Positions 1-64,000 of a DNA stretch of 64,000 nt are shown one piece after another. The position numbers and the translations under genes were made by a program. The stretch comes from a virus. A model generated the notes under the pieces. That model did no database searches and was not told where the DNA came from. It worked only from the letters and a program-made list of their open reading frames with translations. Location: the IMG/VR virus record IMGVR_UViG_3300008110_000042, positions 1 through 64,000 of that record, one strand, 5' to 3'. Numbering within the stretch: the stretch's first letter is position 1; each line of letters opens with the position of its first letter.

Positions 1-158
1 GTGGTTCTGTGGTTCGTGCCGCTACTTGATCTCCGTGCCTCGCCAATCATCGCAATGAGCAGGATGACGGCGAAGATCGGGATGAGGATGAAGAACACAT
101 CGTCGCCAGATGCGTTGTATCCGTACTTCGTGTTCTTGTATCTGCCGCCTACTGGCAT
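1..158 (-). CDS. Small membrane protein, 3' end outside window
   Basis: The frame opens at ATG 158 after a strong AGGAGG site seven bases upstream and runs off the left edge of the window. The first 20 residues are Gly/Tyr/Lys-rich; a hydrophobic stretch of about 16 residues (Val-Phe-Phe-Ile-Leu to Ile-Ala-Met-Ile) follows, then Arg and Ser. This looks like a one-pass inner-membrane protein. It overlaps the end of the upstream gene by ten bases, so translation is probably coupled. Function unknown. Confidence 0.6.
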   Translation of the reverse strand, partial: MPVGGRYKNTKYGYNASGDDVFFILIPIFAVILLIAMIGEARRSSSGTNHRT

Positions 159-364
159 GGCTTGTCCTCCTGTGGAAAGCAGTCCCAACCGCGAGACTCT
201 GCGAAGTGCAGCATGGTTCCATGCTTTACATATCCGCCCTCGTCCATAGCGGCATGCTCACAACACAGCCGCCTCGCCTCGTCGCGCTCTCGCAACGCAT
301 CAACGAGTTGATTGTTGAGACTCCGAATCATTTCGTTCAGGTATTCGCGCTCTTCTTCGCTCAC
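149..364 (-). CDS. Hypothetical protein, predicted coiled coil
   Basis: I chose the GTG start at 364: a GGAGG site lies eight bases upstream, and the GTGA overlaps the stop of the preceding gene. The product is about 71 residues. The first half is Glu/Arg/Leu-rich and looks like an alpha-helical coiled coil; the second half has a Cys-Cys pair and a Trp-Asp-Cys motif. No family recognised. It belongs to the tightly packed group just after the RNA polymerase. Confidence 0.6.
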   Translation of the reverse strand: MSEEEREYLNEMIRSLNNQLVDALRERDEARRLCCEHAAMDEGGYVKHGTMLHFAESRGWDCFPQEDKPCQ

Positions 365-552
365 TTGCGCTTCCTCCGGTTGAATGAATCCTTCCACTGC
401 TGAGCAAGGGAAGGAAGTCCATTGATTGAGGCGTAGACATCAAGCTTACCATCAAAGTGATCCTTCTGTAGTTGATTCCAACTATCATAGAGATCACCCC
501 AACGCCAATGCTTTCCATTAAGCATCTTGTTCGGTTTCCAGATCGTCTTCAT
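361..552 (-). CDS. Hypothetical protein
   Basis: ATG 552 is preferred over an upstream in-frame ATG at 564 because GGAGGAG lies immediately before it, although this places the start inside the previous gene. The product is about 63 residues, rich in Trp and Asp near the N-terminus and ending in a basic Arg-Arg-Lys-Arg-Lys tail. No family recognised. Confidence 0.6.
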   Translation of the reverse strand: MKTIWKPNKMLNGKHWRWGDLYDSWNQLQKDHFDGKLDVYASINGLPSLAQQWKDSFNRRKRK

Positions 553-778
553 TATCTCCTCCAATATAGATATTAATATTCATGTTAGGCTGCGGTGGTA
601 TGTTCTTCAAAGAGAACTCCGTATACGCAGCGTTTAAAAAGATATCACTGAATGCTTCAGTAGCAAACCATAGCGATAACTTCTTACGCTTTTTCTTTGA
701 CAGAGCCAAAGCAGTAAATACTTTAACTGCTTCTTCCATGTCACCTTCACTTGTTATTTTGTACACTTTGTCTTTCAT
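518..778 (-). CDS. Hypothetical protein downstream of RNA polymerase
   Basis: This 86-residue protein starts in an ATGA overlap with the stop codon of the RNA polymerase gene, so the two are probably co-translated. The N-terminal half is helical and basic (a KKKRKK run); the C-terminal end is acidic. No family recognised. The next gene starts inside its last codons. Confidence 0.65.
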   Translation of the reverse strand: MKDKVYKITSEGDMEEAVKVFTALALSKKKRKKLSLWFATEAFSDIFLNAAYTEFSLKNIPPQPNMNINIYIGGDNEDDLETEQDA

Positions 779-3246
779 TGAAAGAAGTACTCGGCATCTA
801 AAACATTATCAATGTTGAATATGCCTACCTCTGGGGTCTCGGGCAATTCAATACCAATGTTTTGAATAAGTTCTTCTCGCATATCTGCTAACAGATTAGT
901 GCTGTGCATCTTATGAAACTCCTCATTAGTAAAGGCTCTCATAAGATTGACATCTGGAGCAGGACAACCATAAGAGTCGTGGATCATGCTGAACTGAGTG
1001 ATACCTGAATCAATCATTCGCTTGATGGTAGACCACATATGACTCGCATCCAACGAGTGTATGTAATTTGGAGAGATAGCCAGATTAACTGAGCTTCCAT
1101 CTATTGTTTCCTTATCTGGCGCACCAAAGTGCAGCTCTTTCATGTCGAACAGTTTGGCAACTGATCGTCTGGTTAATATTTCATAGTACTGGTGAACAAC
1201 CTTAAAGCCACATGGTGTAGTCCACTCAACATTCTTACCAACTTCAGAGAACATATCAGCTGTAACCTTGAGCCAAGCCTTACCCTTATTAGGTTCAATC
1301 AGTGTACCCTTGAGGGCGCGGTCAATAAAGGAAGCAAGTTCCATAACTGCACCAGCAATCTGATCTTTACCTACCCAATCAAGATGTCCTTCAGTCTTAC
1401 AGTATCTGCGAATACCGTAGAATGTTACACCATATGGGTCAGTCATCACTGCTCTCTTAACTACTGAGCGATCAATATCCCCTTCCCAATACTCAAGAAA
1501 TTTACTTGCCCACCGCCCCTTATTACTGTCTTCTTCTTTTACAGCAATCATATTATCAGTCATGCTATCTGCAACAAACTGATATAGATCCTGTGGCTGT
1601 GCTGTCTTGACTAGATTAACCTGCTTAGCTAGAGCAGGATCACGCATAAGCGCAGCCCAATGCTGTACACCATTGCAGGAACCATCCATCTGTACGGGAA
1701 CCTGCGTCATACCATCAGTACGACACAGATCAAACACAGCAGCAAGTCTCTGGAAAGAAGGATTCTTTTTCTTCTTGTCCGACACCCATAGCTTGCGTGT
1801 CTCATACGGATCATCATTGATTCGTCTAAACATATCCATATTATCTTGTACCCACTTAGCTCGTTGATCAAAAGGAACTTTGTCCTGATCAAAGAGATTA
1901 GCGACATGTACCTGTAGCCAGTACTTACCAGTTGTGGTTTGCTTGCGCGGTTCGGCAAACATAATAAGACCACGATCAAAGTCAGATGCTTGTGGTGACA
2001 GTAGATCACATGCTGAGTTAGCACGACCACGAAAGTCACAAGTAAAGATATGATAGAAGAACTTCTGAGGGATCAGATACTTAGCAAGCTGTAACCTGAC
2101 AAGCATACGACCACGCAACTGTTCTTCTTTATACCAGTTACTATAAGCCTCTTCCTTTTGAGCACACCATCTTGCTTGCTCTTCTTTAGTACCACTAGCA
2201 GGATATGTTTCAGCAAAGTCAAATGCTGAGAAGTCATACGCAGGAAGATTAGCTTCCCGTGTATTATTCTTAAACAAGTTCTCCATTACTTCAAGTACTT
2301 TAGTATTGATAGTCCACTCAGTATGCATCATTGCATTAAGACCATCAAGCACAGTCTGTGATGGTGTACTACCATTCTGCTGTACCTTCTCATCCCACAT
2401 TACATCTTTAAACTTCTGAACCACAGGCTTACGAACATACTGGAGAAGATTACCTCCGCTGCTGGTAAGCGTGTGCTCAATAGGTGGAACAATCATAGGA
2501 CGATAAAGCAATGCTGCCTTAGCAATAACATCTTGATGTCGCTTGTGCAACTCGCTAAGAATATCATCAGTAAAGGTAACAACTACTCGCTCAGTCCATC
2601 GCTTGCCTGTATGCTTACGAATATTCTTGAGCTGAATAATCTCAGACATCTCTGCAATACGCAGCATGTGATGTCCAAAGTCTTCTCGTTGTTTCCTATT
2701 GAAGTTCTTCTTGTTTAGCGTACCCATCTTATAAGCAAATGCTTTGCATCGCTTAGCAGTCCACTTCTTTTGGTAGTGAGATTGCTTAAGCCAATCCTCA
2801 CGGAACTGTTTCTTAGCTTGCTGATAAGCAACAATCTCAATTACCATCTCAGATATAACATGAGCAATATGCTGAGCAGTAGGCAGAGGAAAGAGATCTC
2901 CCTCATACTTACGCTCCCAGAAAGATGAGTTGAACCACTCAAGAATCAAAGCTCTGATAGTAATGTCAGCCATCTTTGCAGCACCTACTGCAAACAAAGG
3001 CGTAGCCCACTCAGGAGTCTTTCTATTCTCTGAGATAGTATCAATCCACTGCTGATAGAAAGGAGTAAGATGAATAACACAAGCATCAATCAATGTCTGT
3101 TCTGGAATACCTTCATCGGGATTAGCATTGTATGCATCCCAATACTTATTCTCAGATAGAGCAAGCATCTCCTCTTCAGTAACGATCTGAAGGGTTGTTC
3201 TCTTCTCCTGTTCCGTCTTCGTCATCTGATTCCATAGTCTCGTCAA
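775..3246 (-). CDS. Single-subunit DNA-directed RNA polymerase, T7 type
   Basis: This 823-residue enzyme (T7 gp1 has 883) transcribes the phage's own later genes from phage-specific promoters. The catalytic motifs are clear: motif A with DGSCNG near residue 520, motif B with KRAVMTDPYG near 600, corresponding to the T7 Lys631-Tyr639 helix, and motif C with IHDSYG near 754, supplying the second metal-binding Asp. The start is TTG at 3246, with AGGAGG seven bases upstream; the ATG at 3225 has no good ribosome site. It overlaps the upstream Cys-rich gene by 71 bases and is followed directly by a small gene in an ATGA overlap. It lies late in the early block, further from the presumed genome end than in T7. 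Confidence 0.97.
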   Translation of the reverse strand: MTRLWNQMTKTEQEKRTTLQIVTEEEMLALSENKYWDAYNANPDEGIPEQTLIDACVIHLTPFYQQWIDTISENRKTPEWATPLFAVGAAKMADITIRALILEWFNSSFWERKYEGDLFPLPTAQHIAHVISEMVIEIVAYQQAKKQFREDWLKQSHYQKKWTAKRCKAFAYKMGTLNKKNFNRKQREDFGHHMLRIAEMSEIIQLKNIRKHTGKRWTERVVVTFTDDILSELHKRHQDVIAKAALLYRPMIVPPIEHTLTSSGGNLLQYVRKPVVQKFKDVMWDEKVQQNGSTPSQTVLDGLNAMMHTEWTINTKVLEVMENLFKNNTREANLPAYDFSAFDFAETYPASGTKEEQARWCAQKEEAYSNWYKEEQLRGRMLVRLQLAKYLIPQKFFYHIFTCDFRGRANSACDLLSPQASDFDRGLIMFAEPRKQTTTGKYWLQVHVANLFDQDKVPFDQRAKWVQDNMDMFRRINDDPYETRKLWVSDKKKKNPSFQRLAAVFDLCRTDGMTQVPVQMDGSCNGVQHWAALMRDPALAKQVNLVKTAQPQDLYQFVADSMTDNMIAVKEEDSNKGRWASKFLEYWEGDIDRSVVKRAVMTDPYGVTFYGIRRYCKTEGHLDWVGKDQIAGAVMELASFIDRALKGTLIEPNKGKAWLKVTADMFSEVGKNVEWTTPCGFKVVHQYYEILTRRSVAKLFDMKELHFGAPDKETIDGSSVNLAISPNYIHSLDASHMWSTIKRMIDSGITQFSMIHDSYGCPAPDVNLMRAFTNEEFHKMHSTNLLADMREELIQNIGIELPETPEVGIFNIDNVLDAEYFFQ

Positions 3247-3376
3247 GTATATCCTCCTGTTCGTCTACATATTCTTGACAAATCCAACAGAGCATTTCGT
3301 ATGGGTCTTCTGTTCTTCGACAGTCACACACATACCCATGCTCGTCACTATAGTAAGCACGATTACGCTTACACAT
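3176..3376 (-). CDS. Small Cys-rich acidic protein, possible zinc ribbon
   Basis: The start at ATG 3376 has a strong AAGGAG site six bases upstream. The 66-residue product has Cys2, a C-D-C pair around residues 17-19 and a C-W-I-C motif near 30-33, spaced like a small zinc-binding fold, and then a strongly acidic tail of Asp and Glu. Its last 71 bases overlap the RNA polymerase start in another frame, so both reading frames are used there. Function unknown. Confidence 0.65.
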   Translation of the reverse strand: MCKRNRAYYSDEHGYVCDCRRTEDPYEMLCWICQEYVDEQEDILDETMESDDEDGTGEENNPSDRY

Positions 3377-3385
3377 TGTTACTCC

Positions 3386-3667
3386 TTATCCGATATACCA
3401 ATCATCATCGTCACCGTCATCATAGCCATCGTCATCGTCTTGAACTACTTCAATAGTATCAAGTGCCTTATCAAGTGCATGGCACAGTTCAAACAAACGC
3501 TCTACTAGTTCCTTATTACTAACCTCTCCGATAAAAACATCATCCTTTAGATGGAAGAGACTATAGTGAACCTCACTAACCTCATCGGCAAAGGTCTTAT
3601 AAAGAGTCAATTCTTCAACAACAACATTCTTTTTCTCAGTCTTCTTCTTAGTCTTCTTAGTAGCCAT
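3386..3667 (-). CDS. Hypothetical protein with Lys-rich head and Asp-rich tail
   Basis: The start at ATG 3667 has AAGGAG seven bases upstream, which is better supported than the in-frame codon at 3697. The 93-residue protein opens with a TKKTKKKTEKK run, has a helical middle, and ends in a run of Asp and Gly before Trp-Tyr-Ile-Gly. Such charge-segregated small proteins are common in phage early regions. No family recognised. Confidence 0.7.
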   Translation of the reverse strand: MATKKTKKKTEKKNVVVEELTLYKTFADEVSEVHYSLFHLKDDVFIGEVSNKELVERLFELCHALDKALDTIEVVQDDDDGYDDGDDDDWYIG

Positions 3668-3677
3668 AGTGTTCTCC

Positions 3678-4658
3678 TTAAGCGAAAGTAAGAGCATACT
3701 TCATAACCTCAATAGTAGCATCCTGATTCTTACCCAACAAGTTATTGTAAGCAGCCGACTCAAAGGTAGGCTTCTTACCACGGGCAGGAATACGATGCTG
3801 CATTTCCTTAGTCACAGCATTAGCAACAAGCCACAGATTAGCAGTGCTATTAAGAGACTGCCGCTCACTATCAAAGGTATCAGACCACTTAGCAATCGTG
3901 GTAGTAGCCTTAAGGTAGTTAGTATACTCAGCCTCAGTCTGCGGATTGGCAACAATAGGAGTCTCAATCATACCCCAAACATCCATCCAGAACTTCTGGA
4001 TCTCAGTCTTGGTAAACTCCTTGTTAACAAGGGCAGACACCTTCTCTTCAAACAACTTACCAGTCTTCTGGTAGAACTTAAGAGCATCAGCCATAGCTTC
4101 CTGCTTCTTCTTGATATCACCAGTATGAGTAATACGGAAAGCCTTCTTAGCACCCGCTGCCATAGCCATACTCAAAGTATTCTGACAGACAATGCGGATA
4201 CTGGTAGGCATAACAGACTTAGCAAGCGTACCATCATGGCTGTTAATAAAAGCCATGTACTTCTCAATTGGATCATTACTTCCTGCACCATCCATAGTTC
4301 CCGTCTTACAGAGAACAACAAGACGGCGACCACCATTCATTGAGAGGGCAGACTCAACCTTAATGTCAGCACCAAGATTGTATGCCATCTCAAACACTTC
4401 GCTATTCTGAATCACCTGATAATCAGGGGACTGAATAGACAAGATAGCGTTAGTATCATCACGAACAATAGCATTGTACTCATCAGACTGAGCATCACCA
4501 GCAAACACAGGGCCAACCTTAGAGACAGTCCAGTTAAGACCAGCAATCTCCATAGCCTCAGTTGGACTCATATCATTCTGAATAACAACACCAAGTCCAT
4601 GCCAAGCAGCTTCCTTATGAAAGACTGCGCCATCAGTATCGGTAATATTGTGAGCCAT
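3678..4658 (-). CDS. DUF932 family protein
   Basis: This 326-residue protein matches the DUF932 (phage/plasmid-like, TIGR03299) family in outline. The N-terminus has the AAWHGLG motif, followed by an AGLNW segment, an RDD..ILSI..PDYQVIQN stretch near residues 65-85, and a central SIRIVCQNT motif near 155. The family occurs on plasmids and phages; its biochemical role is not settled and a link to DNA metabolism has been suggested. It sits two small genes upstream of the RNA polymerase. I am confident of the family, not of a function. Confidence 0.85.
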   Translation of the reverse strand: MAHNITDTDGAVFHKEAAWHGLGVVIQNDMSPTEAMEIAGLNWTVSKVGPVFAGDAQSDEYNAIVRDDTNAILSIQSPDYQVIQNSEVFEMAYNLGADIKVESALSMNGGRRLVVLCKTGTMDGAGSNDPIEKYMAFINSHDGTLAKSVMPTSIRIVCQNTLSMAMAAGAKKAFRITHTGDIKKKQEAMADALKFYQKTGKLFEEKVSALVNKEFTKTEIQKFWMDVWGMIETPIVANPQTEAEYTNYLKATTTIAKWSDTFDSERQSLNSTANLWLVANAVTKEMQHRIPARGKKPTFESAAYNNLLGKNQDATIEVMKYALTFA

Positions 4659-4666
4659 TAGTTTCC

Positions 4667-4825
4667 TTAATAGGTTTCTTCGCCATCTTCGTAGCGACCA
4701 TGACGATCATTGTCGCGTACCTTACTCCGTCTATAAGGATCAAGCTTAGGCTTGACCTTCTCCAGTTCCTTGTGCTTCTGCTTCTCTAGCAGCCGCTTCT
4801 TTCTTTTCTCTCTGTCTTCGCTCAT
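4667..4825 (-). CDS. Short highly charged protein (52 aa)
   Basis: An open frame from ATG 4825 to TAA 4667 encodes 52 residues. The first 25 are almost entirely Lys, Arg, Glu and Leu; then comes a KPKLDPYRRSK segment and an acidic, Tyr-containing end. The pattern resembles short phage proteins with a P-Y-(K/R)-R-x-K segment. It overlaps the end of the upstream gene by 80 bases in another frame and the ribosome site is weak, so translation may depend on the upstream gene. Confidence 0.5.
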   Translation of the reverse strand: MSEDREKRKKRLLEKQKHKELEKVKPKLDPYRRSKVRDNDRHGRYEDGEETY

Positions 4826-5048
4826 AGTTAGCAGTTGCTTCCCAAGAAATCATTGAAAGGTTTTTAAGATCATTGTAAGTAATAAACTGCGAGACAGCAG
4901 TGATAGTACCATGATCATTCTTAATCACATTAAAAGTAAAGCCATCTTCAATACCAAGATAATCCTTATAGGAAATATCCATGATAGAGACAATGCTATA
5001 ATTATCCGGGCGTTCTCCAATAGTTTTAGTATACGAATTATTAATCAT
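4746..5048 (-). CDS. Hypothetical protein
   Basis: This is a 100-residue protein. The first 70 residues look like a small mixed fold; the tail from about residue 75 is a charged Glu/Lys/Ala/Arg helix. That tail is also read in another frame by the next gene. The start overlaps the previous gene by four bases (ATGA). No family recognised. Confidence 0.65.
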   Translation of the reverse strand: MINNSYTKTIGERPDNYSIVSIMDISYKDYLGIEDGFTFNVIKNDHGTITAVSQFITYNDLKNLSMISWEATANYERRQREKKEAAAREAEAQGTGEGQA

Positions 5049-5335
5049 TTGTACCTTTCATTCATAAGTGGATTGACAAAGACGATCTTAGTAATACATC
5101 CAAGTGGAATACAGTTTACATCGGAGACAATAGTCTTCTCTTCATCCCATGTAGCAACAAGAGTTAAATACTCTTCAGTCATTTCAAGGATACGACCAAT
5201 TGATATACAAGAGTGAGGACGCATATCAATAATGTTATTGCGCTCCATCCATGAGTCAGAGTATCCTGCAATGTCTTCCCAATAAATGTAGACATCGTGA
5301 TCAATGAATCGCTCAAGTGTTTCATCATGTTTCAT
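5045..5335 (-). CDS. Hypothetical protein
   Basis: This 96-residue acidic protein shows alternating hydrophobic and polar residues in its second half, as in a small beta barrel (for example the LTLVATW, IVSDV and TKIVFV strands). It begins immediately after the upstream gene and ends in an ATGA overlap with the next. No family recognised. Confidence 0.65.
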   Translation of the reverse strand: MKHDETLERFIDHDVYIYWEDIAGYSDSWMERNNIIDMRPHSCISIGRILEMTEEYLTLVATWDEEKTIVSDVNCIPLGCITKIVFVNPLMNERYK

Positions 5336-5695
5336 TTACCACCACCCAATAACTTGTCCATTATTTTCCTTTATAACTGTAAACCAATCAAGCAGTCCTT
5401 TAACTTCTTTCAAAGAAAAACCCCATGACTTATGTAAAGTATACACAGCATTAGTATTAGTGGGATCGGCAGCACCTGCGTAGTATACACTAAGTTGCGT
5501 TACGATGCGCTGCAAATCTTTAGTGGGAAGTTTCTCCTGATAAACATCAACATCACAAATGTCGCTGATAAATTTAGCATAAACTTTACCACGAATACTA
5601 GACTGACCATCAGTAAACATACTGCCACACAGAACAGTAGGAAGATCCTGAAACGCTTGAGGATCAACACCATGTGCAAACAAATCAAGTCCCAT
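5336..5695 (-). CDS. Hypothetical protein, MGLDLF-type phage family
   Basis: This 119-residue protein opens with MGLDLFAHG, a beginning I recognise from small uncharacterised phage proteins. It contains several Trp and Tyr residues and ends in Trp-Trp. It is the first protein gene downstream of the tRNA cluster. A stabilising or host-directed early role is possible but nothing in the sequence shows it. Confidence 0.65.
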   Translation of the reverse strand: MGLDLFAHGVDPQAFQDLPTVLCGSMFTDGQSSIRGKVYAKFISDICDVDVYQEKLPTKDLQRIVTQLSVYYAGAADPTNTNAVYTLHKSWGFSLKEVKGLLDWFTVIKENNGQVIGWW

Positions 5696-5714
5696 TATAA
5701 TCCTTTCTATGGAA

Positions 5715-5787
5715 TGGGTCGGGAGAGACTTGAACTCTCAACCAATTGATTAAAAGTCAACTGCTCTACCTATTGAGCTACCAACCC
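5715..5787 (-). tRNA. tRNA-Lys (UUU)
   Basis: A complete 73-base cloverleaf. The acceptor stem GGGTTGG pairs with CCGACCC, the D arm is GCTC/GAGC, the anticodon loop CTTTTAA gives UUU, and the T arm is GAGAG-TTCAAGT-CTCTC. The variable loop has five bases and no CCA is encoded. It reads AAA and AAG lysine codons. It is the last of four tRNAs and lies four bases from the next one. Confidence 0.93.
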
Positions 5788-5790
5788 TAA

Positions 5791-5863
5791 TAGCACTGGT
5801 GGGAGTCGAACCCACACTTTATTGATTTTGAGTCAACTGTCTCTGCCTTTGGACTACAGTGCC
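5791..5863 (-). tRNA. tRNA with CAA anticodon (Leu codon UUG), short variable loop
   Basis: A 73-base cloverleaf: acceptor GGCACTG/CAGTGCT with one G-U pair, canonical T8-A9, a short D stem GTC/GAC, anticodon arm GTTGA-CTCAAAA-TCAAT, T arm GTGGG-TTCGACT-CCCAC. The anticodon CAA reads UUG (leucine). Bacterial leucine tRNAs are normally class II with a long variable arm, but this one has only five bases there. Its anticodon arm is identical to that of the neighbouring tRNA-Lys except for the three anticodon bases. The structure is well supported; the amino acid it carries is uncertain. Confidence 0.82.
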
Positions 5864-5868
5864 ATATA

Positions 5869-5916
5869 GATTCTATGTACCTTGGATGGGTCAAAGCCAT
5901 CTGTATACATAGAATC
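5869..5916 (-). ncRNA. Nested hairpin inside the tRNA cluster
   Basis: A perfect 11-base inverted repeat (5869-5879 with 5906-5916, GATTCTATGTA and its complement) encloses a second perfect 5-base stem (5885-5889 with 5897-5901). It lies between two tRNAs on the same transcript. It may be a processing signal or a stable spacer; it does not fold as a tRNA. Confidence 0.5.
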
Positions 5917-5947
5917 CGTAATAAAAATGTACCAGTATTTCTTACAA

Positions 5948-6021
5948 CATCCCTGACAGGGATCGAACCTGTAGCCTATGACTTAGAAGGTCATTGCTCT
6001 ATCCAGTTGAGCTACAGGGAT
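5948..6021 (-). tRNA. tRNA-Arg (UCU)
   Basis: A complete 74-base cloverleaf: acceptor ATCCCTG/CAGGGAT, D arm GCTC/GAGC, anticodon arm ATGAC-CTTCTAA-GTCAT giving UCU, T arm ACAGG-TTCGATC-CCTGT. It reads AGA and AGG, which an AT-rich phage would use more than a GC-rich host. No CCA is encoded. Confidence 0.93.
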
Positions 6022-6026
6022 ATACA

Positions 6027-6102
6027 TGGAAGGGGCGGGAGTTGCACCCACATATTCACGCTTATAAGGCATGCGCTCTATCTACTTTTCAGCCACCCTT
6101 CC
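6027..6102 (-). tRNA. tRNA-Ile (UAU), divergent
   Basis: A 76-base cloverleaf: acceptor GGAAGGG/CCCTTCC, anticodon arm CATGC-CTTATAA-GCGTG giving UAU, T stem GTGGG/CCCGC. It would read the isoleucine codon AUA directly; bacteria usually use a CAU tRNA modified to lysidine for this. Several positions are unusual: a G-G mismatch in the D stem, no GG pair in the D loop, and TGC in place of TTC in the T loop. It may be a genuine divergent phage tRNA or one in decay. Confidence 0.8.
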
Positions 6103-6108
6103 TATTAA

Positions 6109-6294
6109 TTACTTCTTCTTAGACGAACACTTCTTAGTTAGGCCAGCAATCTTTTTATCTTGCTCGTTAATACGTCTGTTTAGAAGATAAAACTGATCGG
6201 TAATAATATCAAACTTATTTGCAGCAACCCAGCTAATACCAAGAATTCCAATATACGGCAACACAATAAACAAAGTTTCAAAAAACACAGTCAT
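6109..6294 (-). CDS. Small membrane protein with basic coiled tail
   Basis: This is 61 residues, with an AAAGGA ribosome site before ATG 6294. Residues 3-25 are hydrophobic (one membrane segment); the rest is a charged helix ending in Cys-Ser-Ser-Lys-Lys-Lys. The likely topology is an N-terminal anchor with a cytoplasmic tail. Function unknown. Confidence 0.65.
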   Translation of the reverse strand: MTVFFETLFIVLPYIGILGISWVAANKFDIITDQFYLLNRRINEQDKKIAGLTKKCSSKKK

Positions 6295-6306
6295 ATAGTT
6301 CCTTTC

Positions 6307-6552
6307 TTAATCGTCGTGGTCATCGTCGTTATCAGGCAACTCTTCCCACTCATCTTCATCATCATCCCCGAGAACATCTTCATCAAGCCATTCATCGGGA
6401 ACCATATCCATAAAGTAATCACCGACAGCTTCTTCCATCTCATTCATCCATTCGACTAGATCCTTATTAGGAATCTTAGTATAGTCAATACGATGTGCGT
6501 CCAACCAATCCATCCAATAGTTAAGGGTAGTATCCTGATTAGGTTCACTCAT
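6307..6552 (-). CDS. Acidic hypothetical protein
   Basis: This 81-residue protein is strongly acidic, especially the last 25 residues, which are mainly Asp and Glu. The start at ATG 6552 follows GAGGT and forms a TAATG overlap with the upstream stop. Very acidic early phage proteins sometimes mimic DNA, but no specific inhibitor family is recognisable here. Confidence 0.65.
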   Translation of the reverse strand: MSEPNQDTTLNYWMDWLDAHRIDYTKIPNKDLVEWMNEMEEAVGDYFMDMVPDEWLDEDVLGDDDEDEWEELPDNDDDHDD

Positions 6553-6794
6553 TAATCGACCTCAATACGGAGAGAGACATTGCTCACATGATCATCAATA
6601 ATATCAGACATCTTTTCCTTGATAGTATCCTCAAGGCTATAGAGGAAGTCACCATTATCCATGTAGTCCTCAATGGCACGGCTGATCTTAAGGTTAATAG
6701 TATCGTTAAGATTCTTAGTAACTCGCTCAGCAATAGCCTCAGACAGAACAGCAAGAGCCTCAGTCATAGCATCAGTCTTAGTAGTGTTATCCAT
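6552..6794 (-). CDS. Helical hypothetical protein
   Basis: This is an 80-residue protein if it starts at ATG 6794, which forms a TAATG overlap with the upstream stop; an in-frame ATG at 6803 is less likely. It looks almost entirely alpha-helical with heptad-like hydrophobics, so it may oligomerise. No family recognised. Confidence 0.65.
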   Translation of the reverse strand: MDNTTKTDAMTEALAVLSEAIAERVTKNLNDTINLKISRAIEDYMDNGDFLYSLEDTIKEKMSDIIDDHVSNVSLRIEVD

Positions 6795-7003
6795 TAGCAG
6801 CAACTTTCAATAGTGTGAATAGCCTGATTGATAAAAAGTTCCTCATCGTCAGTCAACCAGTACTGATCGTGAGTCATATGATCAAACTCATTTAGCATAC
6901 TCATGCACAGATCCCTCTTCTTAGGGTCGTCCATCCAGTTATGCCTATTCTCAAAAACTTCTACAATAAAACTAATGTTATCACTTGTGATATAGGTTGT
7001 CAA
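6794..7003 (-). CDS. Hypothetical protein, probable TTG start
   Basis: I place the start at TTG 7003 because GGAG lies seven bases upstream; the TTG at 7024 has no good site. The product is about 69 residues, acidic, with several Trp, Met and Tyr residues, and ends in Cys-Cys. It overlaps the upstream gene by 23 bases. No family recognised. Confidence 0.55.
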   Translation of the reverse strand: MTTYITSDNISFIVEVFENRHNWMDDPKKRDLCMSMLNEFDHMTHDQYWLTDDEELFINQAIHTIESCC

Positions 7004-7211
7004 AGTCTTTCTCCAAGTTAGCAATCATAGGATTAAGTTTGTTACGCTCATACTCCATATACTCAGGCAGATCCTCAACAACCTTGCCGCTATCGACAAG
7101 TGTGAAGTATCCGTTAAGCTCACGCTCATCAATCATCTGTTGAAGAACTTCATATAGAAGCCACTGCTTCTCTTCATCTTCAACTTCAATCAACATAATA
7201 AGTCTCTTCAT
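6981..7211 (-). CDS. Hypothetical acidic protein
   Basis: This is a 76-residue protein from ATG 7211, which has AGGAG six bases upstream. It looks helical and acidic throughout. It overlaps both neighbours by 23 to 26 bases. No family recognised. Confidence 0.6.
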   Translation of the reverse strand: MKRLIMLIEVEDEEKQWLLYEVLQQMIDERELNGYFTLVDSGKVVEDLPEYMEYERNKLNPMIANLEKDFDNLYHK

Positions 7212-7452
7212 CGGGATCTCCTGCATAATCTAGAGGCGAAATACCTGACTCAATAATTTTATCTGTGATAATATCATAGACTAGATCAAGGGGCATAACA
7301 TCAGGATCAATATCATTGATACAAATACCTGCAAATAGCCATTCATTATCAGTAGGATCTATAGTCCAATTAATATCATATTCTATATCAACATAGCCAT
7401 AGGCTTTAGTATAAATTTTTGTATTGTGTCTATTAGTTCTTGCTACAATCAT
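7186..7452 (-). CDS. Hypothetical protein
   Basis: This 88-residue protein starts at ATG 7452 with AGGAG five bases upstream and has a four-base overlap with the preceding gene. The first 45 residues look beta-rich with many Tyr, Trp and Ile; the rest is acidic. No family recognised. Confidence 0.62.
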   Translation of the reverse strand: MIVARTNRHNTKIYTKAYGYVDIEYDINWTIDPTDNEWLFAGICINDIDPDVMPLDLVYDIITDKIIESGISPLDYAGDPDEETYYVD

Positions 7453-7652
7453 TTAGTCTCCTGTAGTACTGTATCAGTAGCCCCAACCATTCGGCATGCA
7501 GCCGTAAGTGCTAGCGTTGGAGTTTCACCAGCACAGATTGGTTCCCATACGGGGTAATCATAGGTTAGAATCTGGGCCAACCATATATGACTGTCGTTCA
7601 TTAGTACTTTCTTTACTTGAATTTGTATACCATTCTCCAAAGAGATAGGCAT
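7449..7652 (-). CDS. Hypothetical protein; promoter-like element inside it
   Basis: The C-terminal part (ICAGETPTLALTAAC then RMVGA) resembles the end of small phage proteins that pair a short beta sheet with a closing helix. The start is uncertain: ATG 7652 (about 67 residues) is my choice, but in-frame codons exist from 7724 to 7604. It overlaps the upstream gene in another frame. Bases 7474-7496 inside it carry the conserved 23-base element. Confidence 0.5.
   Translation of the reverse strand: MPISLENGIQIQVKKVLMNDSHIWLAQILTYDYPVWEPICAGETPTLALTAACRMVGATDTVLQETK
7474..7496 (-). promoter_or_regulatory. Candidate phage RNA polymerase promoter, copy 2
   Basis: On the minus strand this 23-base element reads TGCCGAATGG then TTGGGGCTACTGA. 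It differs from the three-copy consensus at one base. It lies within a small early gene and points toward the tRNA cluster, DUF932 and RNA polymerase genes. The promoter role is inferred from conservation, strand, length and position. Confidence 0.6.
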
Positions 7653-7758
7653 CTTTCGGATCTCTGAAGCCATCAATGGGGTGTTCTCCAACATACACTG
7701 TGAACCATACTCCATTGATGTCATGTTCCTTTACAATATTATAATATGAATCAGCCAT
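7558..7758 (-). CDS. Hypothetical protein
   Basis: This 66-residue protein starts at ATG 7758 with AAGGA six bases upstream. It is rich in Tyr, Trp and Asp and contains a VYVGEHPIDGF segment. Its 3' half overlaps the next gene in a different frame. No family recognised. Confidence 0.6.
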   Translation of the reverse strand: MADSYYNIVKEHDINGVWFTVYVGEHPIDGFRDPKDAYLFGEWYTNSSKESTNERQSYMVGPDSNL

Positions 7759-7766
7759 TTGTTTCC

Positions 7767-8606
7767 TTACTGAACGCAGTGATATCCAAAGTCAATACAC
7801 ACAAGTTCACCGTTCCAATAACCCATGTTACTAGCATGGAGATCACCACCCATAGTACGGTGGCATCCAAGAATACCAATGGCATGCCAATCATTCTGCA
7901 CATGACTGATGTCAATGTTCCTTAGATTCTCATAGAGATTATTCTTACCGTTGTACTGCTCATAGCCATTATCATCACACCAATCATGGAAGTTACAATC
8001 ATCAGGATGAGAGCCAATCTCTCCGGCAATATCATTTAGGATACTACGGCTATAGATACCCATCCCATCCAAGAGATCAGAGATCTCATCATACTTATCC
8101 CACTTATGCATCTGCTCAGTAACATAGGAATTATACTCACACATGGAGTCATCACATTCCTCAATATCCCCAACACTACCTGCTACACAAGAAAGATATC
8201 CCCAATAAGTGGTGACACTACGATTCTCTTTATTGTAATACTTGAAGCAGCACATACCATGAACAGGGGGAGCACAGAATGCCTCAGCTGCTGCCTTCTG
8301 TCTTTGATACATAGCAAACGCTGCTGCCTTAGCCTTACCATCACCAATGTTTTGAGCAGTAAGTTTAATACCAAACTCTTCTTCGTTGTCTTCTTCTGCA
8401 TTATTCTCAAGCCACATACATTGTGCTCCACCGTTATCACCACGGAATGGAACATCAACCCAATAGAAAGACACCCATTCATTCAGATCAGCATCAAAAA
8501 GATACTGCTTAGGTTTATACTTCTGCCTATCAAAAGAGGGTGCGGACTTAGGAGAACGAACAATAGTATTGAACTCACCAGTAGAGTTCTTTTGAAGAAT
8601 AGTCAT
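7767..8606 (-). CDS. Kinase-like protein with C-terminal DLHxxN...IDFG motif
   Basis: This 279-residue protein is one of the largest in the early block. Near the C-terminus it has GGDLHASNMG (Asp255, Asn260) and then CIDFG (Asp272), arranged like the catalytic loop and metal-binding DFG of protein and aminoglycoside kinases; T7 gp0.7 carries a comparable DMHSGN. The chain stops only five residues after the DFG, so the normal activation segment and rest of the C-lobe are missing, and I see no clear glycine-rich loop. It could be a minimal phage kinase acting on host proteins or a degenerate relative. Confidence 0.6.
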   Translation of the reverse strand: MTILQKNSTGEFNTIVRSPKSAPSFDRQKYKPKQYLFDADLNEWVSFYWVDVPFRGDNGGAQCMWLENNAEEDNEEEFGIKLTAQNIGDGKAKAAAFAMYQRQKAAAEAFCAPPVHGMCCFKYYNKENRSVTTYWGYLSCVAGSVGDIEECDDSMCEYNSYVTEQMHKWDKYDEISDLLDGMGIYSRSILNDIAGEIGSHPDDCNFHDWCDDNGYEQYNGKNNLYENLRNIDISHVQNDWHAIGILGCHRTMGGDLHASNMGYWNGELVCIDFGYHCVQ

Positions 8607-8610
8607 TTAT

Positions 8611-8757
8611 TTACTCCGTTACATCGTCAATGTACCATTCAATCAGATCGCCAGCATATTTCTTCATGTCATATGATAGACATTCAATAGTAAAGTCTGC
8701 TTCGGTAGACTCAACATCCTTCACAGCAGGAAAGTCAAACACAACATGAATCTTCAT
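8611..8757 (-). CDS. Short hypothetical protein (48 aa)
   Basis: ATG 8757 to TAA 8611 encodes 48 residues. It begins with a beta-like MKIHVVFDFPAV stretch and continues with an acidic EADFTIECLSYDM segment. The composition resembles short conserved phage proteins. It overlaps the previous gene by 23 bases. Function unknown. Confidence 0.55.
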   Translation of the reverse strand: MKIHVVFDFPAVKDVESTEADFTIECLSYDMKKYAGDLIEWYIDDVTE

Positions 8758-8872
8758 CGGTGTCATCCTCGTAATAGGTATTGATCACTATATCAATGGC
8801 ATCATACCACTCATTGATAACTTCGGTTCGCTCTTCATACAGAGCATCTACATCAGGGTAATAGTCTTCCAT
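8735..8872 (-). CDS. Short acidic hypothetical protein (45 aa)
   Basis: ATG 8872 to TGA 8735 encodes 45 residues, strongly acidic with several Tyr residues and a closing Cys-Cys-Val. The start overlaps the upstream stop by one base (TAATG). No family recognised. Confidence 0.5.
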   Translation of the reverse strand: MEDYYPDVDALYEERTEVINEWYDAIDIVINTYYEDDTDEDSCCV

Positions 8873-9087
8873 TAGAACTGAGTATCCATATTATAAATGT
8901 GTCCCCAACTACTCCAACGAGTACCACAACACTCACAGTACTCATCAGTATACCAAGACTGTGCCTTAAGAATTTCCCATGCCTCATCAAGACTAAAGGC
9001 AGTCACAACAAACTCATCAGGCCCAACATAATATCCACCACTATTGTTTTGCTGAAACACATAATGCAGATAATCATTACTTGCCAT
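8872..9087 (-). CDS. Small phage protein with VFQQNNSGG head and CxCCGxRW tail
   Basis: The start at ATG 9087 gives a 71-residue protein; an upstream in-frame codon at 9189 would add unrelated residues overlapping the previous gene. The head has YVFQQNNSGG and the end has CECCGTRW, a Cys pattern suited to zinc binding. I recognise this as a recurring small phage protein of unknown function. Confidence 0.62.
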   Translation of the reverse strand: MASNDYLHYVFQQNNSGGYYVGPDEFVVTAFSLDEAWEILKAQSWYTDEYCECCGTRWSSWGHIYNMDTQF

Positions 9088-9232
9088 TGTAGACCACCTG
9101 CACATTAGATCCTGCGTAATTAGAAGCATAGGCAATAGCGTACCTATTAGCCTCATACTTATTACAGAAAGAAGCAAGGCACATACCATTCACGACCACA
9201 TCATACACATGTTCAACGGTAGAAACGCTCAT
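9077..9232 (-). CDS. Short hypothetical protein (51 aa)
   Basis: ATG 9232 follows AAAGGAG at good spacing. The 51-residue product has a beta-strand beginning, a CLASFCNKYEA segment, an Ala/Tyr-rich helix and a closing beta strand. It ends inside the next gene's start. No family recognised. Confidence 0.6.
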   Translation of the reverse strand: MSVSTVEHVYDVVVNGMCLASFCNKYEANRYAIAYASNYAGSNVQVVYNGK

Positions 9233-9332
9233 TGACAATCTCCTTTATCCAATTAAAGAAACCTAGATAGTCTAGGTAACAACACAGCAAGAGAGAAAGA
9301 ATAGTACCTGAAACAATGAATGGAATATACAT
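9213..9332 (-). CDS. Tiny membrane protein (39 aa)
   Basis: ATG 9332 follows AAGGATA and overlaps the upstream stop as TAATG. The first 25 residues are hydrophobic (one membrane segment with a Cys-Cys pair); the last 12 are mixed and basic at the end. Function unknown. Confidence 0.5.
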   Translation of the reverse strand: MYIPFIVSGTILSLLLCCYLDYLGFFNWIKEIVNERFYR

Positions 9333-9484
9333 TATCCTTCAGCCCCAAAGATGATAGCAATGATAGTAGTATCCTTATAGAGCGCACGAATAGAAAGTAT
9401 TACTTCATCTTCAGTACCCGCATACACAAGATGCGTAATCACTTCCTCATTACCAGTAACAACAGCAATATCATACGGTCCCAT
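9332..9484 (-). CDS. Short hypothetical protein (50 aa)
   Basis: ATG 9484 follows AAAGGAATACA. The 50 residues form alternating beta and helical patterns (YDIAVVTGN, then EVILSIRALY, then IIAIIFGAEG), suggesting a small beta-alpha-beta unit. No family recognised. Confidence 0.55.
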   Translation of the reverse strand: MGPYDIAVVTGNEEVITHLVYAGTEDEVILSIRALYKDTTIIAIIFGAEG

Positions 9485-9493
9485 TGTATTCCT

Positions 9494-9628
9494 TTATGCA
9501 GAAACAACGATGTAGTTAGTACCACCACGATAGTTCATCTTCTTAGCACATTCCTCTGCATCATTACGATTGAGGAACCAAGCAACGCTAGTATACTTGC
9601 CCCATACAAAGTAACCCTTAACAGTCAT
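9494..9628 (-). CDS. Short hypothetical protein (44 aa)
   Basis: ATG 9628 follows AAAGGAATACAT. The 44-residue product has two beta-like ends (GYFVWGKY, TNYIVVSA) around a helix that contains a DAEECAKKM segment. No family recognised. It is the first gene after a short non-coding gap. Confidence 0.55.
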   Translation of the reverse strand: MTVKGYFVWGKYTSVAWFLNRNDAEECAKKMNYRGGTNYIVVSA

Positions 9629-9659
9629 ATGTATTCCTTTAGAAAGAAAGAAAGTAATC

Positions 9660-9706
9660 CCTAGCCTTGTCGAAACAAGACACAGCCGAAGCCTATTCGG
9701 GATTTA
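9660..9706 (-). promoter_or_regulatory. Intergenic hairpins with promoter-like half site
   Basis: The 95-base gap between genes holds, on the minus strand, CCGAA-TAGGC-TTCGG and then CTTGT-TTCG-ACAAG, the latter with a TTCG tetraloop. No T-run follows, so neither is a classic terminator. CCGAATAG also matches the first eight bases of the 23-base element core, but the second half does not align without a gap. Confidence 0.35.
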
Positions 9707-9723
9707 CCAAGGTGGACAAAAGA

Positions 9724-9921
9724 TTAGGTAGTAACTTCAACAACAGAGCAATCAATGGCATCAAACCAATCACCATTGATACGACAAACATTCATCTTAT
9801 GCTTTGCCATACCAATCACATGCTCTCTTTCGCTTTCCCGTTGCGTCATTGTTTCCACAGTAACAGAAACAGAAACACCACAACAGGTATTACATGCCCA
9901 AGTTACCTTGAAGGTACGCAT
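9724..9921 (-). CDS. Small Cys-containing protein
   Basis: This 65-residue protein starts at ATG 9921 with AGGAG six bases upstream. The first 25 residues are beta-like with a CNTCCG motif; Cys residues recur near the end. It may bind zinc. No family recognised. Confidence 0.62.
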   Translation of the reverse strand: MRTFKVTWACNTCCGVSVSVTVETMTQRESEREHVIGMAKHKMNVCRINGDWFDAIDCSVVEVTT

Positions 9922-9935
9922 TTATTTCTCCTAGA

Positions 9936-10205
9936 TCAAGTACCGTACACAGAGACAGTCTGAACCCGTGCCATATAAGTAGCAACAGGTTGAATGTAAT
10001 CATCCGTAGTAACAATCACTACAAAGTCACTATGCCTTGCGTGTTCAATGTGAATGTGGAAGTTACCACCATCCGAATAGAAGTCACGCATGAGGATATA
10101 ACTAATGGCCTCCACAATATCAGTATCATCCTTCTTATTCTCACCAAGGATGCACAGATTAAAGGGATTCTTACCATTCAAATCAGAGAGAGTAATGACT
10201 CGCAT
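9936..10205 (-). CDS. Hypothetical protein
   Basis: This 89-residue protein starts at ATG 10205 with AGGAG six bases upstream. It contains a central ISYILMRDFYSDGGNFHIHIEH stretch with alternating His residues, followed by beta strands. No family recognised. Confidence 0.63.
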   Translation of the reverse strand: MRVITLSDLNGKNPFNLCILGENKKDDTDIVEAISYILMRDFYSDGGNFHIHIEHARHSDFVVIVTTDDYIQPVATYMARVQTVSVYGT

Positions 10206-10217
10206 TGTTATCTCCTA

Positions 10218-10310
10218 TTAAAGATTCTTATTCTCTTCAGCACACCAAAGAAGAACATACACACCAAAGATTCCAAGCAAAGCCACACCAATCAAAAGAA
10301 GTGTAGACAT
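10218..10310 (-). CDS. Tiny membrane protein (30 aa)
   Basis: ATG 10310 follows AAAGG at seven bases. About 22 of the 30 residues are hydrophobic, followed by Glu-Glu-Asn-Lys-Asn. It would span the membrane once. A CGGC-ATA-GCCG hairpin lies directly upstream of its ribosome site. Confidence 0.5.
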   Translation of the reverse strand: MSTLLLIGVALLGIFGVYVLLWCAEENKNL

Positions 10311-10311
10311 G

Positions 10312-10560
10312 TCAAACCTTTCCCGGCATAGCCGGAGTGCTCATTCCTTCAAGATCCTTGCGGAGATTCTTGTTCTGTTCCATACAATCTTCTAGATCTT
10401 GAGCAAAGTAATTCATTGTCTGAAACATACACTCAAGAAGTCCGTGCTTATCTTCAGGAAGGGATTCCTTCAAACGAGAGTAGAAGATTTCCTGACAACC
10501 AATGATCGACATAACAGTACGATCCTTAAAGTTAGATGAATGTCTAATTGCGATTGCCAT
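10312..10560 (-). CDS. Hypothetical helical protein
   Basis: This 82-residue protein starts at ATG 10560 after AAAGGTATGATACA. It is helical, with Cys residues near 22 and 44 and a coiled-coil-like region near 55-72. Its final codons (Pro-Ala-Met-Pro-Gly) form the hairpin that precedes the next ribosome site. No family recognised. Confidence 0.62.
   Translation of the reverse strand: MAIAIRHSSNFKDRTVMSIIGCQEIFYSRLKESLPEDKHGLLECMFQTMNYFAQDLEDCMEQNKNLRKDLEGMSTPAMPGKV
10323..10335 (-). promoter_or_regulatory. Hairpin next to ribosome site, copy 1
   Basis: CCGGC-TAT-GCCGG on the minus strand, followed at once by GAAAGG, the ribosome site of the 30-residue gene. The same layout occurs at 10874-10884. 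It may tune translation or mark a processing point. Confidence 0.4.
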
Positions 10561-10575
10561 TGTATCATACCTTTC

Positions 10576-10857
10576 TTAGTTAGATTGGAGTTTCATAACT
10601 GCACCCGAATCACCACGGGTAAGATGGCAAACCTTCACTTCCCGCTGCCTAACATAGACACCGGAGAGAGAACCACTGGCATAGAAGAACAAAGCATCTT
10701 CTCGCCATTCATTGTGCCAACCAACACAATCATCCTCACCAAAGAAGTCTTCATTCTTCAGCAAAGAAACAAGATGTGCTGGCGTAAAGGGAACGAAAGA
10801 AACACAAAGAACTTTGTAATCTTCCGAACCATCAAGACGAAACTCAACAAGTTGCAT
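10576..10857 (-). CDS. Hypothetical protein
   Basis: This 93-residue protein is preceded by GAAAGGTATAAGACA and a small hairpin. It has a beta-rich beginning, an acidic Glu-Asp-Asp-Cys-Val-Gly-Trp segment in the middle and beta strands with basic residues at the end. It is the first gene after the non-coding stretch 10858-11442. No family recognised. Confidence 0.63.
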   Translation of the reverse strand: MQLVEFRLDGSEDYKVLCVSFVPFTPAHLVSLLKNEDFFGEDDCVGWHNEWREDALFFYASGSLSGVYVRQREVKVCHLTRGDSGAVMKLQSN

Positions 10858-11051
10858 TGTCTTATACCTTTCTCGGCATTGCCGGATAGAGCATGTGGTT
10901 TATGTCTATAGTTATTCCTTACGGAATAGTTGGAGTCCTCACACAAGATCCAACATCACAAGGTTTACCACAAACCCTAGTTACTTCCACAAACCCAAGG
11001 CACACAAAGAGGGTGCTACTTGTTGCACGGATAGTAACTATTCGACTGAAA

Positions 11052-11081
11052 GATATACCATAGGTTTCCCTACGATATACC
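11052..11081 (-). repeat. Hairpin repeat, copy A
   Basis: In minus-strand RNA, 13 pairs (three of them G-U) enclose a GAAA loop. The arms are 11052-11064 and 11069-11081. It shares the apical TAGGGAAACCTA with copy B and the late terminator at 13187-13216. Confidence 0.65.
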
Positions 11082-11171
11082 GCTATGATAACACCGACAG
11101 GTTACATAGTTAGCCTGTCTGCAAGTCCTATATAAACCATCAACACTAGGGACTAATCGTGTCGTGGGAAA

Positions 11172-11201
11172 GATATACCATAGGTTTCCCTATGATATAT
11201 C
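11172..11201 (-). repeat. Hairpin repeat, copy B
   Basis: 13 pairs in minus-strand RNA (one G-U) with a GAAA loop; arms 11172-11184 and 11189-11201. It lies 120 bases from copy A and is nearly identical to it. Confidence 0.65.
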
Positions 11202-11406
11202 AACAGGCTTATGATTCAAATGCTAGTGACTACCTGTGGCGTATAGCAAGTATGTGCAATGTAACGCCCTGCACACTAGACGGTAGATTCGAGAGTCATT
11301 TATTATAGAGTAGGATAAAGCGGTACTTACCATAAGAGATGCCTTTAGTGCATGTTATGGCAACACATAGCCATCCTACCCAGATTGTGTAAACTCTCAA
11401 TCCAAA

Positions 11407-11436
11407 GGTATACCATAGGCTTCCCTAGGGTATACC
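11407..11436 (-). repeat. Hairpin repeat, copy C
   Basis: 12 of 13 positions pair in minus-strand RNA with a GAAG loop; arms 11407-11419 and 11424-11436. It starts just after the stop codon of the GC-rich gene at 11443. Confidence 0.6.
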
Positions 11437-11442
11437 GAATAA

Positions 11443-11721
11443 TCAGTACCGACCACGAGCCATGCGATCCAAGTTAGGCATATGCCCATGAGTATCACTA
11501 TGGCGTTCCTGCCACCTTCCAGACCGTTCTCGCGTAGACCATGTAGGAACATAGTCACGCATCCTGCGAACATCCTCAATCGTAGCATGAATACCACGAT
11601 GTCGGTGAATGAACACCAAAGCATCAGATACTGATACTTTAGCAAACTTGGCAAGCCTAGGGGCAAGCGTAGCCGCATCGTTCACCGAACGGACATTCGC
11701 CAGACAAACCGCTAGATTCAT
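11443..11721 (-). CDS. Early basic protein, GC-rich gene
   Basis: The second ATG (11721) is preferred because GGAGG lies seven bases upstream; the ATG at 11727 is too close to it. The product is about 92 residues and Arg-rich, with an Ala/Val-rich helical first half and a basic second half that includes RRMRD and TRERSGRW. The gene is clearly richer in G and C than the later early genes. As the second gene after the presumed genome end it may act on the host soon after entry, but no family is recognised. Confidence 0.58.
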   Translation of the reverse strand: MNLAVCLANVRSVNDAATLAPRLAKFAKVSVSDALVFIHRHRGIHATIEDVRRMRDYVPTWSTRERSGRWQERHSDTHGHMPNLDRMARGRY

Positions 11722-11736
11722 AGCCATACCTCCGTT

Positions 11737-11787
11737 GGGTATTCCATCGGATACCCTAGACCATCTAGGGTACCCGAAGGAATACCC
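11737..11787 (-). promoter_or_regulatory. Long hairpin in the leader of the next gene
   Basis: The arms 11737-11759 and 11765-11787 pair over 23 positions around a five-base loop. In minus-strand RNA 21 pairs are Watson-Crick, one is G-U and one is U-U. The 3' arm ends right before the GGAGG site of the gene starting at 11721, so the structure may control its translation or be cut by RNase III. Confidence 0.65.
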
Positions 11788-11812
11788 CGCGCCGTAGCAC
11801 GGGGTAATCCAG

Positions 11813-12127
11813 TTAGCGACCGTCGAGCAAAGCATCCAACTTACCCTGCGCCGACCGCTTATTCACGACCTTGCCGATGTACATCGTACCGACAGCCTCC
11901 CACATGAGGCGCTTCGTTTCCTTATCCATGTGGGGAACCGAATCCATGACGATGTAGCAAGCGCACCGAACCTTGTTGCGGTAGTGCTTGTGATCATGGA
12001 AACATTCCATGCCGTACTTCACAACATCTGCGAACATATCCGGGCGAACTGCGCCGGAATTCCGCGTCTTATCAATGGCTTCCTTCACGGCGCCCCGGAG
12101 CATCGTACCATTCGTAGTAGACATCAT
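11813..12127 (-). CDS. First early gene, hypothetical
   Basis: ATG 12127, six bases after GAGG, gives 104 residues. The protein is mixed and Cys-containing, with HDHKHYRNKVRCACYIVMD in the middle and a basic end. It is the first protein gene after the 1.1-kb non-coding region and thus probably the first to enter and be expressed. No family recognised; the position suits a host-takeover or anti-defence role, but the sequence does not show one. Confidence 0.58.
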   Translation of the reverse strand: MMSTTNGTMLRGAVKEAIDKTRNSGAVRPDMFADVVKYGMECFHDHKHYRNKVRCACYIVMDSVPHMDKETKRLMWEAVGTMYIGKVVNKRSAQGKLDALLDGR

Positions 12128-12149
12128 GTAATCCTCGCTAGATTGCGTA

Positions 12150-12213
12150 CCGATACCCAACGCGGGTATCGGCTAGGATACACTAGGTTATCCCTAGTGT
12201 ACCCTAGCCGATA
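12150..12213 (-). promoter_or_regulatory. Overlapping alternative hairpins upstream of the first early gene
   Basis: A perfect nine-base stem (12150-12158 with 12164-12172) and a 21-position stem (12167-12187 with 12193-12213; 20 Watson-Crick and one G-U in minus-strand RNA) share bases 12167-12172, so they cannot both form completely. They lie just before the GCGAGG site and ATG 12127, as in an attenuator or translation switch. Confidence 0.55.
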
Positions 12214-12656
12214 TCCCCTACGAAAGAACGCAGGGGATACCAGCCACGCGAATCAATCGCGGGATTATCCGGGCGAATATTGAGGAGGCGTGCGCCTTAT
12301 CGGATGTAGGCTACCCTTGAGGGTACTTTCCCGCCGTCTCCACGCATGGTGCTACCCATGAACAGAGCGGAACCTAGTCCATTTCCGTGACCCCATACTC
12401 ATACCTAGGCTAGTGAGCGTTGACAACGCAGACCTAGGTACCCCTTTGGGTACACCGTAGACTCACCGTTATACTCCGGGAGAGTAGCGTCTACGAGACT
12501 TTCATACTAGACCGAGTGACAGCCTAGAGCGGATCGGTAGACTCCGCTATACACCGATGATCGCCAGACCTTACCGCTCTAAATACTGCGGGGAGGCGAC
12601 CACTACACTACCGAACGCCGGAGCCGGATGGAATGCTAAAGCATCCCAGGGTTTGC

Positions 12657-12740
12657 GTCCGATAACATCGTGGGGGCGTTCCTAGATTATCGGACGATGC
12701 CTACAGAGGTTATCGGACACGGGCTAGCAAGTCCGATAAC
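12657..12740. repeat. Four alternating copies of GTCCGATAAC
   Basis: Copies lie at 12657-12666 (forward), 12687-12695 (reverse, nine of ten bases), 12709-12718 (reverse) and 12731-12740 (forward). They form two successive inverted repeats. Such an array could bind a protein in replication, packaging or transcription. Confidence 0.6.
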
Positions 12741-12747
12741 TCTGGCC

Positions 12748-12785
12748 GGGGGTGACGGGGGGCGCGCAAGGGGGGATCAGGGGGG
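12748..12785 (+). other. G-quadruplex-forming sequence
   Basis: Four runs of five or six G on the plus strand are separated by loops of 4, 7 and 4 bases (TGAC, CGCGCAA, ATCA). This satisfies the usual G3+ N1-7 pattern. It lies next to the inverted repeats in the probable end region. Confidence 0.6.
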
Positions 12786-13143
12786 ATACCCCTTCGCTAA
12801 TTTTTGACCCCTAAGTCGATTTCTTACGGGAGCTGTGGTCCCTGCCTTGTTTCTAAGGGGGCTAGGATGCCTCAGGATTGATTATCTGATTGAGGTCCAC
12901 CCTGCGGTCCCCTTGGGGTCCGGGGCCATCCCTCCGGTCAACTGGAGGGAAATCGACAAGGGATAAAACCGGGGGGTTAAACCCCGGAGTGCTTGTTCCT
13001 ATTGGGTTATTATTGTTGTTGTAATTAACAAGGGATATACCTAGGTTAACCTAGGGGTCTTAGCTAAGACTATACACAACAATAATTAAAACTATAGGGG
13101 TTAACAGCTAAGGGATAACCTAAGGTTATACTATGGTATATCT

Positions 13144-13166
13144 TCATTAGCCCCAACTATTCGGAA
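13144..13166 (-). promoter_or_regulatory. Candidate phage RNA polymerase promoter, copy 1
   Basis: On the minus strand it reads TTCCGAATAG then TTGGGGCTAATGA, two bases from consensus. It lies in non-coding DNA downstream of the late terminator and points into the early block. It is the only copy outside a coding sequence, so its conservation cannot come from protein constraint. Confidence 0.6.
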
Positions 13167-13176
13167 TACATGTCGA

Positions 13177-13216
13177 TAAAACAAATGGGGCTACCTAGGT
13201 TTCCCTAGGTAGCCCC
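13177..13216 (-). terminator. Terminator after the last virion gene
   Basis: A perfect 13-base stem (GGGGCTACCTAGG and its complement, 13204-13216 with 13187-13199) encloses a GAAA loop and is followed in minus-strand RNA by ATTTGTTTTAT. It lies seven bases after the stop codon of the giant virion gene and should end late transcription. Confidence 0.88.
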
Positions 13217-13222
13217 CATAGA

Positions 13223-16200
13223 TTACTCTAACAATTTGCCTAATTCTTCTGATACACCTCTCTGGTCGTAACCCATAGTCTTTTGTTTACCTAAGGCTTT
13301 TTCTGCTTGAGCTGTCTCCATCACATAGTTGCGTGGAGCTGGCTGATTAACATCCAGAGATATAGGACGGAACATAGTTCCGGCTTTCTTCTGGTATGGG
13401 TAAGGTTCTCTTTGAACCATATCCAAGTATTGTTGAATAGCATTCATTTCCTTAAATACCTGAGCATCTTCCAATACTCGTACTGGAATTGCTACTGGAC
13501 TACGATTAACTAGGGAGGTAGGGCCAAACAAGTTACTGGCTTCCTTAACAGCGTTTATTGAAAAGGGATCTTCAATAAGTCGCTGAGCACTTCGGAAGTC
13601 AGACTCTAGTGTATTCATTCCTGCTCCAGCACCAGCTGGTAGGAAAGGTACACCATAGTACTTATAAGTACCACCTGTTAGACCAGCTACAGTGCTTACA
13701 CCGGATTCAAGGAATCCGTTGTATAGACCAAGGAATGGAACTCTGGTTAATCCACGAAGAACATACTGGCTTGGTTGTTTATCAAGTTCTTCCATTATAT
13801 CTTCTGTTTCACGACCAGCTAACCATTCTTTGAACAAGCCTACAATTGTATCCATAGCGGCATATAAGAATATACCACCAGCTAAATACTTAAGTGTGCT
13901 TCGTCCACCGTAATCAAGAATAACATTGTCCTGATAGGACTGTACCCAAGAAGTAAGAGCATACCACATTCTACCTAGGGCTGACTTAGAATCAAGAGAA
14001 GTCATCTTGTTAAGTCCACCCAATTCAGATGTAGCTGTCTTTATAATTAGGTCTTCAACCATGAAGGCATAAGATGAAATAGCTGATTCCATTACATCCA
14101 TATCAATACCTTCTACTGGGTTGTTTCTAAGATCTTCATGGATATCCATTAGATCTAGAATGTTGACTCGGCCATCTCTATGGTTGGCTTTTTCCATTGC
14201 CCACTTAAGATGTCGAATCTGTTCTTTAGTTGTCAAGCCATACTTTAAGAACAAGGCAGCTTCGTTTGCATCACCAAACTTTGCTGTATGTCTTGCAATA
14301 CCAGCAAACTCCTTCCACAACTTGGCTTCAGCTTTGGCATCAGTAGCCGCAGCTTTCTTTAACTCAGCCAATTGGGAAGCAGTTGTAGTCTCAGTCAAGG
14401 CATCAAATAAAGTCTCAACTCTACCCTTGCTAATATCCCTCCAGATCATTCTCTGGATTCGTTGCTTAGCTAGAGCGCGTGTACCATTTGTAATTGCCTG
14501 TAGAGAACCAATACTTTGCATCCATTTACCAGCTTCTTCCAAAGTTCTGGTTCCTTTTTCCAAAGCACCTACACCATTCTTTACATTGATTATAGTGTCG
14601 TTTACACGAGTTCCAAATCTTGAATCAGATTTGAATGCACCATATCCAATCTCTCCCATATATCTATTAGCTAGATCTGTACGGAAGCTTTCAAGAATAA
14701 AAGTCATGTCACCAATATCAGACTCCAATAGCTTTCGCTTTGAAGCACGATAATCAGCTAGGACATAACGCATAGCCTTAATAATGTTTTTTGGTATTGT
14801 ATATAACTCAGGACTTTGCTTAGCCAACTCAGTCATGGTTTCAGTGAAAGCTGAAATACCATAACCAGCGGAGAACTTAAAGCGGATTGCTGCCAATCCA
14901 ATTCTAGCTGAGTGTCCTGTCTCTGACTTTAGATATGGCAAGGTATCAGCATTAAACTGATACTCTTCATACAATCTATTAAGACCTTCTTCCAAACTAT
15001 TCTTTGCTGTTCGTAGTTCAGCTTCTGACCAGTCCTGATCCTTTGACAGATTATCAAAGCTATCATAAGTTTTCTTACGAACATAATTAAATACATCTAG
15101 AATAGTAATACCTGTCTTACCTAACATTCGGTCAAGTTCTCTCTGGAATGCTAGCTCAAAGTATCTACCCTTTAGGAAATAGAAGTAAGCCTCTGCAAGA
15201 TTAGTTCTAAGGATAGCCTTAGTCTCGGGAGTACTAAACATCTCTTCTGGGGTTAATCCCTTGATTGGTAATATAGTCTTACCTTCTGGATCTAACTTAA
15301 AGAAAGGTTGGTTATAAATAGAGTTAAAGTCTTTAGTGCTGTTATAGGGATAACTCTTAGTTTTAAACTTAAGCATCTCTTCCATCTCAACACGAACTAG
15401 ATTTCTACCATCTAGTTTCTTTCGCCACTTCTCTATGTACATCGCAGTGTCTCCTTGGATAGCTGCTATGTACTTGGTCTTATCATGTGGAGCAAGATCT
15501 GTAACTCTTTCTGGAATACGATAAACAGAATATCTGTCATCAAATTCCAATACAAAGTATTTCTCTGGATTACTCTTTCTAAGGAGTTTTAGAATATCAG
15601 ATTTCTTTCCAGAGATTCCAGACTTAGTGATATCGCTCTCATGTAACTTTTGTAAAGTATCTAAACTAAACATATTAGCTGCTTCTGAATAAGTGATGGT
15701 TCTATCAGGAGCAAATATATTTAATGTCTGGTCTTTCTCGTTGTATTCAACATCGAGCCAGCCCAAGACAATCAATGTATTGATGTCTAGTTTATCGTCC
15801 TTTAACTTTCTATTTGTGCGAACTTCTACTAGTTTATCCAGTAGATTACTACGAGCAGCCCTGTCTCTCATTATAGATTCAAGACCTTCGTGATCAACTT
15901 GCGTTGGTGCAAAGACATCAGGAGATATTGGATTACCATCTGCATCTACAGTTAACAAACGACCTGTGTTTGTTTCTAGATCCAGAATGTTTTTGTTTGC
16001 CAATCTAGCAGCTTTTAATAATAGAGATAGTTGTTTTGTTATTGGCTCAGCATACAATGCTGGAATACCAAGAGCAACTATATCTGCTTTATTAGGCTGT
16101 TTGTTTGTAAACAAAGTTTCATAAGTATATATATCAAGTTGTGCTTTTTGATCATTAGTCATGCGTGGCATGATTGTATTGATTTTAGCATACTCTTTAA

Positions 16201-19200
16201 ATATACGGGTAATCAATCTACCTTCTTCACCTCTGAGTTGCATTGCTGTCTTAAAGGCAGTCTTTCCAGCACCTACCAAATGTCCTGTTTGAGTCTTACG
16301 ATCATCAAAGAAACGAGACACAAACGAAAGTAGTGGAGCAACACTTCGCAGAGTATCACCTTGTCGTGATCCATTCTGTGTTGCATTCACACTCTTGTTC
16401 ATTAAGTTTTCCCACCATGTTCGACTATCTCTTTGGTTTCCACCAAAGATTGCTCCAACAAGATTGTTAACTCTTAGTAAACGAGAAGTACCACTCTCTA
16501 CATTATTGATTGCATTCTCAATAACTTTTTCATTTGGTAACTCAGGCTCGGGTGCTGTTGGTTCTGGTGGAATCTCAGCTTCTTTAATATCTTTAATAAC
16601 AGCATCTGTTGATGGAGGACCGGGAATCTTTGCGTCTATTCCGGCTTCATCAATCAAGGATTTAACCTTTTTTGTTTTGCCGTTTAAACGATAATTACCT
16701 GCTTCATCTACTTTAGTAAATACAATATCTTCAGGCAATACAGGAATTACAAATTCTGGTTTGCCTTCAATTTGAATTTCTTTTGCTGCTTTATCTAAGA
16801 GCTGACGATAGGTAAGTGGTTTCTTTCCTGCTGGTCCTTCAGTTACTTTTACTCGTAATGAATCAGACACATACAATCTATCAACCGCTTGCCAGAACTT
16901 TGTCAGTATATCTTCACCAAGCACACGCTTATTTGCATCAGCAATAAACTGATTTACATTTACATAGTGTGACCAAAGCATTTCAAACATTGGGGTGACA
17001 GTCTCTGAGCCATCTGGTTCAACCTTTGATTCCCAATATTTCTTTAGGAACTTTCGGAGGAATCCAGAATCCATTCCAGAAACTCTTAGCAACTCAATGT
17101 CTTCATTAAACTTGCGTTCAATCTTTTCTGCTTTAGTTGTTTCAACAACATCAGTTGGAATTTCTTTGACAGTTGCAACTATCTTCTCAATAGTTGGTAG
17201 TCTAGTTTCTCCAGTTGGTACTGTTGTTGTTTTAGATTTTGGTTTTCTTGGTACTCTAATTTTTTTAGTAGCAACAGGTAAACCTTCTTTTTTCTGTTTA
17301 GGTGCATCTATTCTTGGTCTGTTAATAACATTTATAACAGGGGTATTATCAGCAGCCTTTGCAATCTCTAACATCTTAGGTTGTTCAGGCACAGCATCAA
17401 TTACAGTTGCTCCTAACACTGGCAGATCTGAAGTTGTTAAAGGAATAACAGAACCATCTTTAAATACTAAAGCATCAGAACCAATTCTACTTGCTGTCTT
17501 TTTTACACTTTCAAGTTTTACTGGATCTGCTGAAAGTATATCAGCTGACTCAACATCCATCTTCAATGGACGCTTTGGAGTAAAGCCGATAGCTTCTTTC
17601 TTACCAGAGTTTGTTCCATTGAGAATAGCATCAACTTGTTTAGCAGGACGAATAGTTTGTTCTGGCTTTTTACCAGTAATAGTTTCTTCTGTTGCTCTAA
17701 ATAGTGATGCTTCTGTTTCTGGAATAGTAGGAGTTGCTAGTGACTCTGGATTCTTATTCTTTAAGCTTTCAGCTAAAGCTTGAGTCTGTCGTATACGCGA
17801 ACCAGCTTCAACAATTGTTCTTTGTTTCGTAACTGGTTGAACTCTTGTAGTATTTTTAATTTCCTTATTTGCTTTTTCTGCATTCTTTCTTGATTCTTCA
17901 ATAGCTTTCTTTTTATCATTATCTAGTTCACGAAGCTTTTGTCCAGCTTCATTTAGAGTTGATTCAAGTAGTTTATGCTTAGCAACTTCTTCAGTAATAA
18001 AAAGTTTTAGGGTGTTTAGTCTAGCAGTAATAGCAGCTCTCTTAATAGCTTTTCCAAACAGCTTTTCAGATTGTGCTGCTACTTTAGAGTCTGTACCTAA
18101 AGCAAGTTTTGCTTTTAATAAAGATACAGCTTCAGGCGTTAACCAACTACCATTAGATGCTTCATGCCACTCTAAAGCTTTTTGTAAATAGACATCACTA
18201 AGTTCTGCTTTACCTAGTTTCTTTTTCTCATACAAATTAGCTAGTCTATTAGTTTGTACTGGCTTTTCATTTGTGCCTTCATCAGAATCAACATTGAGTC
18301 TTCCAGCTCTTTGGTCTTTTCTTTCTTGATCTTTAGTTGCATTCTTACCAGTGGTTGTTAAATAAGCCATTAGATTATTAATAGTAGCAATATCACCATT
18401 AGCAACTGCTAGTTCTAAAGATGCTGTTCTCTTTTCACTTACCTGAATGACAGTATAAGCGTCTATTAAATCTGGACGAAGAGTTATAACTTTAATCAAA
18501 GCTTCTTCTAAGTTATCAGTAGTCACTACTTCTGAGAGTTCACTAGCAGCTTTTTCTTCTGACTTTAACTTTGTTGCTGAAGTAGACTCAGCTGCTTTCT
18601 TTCTTTTTGACTTTGTTGTAGGTTTGTTTATTACCCACTTACCAGATCCTTTGGTTTGCTTTACTTGATCGGTATTAATCATATCATATAAAGTACCAAT
18701 GAATTCTTCAGGTGATTTACTACCAGTCAAAATTTTATTTACAATAGCTTCATCTATATTAGCAGCCGCTACTTTAACTAATAGACCTATGTCAACTTTG
18801 GTATCTTTTAACATTACAATATTAGCTAAAGCATCTTCTTTATTTTGCCATCTTACAATATCTTCAGCTGGAGTATTATCTCCATCTAGTTTATTGAATA
18901 ATGGTAGACCGTCTTTTAGAATAGCCATTCGCATTTCATCTGTAATAGGTAGATAAGGCTGTTTACCTATGCCATTAACTTCTTGTAGTTTTACAGAGGT
19001 TTTATATTTCTTGCCAATTTTGTTAGCAACTTTTACCATTATGTTTTCATAGAACTCTAGATAACCAGTAGCACCAAACAACATAGTCCCACCTTCTTCA
19101 GATGGTTTTATAACAAAAGGTTCAAATACATTATCACGACTACTATCTGTAATCTCTTTAGCTTTTGCTTTACCTACATAATTATGCAGTTCATTTGCAG

Positions 19201-22200
19201 AAATATCATCGAAGTTTCGTTTATTACCAGATTTTTCATCAATAGTTATATCGTAAGAACCAAGATAATTTTTAGTTACAAAAATTTCAGAAACATTATC
19301 AATTATAATTTTGTTATAACGATCAGCTTGTTGTTGTCCTGTAGTCCAAGCAACACCATCAAAGCCATGCTCTACAGCATACTTTAACATGCGTTTGAAT
19401 ATCAAACCACCCCATGCTTCTGATGATTTAAAAGGAGCTAAAGGTAATAGATCTGGATCTATAAGATTAAGACCTTCATTTAATGCTGTTAAGTCATCTA
19501 ACTCTCTTGCTAAAGTACTTTCATATGTGAATAAAAAGTCTAATTCCTCAATATGCTGTTTATATGGTTTTACATTAGGTAAAACATCAGATGGCAATTT
19601 AGACATTAATTGCTGCTTTAAAAAGTATTTAACTAAAACAAGAGCATCTGCTAAGTCTTTAGGTTCTTTTATTAGTTTTAATTCTAAATTCATTCTACTT
19701 ATTATATTGTCAACACTACTACTACGATAGCCGTATGCAAACGAAGAAGAATATTTAAATAAAGGATGTTGACTTATACTAATAATGTTATTGCCCATAC
19801 TATAAACAATATCTTTTGCTTTTGTCATTCCAGTAAGATCAAAATTACCTTCTGGAAATATAGCACCTACTCCAACTTCTTGTGAGCCATCAGCTATATC
19901 ATATAAAATATGTGCAGTAGAATCATTAAATGCATAGTTATTGTCCATAAGATCAAAAGTTTTATTACGAATAACAATATAAACTGGTTGTGTTATATCA
20001 ACTCCATACGCATCAATAGATTGTTTAGATTTCCACGCTTTTTTAATTTCATCAGCATTAAAAGAAAGCTCAAACAATATATTATACTTATCTAGTTGTT
20101 GTGTTTTAGTTGAAAATAATTTATCAGGTAGTTCAGTATTAGAAAGTTTTACTTCATTATCCATAATTTTTTTTATATCAGGAACAATTGTATCTAATCT
20201 TTCACTAACTTCTTTTATTCTCTGTTCGTTGTTAACAAACTCTTCAGGTTTTTCTGGTGTATCTTTAGGACGATAACCTTTTTCGTTTCCTTTTTGATGC
20301 CAATCGCTTTGAAATTCTTCACCAAATAAAACTTTAAAGTTTTCTGGAGTATATCTAGTATTAGCACGACCATGTACAACAACATTTGTTACTGGAGTGT
20401 TATTACCATGCCAGCCTCCTTCCCAATGTGTCATACCACTTTGTAATTCAATATCAGGAAATCTAATTAAGAATTCTCTTTGATCTTCACCATTAGGTAA
20501 AACTAAAGTTTCGTGTTGATATTTATCCCAGATAGTATGACCACCGGGTAGTGGCTTTTCTATTGTTTCTCTATAAGGTGCAAATAAATCTAAGATAGCA
20601 CTCTGAATATTTTCTGGTAATTTATCTAATTCGGTTTTAAGATATTCTTCAACTTGATTAAAAACAGTACTATAAACCTGAGCGCGTAATTCTTTATTTC
20701 TGAAATAAGGATATAATTCAGGTTGTTCTCTCATTAATCTTTCTTTAGGTAAATTATTGCCCCATAAAAGTGATTCATTAGCTTTAATTACATTTTCAGC
20801 AGTTACTTTACCATATTTAGATTCAGGTATTACTTCTTCAGGATAGAAAGTTGTAGCTTGCTCTTTACTAGTTACAAATTCAATATTATCTTTACTTGAA
20901 TTAATTAGATTACCATCTTTTAATTTTACATATTCCATACCACCAAAGACTTCTGACTTTTCAATATTAGCTGCAATAAACTCTTTAATGGCTGCAATAA
21001 GAAGCGGCCAATTATCTTTATCTGTTATTTCTGCTTGTTTTTCTAAAGCGTATTCTCCTAGCTTTTTAAAAAACAAAGGATCTCTAAGTGTTTTAGAAAC
21101 AGGAATAACGCTAGAAGGAAATACAATTGTTTTGTAAGTTTTACCGCCGCTACTAGTAACTGAATCAGTTATTGGAAGTGTATCTGTTTTAATAAAATCG
21201 TGTACTAAAACTCTTGAAACATTTTTCGTAGAATGAACTATTGTTGTTTCCGAGCCTTTAATAACTTCTTCTATTTTAACAGGTTTAATAATAGAAATAA
21301 GTGTATTTAAATCTACTTTAGCATCTTCAGGTAATGCATCCATATATTCTTTTAGACCAGTCCATTCAATCTCTTCTTGTTTAATACTACCCTTAACCAA
21401 CAAAGCAGCAAGTTGTTGCTTTGTCATTGTTCTTTGTGGATTAGTCTTTATTGTTTCAACAAGACTAGAATAGAATGTAGACAACATCAATTCTTTTTGC
21501 GGTGTTGTGTTAAACGAAATATCAAATAGTTTATTTGAAGGATCATCAAAGCCTAAAATAAAAGCGGCTCTTCCAAGAAGACCAGTAACACTAGCCATTT
21601 CACTTAAACCATTTTTCTCTAATCTATCTCTAACCAAATCTAAAATAGAATTATTAAAGTATTCATTTGAGCTAACAGTCTGTAGCAAGTTTGCTCTGTC
21701 TTCAACAGACATAAGATCTTTATTAGTAAAAGAAACAAAATCATACTTAGGATCTAATACAGGTTTTGCTTTACTACCAAAGACAGTCTTATCAAATAGA
21801 GGATCTGAAGCAACTTCAAACAAACGCTTACCTGTAGTAACTAAGTAAGCATAGTCATACTTACCTTCAGGAATCTTTTCTTTCTTTGCATATTGTTCAA
21901 ACACATCAAGGATCTTAAGTGAGCGTTCTTCATAAGTAGCTGGAATAGCTCCCATGTTTCTTCGCTCAGCGCTGATTGAGAAGAACTGTTCTTTAAAGTA
22001 TTTTAGTCTTTCTTCGGTAGTCATGTTAATAAACTTATCGTAGTCTTTAGCTGACTCAAAGAAATACATTACTTTATAAAGAAGAGAGTTAGTCTGTGTC
22101 TTTTTATATTCAGAGTAAGCTTCAACAAACATATTAAAATGTTTGCCTATTCTACCACCAGAATCAATTGCAGATAGCCCTTGGCTTTTAACTATAGTCA

Positions 22201-25200
22201 TAGCAGCTATCATAGCTGGATCAAAGTATTGACCATTCATCAAGAATTCATACTCACCTCTAGTAAGCATGTACTTGTCATTGATTCCTTTTTTATGGAT
22301 TATTGTAGCAAACTCACGCGCATTAGTAGCAAACTTAGTATAGCCACCAGTTAACTGTGCAGATCTTGCAAAGACTTCATTTAACTCATGGACAGATAAT
22401 GTTTGATCTGCCATTTGTTTATTGATGTTTGTAATTTCTTTTACAAGAGCACTAGCAGTATCATAAAACTCAGAACTATTTAAAATCCTAGTTGCGACTA
22501 GAACTGCTTTCTGAATATCTAATAAAATAGATTTAGTCCAAGAGACATCTATTGGATTCATCTGTTGTATTATTGTTTCAGCTTCTGTTAACAATACTTT
22601 TGAAAAAGTCTGTACAAAAAATTCTTCAGCATTTATTAAATGATAAGTACTTAAGAATCTTTCGTTTAACATAGGATCATCTAGCTTTAAGGTAGATTTA
22701 AAACCCTTGTCTTGAACAAGAGCCATACCAAAAGATGAAACAGCTTTGTTGTATAACTTAAGATTTGATAAATAGATATTACCTGTAGCTCTTGATTTAA
22801 AATAAGCGTGACCTATCTCATGTAGGATAGATCTAATGCGCTGATTTGATCTTGCTTTTGGAGATAGGAAATAACCAAAGTTTGCATTAAGTGTAATCTT
22901 CTTCTTATCATATTCCCATTTAGCAACAGTAGAAGCATCGCTTACTATTGACTTTGTTCCAGTAACTTCATCTGTCTTTACTGTTGTCATTTTTTCTACA
23001 CCAAACTCAAGGAATGGAACATCACTAAAGTTTAGATGAACAACAGAAGCAAATAAAAGAATACGATCTTCGCTTGTAAGCATGGAGTTAGTTACAAGAC
23101 TGTCAACATAGTCTGCAAACTTTTTAGCGGAGTCTTTGCTACCTGAAACAATAGAAACAAAAGCATTTGATACATCTGCTTTGTTATCATTTAGATATTT
23201 AATCTTAGCTACTCTATCTTTATCAACCTTTGCAATATTAATTGCGTTTCTAATTTGCATTGATAGAGCGTTAAAAATAGTTTCTTTGCGTTCCTTAGCT
23301 CCAGCAATATCTCTTACGGCATTCTCAGTTGTTTCACTGATTTCACCAGTAAGCTTTGCTTCTAAAATAGCAGCATCAACAACATCAGAAGCTTCTGTTG
23401 GAATACCAGCTTTTACAGTCGCTTCTCTTTCTGGAGAGGTTGCAGCAGATTCAATAGCTTCAAGTAACTTATGAGCTGCTTCTTCTGCCGCTACTTTTCT
23501 TTCAGCTGCTGGCTTTGCTGTGTCTCTTGCTTCCTTAATTAGATCAGGAATATTACGCTGAGATCTTTTTTTTAATCCTTCTAGTTCTGCCTTAAGTGCC
23601 TTATAACGATCTGAACCTAGACGCTTACGAAGTCTAAAAAACTCTCCCTTGCGTTGTCTTTCTAGTTCTTCATAGACACGCTCTCGTTCTTTTGGTAGAC
23701 CAACAGCTTCTGTTTCTACCTTCTTGGCATCTTCTAGAAACTTCTTACCAGCAAACAAGACACGCATTTTATCAGATACTGACATTTGATCAAAGACTTC
23801 ACCAGACTCAATAAATCGCTCAGAGCCTTCATTATTAGTACGACGAGCAAACTCAGTCATTACTTCATGTATATTTCTAAAGACACGATTAGGCGCTGCT
23901 CTAGCAATATATTCTGCTGTAGTTTCATTCTCATATCGGCGTGTACCTACATCTTCTGGTGTTGATCTAGCTACTTCAGGAGAATTCAAAGCTTCTCTTG
24001 TTTCAACACGATCAACTCTTGCTTCAGTTTCGGTTGCCATTTTTTCTGCAGTAATATCAGTATTTTCAATTACTGCTTCTTTAGCTAGCTTTTCTGGAAC
24101 TGGAGCATCAATGATTGGCTTTTCAGGCTTCTTCATAAGACCAGAAATATTATCAATTGTATTACCTAGTGGAGTTCCTTCAAGGGTAAGACGCTTATCC
24201 AATGAGTTTCTAAGCCCACGACCAGCATCAATCTCTACGCCTTGCACTCTGTTTCTAACAGCACCAACACCACTGCGTAACAATCCACCACCAAGACCAA
24301 ACACACCACCAAACGCCAAGCCTTCTTCTAATGCTGTTGTAGCAATCAAAGAAGCATTATAATCAGTGAGTGCGTATGGGTTGGCGTATAGAGTTGCAGC
24401 ACCAAAGGCAATTTCTCTTTGCTGTCTAGCATACTCAGCTAAGCCACCTTGTACTGCTCCGAATGTAAACGCAGCAGCAGCTCCACGCAGCAAACCAAAG
24501 TTACTTACATAACTAGGCATAATGCCAAGTGGTAGTTTATAAAGTGTTTCAGTTGTGTAAGCAGTTGCCCTTAAAGCCTTACCAGCAACAGATGCAGAAT
24601 CATAGACACGCTTTAAGCGCATAAACAAAGATGTCCCACCTAAAGCAGTGGCTGTTGCTTCTGCTGCCATAACACCACCAGCTAAACCAGCGGCGGTTCC
24701 TACTCCCGGAACAAGAGATCCAATGGCTGTTGTAATACCAGCTAATGCCAACTCAGCACCAATACTTGGAATAGTGTCAGGGCTATTAATCATACCTCCA
24801 ACAAGACCATCTCGGAATAAACGAACATAGTCTAGTGTTGTTGGTTTGTATGTTCCAATTCTTTTTTGAATGTCAGTAACATTTAGCTGATGCATGATAC
24901 GAATCATTGCATGGTCAGCATTTGGAGAATCACTTACAAAAGAAGAATCAATACCATTTTCTAATAGATATTGATTTACAATTGGATTTGAAAACTTACT
25001 TGAAAACCAATTATTTGGTTCAAAGTTTGGGTCTTCTCTTGCCATAATCTTTTCAATATCTTTTGTATCTCCAGCTAATTCTGTATCAGAGAATGAACTA
25101 GTAATTCCAAACAAATCTTGAGCGACAAATTGATCGAACCAGTTAAAGCCTAGCTTTTCATCAGCTTTGCTTTGTGCTTCTGCATACAAAAGCTTTGTTG

Positions 25201-25687
25201 AAATATCTCTAATTTGTTTCTGTCTATCAGTAAGTTCGTCATAAGACAAACCACTAAGATCCTGTAACTGCTCGGCTTGAAGCATCATGTCTAGATTTTT
25301 TCTATCGACATCTAATGCTTCTGTGGTAAGCTCGCTATCCCCATAGCGCATTGGGGATAGCGGAGCCTTACCGATTAATTGTCGCCATGCAGCACCCTTA
25401 GTAGGATCATTAGCAATACCAAGAAGACCGTCTGATACGCCAGTGAGATTTCCTTCTAATGAGCCTAAAGCCTGAGTCAAAGCATAAAACTGATTATAGG
25501 TTTCGACCTTCTTAATGTCACCCTTTACATATGAAAGAGGATCAGTAAGACGCGCTGGGTCTAAAAATTCTAAATTATCTCCGTCATAAGCAGCTAATAC
25601 TTGGGCTGGTCTATAAGCATTTAGTTGGAGTAAACCAGCTGATGGTTTCTCCGAACCTATAGGAAATCCTTCTGAGTAATTTAACAT
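13223..25687 (-). CDS. Giant polyvalent internal virion protein (4,154 aa)
   Basis: An unbroken 12.5-kb frame fills about a fifth of the window. It occupies the place of T7 gp16 (1,318 residues), the last internal protein ejected ahead of the DNA. Visible parts: Gly/Ala-rich hydrophobic stretches near residues 300-345 and 440-480, suited to membrane insertion; a zinc-protease HEIGH motif at 956-960; polyvalent-protein signatures EEFQSDWHQKG near 1790 and AWTTGQQQADRYN near 2112; MRMAILKDGLPLF near 2245; a long Lys/Glu-rich middle; and a C-terminal region resembling the large polyvalent protein domain LPD38. Such proteins combine several enzyme domains that protect or deliver the incoming genome. 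I do not see a clear lytic transglycosylase. Confidence 0.8.
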   Translation of the reverse strand: MLNYSEGFPIGSEKPSAGLLQLNAYRPAQVLAAYDGDNLEFLDPARLTDPLSYVKGDIKKVETYNQFYALTQALGSLEGNLTGVSDGLLGIANDPTKGAAWRQLIGKAPLSPMRYGDSELTTEALDVDRKNLDMMLQAEQLQDLSGLSYDELTDRQKQIRDISTKLLYAEAQSKADEKLGFNWFDQFVAQDLFGITSSFSDTELAGDTKDIEKIMAREDPNFEPNNWFSSKFSNPIVNQYLLENGIDSSFVSDSPNADHAMIRIMHQLNVTDIQKRIGTYKPTTLDYVRLFRDGLVGGMINSPDTIPSIGAELALAGITTAIGSLVPGVGTAAGLAGGVMAAEATATALGGTSLFMRLKRVYDSASVAGKALRATAYTTETLYKLPLGIMPSYVSNFGLLRGAAAAFTFGAVQGGLAEYARQQREIAFGAATLYANPYALTDYNASLIATTALEEGLAFGGVFGLGGGLLRSGVGAVRNRVQGVEIDAGRGLRNSLDKRLTLEGTPLGNTIDNISGLMKKPEKPIIDAPVPEKLAKEAVIENTDITAEKMATETEARVDRVETREALNSPEVARSTPEDVGTRRYENETTAEYIARAAPNRVFRNIHEVMTEFARRTNNEGSERFIESGEVFDQMSVSDKMRVLFAGKKFLEDAKKVETEAVGLPKERERVYEELERQRKGEFFRLRKRLGSDRYKALKAELEGLKKRSQRNIPDLIKEARDTAKPAAERKVAAEEAAHKLLEAIESAATSPEREATVKAGIPTEASDVVDAAILEAKLTGEISETTENAVRDIAGAKERKETIFNALSMQIRNAINIAKVDKDRVAKIKYLNDNKADVSNAFVSIVSGSKDSAKKFADYVDSLVTNSMLTSEDRILLFASVVHLNFSDVPFLEFGVEKMTTVKTDEVTGTKSIVSDASTVAKWEYDKKKITLNANFGYFLSPKARSNQRIRSILHEIGHAYFKSRATGNIYLSNLKLYNKAVSSFGMALVQDKGFKSTLKLDDPMLNERFLSTYHLINAEEFFVQTFSKVLLTEAETIIQQMNPIDVSWTKSILLDIQKAVLVATRILNSSEFYDTASALVKEITNINKQMADQTLSVHELNEVFARSAQLTGGYTKFATNAREFATIIHKKGINDKYMLTRGEYEFLMNGQYFDPAMIAAMTIVKSQGLSAIDSGGRIGKHFNMFVEAYSEYKKTQTNSLLYKVMYFFESAKDYDKFINMTTEERLKYFKEQFFSISAERRNMGAIPATYEERSLKILDVFEQYAKKEKIPEGKYDYAYLVTTGKRLFEVASDPLFDKTVFGSKAKPVLDPKYDFVSFTNKDLMSVEDRANLLQTVSSNEYFNNSILDLVRDRLEKNGLSEMASVTGLLGRAAFILGFDDPSNKLFDISFNTTPQKELMLSTFYSSLVETIKTNPQRTMTKQQLAALLVKGSIKQEEIEWTGLKEYMDALPEDAKVDLNTLISIIKPVKIEEVIKGSETTIVHSTKNVSRVLVHDFIKTDTLPITDSVTSSGGKTYKTIVFPSSVIPVSKTLRDPLFFKKLGEYALEKQAEITDKDNWPLLIAAIKEFIAANIEKSEVFGGMEYVKLKDGNLINSSKDNIEFVTSKEQATTFYPEEVIPESKYGKVTAENVIKANESLLWGNNLPKERLMREQPELYPYFRNKELRAQVYSTVFNQVEEYLKTELDKLPENIQSAILDLFAPYRETIEKPLPGGHTIWDKYQHETLVLPNGEDQREFLIRFPDIELQSGMTHWEGGWHGNNTPVTNVVVHGRANTRYTPENFKVLFGEEFQSDWHQKGNEKGYRPKDTPEKPEEFVNNEQRIKEVSERLDTIVPDIKKIMDNEVKLSNTELPDKLFSTKTQQLDKYNILFELSFNADEIKKAWKSKQSIDAYGVDITQPVYIVIRNKTFDLMDNNYAFNDSTAHILYDIADGSQEVGVGAIFPEGNFDLTGMTKAKDIVYSMGNNIISISQHPLFKYSSSFAYGYRSSSVDNIISRMNLELKLIKEPKDLADALVLVKYFLKQQLMSKLPSDVLPNVKPYKQHIEELDFLFTYESTLARELDDLTALNEGLNLIDPDLLPLAPFKSSEAWGGLIFKRMLKYAVEHGFDGVAWTTGQQQADRYNKIIIDNVSEIFVTKNYLGSYDITIDEKSGNKRNFDDISANELHNYVGKAKAKEITDSSRDNVFEPFVIKPSEEGGTMLFGATGYLEFYENIMVKVANKIGKKYKTSVKLQEVNGIGKQPYLPITDEMRMAILKDGLPLFNKLDGDNTPAEDIVRWQNKEDALANIVMLKDTKVDIGLLVKVAAANIDEAIVNKILTGSKSPEEFIGTLYDMINTDQVKQTKGSGKWVINKPTTKSKRKKAAESTSATKLKSEEKAASELSEVVTTDNLEEALIKVITLRPDLIDAYTVIQVSEKRTASLELAVANGDIATINNLMAYLTTTGKNATKDQERKDQRAGRLNVDSDEGTNEKPVQTNRLANLYEKKKLGKAELSDVYLQKALEWHEASNGSWLTPEAVSLLKAKLALGTDSKVAAQSEKLFGKAIKRAAITARLNTLKLFITEEVAKHKLLESTLNEAGQKLRELDNDKKKAIEESRKNAEKANKEIKNTTRVQPVTKQRTIVEAGSRIRQTQALAESLKNKNPESLATPTIPETEASLFRATEETITGKKPEQTIRPAKQVDAILNGTNSGKKEAIGFTPKRPLKMDVESADILSADPVKLESVKKTASRIGSDALVFKDGSVIPLTTSDLPVLGATVIDAVPEQPKMLEIAKAADNTPVINVINRPRIDAPKQKKEGLPVATKKIRVPRKPKSKTTTVPTGETRLPTIEKIVATVKEIPTDVVETTKAEKIERKFNEDIELLRVSGMDSGFLRKFLKKYWESKVEPDGSETVTPMFEMLWSHYVNVNQFIADANKRVLGEDILTKFWQAVDRLYVSDSLRVKVTEGPAGKKPLTYRQLLDKAAKEIQIEGKPEFVIPVLPEDIVFTKVDEAGNYRLNGKTKKVKSLIDEAGIDAKIPGPPSTDAVIKDIKEAEIPPEPTAPEPELPNEKVIENAINNVESGTSRLLRVNNLVGAIFGGNQRDSRTWWENLMNKSVNATQNGSRQGDTLRSVAPLLSFVSRFFDDRKTQTGHLVGAGKTAFKTAMQLRGEEGRLITRIFKEYAKINTIMPRMTNDQKAQLDIYTYETLFTNKQPNKADIVALGIPALYAEPITKQLSLLLKAARLANKNILDLETNTGRLLTVDADGNPISPDVFAPTQVDHEGLESIMRDRAARSNLLDKLVEVRTNRKLKDDKLDINTLIVLGWLDVEYNEKDQTLNIFAPDRTITYSEAANMFSLDTLQKLHESDITKSGISGKKSDILKLLRKSNPEKYFVLEFDDRYSVYRIPERVTDLAPHDKTKYIAAIQGDTAMYIEKWRKKLDGRNLVRVEMEEMLKFKTKSYPYNSTKDFNSIYNQPFFKLDPEGKTILPIKGLTPEEMFSTPETKAILRTNLAEAYFYFLKGRYFELAFQRELDRMLGKTGITILDVFNYVRKKTYDSFDNLSKDQDWSEAELRTAKNSLEEGLNRLYEEYQFNADTLPYLKSETGHSARIGLAAIRFKFSAGYGISAFTETMTELAKQSPELYTIPKNIIKAMRYVLADYRASKRKLLESDIGDMTFILESFRTDLANRYMGEIGYGAFKSDSRFGTRVNDTIINVKNGVGALEKGTRTLEEAGKWMQSIGSLQAITNGTRALAKQRIQRMIWRDISKGRVETLFDALTETTTASQLAELKKAAATDAKAEAKLWKEFAGIARHTAKFGDANEAALFLKYGLTTKEQIRHLKWAMEKANHRDGRVNILDLMDIHEDLRNNPVEGIDMDVMESAISSYAFMVEDLIIKTATSELGGLNKMTSLDSKSALGRMWYALTSWVQSYQDNVILDYGGRSTLKYLAGGIFLYAAMDTIVGLFKEWLAGRETEDIMEELDKQPSQYVLRGLTRVPFLGLYNGFLESGVSTVAGLTGGTYKYYGVPFLPAGAGAGMNTLESDFRSAQRLIEDPFSINAVKEASNLFGPTSLVNRSPVAIPVRVLEDAQVFKEMNAIQQYLDMVQREPYPYQKKAGTMFRPISLDVNQPAPRNYVMETAQAEKALGKQKTMGYDQRGVSEELGKLLE

Positions 25688-25723
25688 TACAGTCCTTTCT
25701 GGGAGCTATGCGCCATGAATAGG

Positions 25724-28700
25724 TTATAGCTGTAGCATTGCTGCTATAGCTTCAATTCGTGTTTGTTTAGTTGATCTATTAGTCTTACTCATATACCCAT
25801 CAGGATATAGAGTCATTTGAAAGTATTTTCTTTTGATATTTACAAGTTTACTTGGATCTTTAATCGCTTCTAAAATACTATCAGTATTTGTTATTTTTAC
25901 ATTTCTTAAAGAATAAGCTTGTAAGATTTCATCCTTAAGTTTAATTTCTCTTAGTTCATCTAGAGTAAATTCATTTGGATTAAGCTGTCCAATAACTTCA
26001 TTCATTGTCTTAGCTGCTTCTTCTTTAGTTGGTTTATTCCAATCTAATGCACCATTATTTTTCCGAATAGCTTGAGTATTGTTTGGTTGTTTACCAGCAA
26101 TAACTCTAAGTTGATATTCTAGTTCTGGTTTTGTTAGTGGAGAATCTTGAATTGTTTTCCAAGATTGCTCACTTAAACCAAAAGAAGACTCAGCATTATA
26201 AGGATTGTTTGAGCTTTTAATATAATGAACTACATTAAAAGTTTGTTCTGGAATATTCCATACTGTTCTTCCTGTTGATCTACGGATTACAGATAATTCG
26301 TCAGTTCCAAAAAGAGAGTTCAACCAATCTTGTGGATCAGCATCTATATTATTTTCTCTGAAGATTTCTATATCTCGCTTGTTTGTATCCACAAAACTAG
26401 AATAAACACCACGAACAAAACCTTCAGTACCAGCAATAACAGTAGGAGCTGCTGCTAATTCAGGCATTACATTAGGACTAGAAGGTGTTCTTTCTTTGAT
26501 TGTTTCTTCTATACCTTGCCCAATATAACCCTGCTCTCTTCCTTGAATTGCAATTCTAGCTCTAAGAGGTAGGGTTGAAGAGTGTCCGGGTAGGAAATAT
26601 TCACTAGGAATTTCTTCTGGGTTATCTGGAAAACTTCCAGTGTCTGTATATAGCTGAGTCCAGTTAATATATCTAAAGTCAGGATTATTTATAAGATCCT
26701 TGCTATACGCATATTTCATAAAGTCTTGCTGGAATGTAGCAAGTTTTTCCTGAGAAATTGTAGAAGGCTTTGCTAAATTTTCAAGAGCTTCAGTAGATAT
26801 TCTTGGAATAGGCTGCGTATAAAAAATTGATTTAGCTGCTTTTGCTTTTTCTTGCTTGGCTTTTAAACCAGTTAATTCTGATGAATCTGCAGCAGTCGCG
26901 GAATCTATAATAAGACGGTAGTCTTTATTACTTTCTTCAGGACGAAGCATATAATACTTACCGCTCTTATAATATAGATTCAATCCATTGGAAAGATTAG
27001 TCTCAACACCAGTAATAAACTTCTCACTGTTTGGAGAATAAAGAATTAAACCTTTATTATCTCCTCTTTGAACAGCAAAATCAGTTGAGGAAGATTTAGT
27101 AGCTCTTTCCATATTAGTATTTCTACCAAAGTCTACTTGAGAATTATCTTGATATACACGCATAGCGTTAAAAATATAACCAAGAAATTCTACATTAGTT
27201 TTTGCGCCATTAGCAACTGCTTTATCAAACAACTGCTTTAAGTTAGCGTCAGTAAACAATGCTTTATTTTCATCATAGGTTTGAGTACCATCAGCATCTC
27301 TTGCAATTTCCCAAGCTAAGTTTTTAGATTTCTTTAACTGTGAATCTGACATAACAATATCATGGAATGCTGTATTGTTTTGAGCAAAGAATGCTTTAGC
27401 ATCTTCAAAGGTAGTTAAAGGACTATTTACATTAGCAAGAATAGCAGATTTAGTTGGTAGATAAGGTTCATTAACAGCGTAAATAACTTGATCTGCTTCC
27501 ATTGGTCCAAAATTAGGGGCTGATTCAGAATCAAAAGGAACAAAAGTATAAGGATATATACCTCGTTCGGCTTCTAAATACTTAGACATTCCTTTTTCAA
27601 GGCTTAGTCTATTACCGCCACTAGCATCTGTTTCTTGTGGAATATACAATAGTGGTGTTCCATCAGCAGTCATTGGAGTAATGGCGCCTAGTTGTCGTGA
27701 TCCTTTTGGTGTAATTACTTCTATGTAATCTGTACCAGAAGCTCCAGTTAATTTTGTAATTTTAATGGGACGGCCTCCTCTTGGAGTTCCCATAAAATTA
27801 TACATAGTTTGGCTATAATTAAAAGACGCATCAAACCAAGGAATTGCACCTGTACTAGAAGTAATTGGTAAATCATCAAAGACTTGCTTTGCTGCTACTA
27901 ATCTAGCTTCAAATGCTGGAGTATATCCCTCAGCAAATACAATACCATTCTTACCTTTTGATGTTCGTTTTTCCATTGCAGTTGGAGAAGAAGCAATAGT
28001 AAAGCGTAGTAAATCAAAACCAGTAATAGAAGTTTGAATTCTAACTCCATTTTTATCTCTGGTTGTGTTTACAGCGCCATCAAGCAAAGCTTCAAAAACT
28101 TCAGTATCAACTTGTGGGTTGATTTGTTTTGCAAAATTTAAAGCACTGCTTTTAAAATCTCTATCAGCAGTCATAGTATTAAGCCAGTTATTCCCAAACA
28201 TATGGGCTTTAATCAAAGCTTTATCTTTTTCTACTGGATCTTTTAACAGTTCCTTTTTTTCTTTAGGCAAACCAGCAAGCATAGGAGATTTATCCAAAGA
28301 TGCTTTTATGTTTTCCATATAAGACATGTTAGGAGCATATAGAATAAGAGGCATGCCTGTATTTGGATTATTAGTTACAATGTAACCTTCTCTTCTTACT
28401 TGTTCATCAAGTAAAGTTTCAATTGCTGTTTTTCTAGCTTCACTATCAGTACCGAATAAACCGGGATTACTTTCTAATGTAGCAGAAACTCTGGCAAGTA
28501 TAGGAACAAGTGCTGGATTTTCTGCCAATAAAGAAGAAGCTGAAATATTTGGAGTCTCGTCTATTAGATTACCTGCTTTAGCAGTTAATTCAAGACTACC
28601 TTCTTCAATATCTGCTCCAAATTTTTTTAGTAAAGAATAGGTTACGCCAACTAATTCTTCAAACTTAGCTACATCTTGTGGATTTTGAGAACCATTAAAG

Positions 28701-29971
28701 ATTGTAGTTCCAGCTCTAAGTTGTTGTATTCTTTTAAAGGTGTCTTTTAAAGCATCTCTCTTTAAACCAGTAATTTGACCTAACTGAGTAAGATCAAATT
28801 TATTCTTAACATGTAGACGCATCATAGATAGTTTAAGTTTTTGTCCTTCATCAAGACCATCAATTCTATCTATTGCATTTTCTGCTAGGTGATCTGGCAT
28901 TTCAGCAAAAGTTGTTGCAACAAGAGCAGCCATACCATTGTTTGGTTGCTCAGTTTCAACAACATCTTTAGTCATTCTTTCCATATCTACAGTAAGTTGA
29001 CCAGTAGCATTCATAACAGCACTGTATGGACCATAATAAAAATTATCTGTCTGTACTAATGTTTGAAGATCTTCTGGTGATGTTATAGTATCAATATGTT
29101 GAATTTGAAAATACCATTTACCATCTGCTCGTTTAATAACGGGAGAATTTTCTGTTCCTGTTACTGGATCTATACTAGTTATTTGTTTCCAATTACCTGC
29201 CATATCTTTTTTAAACCCTACTATTGGTATGTTTGGGTTTTCAGGATGTGGGGGTAGTGAGTAAGCACCAAGAAGAACTTGTGGTTGAATCTTTGGATCT
29301 CTAACTCCAGCACCATTCTTCCAAGCAGCATAATTTTCTTCTTCTTTTACGACACCATTAATAACTCGCTGAGTTTCATATAGTAACTTGTTAGCAAATC
29401 TATCAATATCTCTTAAGGAGTTTCTAGACGATAAAGCAAGCTCTTGGTATTTTAAACCTAGTTTTGTTATATCTAAATCTGGTGCAAAGTATTTCTCATC
29501 GCCTAAAACTTTAATAGCATCGGTTCTAAAATCTTCTTTAGTTTGCTTAATCTGAGTAACTAAATCATTAATTACTTTGCTATTAGCTGGTCTTTTTTCT
29601 TTATCTGCATTGTAGATTTCAGTACTCTGTTGAAGATAAAAATCATCTAAAGTGCTCTGGTACTTATCTTTAAGTTCTACTACACCGTTTCTTTTTGAAT
29701 CAATAAGGTAGTCTAATACAGTTTCAAAAGTCTGTGATGCCATTTGAAAAGCATTTTGACCTAGGTTATACCAATAAATATCAGCGTTATCAATTCCAAT
29801 TTGCTGTTGTGCGAATTGTACTTGACCTTCTTGATAAACATTAGCAACCTCTGGAGGAGTGAATCCAGCCTGTGGGCCTGTCTCAAATACTGTTTGTTCA
29901 ATGGGATCTAAATTCTTAGAACCACCAAGTAAATTTTGTAGTTCTTTACTTACATTATTCTGTTGTGCCAT
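25724..29971 (-). CDS. Internal virion protein, gp15-like by position
   Basis: This is a 1,415-residue protein (T7 gp15 has 747), mostly helical and Gln/Asn-rich, without signal or membrane segments. It lies directly before the giant protein and after two smaller virion genes, the gp14-15-16 order of T7, so it is probably part of the internal core and ejection tube. It overlaps the preceding gene by 17 bases. The assignment rests on position and size; sequence motifs do not decide it. Confidence 0.7.
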   Translation of the reverse strand: MAQQNNVSKELQNLLGGSKNLDPIEQTVFETGPQAGFTPPEVANVYQEGQVQFAQQQIGIDNADIYWYNLGQNAFQMASQTFETVLDYLIDSKRNGVVELKDKYQSTLDDFYLQQSTEIYNADKEKRPANSKVINDLVTQIKQTKEDFRTDAIKVLGDEKYFAPDLDITKLGLKYQELALSSRNSLRDIDRFANKLLYETQRVINGVVKEEENYAAWKNGAGVRDPKIQPQVLLGAYSLPPHPENPNIPIVGFKKDMAGNWKQITSIDPVTGTENSPVIKRADGKWYFQIQHIDTITSPEDLQTLVQTDNFYYGPYSAVMNATGQLTVDMERMTKDVVETEQPNNGMAALVATTFAEMPDHLAENAIDRIDGLDEGQKLKLSMMRLHVKNKFDLTQLGQITGLKRDALKDTFKRIQQLRAGTTIFNGSQNPQDVAKFEELVGVTYSLLKKFGADIEEGSLELTAKAGNLIDETPNISASSLLAENPALVPILARVSATLESNPGLFGTDSEARKTAIETLLDEQVRREGYIVTNNPNTGMPLILYAPNMSYMENIKASLDKSPMLAGLPKEKKELLKDPVEKDKALIKAHMFGNNWLNTMTADRDFKSSALNFAKQINPQVDTEVFEALLDGAVNTTRDKNGVRIQTSITGFDLLRFTIASSPTAMEKRTSKGKNGIVFAEGYTPAFEARLVAAKQVFDDLPITSSTGAIPWFDASFNYSQTMYNFMGTPRGGRPIKITKLTGASGTDYIEVITPKGSRQLGAITPMTADGTPLLYIPQETDASGGNRLSLEKGMSKYLEAERGIYPYTFVPFDSESAPNFGPMEADQVIYAVNEPYLPTKSAILANVNSPLTTFEDAKAFFAQNNTAFHDIVMSDSQLKKSKNLAWEIARDADGTQTYDENKALFTDANLKQLFDKAVANGAKTNVEFLGYIFNAMRVYQDNSQVDFGRNTNMERATKSSSTDFAVQRGDNKGLILYSPNSEKFITGVETNLSNGLNLYYKSGKYYMLRPEESNKDYRLIIDSATAADSSELTGLKAKQEKAKAAKSIFYTQPIPRISTEALENLAKPSTISQEKLATFQQDFMKYAYSKDLINNPDFRYINWTQLYTDTGSFPDNPEEIPSEYFLPGHSSTLPLRARIAIQGREQGYIGQGIEETIKERTPSSPNVMPELAAAPTVIAGTEGFVRGVYSSFVDTNKRDIEIFRENNIDADPQDWLNSLFGTDELSVIRRSTGRTVWNIPEQTFNVVHYIKSSNNPYNAESSFGLSEQSWKTIQDSPLTKPELEYQLRVIAGKQPNNTQAIRKNNGALDWNKPTKEEAAKTMNEVIGQLNPNEFTLDELREIKLKDEILQAYSLRNVKITNTDSILEAIKDPSKLVNIKRKYFQMTLYPDGYMSKTNRSTKQTRIEAIAAMLQL

Positions 29972-31007
29972 TTAAATCTCCGAACATGTTTGGATACTTT
30001 GTCATTGCTGTATAAATACTTTCAGCAAGTTCTTGTTCATTAGTAATACGCTTGCTAGCAATCTCTCCCTTAAGACCACGAATAATCTGATCTTGTGGGC
30101 TGCTTTCAGCGTTAATTGAAAAAGCTTCACCCCAACGATCAAGAGTATAAAAGCCTTGCTCAAGAAGTTTAGTAGACTCCATAGCAGCTTGTCTTTCTTG
30201 CATTGAGATGACTGAGCGCTGTGCTGATAGTTTCATATCAACAGCTTGCTTGATTGGATTGATTGCGCTGTCTCTAACTAAGACTTGCTCAGCAAATGAG
30301 GGCGCACCAAACTGATCCTTTGGAAATACTTGCTGTCTATTTTCCACAGCAAAGCCGGGAATAAAACCTGTATTTTGTCCATAGATTCCAATGCGGCCAT
30401 TAACAACATTAGCCACATCAAATAAATTTAATTGCTCTAATCTTACAAAGTCAGCAGTATGCTGTTCAACAGAAACATCTGGATCAAGATCATTCTTCAA
30501 AATAAAGTTATTTACTTTATCTGATAATGACTTACTGTAGACTTGATTAGCTTTGCTTAGATTAGCATTGGCAACTGTTGTTGATAACTTTGCCAACTCA
30601 GGTTCCAATACGGATCTTGCCCATGTTGGTGAGTTGTCAATACGATCTCTCAAAAAGAATTCTTTATTGGAGACACCATTAATTAAATTGGTTTCGTTTA
30701 AAGTTACATTAACAAAGTCAGACTGTGCGCCTTCTAATCCCCGTGGATGCATGTTCTCGTATGTTTTCCAATATGTATTTCTAGCATTATTGGACATACC
30801 GTCAATATTAATATTCTTCTTCCAGTAGTTAAAACGACTGGCTGGATTATTTGGATACATGTTGGATGCGACTTCAGCAACTTGCTTGATCTTTGCGACA
30901 TCCTGTGTATCAATCATATCTTGTTCTTTGGCTTCTGGTATTGTTGTCCCTGATACGGACTCAGAAGCAATCTTCTGCAAAGAAGACATAAGATCTTTCT
31001 TAGCCAT
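29955..31007 (-). CDS. Virion-associated protein between gp14-like and gp15-like genes
   Basis: This 350-residue protein has no motif I recognise. It is helical with conserved-looking Asn/Trp patches near residues 80-110. Its placement inside the ejection-protein operon and its overlap with the next gene suggest an internal or tail-core protein. Similar extra genes occur in larger T7-like phages. Confidence 0.6.
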   Translation of the reverse strand: MAKKDLMSSLQKIASESVSGTTIPEAKEQDMIDTQDVAKIKQVAEVASNMYPNNPASRFNYWKKNINIDGMSNNARNTYWKTYENMHPRGLEGAQSDFVNVTLNETNLINGVSNKEFFLRDRIDNSPTWARSVLEPELAKLSTTVANANLSKANQVYSKSLSDKVNNFILKNDLDPDVSVEQHTADFVRLEQLNLFDVANVVNGRIGIYGQNTGFIPGFAVENRQQVFPKDQFGAPSFAEQVLVRDSAINPIKQAVDMKLSAQRSVISMQERQAAMESTKLLEQGFYTLDRWGEAFSINAESSPQDQIIRGLKGEIASKRITNEQELAESIYTAMTKYPNMFGDLNGTTE

Positions 31008-31022
31008 TAACTACCTCCGTTT

Positions 31023-31784
31023 TTATTTAAATTGAAAAGTGGGAATACCTGTATAAGTAGTACTGCCCATTCCAGTATATACAGGGACAACATTGGAAGG
31101 CGTAGGAACTGAGCCACCACCAGCGCCGCCTCCACCACCTTGACCGGGGAAGCCATACTTAGCACCAGCACCAACGAATGCAGAAGCTCCAGATAGACCA
31201 GCCTGAATTAAACCAGTTGTTAAAGCAGTGCTTGAGTTGTCTGGGATACCGCCTTTAGCTGGAATAAATACTCCTAGATCTGGGGCAATAGATGAGGCTC
31301 TTTGAGAAAGCCGTGCTTGCTGTTGTGTCACAATATCTTGATATGCACTTCTATGGTTTAACTTTAAAGCAGCCATATTATTACCAAGCGATTCAATGTT
31401 CTGTCTAAACAAAGCTCGGGCTGTTCCACTTGTTGGATTCATTCCTCGGCCTGTCGTTGCTGCCAAGAACTGTGCGTTTACCTGAGCAGTTTGTTTGCTT
31501 AGTGTACTCTTTTGATTTGAAAAAGACTTGTCCAAATAAAGCTCAGCCATTGCTCGTTCTTTATTTGCCGCTTTTTCGATCTGAGTATTTCTTTCAAGAT
31601 TGGCTTGAAACTGTCGCATTGTATTGCGATCTTGTGCTTGTTTCTGCCATTGATTCTGGAAGTTAGCATTACGCTGTTGAATTTCAGCAGCCATTGCCTG
31701 AGACTCAGCCTGACTTGACTGACCCAATGCACCCATAACGCCGGAAGCCAAAGCCATTACGCCCATTCCGATTGCTACTGGCAT
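31023..31784 (-). CDS. Internal virion protein, gp14-like
   Basis: This 253-residue protein starts with an Ala/Gly/Met-rich segment (residues 1-35), followed by a long Gln-rich helix, a TTGRGMNPTSGTARALF motif near 105-125 and a Gly-rich patch near 215. The helical Gln-rich body and the short GxxxxSGT motif are typical of T7-like gp14 proteins, which form the outer part of the DNA-ejection channel. Confidence 0.78.
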   Translation of the reverse strand: MPVAIGMGVMALASGVMGALGQSSQAESQAMAAEIQQRNANFQNQWQKQAQDRNTMRQFQANLERNTQIEKAANKERAMAELYLDKSFSNQKSTLSKQTAQVNAQFLAATTGRGMNPTSGTARALFRQNIESLGNNMAALKLNHRSAYQDIVTQQQARLSQRASSIAPDLGVFIPAKGGIPDNSSTALTTGLIQAGLSGASAFVGAGAKYGFPGQGGGGGAGGGSVPTPSNVVPVYTGMGSTTYTGIPTFQFK

Positions 31785-32272
31785 GATAATCCTCTTTCTA
31801 TAAATGAGAGAATACTATTTATGGAAGAATCTAGGTCTTCAGTATACACTCTCATAACTTGTTTATTGTTCAGTGATGATAACCACTGCTCTGTATTTTC
31901 TATGAATGGAAGTAGTAAAGAAGATGGTGAATCTAAAGATAGTAACTGGTTATTTAGTTTGCACTCGTCTTTAAATACTTTGTAAAGACTGGCAACTTGA
32001 GCTACTTTATCCTTACGCTCAAGAGCAACAACACCAACTATCTTATTAACATCAATGTCTAAATAAGAAGGATACCATAGCTTAACCAAACAGTTATTAA
32101 TTGTTGGATCATATATAACAGCATCCCAATATCCATCTACATTGTGTTGTTCGACTGTAAAGTTAGGTATAAACTTATAACCATGTATTGGTATTCCTTT
32201 TTGTTTTGCTTGCTGCATAACAAATGATGTTCCTGTCCGTGGACCTAAGCCTGTTACAATAACTATACTCAT
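31775..32272 (-). CDS. Sulfotransferase-like P-loop protein
   Basis: This is 165 residues. The N-terminus IVTGLGPRTGTSFVM matches the 5'-phosphosulfate loop (PRSGTS) of PAPS-dependent sulfotransferases; VVALERKDKVAQVASLYK near residues 84-101 resembles their 3'-phosphate-binding segment with the R-x-K-x-x-Q-A-x-S pattern. It is shorter than a full enzyme, so either minimal or specialised. It sits between terminase and the ejection proteins with overlaps of four and ten bases. It might modify a host or virion component; a substrate cannot be seen. Confidence 0.68.
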   Translation of the reverse strand: MSIVIVTGLGPRTGTSFVMQQAKQKGIPIHGYKFIPNFTVEQHNVDGYWDAVIYDPTINNCLVKLWYPSYLDIDVNKIVGVVALERKDKVAQVASLYKVFKDECKLNNQLLSLDSPSSLLLPFIENTEQWLSSLNNKQVMRVYTEDLDSSINSILSFIERGLSCQ

Positions 32273-33954
32273 CTTCGTTTACGGTTTAAAATAGATTTAC
32301 CAAACTTATTTTCTTTTGGTTCTTTCCCATTCAGTAGGATAGCACCAGAGATTCTATCACCTAGAATACCTAGGGATCTCTTGTTGCTCATCCAATCTTT
32401 TACTTTATTCTTATAATCTTCTTCTTGTCTATTGATCATTTCTCTTTCGGGATCAACCGCCAGAGCTTCAGTCCAATAGGATACAGCAGCAGCGAGTACA
32501 TCTACACGGTCATCGTGCTTTAGTGCGCCACGCTTTTCCTGCATTCTAGTAATTTGAATTTGATTATCTTTATTTTTTAATACTTCGGTATCCATAACTA
32601 ATCTATGCTGTGCCATAATTGGCTCTAGTATATTAATTATTCTATGTTCCTTTTGTCCTGATACTTTGAATTCTTCAATGGCAACAGCACCACAATTCTG
32701 CATTACGACAGGTGTAAGGATCTTGCCAAACATACCATCACCGTAGTTAGACTCATACCTTACGAGATTAATGTCGTACTGATTAATCAACTTACAGATT
32801 TGTTTAAGTGTTGGTGTATCATAGCCACCCTGAATACCTAGTAGTTCATGGATGACAACATAACCATGAGCGAACGATGCAACGCATACCGCAGTTTCAT
32901 CCGCGCCTCTACCAGATGGGTCGATAAACAATACAGTCTGTGAATACGGGACAAACTTAGGTTCAATGTGCATTGGTTCATATACAAGATCTCCTTTCAT
33001 ACCAAAAGAAGAAACTCTTCTATTTACCACGCTCTTAGCATGAACAATTTTTACCGGAAAGACTTCTGGATCGACATCAATAACGATGATGTCTTCCAAT
33101 CTGAGGGGATATTTCTTGTTGTCAGCTGAAGTCGTTTTGAGTTTATAGTGGAGTTCAAAATTTGTAGGACCAATCTTTGCTTCAAGTTCAGCAAGTTTCT
33201 CATCCGAGAATCGCTCTGGCTGTGTCGAACAACCCGGCTCCATGCCCAACTGCAACACATAGGAATCAACATCTTCAACATCCTCTGCATTATCCAAGTC
33301 TGGCATTACTGCCGGAAACTTGATAATCTTGTAGATACCACCTAGTTTGTTATATACAGAGTCTTTGGATTGTGGTGTACCAAGGAATCTGATAGAGCAG
33401 TCTTCACCTTTGTTCTTGACATTCTCAAGTTCAAGGCAACGCTCCCATAATTTCTCTCTAGCCTGTGGGCTATCTGAGTTCTCAGGAATCTCTACATCGT
33501 CACCAATGATCTTGTCTGCGTGTAGACCTGTGATCTGGGAGGTAATACCTCTAGCGGTAACGGATAGATCCTGAGTAAATTTAGTTCTACTGTTTACATT
33601 AAAACCAAAAGCACTATCCTTATCGGACTCCTTTGGTTCTAGGTTTGCCATGTATGGAACCAGAGTTAAAATGTTTCTGGCCTGAGATACAAACTTAATT
33701 GCCTTATCCGCTGTAGCAGAAAGTACAAGTATTGTTGTATTAGGATTCCGTAGTAGAATCCAAGATACATAACAAGCTGTGATTACACTCTTACCAGCAC
33801 CACGCCCTGCCTGTAGGATATGATCACTTGGACCTTCCTGTAGACGGTTAGCTATGGCATACTGGAGAGGGGTGGGTTCACCTAAACCCAAATACTTAAA
33901 ACAAAAATAAAGGTGATTGCGGAAGTCGTCTATGACCTCTGGGGGTGGCTTCAT
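32269..33954 (-). CDS. terL: Terminase large subunit
   Basis: This is a 561-residue packaging motor (T7 gp19 has 586). Walker A GRGAGKS is at residues 50-56; the ATPase domain continues to about 300, with an ADKIIGDDVE segment near 145-155; the nuclease domain starts with FIDPSGRGADETAV near 330-345, supplying the first metal-binding Asp. It pumps DNA into the procapsid and cuts the concatemer. A strong TAGGAGG site precedes ATG 33954, after two hairpins, so it may be expressed separately from the upstream genes. Confidence 0.96.
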   Translation of the reverse strand: MKPPPEVIDDFRNHLYFCFKYLGLGEPTPLQYAIANRLQEGPSDHILQAGRGAGKSVITACYVSWILLRNPNTTILVLSATADKAIKFVSQARNILTLVPYMANLEPKESDKDSAFGFNVNSRTKFTQDLSVTARGITSQITGLHADKIIGDDVEIPENSDSPQAREKLWERCLELENVKNKGEDCSIRFLGTPQSKDSVYNKLGGIYKIIKFPAVMPDLDNAEDVEDVDSYVLQLGMEPGCSTQPERFSDEKLAELEAKIGPTNFELHYKLKTTSADNKKYPLRLEDIIVIDVDPEVFPVKIVHAKSVVNRRVSSFGMKGDLVYEPMHIEPKFVPYSQTVLFIDPSGRGADETAVCVASFAHGYVVIHELLGIQGGYDTPTLKQICKLINQYDINLVRYESNYGDGMFGKILTPVVMQNCGAVAIEEFKVSGQKEHRIINILEPIMAQHRLVMDTEVLKNKDNQIQITRMQEKRGALKHDDRVDVLAAAVSYWTEALAVDPEREMINRQEEDYKNKVKDWMSNKRSLGILGDRISGAILLNGKEPKENKFGKSILNRKRR

Positions 33955-34033
33955 GGTTTGCCTCCTAATGGCCCTAGAATGGCCTATAAACGGTTTTAAT
34001 GTGTTCAGGCTATCTGGGTAGCCTCGGCATACG

Positions 34034-34066
34034 AAAAACCCTAGGGAGCAATTAAGCTCCCTAGGG
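34034..34066 (-). terminator. Terminator between small and large terminase genes
   Basis: A perfect 11-base stem (CCCTAGGGAGC and its complement, 34056-34066 with 34039-34049) with a six-base loop, followed by TTTTTCG in minus-strand RNA. It begins just after the stop at 34074. A second, weaker hairpin (AGGCTA/TAGCCT, 34007-34024) follows. Confidence 0.85.
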
Positions 34067-34073
34067 CGAACTT

Positions 34074-34298
34074 TTAAATCTGTGAAGACTTAAACTTGAA
34101 TGGTATCTTGGCCTTCATGCTATCCTCAAGGGTGTTGAGGGTACTGGAGGGGATGCCATCTAGCACCTCCCGGTTGTCGTTTACCACGCCACGAATGACT
34201 TGGTATAGTCCGGGGGTACTCTTTGTATCGTCCTTGAGATCGTCCAATAGACGCTCAATAAGACGAGAGTTCAATAAATTGATTAGTTCTGGATTCAC
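34074..34298 (-). CDS. Putative terminase small subunit
   Basis: This 74-residue acidic helical protein (T7 gp18 has 89) lies directly upstream of terL. It includes LIERLLDDLKDDTKSTPGLYQVIRG, like the helix-turn pattern of podophage DNA maturase A proteins. It would recognise phage DNA and regulate the motor. The call rests on synteny, size and general pattern. Confidence 0.68.
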   Translation of the reverse strand: MNPELINLLNSRLIERLLDDLKDDTKSTPGLYQVIRGVVNDNREVLDGIPSSTLNTLEDSMKAKIPFKFKSSQI

Positions 34299-34409
34299 TT
34301 CTTCTTGAACAACTCAGGAAGCTTACTTACGGGAACGACTGAACCCGCAACATAGCCTACTACGAAGAGCATGAGAGCAAACCAAACTGAACCTAGGAAT
34401 GATTCCATA
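34295..34409 (-). pseudogene. Frameshifted small membrane-protein gene
   Basis: ATG 34409 follows AAGGA and begins Met-Glu-Ser-Phe-Leu-Gly-Ser-Val-Trp-Phe. If one T of the four-T run at 34379-34382 is skipped, the frame continues as a hydrophobic segment with a Gly-Tyr-Val-Ala-Gly-Ser core and ends Leu-Phe-Lys-Lys-Lys at the TGA at 34295. Read without the shift it ends early in unrelated residues. It may be a sequence error, a real mutation or a +1 recoding site. A small one-pass protein here could belong to the lysis group. Confidence 0.42.
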
Positions 34410-34413
34410 ATTA

Positions 34414-34884
34414 TTATCCTTCTACTTTCTTATATGCAGCATTGAATGCGGGATCTGAGGCCCGTAGTACTGCAATTGCTTCACGAATTGTTGTGGGGTC
34501 TGTTTCATCCTTGGCCTCGGCAAGTACCTTGGCCTGTTGAATCTTTTTCTCTGGGATGAATAGACCTAATGAATAAACAGTTTTTTGAATTAAAGTTCCG
34601 ACACCTGTGTACCACAACAATACACAGACACCGATGATAGCCAAGGCTATGAAACCATAGCTTAACATATCTCCCCACCACGGCGTGATGTCTTTTACAT
34701 TGCCAACGGCTCCTGCTATGTCAGTAGACTCACCAAGGATATTGTGGGCATGCTTGTGAGCAGTCTTAATATCCGTGGTTTGAATAATAGCCATAGCCTC
34801 TTGTTGAATATAGTGATTGCTTGTGGATATCTCCTGTGTAGAAGAACATCCAGCCAAAGCAACCAACCAGAATAGATAACGCAT
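34414..34884 (-). CDS. Membrane lipoprotein, possible spanin
   Basis: This is 156 residues. The first 13 form a short lipoprotein signal ending in the lipobox Leu-Ala-Gly-Cys13, so it should be anchored to the outer membrane after cleavage. A second hydrophobic segment at about 76-98 could cross the inner membrane, leaving a helical tail of about 55 residues in the cytoplasm. A lipid anchor plus a membrane span is the layout of unimolecular spanins such as T1 gp11, which fuse the two membranes at lysis; the long C-terminal tail is atypical. Its start overlaps the preceding stop (TAATG). Confidence 0.55.
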   Translation of the reverse strand: MRYLFWLVALAGCSSTQEISTSNHYIQQEAMAIIQTTDIKTAHKHAHNILGESTDIAGAVGNVKDITPWWGDMLSYGFIALAIIGVCVLLWYTGVGTLIQKTVYSLGLFIPEKKIQQAKVLAEAKDETDPTTIREAIAVLRASDPAFNAAYKKVEG

Positions 34885-35138
34885 TACTTGGACTCCAGCA
34901 TTTCTACACGATAGCGTAGTGCCTTGAGATCTCCTATGACGGTTATGATACTCTTCCCATTTTCAATATCAGCCTTTACTAAGTCTTTGGTTATTTCCTT
35001 GAGTTGTCTAAGCTCATCGGCATTAGATTCAATCAAGGCTTCTCGCTTACCTAGTCTGACAATCACAGTGACCACACCAATGGTGAGAATAGCCAACTGC
35101 ATAAATGAAACAAATATTGCAAGGTTATTCTCTGTCAT
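34884..35138 (-). CDS. Membrane protein with coiled coil, lysis-associated candidate
   Basis: This is 84 residues: a hydrophobic segment at about 6-28, then a charged coiled coil to the end. It lies between the fibre gene and the terminase genes, where T7 has the holin (gp17.5), and overlaps the lipoprotein gene by one base. The layout fits an Rz-like inner-membrane spanin as well as a small holin. The sequence alone does not decide. Confidence 0.55.
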   Translation of the reverse strand: MTENNLAIFVSFMQLAILTIGVVTVIVRLGKREALIESNADELRQLKEITKDLVKADIENGKSIITVIGDLKALRYRVEMLESK

Positions 35139-35148
35139 TATTTATTCC

Positions 35149-38100
35149 TTAAGTTAAACGAGTAATAAGAAGTTGTGCATATCTACTAGCTGTTCCTGTG
35201 GCTACACCAGCATTTCTAAGTTTTGCTATTGTAAAAGACCCAGCAGTTCCAATAAAAGGACCAACACTGTATGTAGCTGGAGCAATACCAAGAGTTTGTA
35301 ATGCGACGGCCTCTATAAGAGAGTGAGCAACAGCACTAGGAATACTCTGGTTTGCTGCATCAAAGTCCCAAGTATAAGTTGTACTACTACCATAACCATA
35401 AAAAGCACCTGTGGTGACTAAGAATGTTCCAGTTCCAGTTATAACAACACTTGAGTTTCTACAATCAACACCAGTAGCTAGTGTAACTTTTAAAAGAGTG
35501 GGTGTGTTAATAGTAAAAGATGAAATATTAACATTTATAGTTTGACTTTGTGCAGTAATAGCCGCTGTTACTAAAGTGCTAGTTGGTTTTAAAGTGTCTA
35601 CATAACCCTTAGTAGCTGCATGATTAGCTACAGTAGGTGTAGCAACTCCGCTGATTACACCGTTTACTGTTAGTGTACCATAGATAGCAGAGCTACCATT
35701 GGTACTTCCAGCAGTACCAGTAGTTAAACCACCAGCAGTAATGGTAACACCATTTGCTTCTACAGTAAGACCATTCTTAATAGTTGTTCCACCAGTACCA
35801 GCAATTGTTAATCTATCTGTGTTATTTGTTTGAATAGCAAAGGTATTAGCAGTACTTGTACCAAGGGTTTGAGGAGTAGCGCTGACTGCTCCGTTTGTAG
35901 GCATGAAGCCGCTGATACCAGAGATTGCAGTATCTAGCACACCCTTAGTAATTACTGCATCATTAGCAGTAGTGACTGTTGTGTTTGTAGCATTTGATAC
36001 TATATAAGCCTTACCACTGGCAGGGGTGCGAAGAATAATATCTCCTATACTGCTTACACCAGCAGCAGCACCAAGACGCTCAATAGATGTTGTGGCTGCT
36101 GCAGCTGTTCCACCGAGGGCAACCTTAGCAGCAGCCGCGCCTAGGGCAAGACTGTCATTAAGAGTTACTGCCCCACCTAGTGTGGTAGTGTTGCTGCCAG
36201 TAACAGTCAATGAACCAGCAATGCTAGTAGTATCGTTAATTGTGGTAGTTCCACCAAAAGAATCTAGAATTAAACCACCAGTAGAGGTGTTGATTGTATT
36301 AGTAGCTAGAGTAATATTACCAAGAGTAGCAGAACCAAACTGAACTGCGCTGTTAGTGGCAATATTTTGTGGTAGAGTTAAAGCAACTGAGTCACCTGTT
36401 CTTGTTGCAGTTATTGCGTTTGCTCCAGCACCAGTAACAGCAGTTACCGCTTGACCAGCAGCAAGAGTGGTAGTAAAAGTTAAGTTACTACTTCCTGTAA
36501 AAGTTTGCGCTGCTGAAGTTACTGCGCCAGCAATAGCAATAGTAGCACCGGGAGTTAAAGCTGTGGCTGTTGCTGCGTTACCAGTAATGCTGCTTGAAGT
36601 ATATGCAATATCTCTTGTTGTACTGCCGTCAATACGAACCTTTAGTGTACCGCTTTGATTCCACACATCTCCAGCAACTGGAGATCCTGTAGTACCAGAT
36701 GGTAGGTTTAAACCAGCGTTAGTGCTTGGCGTAGCTGTAGTCAGCTTTCCAGTCATAGCCTGAGTGCCATCGCGTAGCATGGTTAAACCACGCAGGTCAT
36801 TTACCGCCTTAGAGTTAGCTACAGTTGTGGTACTTGAGCTACTAGTGCTATCAGTTAGATCGACTGCGATAAGACCAGAGATATTTGTCAAACCACCTGT
36901 TGAAGTGTTTACTTTAACACCGCCTAATTGGGTTGGTGAGGCGGTTGGTAAAGACAGAGCACCTGTCCCAGTGTCTAAATTTAAACCACTGGTATTAACA
37001 GCAGCAACCATGACTTGACCAAGGGTGGAGTTTCCAGCAACTGAAGTAACACTAACAATACCACTAGCAATAGAAAGACCAGTACCAATTTTAATACCAC
37101 CAAGTTGAGAAGCTGTAGCAGTATTAAGAGTAATATCTCCTGTACCACTATTGATTAGTAAACCACCAGCTGTAGGAACTTGAACTAAACCTAGTGTAGC
37201 AGCACCAGCAATACTTGCTGAGACTGATCTAGATGTTCCAAAGTTTCGGATAAAGACAGAACCAGATGGAGTAACTGCACTATCTAAATAAACAATTACT
37301 TTTTTAGGGCTTACGCCTGTATCTAAACGGAAGAATCTACCAGCTGCGGCTGGAACCGCTGTACTTGGAATATAAATACGACCTTCTGAATCAGTTACTA
37401 TTAGCATTTCTGCTGTTGTTGCAGCAAGAGTGGCTAAAGAAAACTCATAAGGTTTATTACCATTTACTATAGTACCAGCAGTAGGCCAAGCATTTGTAAA
37501 GGTTTGTGGATCTGTGACAGCCTGACCATAAAGAGTAAGGGCTTGTACATATCCGTAGTTTACAGCATCATTAGCGGCTAGCGAACCACCAGAACGCATT
37601 GTAACATTAATGATTGGGTTGCTATTAGCGTTAATAAGACCGCCAGAAATAGCCAAAGCATTGGCTTCTAAATAACTCCTTGTGACTACATCTTGAGCAC
37701 TTGTTGGATCTACAACATTACTAATCTTTTTAGTACCAGCGCTAAGAACGCCACCTGTTAGGAATACGGAATTAGTAGCTAATCGGTTATCAATAACGGT
37801 GTTAAGACCTGAAGTTAAAGTGTAGTTTGTGTCTACATAATTCTTAGTAACAGCGTCTGTAGAAAGAGTAGGCTCACCTAAAAGTAGAATCTTTTGGTTA
37901 TTAAGACTTACAGCTGCTGTAGGCGCAGTCATTTGATCAAGTCTATTTGCTTGGACTGCGGTATTAAAATTGGAAACATTACTGGCTGTAATACTGCCAC
38001 CAGATACGGAAGTCACACGACCATAGGTATCGACAGTGATGCTATTGGGGATGCTAGTAACACCTAGACCTGTGGTAATAACTCCAGAAGGAAGATTAGA

Positions 38101-39432
38101 TGCAGCCAATGCACCAGTAACTGCGCTAGCATTAACAGCAGGAATATCTGTTGCAGTTAGTGCTCTCTCAGAGGCTGCTGTGATACGACCAGTACTGTCC
38201 ACAGTTACCTGTGTTAGCACGGTAGTACTATCACCATAAGTACCTGCAACTCCTCCAACAGTTGGAAGATCTGCGGTAACTAGGCTGCGATGACCAATAG
38301 AAGTAATTCTTCCCTTAGTATCTACAGATGCGTATAGCATGTTATTGGCATTACTACCAGTGCTAGCACCAAAGGATGTGGTTGATCCCAAGCTGTTTGC
38401 TACAGGAAGAGCATCCGAGGGCAGGACATAACCCTGACCAGACGCATTGGAAAGCTTTCCTAAAGAAAGACTGCTATTGGCGATTAGTGCAGCGGCTAGT
38501 GTACCTGTTGTTAGGTTGCTGGCATTGCTAATCTGGCTAATAGTTGCAGCATCTGTAGCAGACACACCATTGGCTAGATTTGTTAGCTTAAGACCACCAG
38601 CAGTATAGTCTCCGGTAAATGTAGGAGGAGTGGTATCAATACCAGTTCTGTGCAATGTACCATTAACTATAGCATTGCGTAATGTTAATAAATTTGTAGC
38701 AAATGTTTGAGCATAATAACTTAAATTACCATCAGAAATCTGAGTTCCATACTGCGTTAGAGCAGGAGAATTCATATCCTTAATGAAATTATTATTCATC
38801 TTAAAGTCAGCTTGACCAAGGAATGGACCATCTACGGCATTCTCGTCATACTTTAGAATAGCTTCATTACGGAATCGTGCAACAAGTTCCTGTACAATGT
38901 ACTTTAACTGATCAAACTGCAGATTTAACTGTGTTGTAGTCAGGCGAGTACCGGGAGCAAAGGTAACAATGCTGTTGATTGATGGGGTTTTACGGCGAAT
39001 GTAGACTTTATCTGCTTCTCTAACAGGAGGACCAGCTGTAGATCCTGCTTGTACAGTGGGAATTAATAAATCCTCTTCACTTTCTATAATGTAAGTTCTA
39101 GAATTTGGGTAATATAATCCATTATCTTCAAAGGTAGGTATTGTACTAAGGTCTACAAATGTTAGTACCTTTGTTTGCTCATTGATTGTATACCAGTTTT
39201 TTGGGAAAATAAAAATCTGCCTACGATCAGCAATTGTAAAACCATACCCACCAAATTTAGTATCCGTTCCTGTATCAAAAATACGCTCTACTTCAATTTG
39301 ATCAATAAGAGGAACATTAGGTAAAAAGCTTAGTGTACTTAAATCAAATGTACCTGCAGAAATTGATGGGTTATTATTCCCATCAAAGATCAGGGTTGTT
39401 GTAGCTATATTTAAATTATCATATGTTGTCAT
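35149..39432 (-). CDS. Tail fibre protein
   Basis: This is a 1,427-residue protein (T7 gp17 has 553). The first 180 or so residues match the virion-attachment head of T7-type fibres, including FGGYGFTIADRRQIFIFP and GTRLTTTQLNLQFDQL. The long shaft has repeats of the type VDTYGRVTS...LTATDIP and many Thr/Ala/Gly/Ser turns. The C-terminus would contact the host receptor. It comes after tail-tube B and is the main adsorption protein candidate. Confidence 0.9.
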   Translation of the reverse strand: MTTYDNLNIATTTLIFDGNNNPSISAGTFDLSTLSFLPNVPLIDQIEVERIFDTGTDTKFGGYGFTIADRRQIFIFPKNWYTINEQTKVLTFVDLSTIPTFEDNGLYYPNSRTYIIESEEDLLIPTVQAGSTAGPPVREADKVYIRRKTPSINSIVTFAPGTRLTTTQLNLQFDQLKYIVQELVARFRNEAILKYDENAVDGPFLGQADFKMNNNFIKDMNSPALTQYGTQISDGNLSYYAQTFATNLLTLRNAIVNGTLHRTGIDTTPPTFTGDYTAGGLKLTNLANGVSATDAATISQISNASNLTTGTLAAALIANSSLSLGKLSNASGQGYVLPSDALPVANSLGSTTSFGASTGSNANNMLYASVDTKGRITSIGHRSLVTADLPTVGGVAGTYGDSTTVLTQVTVDSTGRITAASERALTATDIPAVNASAVTGALAASNLPSGVITTGLGVTSIPNSITVDTYGRVTSVSGGSITASNVSNFNTAVQANRLDQMTAPTAAVSLNNQKILLLGEPTLSTDAVTKNYVDTNYTLTSGLNTVIDNRLATNSVFLTGGVLSAGTKKISNVVDPTSAQDVVTRSYLEANALAISGGLINANSNPIINVTMRSGGSLAANDAVNYGYVQALTLYGQAVTDPQTFTNAWPTAGTIVNGNKPYEFSLATLAATTAEMLIVTDSEGRIYIPSTAVPAAAGRFFRLDTGVSPKKVIVYLDSAVTPSGSVFIRNFGTSRSVSASIAGAATLGLVQVPTAGGLLINSGTGDITLNTATASQLGGIKIGTGLSIASGIVSVTSVAGNSTLGQVMVAAVNTSGLNLDTGTGALSLPTASPTQLGGVKVNTSTGGLTNISGLIAVDLTDSTSSSSTTTVANSKAVNDLRGLTMLRDGTQAMTGKLTTATPSTNAGLNLPSGTTGSPVAGDVWNQSGTLKVRIDGSTTRDIAYTSSSITGNAATATALTPGATIAIAGAVTSAAQTFTGSSNLTFTTTLAAGQAVTAVTGAGANAITATRTGDSVALTLPQNIATNSAVQFGSATLGNITLATNTINTSTGGLILDSFGGTTTINDTTSIAGSLTVTGSNTTTLGGAVTLNDSLALGAAAAKVALGGTAAAATTSIERLGAAAGVSSIGDIILRTPASGKAYIVSNATNTTVTTANDAVITKGVLDTAISGISGFMPTNGAVSATPQTLGTSTANTFAIQTNNTDRLTIAGTGGTTIKNGLTVEANGVTITAGGLTTGTAGSTNGSSAIYGTLTVNGVISGVATPTVANHAATKGYVDTLKPTSTLVTAAITAQSQTINVNISSFTINTPTLLKVTLATGVDCRNSSVVITGTGTFLVTTGAFYGYGSSTTYTWDFDAANQSIPSAVAHSLIEAVALQTLGIAPATYSVGPFIGTAGSFTIAKLRNAGVATGTASRYAQLLITRLT

Positions 39433-39443
39433 ATGTGTCTCCG

Positions 39444-42400
39444 TTAAGTATCAATGGTTGTGTATTTCTGTTTGAACTTGCCCTTGAACTCCATATTTGT
39501 AATGTTTACTGGAGTGGGGTATTCGCTAGAAATAGATATAGTAGTTGAGTCTGAATAACCCATAATCTTTGTGACAAACTCACCCTGTACTTGAAAGATT
39601 TCAAGTGGAAGAGTGTCTTCATAGGCTGTGTATTCAGGTCTAGTTGGAATATAGCTTGTAGTGAAAGCTGTTCTTCCTCTATGAGTAACTTCAATATCAT
39701 ATGGTCCCGTATAGTAGTGTCTAAAGACAGCACTACGGATATTTAGTACACCATCAATGATGTTGTTATTCTCATCTCTCACAAACAATGTACTAAGCTC
39801 TACTCGCATCTTATACTTAATACCAATATACACATAATAATTCTGTACTGCATAATCTGCACCAAGGACTACAATTTCTGTGTATGGATTAGAACTACCA
39901 TCTACTTTGTTTGTTACAGAAATAGGTTGAATAGAAACATTACTTAGATCTTCTTCATTAATATTTCCATTGTTATTCCATCCTTTAAATAACACAATAA
40001 AATATTTGCTAGTATCTGTAATATCAGTATGACCGGGTAATCTGTATGTTGTACTTGCTGTGTATGGATCATACTTAGCATTATAGTTAGTTGGTTCACT
40101 ATCCGAGTTAATAATCTTCATCTTAAACATACGATCAAGACGAGGAACATAAACATCTTCATTTAACATTAGATTTCTATATAAATAGTAAACGTAAGAA
40201 GAACTATTTGCACTAACTAATCTTTTGCTAACAACATACATATGACTATCATAGCATTGAAGAGTTTCAATAGACTCTTCATCAGCTAACATATATCTAT
40301 AGAAAGAGTTTTGAATAACTCTATCTCCACTGAATCTATTAATGTAACCGTAAATATGATTACGATTTTCATCATCAACAAACAATAATGTATCTTGTGC
40401 AGGAGCGGTAGCCGCTGCCCTGTACTGCCGTGGTAGATATCCAGCGGCTTGGCTAGATACTTCAGCAGCTGAGGCATAGCCCATCGTTCCTTTACCTGTA
40501 AACAGGAATAGACGCTGTGAGTCAAAGAAGTACAAGCGAGATCCAATGAACTGTGGATCTAAAATAGGAGCAGTGCCATAGTATGTAACAGGGGCAACAG
40601 CCACATTGGTTGGAGACATCTCTTGACCATTGGCAGACATCAATTGGAATTGGATGTTTGCTTTAGTATTAATAAACATATACTCTTCAAAGGGAGTCAT
40701 ACTTGTGATTTCACAGTAATTGTTTGAAGAGACACGAATATCAATAGGATCAGTAATTACAAGATTAGATGGATCATCATAGAATAGATTTTCATATTCT
40801 CCCATCTGAGATGAGAAGATGACATCATCCGCAGCAAACCAAAGTCTATCTTTGAATACTGCAATGCTTGTAATTGGTACATGTCTTAATGACTTTCTAT
40901 CGACAGTCTTAAAGATACTTGGACCGGGGTTAGATCGCTTGTCACCACTAGTTCTAGCAGTCCATTTAATTGGTTCCATGTTCCATGAAGTTACATTGGA
41001 AGAATCAATTGTTACCACAAGTTTTTGTGGCATTCTGCGGGGATCAATATAAGAATGCTCATCAGGTGTTCTTACCTTCTGTAGATAAGGGCGACCTGTG
41101 GTTGTAATTTCGGTTGTGTGGACTACACCACCAGTTGTGCCACTAGTTTTATAAATACCTTTAGTTGTATCTGAAGGACTATAATAAAACTTTTGATCAG
41201 TTGGATTCCAAGAGATAACTCTATAGAAACCAGAAGTTGAATTTAAATATGGATTAACCATAAAGAAAATCTTACCACGACCATCAATCTTACCATCTAA
41301 ATCTGTATCAGGATCATACAATAGACGAAGCATTTGTCTTGCTTTGATGTCTGTGGTTGTAGTAAGCTTTGAGTTATTAGAGTACCAATCATCTGCCTCG
41401 GGTGGTAGCTTTACTTCTGAAAGATCATCTACCTTTTGACCAAGGTATTGTTGAGTTGACTCATAATAAAAGTAATCATCTACTGAAATATAATCGGCAC
41501 CGGGAACTGCAATTGAATAAGTTGTTGTAGTATCAGGATGAGCACCGGGCCATGAAGCAACAGAAACTTCTCTTGTACTACCTACATAATCTGTAATAAG
41601 AACAGCTGTTGAGCTTGCTCCAGTACCACTAGTTAGAGTAATATACATACCATTATATGTATCATCTACATCAACAGCTGTTGTTGCTAATTGAATTTTT
41701 GTACTTGATCCAGATCGTGCTAAGCCTGTAACTACACCGGGTTTCCACCCAAGAAGAATATCATCAGCTGTCGCTGGCTTTGCATCATCTCCAGTATCAT
41801 ATACTTTCATAACTTTAGATGCAGTATAGTAAGTAAGCTTACGACCTTCAATATCATCATTTGCTGTGACAACACCATTAAGATCAAATAACTTACCACC
41901 AGTAGCACCACTATCCGAACTAAAACCAGCTCGTACATTCTTATTTAGAATAACAATACTTGATCCTAAAGAAACAGCTTTAAGAGATTCTTTAGCTGTC
42001 TTGCTATTAGGGTTATGTGTAATGTATGCTCTAGTAACTGAACTTACTACACCACTTGCATTAGTCTGTGTGGCTGGGGTTAGATCTTCCCAAGATCCTG
42101 TGGGGTATACACGAAAGATATAGAACAATTTATCACTATCAGCTGTTGCATCAAAATCAACAACAACTAAAAAGGTATTATCTTCATTAATGCTATACCA
42201 ATAGTACCACAGATCATGGTCTGGAGAAACAGCGGCTAATGAATATAAATCAAGACGAATTGAGTTTGATCCTATGTTCCATGATGAAGCCGTAGTTACA
42301 GTCTTCTGTGGAACAATCTCAAAGCCGGGACGCTTCTCAAAGTTTCGCTCTAGGGAGACTAGAGCATTGTCAATATTCTGTGCTTCATTAGGCTGGCGTC

Positions 42401-42494
42401 TATTTGGAGACTGTCGCCCTACACTATTTAGGGAATAAATAGGAAGCTTAGTTGTAACTAAACCAGCCTGTGGTCCTCGTCTTCGTATAGCCAT
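39444..42494 (-). CDS. Tail tubular protein B (gp12-like, nozzle)
   Basis: This is a 1,016-residue protein (T7 gp12 has 794). The start IRRRGPQAGLVTTKLPIYSL and the following RRQPNEAQNIDNALVSLERNFEKRPGFE segment are typical: the N-terminus introduces the sample of conserved Arg/Pro motifs seen in gp12-like nozzle proteins. The middle is beta-rich, as expected for a propeller. It forms the end of the tail tube and holds the fibres. It begins exactly where tail-tube A ends. Confidence 0.9.
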   Translation of the reverse strand: MAIRRRGPQAGLVTTKLPIYSLNSVGRQSPNRRQPNEAQNIDNALVSLERNFEKRPGFEIVPQKTVTTASSWNIGSNSIRLDLYSLAAVSPDHDLWYYWYSINEDNTFLVVVDFDATADSDKLFYIFRVYPTGSWEDLTPATQTNASGVVSSVTRAYITHNPNSKTAKESLKAVSLGSSIVILNKNVRAGFSSDSGATGGKLFDLNGVVTANDDIEGRKLTYYTASKVMKVYDTGDDAKPATADDILLGWKPGVVTGLARSGSSTKIQLATTAVDVDDTYNGMYITLTSGTGASSTAVLITDYVGSTREVSVASWPGAHPDTTTTYSIAVPGADYISVDDYFYYESTQQYLGQKVDDLSEVKLPPEADDWYSNNSKLTTTTDIKARQMLRLLYDPDTDLDGKIDGRGKIFFMVNPYLNSTSGFYRVISWNPTDQKFYYSPSDTTKGIYKTSGTTGGVVHTTEITTTGRPYLQKVRTPDEHSYIDPRRMPQKLVVTIDSSNVTSWNMEPIKWTARTSGDKRSNPGPSIFKTVDRKSLRHVPITSIAVFKDRLWFAADDVIFSSQMGEYENLFYDDPSNLVITDPIDIRVSSNNYCEITSMTPFEEYMFINTKANIQFQLMSANGQEMSPTNVAVAPVTYYGTAPILDPQFIGSRLYFFDSQRLFLFTGKGTMGYASAAEVSSQAAGYLPRQYRAAATAPAQDTLLFVDDENRNHIYGYINRFSGDRVIQNSFYRYMLADEESIETLQCYDSHMYVVSKRLVSANSSSYVYYLYRNLMLNEDVYVPRLDRMFKMKIINSDSEPTNYNAKYDPYTASTTYRLPGHTDITDTSKYFIVLFKGWNNNGNINEEDLSNVSIQPISVTNKVDGSSNPYTEIVVLGADYAVQNYYVYIGIKYKMRVELSTLFVRDENNNIIDGVLNIRSAVFRHYYTGPYDIEVTHRGRTAFTTSYIPTRPEYTAYEDTLPLEIFQVQGEFVTKIMGYSDSTTISISSEYPTPVNITNMEFKGKFKQKYTTIDT

Positions 42495-43174
42495 TAAATT
42501 CCTCCGGTACGCCAGTACCTAAATCTGTTTGGATCACTAAAGTAACGAGAGCGCATTGCTGCATCTCTAAGAATACTTGAGGATGAAAAGATATTTTTCT
42601 TCTTGTCATTTACATCTGAGGCTTTGCCTTTGATACTATGGAGTTGTTCCTGATATCCTAGGAAAGCATCAGTTGCTTCGTCACCTTGGGTAATACTCTG
42701 GTAGTGGCGCATAGCTGTAGCAAGGATAGCTCGCTGTGCTGCGGTTTCCAGATTCTCCCAAGGAAGTTTCATTGTATATTCAATATAGTAAGGACCAGAC
42801 TCATACTTCCAGATATCTGTATTATCTGTAATATTCCAAAGTCTAGCAGGAGAAGAATTAAATAATCCTCTTGCTTTAATAATGGTCATGCCATCTGCAG
42901 CAAAATGATTTGAGACTAGCTCAAGTGCTAGAATACCTTCTTCATCACTGTCTGGTGTAGGAAATACAATTGTACTATTAGCGGTCAATTCATATTTCTT
43001 AATAAATTTATTTGAAGCAAGACCTCTTAACTGATAGTCAAGACTAGTCTGCTCTAGGATTGTGTCGGCAATACCAGTATCAATACCCGACTCACCTTCT
43101 AGGTCGGCTACAAGGTTTTCACCTGAAGCCAACAGCATTTGGTTAATTGCTTGTAACTTAGTAATTAAGCCCAT
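42494..43174 (-). CDS. Tail tubular protein A (gp11-like, adaptor)
   Basis: This 226-residue protein (T7 gp11 has 196) joins the portal to the tail nozzle. It has the expected beginning (LQAINQMLLASGE), the FNSSPARLWNITDNT segment in the middle and an AQRAILATAMRHYQ helix near 145-158. It lies after the capsid terminator and directly before tail-tube B. Confidence 0.92.
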   Translation of the reverse strand: MGLITKLQAINQMLLASGENLVADLEGESGIDTGIADTILEQTSLDYQLRGLASNKFIKKYELTANSTIVFPTPDSDEEGILALELVSNHFAADGMTIIKARGLFNSSPARLWNITDNTDIWKYESGPYYIEYTMKLPWENLETAAQRAILATAMRHYQSITQGDEATDAFLGYQEQLHSIKGKASDVNDKKKNIFSSSSILRDAAMRSRYFSDPNRFRYWRTGGI

Positions 43175-43187
43175 ATAGCCTCCTTAG

Positions 43188-43224
43188 AAAAAAAACCACC
43201 CGGCTCCCACTTAAGGGAGCCGGG
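43188..43224 (-). terminator. Terminator after the capsid gene
   Basis: A ten-base stem (CCCGGCTCCC with GGGAGCCGGG, 43215-43224 with 43199-43208) and a short loop, followed by TGG and eight T in minus-strand RNA. It matches the position of the T7 terminator after gene 10 and would raise capsid mRNA relative to tail mRNA. Confidence 0.93.
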
Positions 43225-43299
43225 GGTAGATAATGATCACCTCCTCTTCAAGCTAGGTTAGTAAACAAACTAAACCCCTTTCAGAAGTGGATAAGATCA

Positions 43300-44556
43300 T
43301 TAGGCAGTTACAGCGTATTCTGCAGCGAAGCCAGAAGTACCAAAGATAGCAGCTAGTTCAGAACGGGTATCAATCTCAGCAGAAGTATCACCAGCAGCAA
43401 CGTTGGTAGTACCAACGAGAAGCTGGCAAAGCTCTGGACGGAGGATACCAGTACCCTTTAGCATGCTTGCTACGGTAAACTGGGTGTTGCGACGAACATC
43501 CTGTACAGTATCAACCTTCATTCCCTGTAGGGATAGACCAGCAATTGCTTCTGGCTGGAAGATCATACCGAAGATGTTTACACTGTTGCAAACTAGGTTG
43601 TACTTAGCCATACCGATTGAAGCACCAGTAAGGTCAACACGAGGAATGTGGTTGGTCTTAATGATCTTGACGCCCATGTAATCAAGGGTATCAGAGAGCA
43701 TGTTCATACCAACTGAGATTGGCGCACCAGCACCGTACTCATCACTACCAGTGAAGAGTGGGTTATTTGCAAAGTTATTAGTAGCGGCAACTACGCCAGA
43801 TGTACCAACAACACCAGCATTTGTAACAGCAGTAAATGCTGAACGAGGAATACCAAGCGCACGAATGACTTGGAAAACCTTTGGAGTTACAGCGCAATAA
43901 ACATTCTGAACAGGGAAATCATTCTCTTGCATAAATACAAGATAGTTTTCGATTGCCTGTAGAATGTTAAGTGCAGCTGTTTCAGTGCAGCCACTAACAG
44001 CAACACCAATAGCTGAAGTAGTAGTATCAACAACTACTGGAGCTGGGAAGTTTGCTACTGTAAGATTACGGGGATCTGAAGCAAGTGGAGCCACTACGCT
44101 AGCAGCAATGAGAGTAGAAACAATCTGACGGTCACGGGTGTTAGCGAGCTGTACACCAGTCTGACGAGCTAGTTCTGAGCGGTAATCCCACTGACTAATA
44201 AGCATGTCGATGTTATCTGTCTCAAAGTGAGCAGCCATTGGACGAGCATCAAGGTTTACCTTGAAGGTGGTTGAAGTTGAAGCACCACCACCAAGCTCAA
44301 TACCAGCATTCCAAGATGGGTTTAAAGTGACAGTACCAGTAACTGGGAACTCATAAGAGTATCCGCCAGTAAGACTCTTGGTTGTGATTAGATTTTCAAA
44401 TACATTGTACTGATCGTAAGTATTGATTACTTCACCAGACCAGAGTGGTAGCCAAAGCTTGTTAGCTCCTGCTGCTCCACCTGCTGTGGCTGCGCTTATT
44501 GATGTACGCTGTAGTGCAAAATCGCTTGCTCCAATATTATCGCCTGAAATTGGCAT
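43300..44556 (-). CDS. Major capsid protein (gp10-like)
   Basis: This is 418 residues, near the range of T7-like capsids (T7 gp10A has 345, gp10B 398). The N-arm includes KLWLPLWSGEVINTYDQYNVF; a Gly-rich loop and the YEFPVTGTVTLNPSW stretch follow, then an HK97-type alternation of helices and strands, with a SMLKGTGILRPE segment near the C-terminus. It sits between scaffold and tail genes and is followed by the strong terminator. Confidence 0.93.
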   Translation of the reverse strand: MPISGDNIGASDFALQRTSISAATAGGAAGANKLWLPLWSGEVINTYDQYNVFENLITTKSLTGGYSYEFPVTGTVTLNPSWNAGIELGGGASTSTTFKVNLDARPMAAHFETDNIDMLISQWDYRSELARQTGVQLANTRDRQIVSTLIAASVVAPLASDPRNLTVANFPAPVVVDTTTSAIGVAVSGCTETAALNILQAIENYLVFMQENDFPVQNVYCAVTPKVFQVIRALGIPRSAFTAVTNAGVVGTSGVVAATNNFANNPLFTGSDEYGAGAPISVGMNMLSDTLDYMGVKIIKTNHIPRVDLTGASIGMAKYNLVCNSVNIFGMIFQPEAIAGLSLQGMKVDTVQDVRRNTQFTVASMLKGTGILRPELCQLLVGTTNVAAGDTSAEIDTRSELAAIFGTSGFAAEYAVTA

Positions 44557-44568
44557 AGTATTAATTCC

Positions 44569-44673
44569 TTATATAAGTAGACTAAAAATTTGAGACAATA
44601 AAATAAACTCAATCGTTCGATTATTCCTAAAGGAGTCTACTTGTTTGAGTGAGTCCAGCCAAGGGTCATCCAT
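44569..44673 (-). CDS. Possible short ORF between scaffold and capsid (34 aa)
   Basis: ATG 44673 to TAA 44569 could encode 34 residues with a hydrophobic end. AAAGG is only two bases from the ATG, too close for a good ribosome site, so this may be chance in the 176-base spacer before the capsid gene. Confidence 0.22.
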   Translation of the reverse strand: MDDPWLDSLKQVDSFRNNRTIEFILLSQIFSLLI

Positions 44674-44711
44674 TACCTTTCGGGGGATTTACCCATAGGC
44701 TGTTCTCAGTC

Positions 44712-44734
44712 AATCCGTTGTCTCGGAACGGATT
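44712..44734 (-). promoter_or_regulatory. Hairpin at the end of the scaffold gene
   Basis: AATCCGTT and AACGGATT (44727-44734 with 44712-44719) pair around a seven-base loop, ending at the scaffold stop codon. No T-run follows. It may be a processing or stability element for the capsid mRNA. Confidence 0.4.
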
Positions 44735-45656
44735 ATTTGGGTAGTTTTGTAAAGTCGGTTCGTAACATCCGTTGTTCAACATATTCGCGGAACTTTGGAT
44801 TAAGTTCAAACCGTCTATCATTCCGCTCAAACATGAACTCTCGCTTAGTTTGGTAAGCGGTAATTCCTTGCTGAGTGCTTGCCATTGGAACTTGTCCTCT
44901 GGCTGTTTGTTTTGGTTCAGCAGCCTTGCTTGTTCCTGTAGCCTTGGCAAACTTTGCCTGTAGACCATAGAGAGCAACATCCCAAGAAGGTGATGCGAGG
45001 TTCTGATTAATTGCATTCTGTTCAGCTTGGGTAAGATTCTTACTTGCCCAATCAAACATTTTTGCTAGTTGATCCTTTCCACCAATAAGCTCAGCAGCCT
45101 TGCTATAAGCAATCTCTAGCTTTGCCTTTTGACCTATCATATATTCACTAATGATAGATTCGGGTAGATTAGTCTTCTTCTTAATCGTGTCTAGAGTTTC
45201 AGTAGATAGATTATTATTAGTAGCGAACTCAACAGTCCACTGCTTCCAATCATCTTCGGTAGCAACAGCTGGAGTTTCAGCTTTAACTTCTTCTACCTTC
45301 TTCTCTGGGATCTTCAGAACTTCTGGTACGACAGGAATCTCTTCCTTTGTTGGAGCAGCGTCCTGTTTGACTGGGTTTGCTGTAGTGGGATTCTGCTCGT
45401 ACTTCTTCTTGAGATCTGCTACTTCCTGCCGTGACTTGGTGTATTCCTTTTGAGCAGTCTTAAGACTTTCAAACCAAGCTCCTGCGTCCTTAAAGTTTTC
45501 AGGAACAGCCATACCTTGGTTTCTTACATAAGCGTCAAAAGCAGCCTTCTCACGGGAGAGAATAGCATCCTCTGCTGTCGATGTAAGAGATTGTTCCTGT
45601 GATATTACTGGAGTCTCGGAAGATTGTTCCATCATATCGGGAGTCTCTTCATTCAT
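44733..45656 (-). CDS. Scaffolding protein (gp9-like)
   Basis: This is 307 residues, the same length as T7 gp9. It is acidic and largely helical, with a Pro/Lys/Glu-rich linker near 90-130 and no conserved enzyme motif. The basic C-terminus (FERNDRRFELNPKFREYVEQRM) suits capsid binding. It lies directly before the capsid gene and directs procapsid assembly. Confidence 0.88.
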   Translation of the reverse strand: MNEETPDMMEQSSETPVISQEQSLTSTAEDAILSREKAAFDAYVRNQGMAVPENFKDAGAWFESLKTAQKEYTKSRQEVADLKKKYEQNPTTANPVKQDAAPTKEEIPVVPEVLKIPEKKVEEVKAETPAVATEDDWKQWTVEFATNNNLSTETLDTIKKKTNLPESIISEYMIGQKAKLEIAYSKAAELIGGKDQLAKMFDWASKNLTQAEQNAINQNLASPSWDVALYGLQAKFAKATGTSKAAEPKQTARGQVPMASTQQGITAYQTKREFMFERNDRRFELNPKFREYVEQRMLRTDFTKLPK

Positions 45657-45684
45657 AGTGTGTATCTTTCGTTAGAGTTAAAAA

Positions 45685-45777
45685 TTAATAAGACTTCTTC
45701 TTAGCAGCCATCTTCTTAACAGCTGCCATCTTCTTTTCAGCAGCCTTCTTGACTGCCTTCTTCATTGGCTTCTTCAT
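45685..45777 (-). CDS. Tiny Lys/Ala-rich protein (30 aa)
   Basis: ATG 45777 follows AAAGGAAAGAA. About half of the 30 residues are Lys, with Ala and Met in a repeated K-K-x-A pattern and a final Ser-Tyr. It resembles the tail of histone H1 and could bind nucleic acid. Its start overlaps the preceding stop (ATGA). Confidence 0.55.
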   Translation of the reverse strand: MKKPMKKAVKKAAEKKMAAVKKMAAKKKSY

Positions 45778-45872
45778 TTCTTTCCTTTCTTTGGGTACAT
45801 TATTTTTTGTGCGTCTTTACCAGTGCATGTTGTGGTCTTTCCACAGTTACACTTATATGTTTTCTTTGCCAT
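45774..45872 (-). CDS. Tiny basic Cys protein (32 aa)
   Basis: ATG 45872 to TGA 45774. The product has a CNCGKTTTC motif (three Cys in nine residues) and a basic end. It may bind a metal ion. The start overlaps the upstream stop as TAATG and the stop overlaps the next start, which supports a real coupled gene. Confidence 0.52.
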   Translation of the reverse strand: MAKKTYKCNCGKTTTCTGKDAQKIMYPKKGKK

Positions 45873-46192
45873 TATATAAATATCCTGTACGGAATTGCTG
45901 GAGATGGATCGACCTGAGGAAGAGCATCTATCTGTTCTTCGGTTAATTCAAAGGTGACACGAATATTAGTATGCCAGCGTGTGTCTGTTGTGCTAGGGAG
46001 CGTAATGACCATATCCTCACCTTCGCCCTCAGTTATAGCTGGCTTTGTGATTGTACCGATGTGGTCAACATAAACACCTGAAACCGGAAGTTTAACTTCT
46101 TGTCCATCAATTGTGCGTACTTCAAGTAAAGCAGCATTAATCAAAGCTTGTTCCATTTGTTCTTTTGTATTTGCGCGGAGTAGGTAGTCCAT
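45872..46192 (-). CDS. Hypothetical virion-block protein
   Basis: This 106-residue protein starts at ATG 46192 after AGGATAAAAAC. A helical start is followed by beta-rich segments (VSGVYVDHIGTI, WHTNIRVTFELT). The position between a lectin-like protein and scaffold suggests a minor structural role. No family recognised. Confidence 0.62.
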   Translation of the reverse strand: MDYLLRANTKEQMEQALINAALLEVRTIDGQEVKLPVSGVYVDHIGTITKPAITEGEGEDMVITLPSTTDTRWHTNIRVTFELTEEQIDALPQVDPSPAIPYRIFI

Positions 46193-46196
46193 GTTT

Positions 46197-48017
46197 TTAT
46201 CCTGCGGTAAGTGCGTTGAGTTCGGATGCGGTCATTTGACGGGGCCAAAACTTGATATCCCGGATCGTTATGCTTGCGTAAGCAGTCCCCAATGCATTCG
46301 TATTGAATGAAAGCGTAGTTGTGCTTCCCATCGGCCCAACCGCGGTTCGGCTGGCCGAGAGTGGCGACTGATTCAATGATCCAAGCATTGTGTTTGTCGC
46401 AAGGTCAGCATCAAGCGCCCACGCAAAGCGGAAGTCTTGATTAAGTGTGGCTGCGGCAGATATCTCGGCAATCGCTGCGTTTGACGAATTGCGAGAAGTA
46501 CCAAACAGAGTGTTATTGTTTACTGGCATTCCGATTTGTTCGGTTGAAGCATCATGCAAACGCACGGATCTTGCAAAGGACAGTCCGAACTTGTTTTGTC
46601 GTCCACGAACCCGCATTGTGTAGCGGTTCAAATCAAATCCAAGTTGCGCGGCAGTAATTGCCATCGTTGCCGAATCTTCAGTTCTGCTCCCCGTGCTCCC
46701 TCCGGTCGGGATGTACGAAGATGCACCGTTTCCCGCTTCAAGTTGTACGCCCCAAATTGAAACATCTGCTGCGACCGAAGTCGATTCGTTTGCGATGTAG
46801 ATGTAGCCAACCAGAGATGTTCCTGAAGTGTTGACTACTTGAAACCGCTGCCATGTTGGTGTTACGGTGACAAGGTTGTTTCCAGTTGTACTGTAAAGGT
46901 TAATGGTGTAATTAGTTCCAGCGGTATTGCTTTTCATCCACACCGAAACGGTGTATGGATTTGCAGTAGTTGGGTTGGTTGTATAGGTGGTTTGTTGGAT
47001 GATTCTGCTTGGACTTCCACCGGAACTGATTCCAAACTGGATTCTTGTTGGATAAGTAACGTTGTCTGGAGCAAACCCGCCACCCGTGTAATCAACGGTA
47101 GGTGTCGGAAGATTTGTTCCAGCAGTTGACCAAGGAGATGAGACCGGATTAACAGTACTACGCAAAACGTAATTAACAGCGCTTCCCTCAATCAGCAGCC
47201 CGCGAGGAGTCAGCGTGGTGGGGTCGTAGTCAAAACGGGGGGCTTGGTAGTCAGCACTCTTGTAACGATCCGCCGTACTGTTGTTGGTTGCGGAAGTGTT
47301 CGGGTAGTACGGGACGGTTGCACTCCCATTCCACATCGTCCAACGAGGATTGGAGAACGTGGCAGATCCGGCAAAGCCATTTCCTTGGCATCCAATTCCA
47401 AAATAAACACTCGTTGTTCCGCTGGTCAAAGAATCAGTAGCAAATGACAAGTTGAATGGAGTGTTCGTTGGAAGAACGTCACTTCCGGGCCAAAGTGGAT
47501 GTAAATTATTCCAAGCAACTCCATTCACATAGTGTTGTGAATTCGCTGGATTTCCAGTATTGATTACTTGGTTTGACGGAAGTGAGCCAGACGTAATTGT
47601 CACATCAACAGATGCGATAACACGAAGACCTCCTCCCGTAAATCCAGTTGAACGAAATATTGCCCGACGATCCGCAGTAGTCACGGTAACCGTAACCGTT
47701 CCATCTCCATTGAAGACAGCAGTTCCCCCAGTAAATCCTCCATAACTCCATCCTGATGATGTCAACGACGGGTTTGATCCGCTCAATCCCTCAAATGCCG
47801 TGTTCCAATACATATTGGAGTTCGCCCACTCAACGTACCCCCGCGAGTTGATGAAGGTGGCGTTGGTGGTGCGCGTAAACGACAGGCGCGGGTCAAGGAC
47901 ACCGCCAGTGAAGTCAAGCGACAGCGTGGAGCCATCTCCTCCTTCAGCTGGAAGCAAACGATTTCTTTGCGTTCTCCACTCAGGGGGATCTAAAGTCCAA
48001 GAACGAAATCTATGCAT
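46197..48017 (-). CDS. Lectin-like virion surface protein, GC-rich gene
   Basis: This is a 606-residue beta-rich protein. The head has LSLDFTGGVLDPRLSFTRTT, then PRFDYDPTTLTPRGLLIEG near residue 270, then a jelly-roll segment VSVWMKSNTAG...WGVQLEAG near 355-430 and a SYIPT motif. These are recurrent in phage proteins with carbohydrate-binding or concanavalin-like folds. The gene is visibly richer in G and C than its neighbours, which suggests recent transfer. It probably decorates the head or tail and touches host or environmental sugars. Confidence 0.68.
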   Translation of the reverse strand: MHRFRSWTLDPPEWRTQRNRLLPAEGGDGSTLSLDFTGGVLDPRLSFTRTTNATFINSRGYVEWANSNMYWNTAFEGLSGSNPSLTSSGWSYGGFTGGTAVFNGDGTVTVTVTTADRRAIFRSTGFTGGGLRVIASVDVTITSGSLPSNQVINTGNPANSQHYVNGVAWNNLHPLWPGSDVLPTNTPFNLSFATDSLTSGTTSVYFGIGCQGNGFAGSATFSNPRWTMWNGSATVPYYPNTSATNNSTADRYKSADYQAPRFDYDPTTLTPRGLLIEGSAVNYVLRSTVNPVSSPWSTAGTNLPTPTVDYTGGGFAPDNVTYPTRIQFGISSGGSPSRIIQQTTYTTNPTTANPYTVSVWMKSNTAGTNYTINLYSTTGNNLVTVTPTWQRFQVVNTSGTSLVGYIYIANESTSVAADVSIWGVQLEAGNGASSYIPTGGSTGSRTEDSATMAITAAQLGFDLNRYTMRVRGRQNKFGLSFARSVRLHDASTEQIGMPVNNNTLFGTSRNSSNAAIAEISAAATLNQDFRFAWALDADLATNTMLGSLNQSPLSASRTAVGPMGSTTTLSFNTNALGTAYASITIRDIKFWPRQMTASELNALTAG

Positions 48018-48751
48018 TATAATACTCCGTAGAAAGCGTTAGCTGAATTGGCTGCTGTTGCTGCTCCGTGAAAGAACTCAACTTCAATAAGCTCACAACC
48101 AAGAGTATCTACTAATACAAAAGCAGTATCTAGAATACCAGTAGCATTGTAAATTTTACCATCACCATTTAATTTTACAATTGTTTGAGGTACATTAAAA
48201 TTAGTAAATGCTCTAACATTAAAAGTAATAGCGCCAAGTGTTGCATGATCTACACTTGCAGTAAACTGAGTACCAGAATTAATAGCTGTAATTGTTGGTG
48301 TTGCACCAAAAGCGCCAGCACCAGATGTTTTAACAAGAGTTTGTCCAACTTGTAAACCAGCAGTACTTGCTACTGTTACAACAGCAGTACCTGTAGCAAG
48401 GGTAGCTGTTAAACCAGTTGCAGATAAATAATCAAAGTTATTAGCATAAAGGGTAGCTTGACCTTCAAACAACAACTGAGGAATCTGAGTTGGTGGGTTT
48501 GAATTAGTCTTAGAATAACCAGTTACTTTAAATTTAATAGGAGAAGTTAATCCAGAACTAGCAAAAACAGGAACTAGTTTTACATAGTTTAAACTTGAGT
48601 TTGGAATAATAATAGCACCAGCAGATGTAGTAATACTAGTTGCTGGTCTATTAGCTCCATAAGCATTCATAACTGAAAGACTTGTTGGAGCAAGAAGCTT
48701 CATAGGATCTTGCGCTGTCTTTAGTTGTGTCATTGTGTGTGTATGAATCAT
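48017..48751 (-). CDS. Hypothetical virion protein
   Basis: This is 244 residues if it starts at ATG 48751 (ATGA overlap); ATG 48733 is an alternative. It is Thr/Ala/Gly-rich and beta-patterned, with no enzyme motif, and ends one base before the lectin-like gene start. Likely a minor capsid or head decoration protein by context. Confidence 0.62.
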   Translation of the reverse strand: MIHTHTMTQLKTAQDPMKLLAPTSLSVMNAYGANRPATSITTSAGAIIIPNSSLNYVKLVPVFASSGLTSPIKFKVTGYSKTNSNPPTQIPQLLFEGQATLYANNFDYLSATGLTATLATGTAVVTVASTAGLQVGQTLVKTSGAGAFGATPTITAINSGTQFTASVDHATLGAITFNVRAFTNFNVPQTIVKLNGDGKIYNATGILDTAFVLVDTLGCELIEVEFFHGAATAANSANAFYGVL

Positions 48752-48873
48752 TTCTTTTTCTTCCTTTTTGTTTTAGGAAGCTTGCCCTTTGGTGTTTCTT
48801 TTTGCCACCGGGCAGCTATTTTTGGATGTACAGCGTACATAAACTTTTGTTGTTGACGAGATTTGAATGGCAT
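48748..48873 (-). CDS. MPFKS-type small basic phage protein (41 aa)
   Basis: ATG 48873 to TGA 48748. It begins MPFKSRQQQKFMYAVHPK and ends in a Lys/Arg run. Short proteins with this beginning are common near phage structural genes; their function is unknown. It overlaps both neighbours by one to four bases. Confidence 0.6.
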   Translation of the reverse strand: MPFKSRQQQKFMYAVHPKIAARWQKETPKGKLPKTKRKKKK

Positions 48874-49109
48874 TATTCCCACCTTACTTGCTTACCACTT
48901 TTCTTGGCGCGAACGCCTTTAGCAGTACACATTGATTTGGTTGGGCGACAGGCAGGATACTTCCTACCTTTTTCGCTTGCGCTCTTACGGCCACATGGCT
49001 TACCTGTTTTGCAGTCGATCCAACCTTTTCCGTTGTTTCGTGCAAACCAACCATGTAACCCTTTCTTTTTCTCAAGAGAGAAGTCTGCTTTCTTTTTCTT
49101 TTTAGCCAT
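48873..49109 (-). CDS. Basic Cys-containing small protein, GLHGWFARNNGKGW type
   Basis: I place the start at ATG 49109, in a TAATG overlap, giving 78 residues. The body has KKGLHGWFARNNGKGWIDC, CGRKSAS and YPACRPT, a pattern I recognise from small virus proteins (possibly DUF5872). Cys and Lys are evenly spread, suggesting a metal-stabilised, nucleic-acid-contacting fold. Confidence 0.62.
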   Translation of the reverse strand: MAKKKKKADFSLEKKKGLHGWFARNNGKGWIDCKTGKPCGRKSASEKGRKYPACRPTKSMCTAKGVRAKKSGKQVRWE

Positions 49110-49246
49110 TACTTTTTCTTCTTGGATTTGTTGCCCCACTTTGCAGCACCGACTTTACGGCACTGAACCAAAGCACCTGAGGCATAAGCCGAAGGCCACT
49201 TCTTATAGCGGGATTTTACTTTGCGATAGCATGCATCTTTAGCCAT
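49109..49246 (-). CDS. Basic small protein, YRKVKSRYKKWPSAYASG type (45 aa)
   Basis: ATG 49246 to TAA 49109. The motif ACYRKVKSRYKKWPSAYASG followed by QCRKVGAAKWGNKSKKK is one I recognise in phage structural regions. Strongly basic. It is joined to both neighbours by TAATG overlaps. Confidence 0.62.
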   Translation of the reverse strand: MAKDACYRKVKSRYKKWPSAYASGALVQCRKVGAAKWGNKSKKKK

Positions 49247-49545
49247 TATTTTTTACACTTTCTACCTTTTGGGCATGATGTCTTAGACTTACCGGGTCCA
49301 CCCCAGAGATCTTTACATGCCCAGTATTGTGCAGAGAGTTTATTTTTTGCAGATCCACACTTATGTCTTGCACGAAAAGACTTACGAGCACCAGCGCTAT
49401 AATTATTACCATAGCCTGTTGCTCCATAATGAATAATCTTTTCTTGTCCATTAGCGCAAGCTTTTACCACACGCTTCTTAGCGGGGTTAGGAGACTTGCG
49501 TGGTTGATTACAAGGCATGTTAGCTTTGTTTACTTTCTTAGCCAT
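49246..49545 (-). CDS. Basic Cys-containing small protein (99 aa)
   Basis: This is 99 residues, highly basic, with a KSFRARHKCGSAKNKLSAQYW motif and further Cys residues near the end (KSKTSCPKGRKCKK). It is the first of a run of four tiny basic genes and follows the portal gene in a one-base overlap. It might sit inside the capsid and contact DNA. Confidence 0.62.
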   Translation of the reverse strand: MAKKVNKANMPCNQPRKSPNPAKKRVVKACANGQEKIIHYGATGYGNNYSAGARKSFRARHKCGSAKNKLSAQYWACKDLWGGPGKSKTSCPKGRKCKK

Positions 49546-51149
49546 TACTGACCTCCCATAAAGGCTGACATATCAGCACCTGAATTCTGTAGGACATTCA
49601 TAATACCCTGTCCACCATTCTGAGCAAGATCTTGCTGACCAGCAGTTACTGCTAGGTTACCTAGCGCACCAGCTACAGCCTGACCACCAGCTTGCATTGT
49701 TTGCTGTTGCATCATCATGCGCTGCTCTTGCATTTGCTCCATCTGAATATCTTCAGCAGATCGTACCCAATTACGGGCATCAAAACCAAGAGAAGTAATT
49801 AATGCTCTTGCATATTCATCCCACTTGAATGACATTGCTGCCTGTTCTGGTAGGTTGCGTACCATCTCACCCATTTGCATAAGTTTTTGGAGATCGGTGT
49901 CGCGGCTAAGAGCCTGTAGACCAGTGATTACTTCTACGGATAAAGAACCTTCAGCGTCAAAGAACTGTTCATACATGCGTTGATCTAGTTCTTCAGCTTC
50001 AATCATTAAGAAGACTGAACGCTTAACAATTGGTTCCATAAGATCTCTAGCAATAGCGGAGAATGCGCCACCTAAGACTGTCTCAAGTTCTGATCCAATC
50101 ATCCTAACGGCAGTAGCAGTAACACGATCACCACTAGGAATAGATGCACTAGACATGAGGAAGGCTTGGCCAATCTCATTACGCATTGTTTGCACAGCAG
50201 TCTGTGCTGCACCAATCTGTGGATTCATTGTCTGTGATGGAGATAAGACGAATACATCCTGCTGTCGTACAGGAACCCATGAGCCATTGGTAGAGTCGGC
50301 AATGTCATCTACTTCAGTAATACCGGATGGATCAATACACATCCAGAAAGCTGAAGCAGCGGCCATGCCATCAAGCATTGCGCGTGTATAGCCATCAAGA
50401 CTTGAGAGATCTCCTAGGATATCTTCGCAGTGCGACCTTCCGTAGTTTTCTCCGGGTATGCCATACCACCGTAGAACCGTTACAGGACAGACTTCGTAGA
50501 CACCTTCCGCTAGTACTGAACCATCGGAGTCTTCTTTCTTGTACTTCCATACATTATCCTCCTTTAGATACTGGCAGTAGGTAGTCTTATAACCTTTTCT
50601 AGAAGACTGAGGAAGTGAATAGTGATAACTAATAACTTCTGAATCTACTAGATCGTATTCAATATGAATGATTTCATTTACATCTCCAGCTACAGTACGC
50701 TGAACCACATACTGATCCAAGCGGGTAACACGGAACTTAAAATCATCCATCTCATGTACCAAGCAATCTCCAACAACAATTAAGTTTTGAATAGCTTGAT
50801 AGATTGTTTCTCGTAAATTAGTGCCAATAAGCTTTCGGTAAACCTGATAGCTCATTGTTTCTAAGTACTGGCCAATTTCTGCGGTAGGTTCTACACCAGA
50901 CCGCAGACCAAACTTAAAGAATGGAGTATCATTTAAAGGCATCATTGCCGAAAGCATTCGGCTTGCTAGGGAAGTTACTCCTCTAGCACCAACAGAAGAT
51001 GTTGGTTGTGGTAATTCCATTTCTTCAGTCCACCCTTCAGGCGGTAGAAGACTGGGAATTGTTAGAGCAGAGCATAGTCTTGCTCGGTATAGCTTAGATG
51101 TTCGCATAGCATCCAGCATTCGGAAGCGATCAACTAGATTGCCTGTCAT
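49545..51149 (-). CDS. Portal protein (gp8-like head-tail connector)
   Basis: This is 534 residues, almost exactly the size of T7 gp8 (536). It has the characteristic N-terminal helix and LTIPSLLPPEGW segment, GARGVTSLASRMLSAMMPLNDTPFF near residues 55-80, and a Gln/Met-rich C-terminal tail. It forms the ring through which DNA enters and leaves and to which tail-tube A binds. Confidence 0.95.
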   Translation of the reverse strand: MTGNLVDRFRMLDAMRTSKLYRARLCSALTIPSLLPPEGWTEEMELPQPTSSVGARGVTSLASRMLSAMMPLNDTPFFKFGLRSGVEPTAEIGQYLETMSYQVYRKLIGTNLRETIYQAIQNLIVVGDCLVHEMDDFKFRVTRLDQYVVQRTVAGDVNEIIHIEYDLVDSEVISYHYSLPQSSRKGYKTTYCQYLKEDNVWKYKKEDSDGSVLAEGVYEVCPVTVLRWYGIPGENYGRSHCEDILGDLSSLDGYTRAMLDGMAAASAFWMCIDPSGITEVDDIADSTNGSWVPVRQQDVFVLSPSQTMNPQIGAAQTAVQTMRNEIGQAFLMSSASIPSGDRVTATAVRMIGSELETVLGGAFSAIARDLMEPIVKRSVFLMIEAEELDQRMYEQFFDAEGSLSVEVITGLQALSRDTDLQKLMQMGEMVRNLPEQAAMSFKWDEYARALITSLGFDARNWVRSAEDIQMEQMQEQRMMMQQQTMQAGGQAVAGALGNLAVTAGQQDLAQNGGQGIMNVLQNSGADMSAFMGGQ

Positions 51150-51159
51150 TGATAGCTCC

Positions 51160-51495
51160 TTACTGGTTGTTCATACCATTGTATAGTGAAGAATAGAAAT
51201 CTAATGAGCGAACATTAGTACCTTGAATGCCCTGCGTCTGAGTTTCTTCAGCCTGAGCCTGTGCTTCTAGTACTGCTTCTTGTTCAGCTTGCGAGGCTTC
51301 TTGTATAGCCTGTTCTTCTTCTGCTTTAAGTTTAGACTTTTCAGTCGCTTCTCTAGCAACTCTACGAGTCTCTGCATCTTCAGCAGCTTTTCTTCGTTCT
51401 TCTTCTTGTTGTTTCTGGAATTCTCTTTCTTCTGCCATTAGCTTTTGCTGCTCGGCATAGGTCATTCCACCACTAATCTTAGGTGATCCACCCAT
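51160..51495 (-). CDS. Coiled-coil protein upstream of portal
   Basis: This is 111 residues, with AAGGAGG before ATG 51495. After a Gly-rich start it is one long Glu/Ala/Gln/Arg coiled coil (about 15-90), then a short aromatic end (LDFYSSLYNG). By position it may be a minor head or core protein. No family recognised. Confidence 0.65.
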   Translation of the reverse strand: MGGSPKISGGMTYAEQQKLMAEEREFQKQQEEERRKAAEDAETRRVAREATEKSKLKAEEEQAIQEASQAEQEAVLEAQAQAEETQTQGIQGTNVRSLDFYSSLYNGMNNQ

Positions 51496-51496
51496 A

Positions 51497-51688
51497 TTAC
51501 TTTCCTCCTTGCTGTTGTTTGAGGACAGCTTTCAGTTTATTGACAACCTCTATCTGTCCTGCTCTAAACGCAGCTTGTCTAGCAAACTTTAGTTCATTAA
51601 CATCGGGGTCGTATTCTAAAGGTTTATAAAGTTCTTCCAGAATCTTTATTAGATCTGGGTCGATTCTCGGAAACTTTTCTAATTTCAT
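51497..51688 (-). CDS. Hypothetical protein (63 aa)
   Basis: A short helical protein with FPRIDPDLIKILEELYKP near the start and FARQAAFRAGQIEVVNKL in the middle. It begins inside the preceding gene and ends two bases before the next start. No family recognised. Confidence 0.58.
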   Translation of the reverse strand: MKLEKFPRIDPDLIKILEELYKPLEYDPDVNELKFARQAAFRAGQIEVVNKLKAVLKQQQGGK

Positions 51689-51803
51689 TTGTTAATTCAT
51701 CTAGCTTAGCGTAGATGTCTTTAAGCATAAGCTTAACTTCTGGCATATCAATACCAGAAGCAAGCGTTAATTTTGTTCTTGCTGATTGAATATTTGTAAC
51801 CAT
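51624..51803 (-). CDS. Hypothetical helical protein (59 aa)
   Basis: ATG 51803 to TAA 51624. Residues 6-45 look like two helices; the end is Ser/Arg/Lys-rich. It begins three bases after the upstream gene's stop and overlaps the next gene by 65 bases. The ribosome site is weak. Confidence 0.48.
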   Translation of the reverse strand: MVTNIQSARTKLTLASGIDMPEVKLMLKDIYAKLDELTNEIRKVSENRPRSNKDSGRTL

Positions 51804-51806
51804 AGT

Positions 51807-52655
51807 TTATTTCTTTGCTGCTATCTTTTTTGTTAGGTCTGTTATCTTATCAGTAGTTTTTGTTTGTTTTTTAGTAAAATCAGCTATGCTATTTTTTAGT
51901 TCATCAGCATAATAATTTGCCCATGTCTTTTGTAAATCAGCGGAAGACATAAAACGAGTAGTTTCAATCTCTCTTGTTAATTCTCTTTTTGCAGCTGACT
52001 CTGACTCAGACAATTTAATTGAATAGATAGGTTCTGTTTTTTTAGTAACTGGATTGTAACTATATGTTACTTCTTTATTACTTCTTTTAGCTGCATTCCA
52101 TCTAGCTAATTCAGCTGGGTTTTTAAGATTTATTTGATCATACTGAAATGGATTTATTCCACCTCTAGGAACAACAGGATTTAAAACAGAAGATAAATAT
52201 TTTTGTAATACTCCTGATTGAGCTGTTTGTTTTTCACTATTTAAAAACTTTGCAATGTCTTCTTGCTGTTTTTGATAAGCTAAATTATTTTTTTCTACTT
52301 CACCAATCTGCTGTTCTGTCTTTTGTTCAGCTGTTCTAGCTGCATTAAATACATAAAAAGCCTTGTCAGTGTTTGAAGCAGTAACAGCATCACCACCAAG
52401 TGTAAACTGAACATCTTTAATAGCAGAATATTCTTTATCATATACATCAGTATATCTAGGAACTTCTTTTGTTGCTAGTTTTTGAGCACCTGTTTGTTTA
52501 AAGTAAGCGGATTCACCGATGTCTCTAAAATCTAAAAGACCTGACTGAACAGTACTTAATGTTTTTCCAAGACTTTGTAATGAAGAGTTATAACTATTTA
52601 AGTCAGCTGTTCTTGTTGCAAGTGCTGCTTCAAGTTGGGCTAGTGTTTTTCCCAT
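51807..52655 (-). CDS. Hypothetical coiled-coil protein
   Basis: This is 282 residues, Lys/Gln/Thr-rich, with coiled coils at about 1-40, 105-140 and 225-282 and a Pro/Gly-rich middle (VVPRGGINPFQ). It opens the virion block after ribonucleotide reductase and may be structural. No family recognised. Confidence 0.62.
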   Translation of the reverse strand: MGKTLAQLEAALATRTADLNSYNSSLQSLGKTLSTVQSGLLDFRDIGESAYFKQTGAQKLATKEVPRYTDVYDKEYSAIKDVQFTLGGDAVTASNTDKAFYVFNAARTAEQKTEQQIGEVEKNNLAYQKQQEDIAKFLNSEKQTAQSGVLQKYLSSVLNPVVPRGGINPFQYDQINLKNPAELARWNAAKRSNKEVTYSYNPVTKKTEPIYSIKLSESESAAKRELTREIETTRFMSSADLQKTWANYYADELKNSIADFTKKQTKTTDKITDLTKKIAAKK

Positions 52656-52658
52656 GTT

Positions 52659-54551
52659 TTATCCTTTAAGATCTATGATCTCACATGCACCAGCAGTGCA
52701 TGCCATTGTATGAGAGGATGTTGTTGTGTCTGTCTTTTCATAGAAAGATAGATTATTGAAATCGACAGGAACCATTACATATGAATCATATGTTTCTTTA
52801 GTGATTGATTCAAATGGAGCCTGAGCATAGATATGATCAGACTTAGGTAGGAAAGAGATACCAGAAATCTTATCAAAGTTCTCCCATACCCACTGACCTA
52901 CTGGCATAAACTCACTATCGGAATAATTAACAGTAATGCTTGGCTTATGCTGGCAGTAATACTCTTGGTAAGCAAGCCACAGATTAAGGTGGTCGATTGC
53001 TTGTAGTTCATCTTGGGTAAGAGAACCTGATGGAGCAGACTGAGCAAAGGTAAAGACAGCGGTTGAATCTGGATTCATTACGCAGTCTTCTACCATAACC
53101 TGTGCATCACGCATAAGCTGATAGATAGGATCTTTCTTGTCGATACGAACTCTACGATAATAGTGCTCGGCATATCGTGGGTGTAGACCACTGGCTGAAT
53201 TAGCTAAGCATGAGGTAGTTCCCTCTGGCTTGATGCAAGTGATTGACTTGCTTGGGTTGACGCCCAATTGTTTAGCCCAATCAAGGTTAGTCTTGATTGC
53301 GATCTCACGGAGATTCTCAAGAACATGCTTGAGCTTTCCGTAACCATGAATGCCGGACATTAGCTTGTTATCAAAGATGCCTGTCATAGATACACCAAGT
53401 AGTCTCTCTTCTTCACAGTTCTTTGTCCATGAAGAATCTTCACGGGAAAGATAAGGAAAGTAAGTAAACATACTTTGAATTGTACCAATGATTGTAGCCA
53501 TCTCAATCTTCTTAGCTAATGTCTCAGGTGTATCTGAAGCGCGGACTACAACGGTCGATAGGTTGCAGAACTGATTGGGTCTGAGAATAATCTCAGAGCA
53601 AGGGTTGGTTCCATAATAAATACTTTCATCACGACCAGCCTTGACTGCAATAGCCCTCATCGCATCACGGTTGCAGATACCGCGCTCTCCACTGTGAGAA
53701 TTGTACAGATCAGTCCACTCCTCTAGAAATTGTCCCATTGAAGGGCGACCATTGTACACAGCGGAATTATTGGCTAGGGCGCGGTGACCTGATGATTCCC
53801 ACCAAGCACCGCTCTTACATGTTGCCATCTCACGATCCGCGAGATCACTGAGAGAGATCATTGCTGAGCGGCGAACGCCACCAACGATGACTGACTGAGC
53901 AATCTTGCAGCAAATATCGTGACACTCAAGCGGAGTGAGTCTTCGTCCCTGAGCCTTATAAAATGTCTGAACAATAAAGCGGAATACTTCCTCAAGCGGG
54001 GCAGGACCACTTGCGCGTCCTCCGAAAGTCTTGAGTTTTTCTCCAGCCTTGCGTACCTTACTAGTGTCCCACTTTAAGTGAACACCTTTGTATAGATTGT
54101 CGATTAGTTGATGGAGTGAATCACACCAGCCTTCACGACTATCTTCTACGAACATTACATTGTCAAACATCTTATGGATGGTTGGAATAGTTGGCATCTT
54201 GTCTGTGCATCTACGCTCAACAGTATAGCCAACACCAGTACCACACATAAGAATATACATTAGATTAGAGAAAGACTTTGATGAGTCGATCTCTAAATAT
54301 GAGCAGTTGTATAATGCGGTATGATCGCGGTCCAAAGCTGGCCCTGCGGTCATAAGCCCACGCATTGAGGGTAGAACCTCAAGATTTAGAATTGCATCAC
54401 GAACATCTGGTCGTGAAGCTAGGGCTGGAACCTTGGTTGTAAAGTAATTCCACCAACGATTTACAGTTTCATCCCAAGTTTCACGACGAGATTCAGAATC
54501 CATCCATCGGCTATAGCGAGAGATGGCAATAAAGTTTTGAAATGTATCCAT
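52659..54551 (-). CDS. nrdJ: Ribonucleoside-triphosphate reductase, B12-dependent class II
   Basis: This 630-residue enzyme makes deoxyribonucleoside triphosphates using adenosylcobalamin, so it works with or without oxygen. The catalytic cysteines are visible: Cys83 (ALYNCSYLE) and Cys329 (NQFCNLS) as the redox pair, Cys318 (NPCSEIIL) as the radical site, and Cys618/Cys623 (CTAGACE) as the C-terminal shuttle. The 11- and 5-residue spacings match the monomeric Lactobacillus-type enzyme. It follows dUTPase closely. It depends on the host for B12. Confidence 0.94.
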   Translation of the reverse strand: MDTFQNFIAISRYSRWMDSESRRETWDETVNRWWNYFTTKVPALASRPDVRDAILNLEVLPSMRGLMTAGPALDRDHTALYNCSYLEIDSSKSFSNLMYILMCGTGVGYTVERRCTDKMPTIPTIHKMFDNVMFVEDSREGWCDSLHQLIDNLYKGVHLKWDTSKVRKAGEKLKTFGGRASGPAPLEEVFRFIVQTFYKAQGRRLTPLECHDICCKIAQSVIVGGVRRSAMISLSDLADREMATCKSGAWWESSGHRALANNSAVYNGRPSMGQFLEEWTDLYNSHSGERGICNRDAMRAIAVKAGRDESIYYGTNPCSEIILRPNQFCNLSTVVVRASDTPETLAKKIEMATIIGTIQSMFTYFPYLSREDSSWTKNCEEERLLGVSMTGIFDNKLMSGIHGYGKLKHVLENLREIAIKTNLDWAKQLGVNPSKSITCIKPEGTTSCLANSASGLHPRYAEHYYRRVRIDKKDPIYQLMRDAQVMVEDCVMNPDSTAVFTFAQSAPSGSLTQDELQAIDHLNLWLAYQEYYCQHKPSITVNYSDSEFMPVGQWVWENFDKISGISFLPKSDHIYAQAPFESITKETYDSYVMVPVDFNNLSFYEKTDTTTSSHTMACTAGACEIIDLKG

Positions 54552-54571
54552 GTCTATCCTTCCTTAGTTAG

Positions 54572-55084
54572 TTATAAACCTGTACTTCCAAAACCACCAG
54601 TTCCCCGCGCAGTCTCTGGAAGTTTATCGACAGAGATGAATGGGAATTGAGTAACAGGTAGGAAGACAATCTGAGCAATACGATCACCAGTATTTAGTGT
54701 GACAACATCATAAGAGTTGTTTACCAAGGATACCATGATCTCACCACGATAATCACAATCAATAACACCCACAGAATTCTTGAGTGTAATACCCTTTGTA
54801 GCCAGACCAGAGCGTGGGAATATAAGACCCACGAATCCCTCTGGAATAGCAAAGGATACTCCAGTAGCAACCATCTGATTACTACCGGGATGCAGTACAA
54901 TATCTAGAGCGCACTTAAGATCTGCACCAGCAGCACCCTTGGTCTTATACTCAGGATTGCACTTAAGATCGTGGAGAACCATAGGGATACCCTTTGATCT
55001 ATGGGTATAAGTAGAAGTATTGTAATTATTATTATCAGCAAAGGTAGCTGAGTTTGTATCAAAGCAAGTAACTTCAGTATCCAT
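54572..55084 (-). CDS. dut: dUTP diphosphatase
   Basis: This 170-residue trimeric-type enzyme converts dUTP to dUMP, keeping uracil out of DNA and feeding dTMP synthesis by ThyX. All five motifs are present: AGADLKCAL, PRSGLATKG, GVIDCDYRGEI, GDRIAQIV and RGTGGFGSTG. It has an unusual extra 30 or so polar residues at the N-terminus. AGGAG precedes ATG 55084. Confidence 0.95.
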   Translation of the reverse strand: MDTEVTCFDTNSATFADNNNYNTSTYTHRSKGIPMVLHDLKCNPEYKTKGAAGADLKCALDIVLHPGSNQMVATGVSFAIPEGFVGLIFPRSGLATKGITLKNSVGVIDCDYRGEIMVSLVNNSYDVVTLNTGDRIAQIVFLPVTQFPFISVDKLPETARGTGGFGSTGL

Positions 55085-55844
55085 TAGTATCTCCTAGGGT
55101 TTGTTCTTCAGTAGCCCCAACTATTGGGCAATATAGTTTTACCTGTTTAGTAGCCTTGTCGTACTCACCATCCCGTAGGATGCGGACAGATCGGGCCATA
55201 GCCAAACAGTAATCATAATCATATTTACCGCCATCTGCGGTCTTAGCTTGGTCATAAGCTGCCAGTACAGCAGCCGACCAGTTCCGGGGGTGGACATACT
55301 TAAGCCACTTCTCAGCCTTAGCTGGCCCCCACTTCCAGATACCGGGGATATTATCGGTCGTATCCCCGGTAATCCACTGCTTGTGGAAGTTATAGTCAGC
55401 AGTGTAATCATCTACCATATCTGGTGTATGTTCCTTGTCAGGATTCCAGTGCCACCCCGGTACAGACTTGAGATCTTTATCAATGGTAACAGCTATCCCC
55501 TTACCAGAAGAAGCCATAAGTCCCATAATATCATCAGCCTCTAGCCTTGGTACTGTCAGAATGTCATGCTCTTTGATAAGCTCAAGAGCGTAGTCCATGC
55601 AATCTGGGGTCTGTTTACGCACATCACGATGTGCCTTATAGGGTTCCCAGAAGTCCCGTCTGTAGTTATCCTTGCGGCTACAAGACATGGCAATGTAGAC
55701 CTTCTTCATTCCCATTGGTGTCCAAGCCTTAACATCATGGGATAGCCGTTCTTCTAGATACTCAACACCTTCTTGATCAGCCCAGAAAGCAGCACGGTAA
55801 CACAAGATATCTCCATCTAGAACAGCAACATCAGGTCTTTCCAT
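55074..55844 (-). CDS. 5'-3' exonuclease (gp6-like)
   Basis: This is 256 residues (T7 gp6 has 300). Acidic metal-binding motifs are visible: LDGDILCYRAA near the start, RLEADDIMGLMA near residue 100, TIDKDLKSVPG near 120 and GDTTDNIPGI near 160, as in the FEN/PolI-type nuclease family. It removes RNA primers, degrades host DNA for nucleotides and joins in recombination. It overlaps both the kinase and dut genes. The candidate promoter copy 3 lies in its last codons. Confidence 0.93.
   Translation of the reverse strand: MERPDVAVLDGDILCYRAAFWADQEGVEYLEERLSHDVKAWTPMGMKKVYIAMSCSRKDNYRRDFWEPYKAHRDVRKQTPDCMDYALELIKEHDILTVPRLEADDIMGLMASSGKGIAVTIDKDLKSVPGWHWNPDKEHTPDMVDDYTADYNFHKQWITGDTTDNIPGIWKWGPAKAEKWLKYVHPRNWSAAVLAAYDQAKTADGGKYDYDYCLAMARSVRILRDGEYDKATKQVKLYCPIVGATEEQTLGDTNGY
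55108..55130 (-). promoter_or_regulatory. Candidate phage RNA polymerase promoter, copy 3
   Basis: The minus strand reads TGCCCAATAG then TTGGGGCTACTGA, one base from consensus. It is 24 bases upstream of the dut start and would serve dut, nrdJ and the virion genes. Confidence 0.6.
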
Positions 55845-56562
55845 TATCTTTTTCCTCGTCTAGTAGTTTAAGAATGTCTTGAATAATTTGCTCTTCATCA
55901 GGAGAGCGATCCTCACGGCATGACATACACAGTTCACAGTTACAAAGATCACCAAGCAATCCTTCAGTTAGAATGTGAAACCATTCTTCAAACCTTTGGG
56001 TTGCTTTTTCTTTGTACTTCTTTTCTGTACCGTCATTACGAAGTAAGTAATTAAAGACATCAGAATAATTCTTGTCTTCATTTTCTAATGAGTTAGCCAT
56101 TGCTTCTGACTCATGCTTTCTCCACTCAGCAGTATCTTCGGGCAACACACGATTACCATGTGATACAAAGACAGTCAATGCTCGTAGTTCACGGGCAGCG
56201 GCAACCTCATTCATGTATCGGCAGTCATCTACAATGACAACCTTCTCATGCCATGTCTCTGGGTCTTGGTCTAATGCTTTCTTTTCTTGTTCGTATAAGA
56301 ACTTAATCTTTTCTTTAAACTTCTTTACCCAGAAGTCGGAGTCAATAGTTCTCATGTCTGAACCAAGAGTCTGGCAAAATGCACGATACTCTTCTGGGTT
56401 CTTGTCTTTTGAGAAGCCTCTTGTTTCTGCTTCTTCCTTTAAAGCCTGAGCAAAAGGAAGTAAGATAGGCGAGTAGCCTTCATTGTAAGCGTATTCACTT
56501 AGCCATTTGGCCAGTGTTGTTTTGCCCACGCGGGCCTTTCCACCGATCATTATTATTAGCAT
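55831..56562 (-). CDS. Deoxynucleoside monophosphate kinase-like protein
   Basis: This is 243 residues. The P-loop GGKARVGKTT is at residues 7-16; a later IVDDCRYMNE segment resembles the Walker B and substrate region of phage dNMP kinases (T4 gp1 family). It would phosphorylate dNMPs from degraded host DNA and ThyX. The C-terminus adds a CNCELCMSC cluster and a Glu-rich helix, not part of the usual fold. It sits with exonuclease, dUTPase and ribonucleotide reductase. Confidence 0.85.
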   Translation of the reverse strand: MLIIMIGGKARVGKTTLAKWLSEYAYNEGYSPILLPFAQALKEEAETRGFSKDKNPEEYRAFCQTLGSDMRTIDSDFWVKKFKEKIKFLYEQEKKALDQDPETWHEKVVIVDDCRYMNEVAAARELRALTVFVSHGNRVLPEDTAEWRKHESEAMANSLENEDKNYSDVFNYLLRNDGTEKKYKEKATQRFEEWFHILTEGLLGDLCNCELCMSCREDRSPDEEQIIQDILKLLDEEKDNGKT

Positions 56563-56998
56563 GTAAGCTCTCCCATAGTTCCTTTGGACTGAAGAGGTCA
56601 GGGATATCCCAACCTTTAAACTTTAAATAGTCACAGATAAATGTAACACAACTAGCTGGTTTCTTCATACCAAAGAAACGACCAACTGCACAATAAAAGA
56701 TCATCTTAACCGCGTTAATCTTCGGATAGGTTTGGAAGAATGTAAAGTCAGCAGAAGATAACTCAAGATCGCCAATGTTATACTCATAATACTTTTCTGC
56801 TTTTAGTTTAGATAAAGTTTTTACCTTTGTAATTTCAGCAGCCTTACCATCAATAACAATAACAGCTATTGGTGGTTCGGTACTAAACTCAAGATGAGCA
56901 TGAGTATGCTTAGCATTAGTAAGTATCCGAATAAAGGCATAACGCCACGCTTGTATTGGCTTGAATTTATAGAAACAAATTTTAACATTAACTCTCAT
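56495..56998 (-). CDS. Possible permuted papain-like (NlpC/P60) protein
   Basis: This is 167 residues. HTHAHLEFS near residues 31-39 and SCVTFICDYLKFKGW near 116-130 follow the order His early, Cys late, seen in circularly permuted NlpC/P60 amidases or lipases, where the strand after the His is hydrophobic. If correct it could hydrolyse a peptide or lipid bond. It overlaps the kinase gene by 68 bases. It lacks a signal peptide. Confidence in the family is low to moderate. Confidence 0.5.
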   Translation of the reverse strand: MRVNVKICFYKFKPIQAWRYAFIRILTNAKHTHAHLEFSTEPPIAVIVIDGKAAEITKVKTLSKLKAEKYYEYNIGDLELSSADFTFFQTYPKINAVKMIFYCAVGRFFGMKKPASCVTFICDYLKFKGWDIPDLFSPKELWESLHANNNDRWKGPRGQNNTGQMAK

Positions 56999-57320
56999 AA
57001 AAGATTGGCATCCCTAAATATGTTGCGAGTGAATGCTCAACTCTTGCTCCTTCAGAATGCTCCCATCCATGCAGCATTACCATAGCATTGCAGTTTAGAA
57101 TTGCATCAAGATCCCTCTTCATGCATGAGCGGAGGTGTTCCTTAGAATCCTCTGCTGTTGTTGGATCAAAGCCTTCATCCTCATCCATACGGGCGGGATT
57201 ATAAATCTTTTCAATCATTGGGTTCTTTACCCACTTCTTCTCTGCATTATAGAAAGCATCAAAGTTGTGGTTCGGGTATCCCCGCATAGGACCAGCAATG
57301 TACATAGTAAGTGAACTCAT
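56988..57320 (-). CDS. DUF4406 protein, nucleoside deoxyribosyltransferase-like
   Basis: ATG 57320, with AAGGAG just upstream, is preferred over 57347. The product is about 110 residues. It has MYIAGPMRGYPNHNFDAFYNA at the start and DAILNCNAMVMLHGWEHSEGARVEH at residues 75-100; both match DUF4406, a small Rossmann-like family related to nucleoside 2-deoxyribosyltransferases. It may clean up or recycle modified or excess nucleotides. It overlaps the next gene by 11 bases. Confidence 0.85.
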   Translation of the reverse strand: MSSLTMYIAGPMRGYPNHNFDAFYNAEKKWVKNPMIEKIYNPARMDEDEGFDPTTAEDSKEHLRSCMKRDLDAILNCNAMVMLHGWEHSEGARVEHSLATYLGMPIFYES

Positions 57321-57328
57321 ATTACTCC

Positions 57329-59020
57329 TTAGTGGGTTTCTGCCCAATTATTACCGATGCGATACTCAGCATCAATACGAATATTAAGATTAAGCTGCTC
57401 ACCAGCAGTCGTTGCAGCAGCAGTCACAGCCTTGCCAAACTCATCGGCAACAGACTTGGGACAACTGTACTGCAACTCGTCATGGATATAAGCCAGCTGA
57501 TTGGCGCGTAGGCGCGTTGCTGCTTTGCTAGCCTCAACCATCCAGTACTTCGATACGATGGCTCCTGAGCCTTGCAGGAGGGTATTGAGGGCAGCGTGTT
57601 CGCTACGGACGGGTACGCTTCTACCATCGGGTAGTCGTACCTTGCCTGTCTTGATTGTCTCAAAGCGTACAGCATCCTGTACTTTAGCAAGTGCAGGGAT
57701 TTCCTTTTGGAAACGCTCACGCAATTTACGAGCGGCATCAACAGAGCAGTCGCATACCATAGCAATCTTCTTATCGCCAGCACCATAAAGGTAAGCGTAG
57801 ATGAATGACTTGGCAAGCGAACGACTAGACAAACCAGCAGCATGTTGATTGTGTGTATGAATGTCACCAGTAAGCAGCACCTTAGCATACTCACCATTGT
57901 CATACTTAGCCATGAAGTGAGCAAGCATACGCAGCTCAAGACCTGACAAGTCAGCACCAACCAAAGACTCACCAGCATTTGCAACCCATAGTTCTCTTGC
58001 ACGGTGGTCGCCACTTACCTGAGCAATGTTAGGTTGGCTGTGTGTGCAACGACCTGTAGCAGCACCTTGTGCATTGATGCCACCGTGGATACGATGATCT
58101 CTGCTAGATGTTACACGGGTGTTCCAGTCTTCAACCATACCCATAAGCTTGACTGTGTTAAAGTACTCAGTCAACTTCTTTGCTTCGGGATAGTCAAGAG
58201 TAGCAAGCACTGCTTCGTCTACCTTGGGATTTCCCTTGTCAGTTAGTGGTGGTTCCCATCCATACTTCTCATTTAAGCGGGATGCAATTTGCTGTCGGCT
58301 ACCGGGATTAAAGATCTCAATCTTATCCTTTAGTCTTTTGCCTGTCTTTTCTGAATGACGGATAATGATCTTGTTAGGAAAGATCTCACGCATTTCATCT
58401 TCAATACCAAGCTTCTCAAGCATAAGCTTTTGATACAGCTTGTCTCCTGCATCACTGTCATAATTAAATCCATGCTCTACTTGCTCCATTAGAACTTCAG
58501 ATACACTACTCTCAAAGCGAACTAGTTCTTTGTTCTTTGTAATGAATTGTTTCTGGGCTTGATAGATAGCCATGCCTAGTCTGACATCTTGTAAGCAGTA
58601 AGTACCCATCTCATCTGAGTACTGGCTCCATCCACCCTTGTAATCTATCTTGGGATACTTAAGATACTTACCCCAAGATTCCAGAGAGTTATCACCTAGT
58701 GGGTGATTGTTAATATCTGGATGCATTAACTTGCTGATAACGAGCGTATCAACAATGCACTTCGGTCGCGCCATCCCATGCAGTCTACGCATCACGGGAA
58801 AATCGTAGCCCCAGATATTGTGTCCGATAATCACGGGCATCTCACTGAGGTACTTGACCAGATCTTTCATCTGGTGTTCTAACCAAAGGATAGGATCTTC
58901 GTCATTGACCTTAGTAGCGGCACACAGAATTCTAGTAACCTCTGCATAAGGCTTACCCTTACTATCAAGGATTAGTTCACCAAGTCCGTTACCTTCAATG
59001 TCAAGGACGCATACCTTCAT
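57329..59020 (-). CDS. DNA polymerase, family A
   Basis: This is 563 residues (T7 gp5 has 704). The 3'-5' exonuclease begins at LDIEGNG with Asp7 and Glu9 and continues with IIGHNIWGYDFPV near 65; polymerase motif A is GADLSGLELRML near 354, motif B is RSLAKSFIYAYLYGAG near 405, and motif C is YIHDELQ near 510. The residue equivalent to E. coli Phe762 is Tyr, as in T7. The shorter length suggests that the thioredoxin-binding insertion of T7 is missing or reduced. Confidence 0.96.
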   Translation of the reverse strand: MKVCVLDIEGNGLGELILDSKGKPYAEVTRILCAATKVNDEDPILWLEHQMKDLVKYLSEMPVIIGHNIWGYDFPVMRRLHGMARPKCIVDTLVISKLMHPDINNHPLGDNSLESWGKYLKYPKIDYKGGWSQYSDEMGTYCLQDVRLGMAIYQAQKQFITKNKELVRFESSVSEVLMEQVEHGFNYDSDAGDKLYQKLMLEKLGIEDEMREIFPNKIIIRHSEKTGKRLKDKIEIFNPGSRQQIASRLNEKYGWEPPLTDKGNPKVDEAVLATLDYPEAKKLTEYFNTVKLMGMVEDWNTRVTSSRDHRIHGGINAQGAATGRCTHSQPNIAQVSGDHRARELWVANAGESLVGADLSGLELRMLAHFMAKYDNGEYAKVLLTGDIHTHNQHAAGLSSRSLAKSFIYAYLYGAGDKKIAMVCDCSVDAARKLRERFQKEIPALAKVQDAVRFETIKTGKVRLPDGRSVPVRSEHAALNTLLQGSGAIVSKYWMVEASKAATRLRANQLAYIHDELQYSCPKSVADEFGKAVTAAATTAGEQLNLNIRIDAEYRIGNNWAETH

Positions 59021-60742
59021 TTAGTTCTCCTCTGGGTCAAAGACAAGAGAGCCATCCTCTGCCATAGCAAAGCCGATCTCTTTCAAACGACCCGTAGTGT
59101 GGTCATAAAATAGTGTTGCTGCAATACCAGCCCTACCTGTCAGGCGATTCTTGAGAACACGAACAATTGTAGTATTGGCAATCTTGTGGTCTGTGTTCTG
59201 ACGATCACGCTCAAGAGCAATAACTGTGTTAGGCACACTAGCCAAAGCACCAGAGCCACGCAGATCTTGCAAAGTAATTCGATCACCTTCTTCATAAGCC
59301 TTCTCTGATTTTTTAAGCTGCGATACAATGTCAATATGCACACCAGTACGAACAGCCAATGCTCTTAGTTCTTTCATAAGTGTATCAATAATGATTCGTT
59401 CAGAACCACCACCCTCAACATCTTTGTCAGACATGCTCATAAGACCAGCGGCTGCTGCCGTGATATGGTCTAGGACAATGACCTGAACACCAAGAGACAC
59501 AGCCATAAACTCCATACGAGCAAGCAGATTCTGCATGGCATTGTTGCCAAGGTGATCATAGATATAGAAGCTAGTCTCGCTTAGCTTACGCTTAGCAGTG
59601 TAGTACTCTTCATCTGTAAGATCATCAATCATCTGCATGTTGATAGGATTCTTACCCATCTGTACCCGTAGCTCATTCATCATACGACAAGCACGGATAG
59701 CACGGACAGGCTTGTTAAGCATAAGGCTAATCATGTCATCCATTGTCTCCTGCGGAGACTCCTCAAGCATGATACAACCTACGCTGCGACCTTCTGTAAG
59801 ATGGTGCATCATAAGTTCGCGGAGGATAGTAGACTTACCTGAGCCAGTACCAGATGCCCATAGACTAATCTCTCCACCACGCTGACCAATCAGGAACTCT
59901 GATAGACCATCGTATGGGAAGGGATACACCTTACTGTTTGTTATAGTCTCTGATGCATCTACAATCTTAGAGATATGTAGAATCTCATCTGGAGAATACT
60001 GGTGGGCTTCCCAGATAGCAGACACAAGCTGCTTAGTCTGAGCATTGACAAGACACTCATTGGCATCCTTGTAAGGAAGCTTAGCAATCTTGCACTTGCC
60101 CGGTGGTAGTAGTTCGGCAACCTCATTGGCTGCTTTAATACCCGGCTCATCCATGTCAAAACACAGAACAACTTCTGCATAAGAGTTAACAAACTCTAGG
60201 TTATCACGGATAGATTTAGCTGCTGACTGCGCTCCATTTGGGATGGAGACTACAGGCCAAGTACCACCAAGAACTTGATTGACAGTCATGCAGTCAATCT
60301 CACCCTCAGTAATCACAAGTCGCTTGCCACCATTCTTCCATAGGTTCTGACCATAAAGCTCAGCACTCTTGGCTGATCCCTTCCAAGCAAACTGCTTGTT
60401 AGGACCACGAAGATGTTGACCAATCAACTCACCATTGGTATAGTAGTTAGCAATCTGAACTTCCTTGCCATTGACCTTAGCTACCTGATAGCCATAGAGT
60501 CGGCAAGTCTTTTCCGTAATACCGCGATCTTCAAGATCAATGTAAGAACCAGTGAGAGTCTTAAACTCTTTAGGTTGTAGCGTAACAGTCTCATCGGTCA
60601 TCTCTTTTCCTTTTGTATTACGGTGATAACTACACTTGAAACAATACACATGGTCATCATAGACCGCAAGATTGTCTCCACTGCGGTCTTCACCATTAGC
60701 CGCGCAGCGTGGACATTCTGTTTTCTTTTGAAATAAGCTCAT
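59021..60742 (-). CDS. DNA primase-helicase (gp4-like)
   Basis: This is 573 residues (T7 gp4 has 566). The zinc-binding domain has Cys10, Cys13, Cys34 and Cys37; TOPRIM follows with VITEGEIDC near 142 and CFDMDEPG near 193; the RecA-type helicase has Walker A ASGTGSGKST near 300 and the IVLDHITAAA Walker B-like segment near 425. It unwinds the fork and makes RNA primers for the polymerase encoded next to it. It ends one base before the polymerase start. Confidence 0.96.
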   Translation of the reverse strand: MSLFQKKTECPRCAANGEDRSGDNLAVYDDHVYCFKCSYHRNTKGKEMTDETVTLQPKEFKTLTGSYIDLEDRGITEKTCRLYGYQVAKVNGKEVQIANYYTNGELIGQHLRGPNKQFAWKGSAKSAELYGQNLWKNGGKRLVITEGEIDCMTVNQVLGGTWPVVSIPNGAQSAAKSIRDNLEFVNSYAEVVLCFDMDEPGIKAANEVAELLPPGKCKIAKLPYKDANECLVNAQTKQLVSAIWEAHQYSPDEILHISKIVDASETITNSKVYPFPYDGLSEFLIGQRGGEISLWASGTGSGKSTILRELMMHHLTEGRSVGCIMLEESPQETMDDMISLMLNKPVRAIRACRMMNELRVQMGKNPINMQMIDDLTDEEYYTAKRKLSETSFYIYDHLGNNAMQNLLARMEFMAVSLGVQVIVLDHITAAAAGLMSMSDKDVEGGGSERIIIDTLMKELRALAVRTGVHIDIVSQLKKSEKAYEEGDRITLQDLRGSGALASVPNTVIALERDRQNTDHKIANTTIVRVLKNRLTGRAGIAATLFYDHTTGRLKEIGFAMAEDGSLVFDPEEN

Positions 60743-60748
60743 TCATTT

Positions 60749-61066
60749 TTACCTCACCGAGTGAGTAAAGTCATCGTGAAACTCAATATCAGCACTTACT
60801 TTAATAATGCGAACAATCTTAAGAAGTAGTGCGCGTGGCATGCTGAATGAAACAACAGGCTCCTCATTAATACCGCGCAAACCACCACGATCTTCTGGAG
60901 TTTCGTTAATAACAAAGTGAGCACTATCTGAATTCTTATCAAACTCAATCTTCATATAATGATTCTTTGATGGTACAATATCTCCACCAACAATAATCAT
61001 TGGACCAGTACCAACTGGGAAGTTCATCTGCAACCACTCATCACTAAGAACATTATCATTAAACAT
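60749..61066 (-). CDS. Hypothetical protein
   Basis: ATG 61066, overlapping the upstream stop (TAATG), gives 105 residues; the codon at 61090 is less likely. It is beta-rich with a VGGDIVPSKNHYMKIEFDK segment and a helical SMPRALLLKIVRIIK end. By position it may assist replication, for example as a single-strand-binding or accessory protein; no family seen. Confidence 0.63.
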   Translation of the reverse strand: MFNDNVLSDEWLQMNFPVGTGPMIIVGGDIVPSKNHYMKIEFDKNSDSAHFVINETPEDRGGLRGINEEPVVSFSMPRALLLKIVRIIKVSADIEFHDDFTHSVR

Positions 61067-61290
61067 TATTCGTCTTTGCCTTTTCCCCAACCTAATTCGA
61101 TTGGATAAGAGTTTGTGTAGGATTTAAAAGCAGCTGCAATATTATTCTTTAAATCGTCACGCTGCTCAACCAGTTTATTATACTTTGCTTGAGTTGAAGT
61201 ACCATCTGTTTCAATACGACCAACCTTATAACTAAGTGCCGCAAGATCATAGACCATCTCTTCAAGTTCGCTTAGTGTCTTTGTCTTCAT
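61066..61290 (-). CDS. Hypothetical coiled-coil protein (74 aa)
   Basis: A short helical protein from ATG 61290 with a LVEQRDDLKNNIAAAFK coil and a Gly/Lys-rich end. It starts inside the preceding gene. No family recognised. Confidence 0.6.
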   Translation of the reverse strand: MKTKTLSELEEMVYDLAALSYKVGRIETDGTSTQAKYNKLVEQRDDLKNNIAAAFKSYTNSYPIELGWGKGKDE

Positions 61291-61420
61291 TGTCTTTTAG
61301 TTTCTTTAAAGCTTTGTCGAATTTTTTGTTGATACGATCAAGAGATCTAAAGATGGCATCATAGTTTTCTTCGTATTTCTTACGATCAACTGGACGATAT
61401 TTACTTCCTTTGCCGTTCAT
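61262..61420 (-). CDS. Short basic protein, MNGKGSKYRPVD type (52 aa)
   Basis: ATG 61420 to TGA 61262. The beginning MNGKGSKYRPVDRKKYEENY with FDKALKK later is shared by short phage proteins I recognise, function unknown. It overlaps its neighbours in ATGA and a 29-base overlap. Confidence 0.6.
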   Translation of the reverse strand: MNGKGSKYRPVDRKKYEENYDAIFRSLDRINKKFDKALKKLKDNEDKDTKRT

Positions 61421-61593
61421 ATTTTTTTATCCTTTGTAATTAAATAACCCCATCCTCTGGCCTTGGCTGCAGCAGTAACCGACAGCTTACCATGAATGGC
61501 ATCATATGCAATCAATTCCCTACGGGCTTGGTCTCTTTCGTGGGTAACCAACTCTAACTCTTGAACGGCCTGAGATAGAGGATCATCGCTCAC
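61417..61593 (-). CDS. Short hypothetical protein, GTG start (58 aa)
   Basis: GTG 61593 in a GTGA overlap with the preceding stop; stop TGA 61417. The middle is helical (QELELVTHERDQARRELIAY); the C-terminal half, with AAAKARGWGYLI, resembles a small helix-turn-helix. No family recognised. Confidence 0.52.
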   Translation of the reverse strand: MSDDPLSQAVQELELVTHERDQARRELIAYDAIHGKLSVTAAAKARGWGYLITKDKKI

Positions 61594-61850
61594 TGTAGAC
61601 CAAGCTCCTCATCTAGTTCTACAAGCCGATCCATAGCCTGCTGTGGTTCAAAGGCCTTCTTACAATCCTTCTCGGTAATACCAAGCAGCAGGAAGAAAGC
61701 ACTTAGTGACATTGACTCGCCTTCGATATGTACAAAGTGATCATACCAACCATTGATATCCAGTCGATTAGCAGAGGGAGTCCAAGTAATCTCAACACCA
61801 GCACTAGGATCATACTTCTTATTACGGGGTAATGTTAGGGTCTTAGGCAT
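61590..61850 (-). CDS. Hypothetical protein
   Basis: ATG 61850, inside the end of the previous gene, gives 86 residues; longer in-frame starts would run through that gene. Beta-like start with VEITWTPSANRLDI, then a helical end with a GITEKDCKKAFEP segment. No family recognised. Confidence 0.58.
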   Translation of the reverse strand: MPKTLTLPRNKKYDPSAGVEITWTPSANRLDINGWYDHFVHIEGESMSLSAFFLLLGITEKDCKKAFEPQQAMDRLVELDEELGLQ

Positions 61851-62109
61851 TGCCGTCCTCCATAAAGAAGTTTTTCTCATTAATTTCCTCAGACCGCTTA
61901 TCAAGTTCCTCTTGCAACTTCTTGCCAGCATCGGACTGCTTCCACGCTTCGATGACAGGATGGTTGCAAGAGCAGACAAGAGCCTCTTCGGTGTTCGGGC
62001 CTACAAGCAAGCCGTCCCATTCAACACACCAATGCCAACCCTGATCCCACTCTTCGGGGGTGAGATCCTGTCCTGTGCTGTTGAGTTCAATGTAGCGTTC
62101 ACGATTCAT
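61843..62109 (-). CDS. Hypothetical protein with CSC motif
   Basis: This is 88 residues, with AGGAAGACTTA before ATG 62109. The first half has EEWDQGWHWCVEWDG and ALVCSCNH; the second half is a charged helix. The start of the chain (RYIELNSTGQ.LTPEEWDQGWHW) resembles small phage proteins of unknown role. Confidence 0.62.
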   Translation of the reverse strand: MNRERYIELNSTGQDLTPEEWDQGWHWCVEWDGLLVGPNTEEALVCSCNHPVIEAWKQSDAGKKLQEELDKRSEEINEKNFFMEDGNA

Positions 62110-62428
62110 TTAAGTCTTCCTTCGGTATGTTATAGTAACTCATGTATGGAGAAAAGTCAATATTGTTTTTCTTGAGTGTTTCTTCAAGATGCACTATATG
62201 CATCGACATCCGAAATACAAACTCACGAATTTCTTCCTCTTTCCACTTGTCCCGAATCCTATCTGCCGCATCCAAAATTACATCACTCATACGAGGGGAA
62301 CAATTGCGCTGCTCATGCCGTTCGTAGATCATCTTATCTATAATTTCAGGCTGACCAATGCCTCGCTTGATCTTGTAGTATTCATCAAGGAACGGATCAT
62401 TGGTCACATTGTCGTAGTCATCAGTCAT
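62099..62428 (-). CDS. Hypothetical protein
   Basis: ATG 62428 has a strong AGGAGG site and an eight-base overlap with the preceding stop, giving 109 residues. It is helical and charged, with a DAADRIRDKWKEEEIREFVFRM segment. No family recognised. Confidence 0.6.
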   Translation of the reverse strand: MTDDYDNVTNDPFLDEYYKIKRGIGQPEIIDKMIYERHEQRNCSPRMSDVILDAADRIRDKWKEEEIREFVFRMSMHIVHLEETLKKNNIDFSPYMSYYNIPKEDLNES

Positions 62429-62651
62429 TACCGTGCCTCCTAAAGTATCCAAGCAATCCACCGTGATCCCAAGACTCTTGGCGTAGTTCATCAGCTTCTC
62501 GTATAGCTTCATCACGCTCCTTGCGGAGTTCCTTTATATACGCGACCACCTGATTAAAGACATCCTCAGTCACACTGAATTGCATGAACCGAGACTTGTA
62601 TGCCAAGAAGCGATCAAGAATATCCACACCGTTTGAATCTATATCAGGCAT
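62421..62651 (-). CDS. Hypothetical helical protein
   Basis: This is 76 residues, predicted helical with a coiled coil at about 38-62 (KELRKERDEAIREADELRQ). It overlaps the previous gene by eight bases. No family recognised. Confidence 0.6.
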   Translation of the reverse strand: MPDIDSNGVDILDRFLAYKSRFMQFSVTEDVFNQVVAYIKELRKERDEAIREADELRQESWDHGGLLGYFRRHGND

Positions 62652-63135
62652 GCTTATCTCCTAGGATTTTTCTAAGTGCTTCTTCTTCTTGGAGCCAATC
62701 AAGATAGGCTTCATCGTTATTATTCTGAAAACAATCAAGCAACTCTGTCTTTGTTCTACGCCCAAACCACGCCTCTTCAGGCACATTGGGTTTATCATTA
62801 CTGCCCTCTAACTGATAGACATAAGCCATATCAATATGATAGTCCTGATAAACCTTTACTGTATAGCGGTCTTTAAAATTAGCGGGATTGATTTCAATCT
62901 TCTTATAAGGGACAAAGAACTGGCGTACTGCTTTCTTCATTACATAACGAACCCATTTAATATCTTCAAACGGTAGTGGGCTGCTATCAGTATACCAGTT
63001 ACCAATACTGTAGGCTTGTTCGTCTACTGCTTTGTATTCTGGACACATACAAAGCTTATATGGAATCGTCTGTCCATCCTTGGGACCACCGTTGAATACA
63101 ACAATCTGTGGCTGTTCAGATATTTTGTTCAGCAT
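62644..63135 (-). CDS. Hypothetical protein
   Basis: This is 163 residues. The first half has FNGGPKDGQTIPYKLC, a phrase common in small proteins from phage and bacterial genomes, then beta strands; the second half is mixed and ends in a Glu/Leu-rich helix. No specific function is visible. It overlaps the deaminase gene by seven bases. Confidence 0.62.
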   Translation of the reverse strand: MLNKISEQPQIVVFNGGPKDGQTIPYKLCMCPEYKAVDEQAYSIGNWYTDSSPLPFEDIKWVRYVMKKAVRQFFVPYKKIEINPANFKDRYTVKVYQDYHIDMAYVYQLEGSNDKPNVPEEAWFGRRTKTELLDCFQNNNDEAYLDWLQEEEALRKILGDKHA

Positions 63136-63479
63136 ATAATCTTACCTTCCTCGTTAGAGTAAACGATTCGATCAAACACATGGGAACACCAAGGCATACA
63201 GAACTTGCACGGCCTAGCCATTCCTAATCTACCTGTCTTACTAAATCTAAAGTTATAAAGAACCATCTTATCATGTGGTGTCTTTATCTTTCGGAAGGCA
63301 TCCAACTCAGAATGAAGATATGGATACATGTACCCATACTCAGCAGTCTTAGGATGAGTCTTCCAATTGTTAGTACCCAGAGCAAGCAGCCTATTCTTTC
63401 TAACGATCAACGATATATGCGCCCTGTCTCTATCGACAGTCGATGCAATATGTTTAGCTAGATCAATCCACTGTTCCAT
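63129..63479 (-). CDS. Zinc-dependent deaminase, cytidine/dCMP deaminase-like
   Basis: I start at ATG 63479, giving 116 residues; the frame extends upstream but only through the ThyX gene. The zinc site is clear: His56-Ser-Glu58 and Pro-Cys91-x-x-Cys94, the HxE...PCxxC pattern of the cytidine deaminase fold. It may turn dCMP to dUMP for ThyX. It is shorter than typical dCMP deaminases (about 150 or more), so another substrate is possible. It overlaps thyX by 17 bases. Confidence 0.78.
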   Translation of the reverse strand: MEQWIDLAKHIASTVDRDRAHISLIVRKNRLLALGTNNWKTHPKTAEYGYMYPYLHSELDAFRKIKTPHDKMVLYNFRFSKTGRLGMARPCKFCMPWCSHVFDRIVYSNEEGKIIC

Positions 63480-64000
63480 TAAGAGCCTTCCAAGACATTG
63501 GGAACGCCTGAGCACATGCATCATCAAGACACATGGCAACCTGTCGGCATTCGTTCTGAGCATGGGCATCAAGCCGTAGCTGGCACACACGGGCAAAGCC
63601 GTACAGAGAACCCGTCCAGTACCACTCAGTCATCATAGACTGAGGAAGCACGGCACGGGCTTGCTCCGGGCATACACCGTTGGCAAGCATGAGGCTATAG
63701 GTCAACATACAATAACGCATGGCATCTTCAAAGATATCTTGAGACTCCAAAGGATCATCGACTAGATCATCCATAGATCCCTGCTTCTTGTTTTCAGCCT
63801 TCTTTCTCCAGTTACCATCTGGACTCCAGAAGGTTGGATCATAGTCAACATAGCGGCGGCTTACTTCATTCCAAGCAAACCCGACCTGATGCTTCTGCAA
63901 CTGTCGGGCAACAAAGATAGGAGCCTTGATTCTAAATTGTAGAGTACAATGAGCGAAAGGACTCCAGTGATTATGCTTTGCCAAGTACTTGATAAGCTTA
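63463..64000 (-). CDS. thyX: Flavin-dependent thymidylate synthase, 5' end outside window
   Basis: The open frame runs off the right edge and is at least 179 residues; Lys-Leu-Ile-Lys-Tyr-Leu just before HNHWSPF looks like normal ThyX sequence, so the TTG at 63984 is not the start. The signature segment is RQLQKHQVGFAWNEVSRRY, where the usual RHR is replaced by a KHQ-type variant that some phage ThyX also show; the C-terminal part has the RLDAHAQNECRQVA substrate-binding region. It makes dTMP from dUMP using FAD and methylene-tetrahydrofolate. It works with the deaminase and dUTPase. Confidence 0.93.
   Translation of the reverse strand, partial: KLIKYLAKHNHWSPFAHCTLQFRIKAPIFVARQLQKHQVGFAWNEVSRRYVDYDPTFWSPDGNWRKKAENKKQGSMDDLVDDPLESQDIFEDAMRYCMLTYSLMLANGVCPEQARAVLPQSMMTEWYWTGSLYGFARVCQLRLDAHAQNECRQVAMCLDDACAQAFPMSWKALNGTVD

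Follow-up and report, generated by a model that had tools for sequence, protein, structure and literature searches.

Three short hairpins, A, B and C, in a noncoding gap of the window (here, the whole stretch of DNA analysed, bases 1-64000 of a 66,203-base IMG/VR virus record) are, on comparative evidence, real minus-strand RNA structures, preserved during the evolution of a set of uncultured T7-like phages. Comparison of related contigs shows that these hairpins enclose conserved structured RNAs, and that the RNA modules come, go and change place as units. With respect to function, the leading reading, at about even odds, is that the hairpins are processing signals in the early transcript of this T7-like phage family, releasing structured small RNAs.

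The genome can be assigned by its proteins to a T7-like phage, an addition to the first-pass annotation of this DNA that follows from the single-subunit RNA polymerase (775-3246; RNA_pol PF00940, E 1e-83; phrog_414), the terminase, which yields matches as well, and the portal; capsid, primase-helicase and DNA polymerase are also encoded. The nearest isolates are distant, with polymerases about 28% and terminases 35-39% identical. The minus strand carries all the long genes of the window, and along this strand, the end of the 4154-aa gene is followed by a 1-kb noncoding stretch, two small genes, the gap that holds the hairpins, small early-type genes, four tRNAs and the polymerase gene (Table 1). 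Because of the gene order of T7, the genes around the gap are read as early ones. The entire gap folds far better than shuffled sequences (z = -7.0). The 4154-aa ORF has relatives in every tested contig that covers it (36-69% identical in their last 1000 residues), and the noncoding stretch after this gene contains three to four copies of GTCCGATAACC, possibly a terminal-repeat, origin or operator element, in L024 (2471-2531), L027 (2242-2302) and L047 (1930-1983), with one copy in the window, at 12708 on the minus strand. Searches from the small flanking ORFs matched the same phage alone; relatives, denoted here by L numbers, were gathered via RNA polymerase and DUF932 alignments and scans. 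All sequences compared are metagenomic, and several contigs are close kin: the hairpins and RNA of L006 are those of L002, and L003-L005 have most of theirs in common.

Table 1. Positions of the hairpins, the RNAs between them and the surrounding features in the window
Feature	Position	Strand	Description
4154-aa ORF	13223-25687	minus	end of late genes
Late hairpin after 4154-aa gene	13187-13216	minus	13 bp, GAAA loop, then AUUUGUUUUA
Noncoding gap holding hairpins A, B, C	10858-11442	minus	585 bases
Hairpin C	11407-11436	minus	13-position stem, 12 paired, one C.U mismatch; GAAG loop; then UUUG; 5' boundary of the C-B RNA
RNA1	11285-11403	minus	closing stem, ~10x10 internal loop, long arm; comparative support from L007 and L047
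RNA1b	11202-11284	minus	possible pseudoknot CUACC/GGUAG crossing CUAGUG/CACUAG; sequence inspection, window phage only
Hairpin B	11172-11201	minus	13 bp, 1 G-U; GAAA loop, then UUUC
RNA2	11082-11171	minus	90-nt B-A spacer; predicted structure, -21.3 kcal/mol
Hairpin A	11052-11081	minus	13 bp, 3 G-U; GAAA loop, then UUUC
Leader, hairpin A to start of ORF 10576-10857	10858-11051	minus	194 nt

The first-pass annotation had described a three-copy hairpin family in this region, with irregular pairs in A and B that are all G-U in minus-strand RNA, an apex that these two copies share with a late terminator, and no T-runs, and each of these observations stands. The three hairpins lie and pair as described, without a single A-C pair in minus-strand RNA, and were also recovered independently as repeat family D1. 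Minus-strand RNA is predicted to fold more stably than plus-strand RNA in every case, at -15.9 versus -3.5 kcal/mol for A, -16.9 versus -11.3 for B and -16.8 versus -15.3 for C. The motif TAGGNTTCCCTA, with at most one mismatch, occurs 5 times compared to the expected 1.08 (0 of 100 shuffles reach 5), and exact copies of TAGGGAAACC are found in A, in B and in the late hairpin, a probable terminator that shares its apex with both. Each of the stems A-C is followed by three T, whereas other, terminator-like hairpins of this genome run into TTTTT or TTTTTTTT (5-8 T). With hairpin A begins the leader that precedes the next early gene; this leader ends with a small CCGGCAAUGCCGAGAAAGG hairpin and a ribosome-binding site. 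Small UCCGGCUAUGCCGGGAAAGG-type hairpins are located directly before the ribosome-binding sites of several early genes (10321-10342 and 10873-10887, minus strand), and also in L007, L010 and L047. A distinct leader element, CUUUYGUCCACCUUGGUAARUCCCGAAUAGG...CUAGGGAUUACUUUCUUUC, is found directly ahead of an early ORF (9629-9723, minus; L008:1794-1890; L047:4884-4977). Across these three phages, 5 of its pairs are doubly compensated, and no Rfam match reaches the gathering level.

Two pattern scans, over 2.9 million viral contigs each, agreed on nine contigs, among them L009, which does not differ from the window across the hairpin region; the relatives found through the polymerase and DUF932 contributed L047, with two more copies, and variant hairpins in L016, L049 and L052. 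In all, the family is represented in 12 other contigs, nine with the hairpins and three more with variants. Among the 17 distinct hairpins, divergent ones included, 219 of the 221 stem cells pair, 3-5 standard pair types are seen at each position of the stem, and the deviations on the transcribed strand comprise 36 G-U, 0 A-C and 2 others. For the main family (17 copies), the corresponding counts are 30 G-U and 0 A-C, or 7 against 0 when taken per stem position and type (p = 0.008 if independent, a value that shared descent makes optimistic); the covariation score of the main family alone is not clearly above column shuffles (44/500). In the divergent hairpins, 103 of the 104 cells pair; 5000 shuffles of arms between hairpins gave 59 on average and 95 at most. 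The first-pass annotation proposed that the minus-strand RNA retains the structure and looked to compensatory changes in homologues as a check; these compensatory and wobble changes bear the proposal out. Perfect tetraloop hairpins of exactly 13 bp show the same orientation, with 21 in sense and 2 in antisense among 14 related sequences. The variants have stems of 13 bp (L008, L016 and L052) or 14 bp (L049), so that a stem of about 13 bp and a mostly GAAA-type loop persist despite complete sequence difference. Directly downstream of the hairpins, 5' leaders with a common GUNUGNUUUCUUUCU tail begin.

The RNAs that lie between the hairpins had no place in the first-pass annotation. RNA1, within the 205 nt that separate C from B, is 77% identical to a stretch between the two hairpins of L007. 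A covariance model built from the window and L007 only, and searched over 574 kb, blindly matched L047:2413-2536 (40.5 bits, E ~3e-6, on a short calibration), with the runner-up, at 16.7 bits, matching a known member in antisense; blastn did not find the L047 relative. The folds predicted independently in the window, L007 and L047 agree, and 18 of the 39 pairs are doubly compensated, compared to 6.3 in shuffles and 1-3 in slid controls, the count being made on three sequences in a model-fitted alignment that leans towards structure. The conserved parts are AUAAAUG, in the internal loop, and UAAGUACCGC, which belongs to the core of the arm, GCYAUGUGUU...UAAGUACCGC. A search of a wider set of related phages with RNA1 model R3 yielded three members only. 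Taken together, these observations make RNA1 a well-supported candidate for a new structured RNA. The adjacent RNA1b may form a pseudoknot, and no homologue was found of RNA2, the 90 nt between B and A.

Other phages of the group hold different RNAs in the same place. An unrelated RNA, with a proposed pseudoknot and, in all, 7 doubly compensated pairs, is enclosed by the same hairpins in L002-L006, and its first loop carries an invariant CCUCCUCA on a stem with three double changes. Representative sites of this RNA, with the loop resembling an anti-Shine-Dalgarno sequence, are L002:3700-3890 (plus) and L003:9325-9486 (minus). Pairing of the CCUCCU loop with the start site of the RNA polymerase gene was tested and rejected, these phages having AAGGAGATAC or AAGGAGATGC there. 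A third RNA is found in L008, between one variant and one consensus hairpin, and a fourth in L016, adjoining variant hairpins. Comparison also backs a suggestion of the first-pass annotation, that the hairpins are parts of a small RNA, here in the sense of a small-RNA unit.

The gain and loss of these RNAs can be followed at several junctions. L004 and L024 have a common upstream gene (249 of 260 bases identical), after the stop codon of which a hairpin-RNA-hairpin unit and one small gene are present in L004, not in L024. In L047, a 190-nt RNA and a hairpin lie between a stop codon and UCUUUUGUCC / TCTTTTGTCC, which adjoin in the window; the module therefore ends at the hairpin base. The setting of RNA1 differs as well: in the window and L007, it lies between GNRA hairpins, whereas L047 has it within the apex of a long hairpin, GGCTAG...CTAGCC, that precedes the first early gene. 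This long hairpin has a plain loop in the window, L027 and L050. L010 has a single hairpin without any RNA, and one hairpin of L047 lacks a preceding RNA. Because of these arrangements in L004/L024, L047 and L010, and the placement of RNA1, the RNAs can be said to behave as modules, with the hairpins as boundaries. Ahead of the first early gene of the window, 12167-12240 (minus) holds a conserved hairpin pair, UAUCCCCUGCGUUCUUUCGNAGGGGAUAU and the 21-bp GGCUAGGGUACACUAGG; in L047, the RNA1 relative is at the apex of the latter.

Under the processing interpretation, a double-strand-specific endonuclease, most likely RNase III of the host, would recognize stems of some 13 bp that have a GNRA-type loop and, on the 3' side, an unpaired U-rich flank, and would cut near the stem base. 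Cutting would free the RNAs between the hairpins (RNA1 with RNA1b; RNA2) as stable small RNAs and leave the downstream early mRNA with a defined 5' end (UUUC...). Transcription, cleavage, the identity of the enzyme and a role of the small RNAs in trans are what we infer here. RNase III matures T7 mRNA, and the E. coli enzyme cuts a 12-bp tetraloop stem on one strand and loses activity on shorter ones (PMC8708148). Two features to be sought in an RNase III signal are present in the window, namely, a T7-like genome with a single-subunit RNA polymerase and, on the transcribed strand between early genes, an RNA helix of at least 12 bp (12-13 pairs, with sense wobble and covariation). Because stem length is constant and sequence is free, an enzyme that measures helix length would fit; the module boundary at the hairpin base in L047 argues in the same direction, as do other early gaps of these phages, which contain 21-24-bp hairpins that would suit ordinary double cleavage. 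Comparison also backs the processing sites that the first-pass annotation listed among its options. On the other side, the sequence conservation of the main family exceeds what RNase III should need, and with 13 bp being close to the minimal substrate, single-strand cutting alone would be expected; the covariation score of the main family by itself, the L047 hairpin that no RNA precedes and the lone hairpin of L010 also speak against processing. A long hairpin with 24-nt arms lies at the junction of two early genes at 11737-11787, and its relatives, 22-bp covarying hairpins between the first two early genes, are located at L005:6050-6097, L050:3806-3853 and L047:3079-3126.

It seems rather unlikely that the hairpins are weak intrinsic terminators or attenuators which lower downstream early transcription and form the 3' ends of small RNAs. 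The stems are stable (-16 to -21 kcal/mol) and followed by UUU, and the late hairpin is built alike, with 13 bp, a GAAA loop and a tail that is richer in U. However, a U run directly after the hairpin is missing, most copies having three U and then C or G, unlike the 5-8 T of the other terminator-like hairpins of the genome; a terminator scan called none of A, B and C; hairpin C would sit 5' of RNA1; and the same strand carries essential genes further downstream, that of the RNA polymerase included. Intrinsic termination at A-C is accordingly disfavoured.

Instead of being cleaved, the hairpins could be bound by a sequence- and structure-specific RNA-binding protein of the phage or host, such as an antitermination or translation factor: the main family keeps GGUAUACC..UAGGGAAACCUAUGGUAUAYC in phages with differing neighbour genes, and GNRA-type loops are common contacts for proteins. 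We nevertheless consider such a role quite improbable. In L008, L016, L049 and L052, the shape persists although the sequences are different, and a binder that reads sequence would be expected to accept this only if it had coevolved. No candidate protein was identified.

Still other roles could be envisaged for the repeats as DNA, that is, as operators, promoters of the phage RNA polymerase or recombination sites, with the RNA hairpin being incidental: GGTATACC is itself palindromic, with two copies per site at a spacing of about 22 bp; TAGGGAAACC resembles a T7-type start; and the modules between the repeats are exchanged, as recombination between direct repeats could do. This is very unlikely in view of the strand asymmetry of both the deviations (36 G-U to 0 A-C) and the 13-bp hairpins (21 sense to 2 antisense), and of the variants that retain pairing only. 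Moreover, strong matches to the hairpin model in the 66-kb record are confined to one site, 11048-11436, with none ahead of the middle and late genes, where T7-type promoters would be repeated; the phage promoter reading is disfavoured on this ground, too. Mimicry of CRISPR repeats was set aside given that the 13-bp stems exceed the hairpins of such repeats, which are shorter. Finally, although the early region of these phages is generally hairpin-rich, a functionless chance cluster of palindromes can be practically dismissed, considering the conservation of the family in 12 other contigs, the compensatory changes and the structural selection on RNA1 itself.

The processing interpretation invites comparison with known systems. 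The closest are the RNase III signals of T7, in particular, R1.1 and its minimal 12-bp tetraloop derivative (PMC8708148), with which the hairpins share the T7-like genome with a single-subunit RNA polymerase, the location on the coding strand between early genes and a stem length that matches the minimal substrate. R1.1 in its natural form has a 49-nt stem with an internal loop (PMC8708148), and the hairpins of the window are shorter and more regular; furthermore, unlike R1.1, they come in one to three similar copies that bracket conserved small RNAs. RNA1 resembles the GOLLD and ROOL RNAs of phages (PMC12286853) in being a conserved, structured, phage-encoded noncoding RNA in a genome with tRNA genes; however, these RNAs extend over several hundred nucleotides, whereas RNA1 is about 120 nt long, away from the tRNA genes and without an Rfam match. 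Like 6S RNA, RNA1 combines a closing stem with a large internal loop and a long arm, and the loop strand AUAAAUG (UAUAAU in the window; UAUAAUAAAUG) recalls the open-promoter mimic of 6S RNA; RNA1 is shorter, with another conserved core in the arm, and because it has no 6S match in Rfam at E <= 5, the resemblance can be taken only as a lead. In the L002-L006 RNA, the CCUCCUCA loop is reminiscent of the anti-Shine-Dalgarno loops of the alpha-r14 RNAs, such as NfeR1 (PMC10746234), but these have three loops compared to one; this loop is absent from RNA1 of the window, and no target was found.

At gathering score, Rfam identified four tRNAs only; a permissive search of 10800-13230 gave chance-level matches, and no covariance model matched among the families that include 6S, GOLLD, ROOL and self-cleaving ribozymes. 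At the sensitivity used, isolated phages and bacterial genomes yielded no homologue, with 50,697 phage records searched and GTDB genomes scanned for exact patterns, and the literature gave nothing direct on such hairpins or small RNAs in T7-like phages. The hairpins would be a variant of processing signals that are already known, and RNA1 and the L002-L006 RNA are, as far as the Rfam, phage and GTDB comparisons show, undescribed structured RNA candidates. More tentatively, it is conceivable, if speculative, that uncultured T7-like phages carry exchangeable cassettes of undescribed small RNAs (RNA1, the L002-L006 RNA, the L008 RNA and others), with the hairpins of about 13 bp as both processing signals and module boundaries, and that the RNAs influence the host in trans, for instance, as decoys of its RNA polymerase or ribosome-binding sites. 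T7 serves as the classical example of RNase III processing in phages, and we know of no small RNAs cut from its early transcript. If the hairpins release structured RNAs, this T7-like group would deploy regulatory RNAs by way of early RNA processing, and the hairpins would flag further such RNAs directly in genome sequences. RNA1, with its defined conserved core, lends itself to direct testing.
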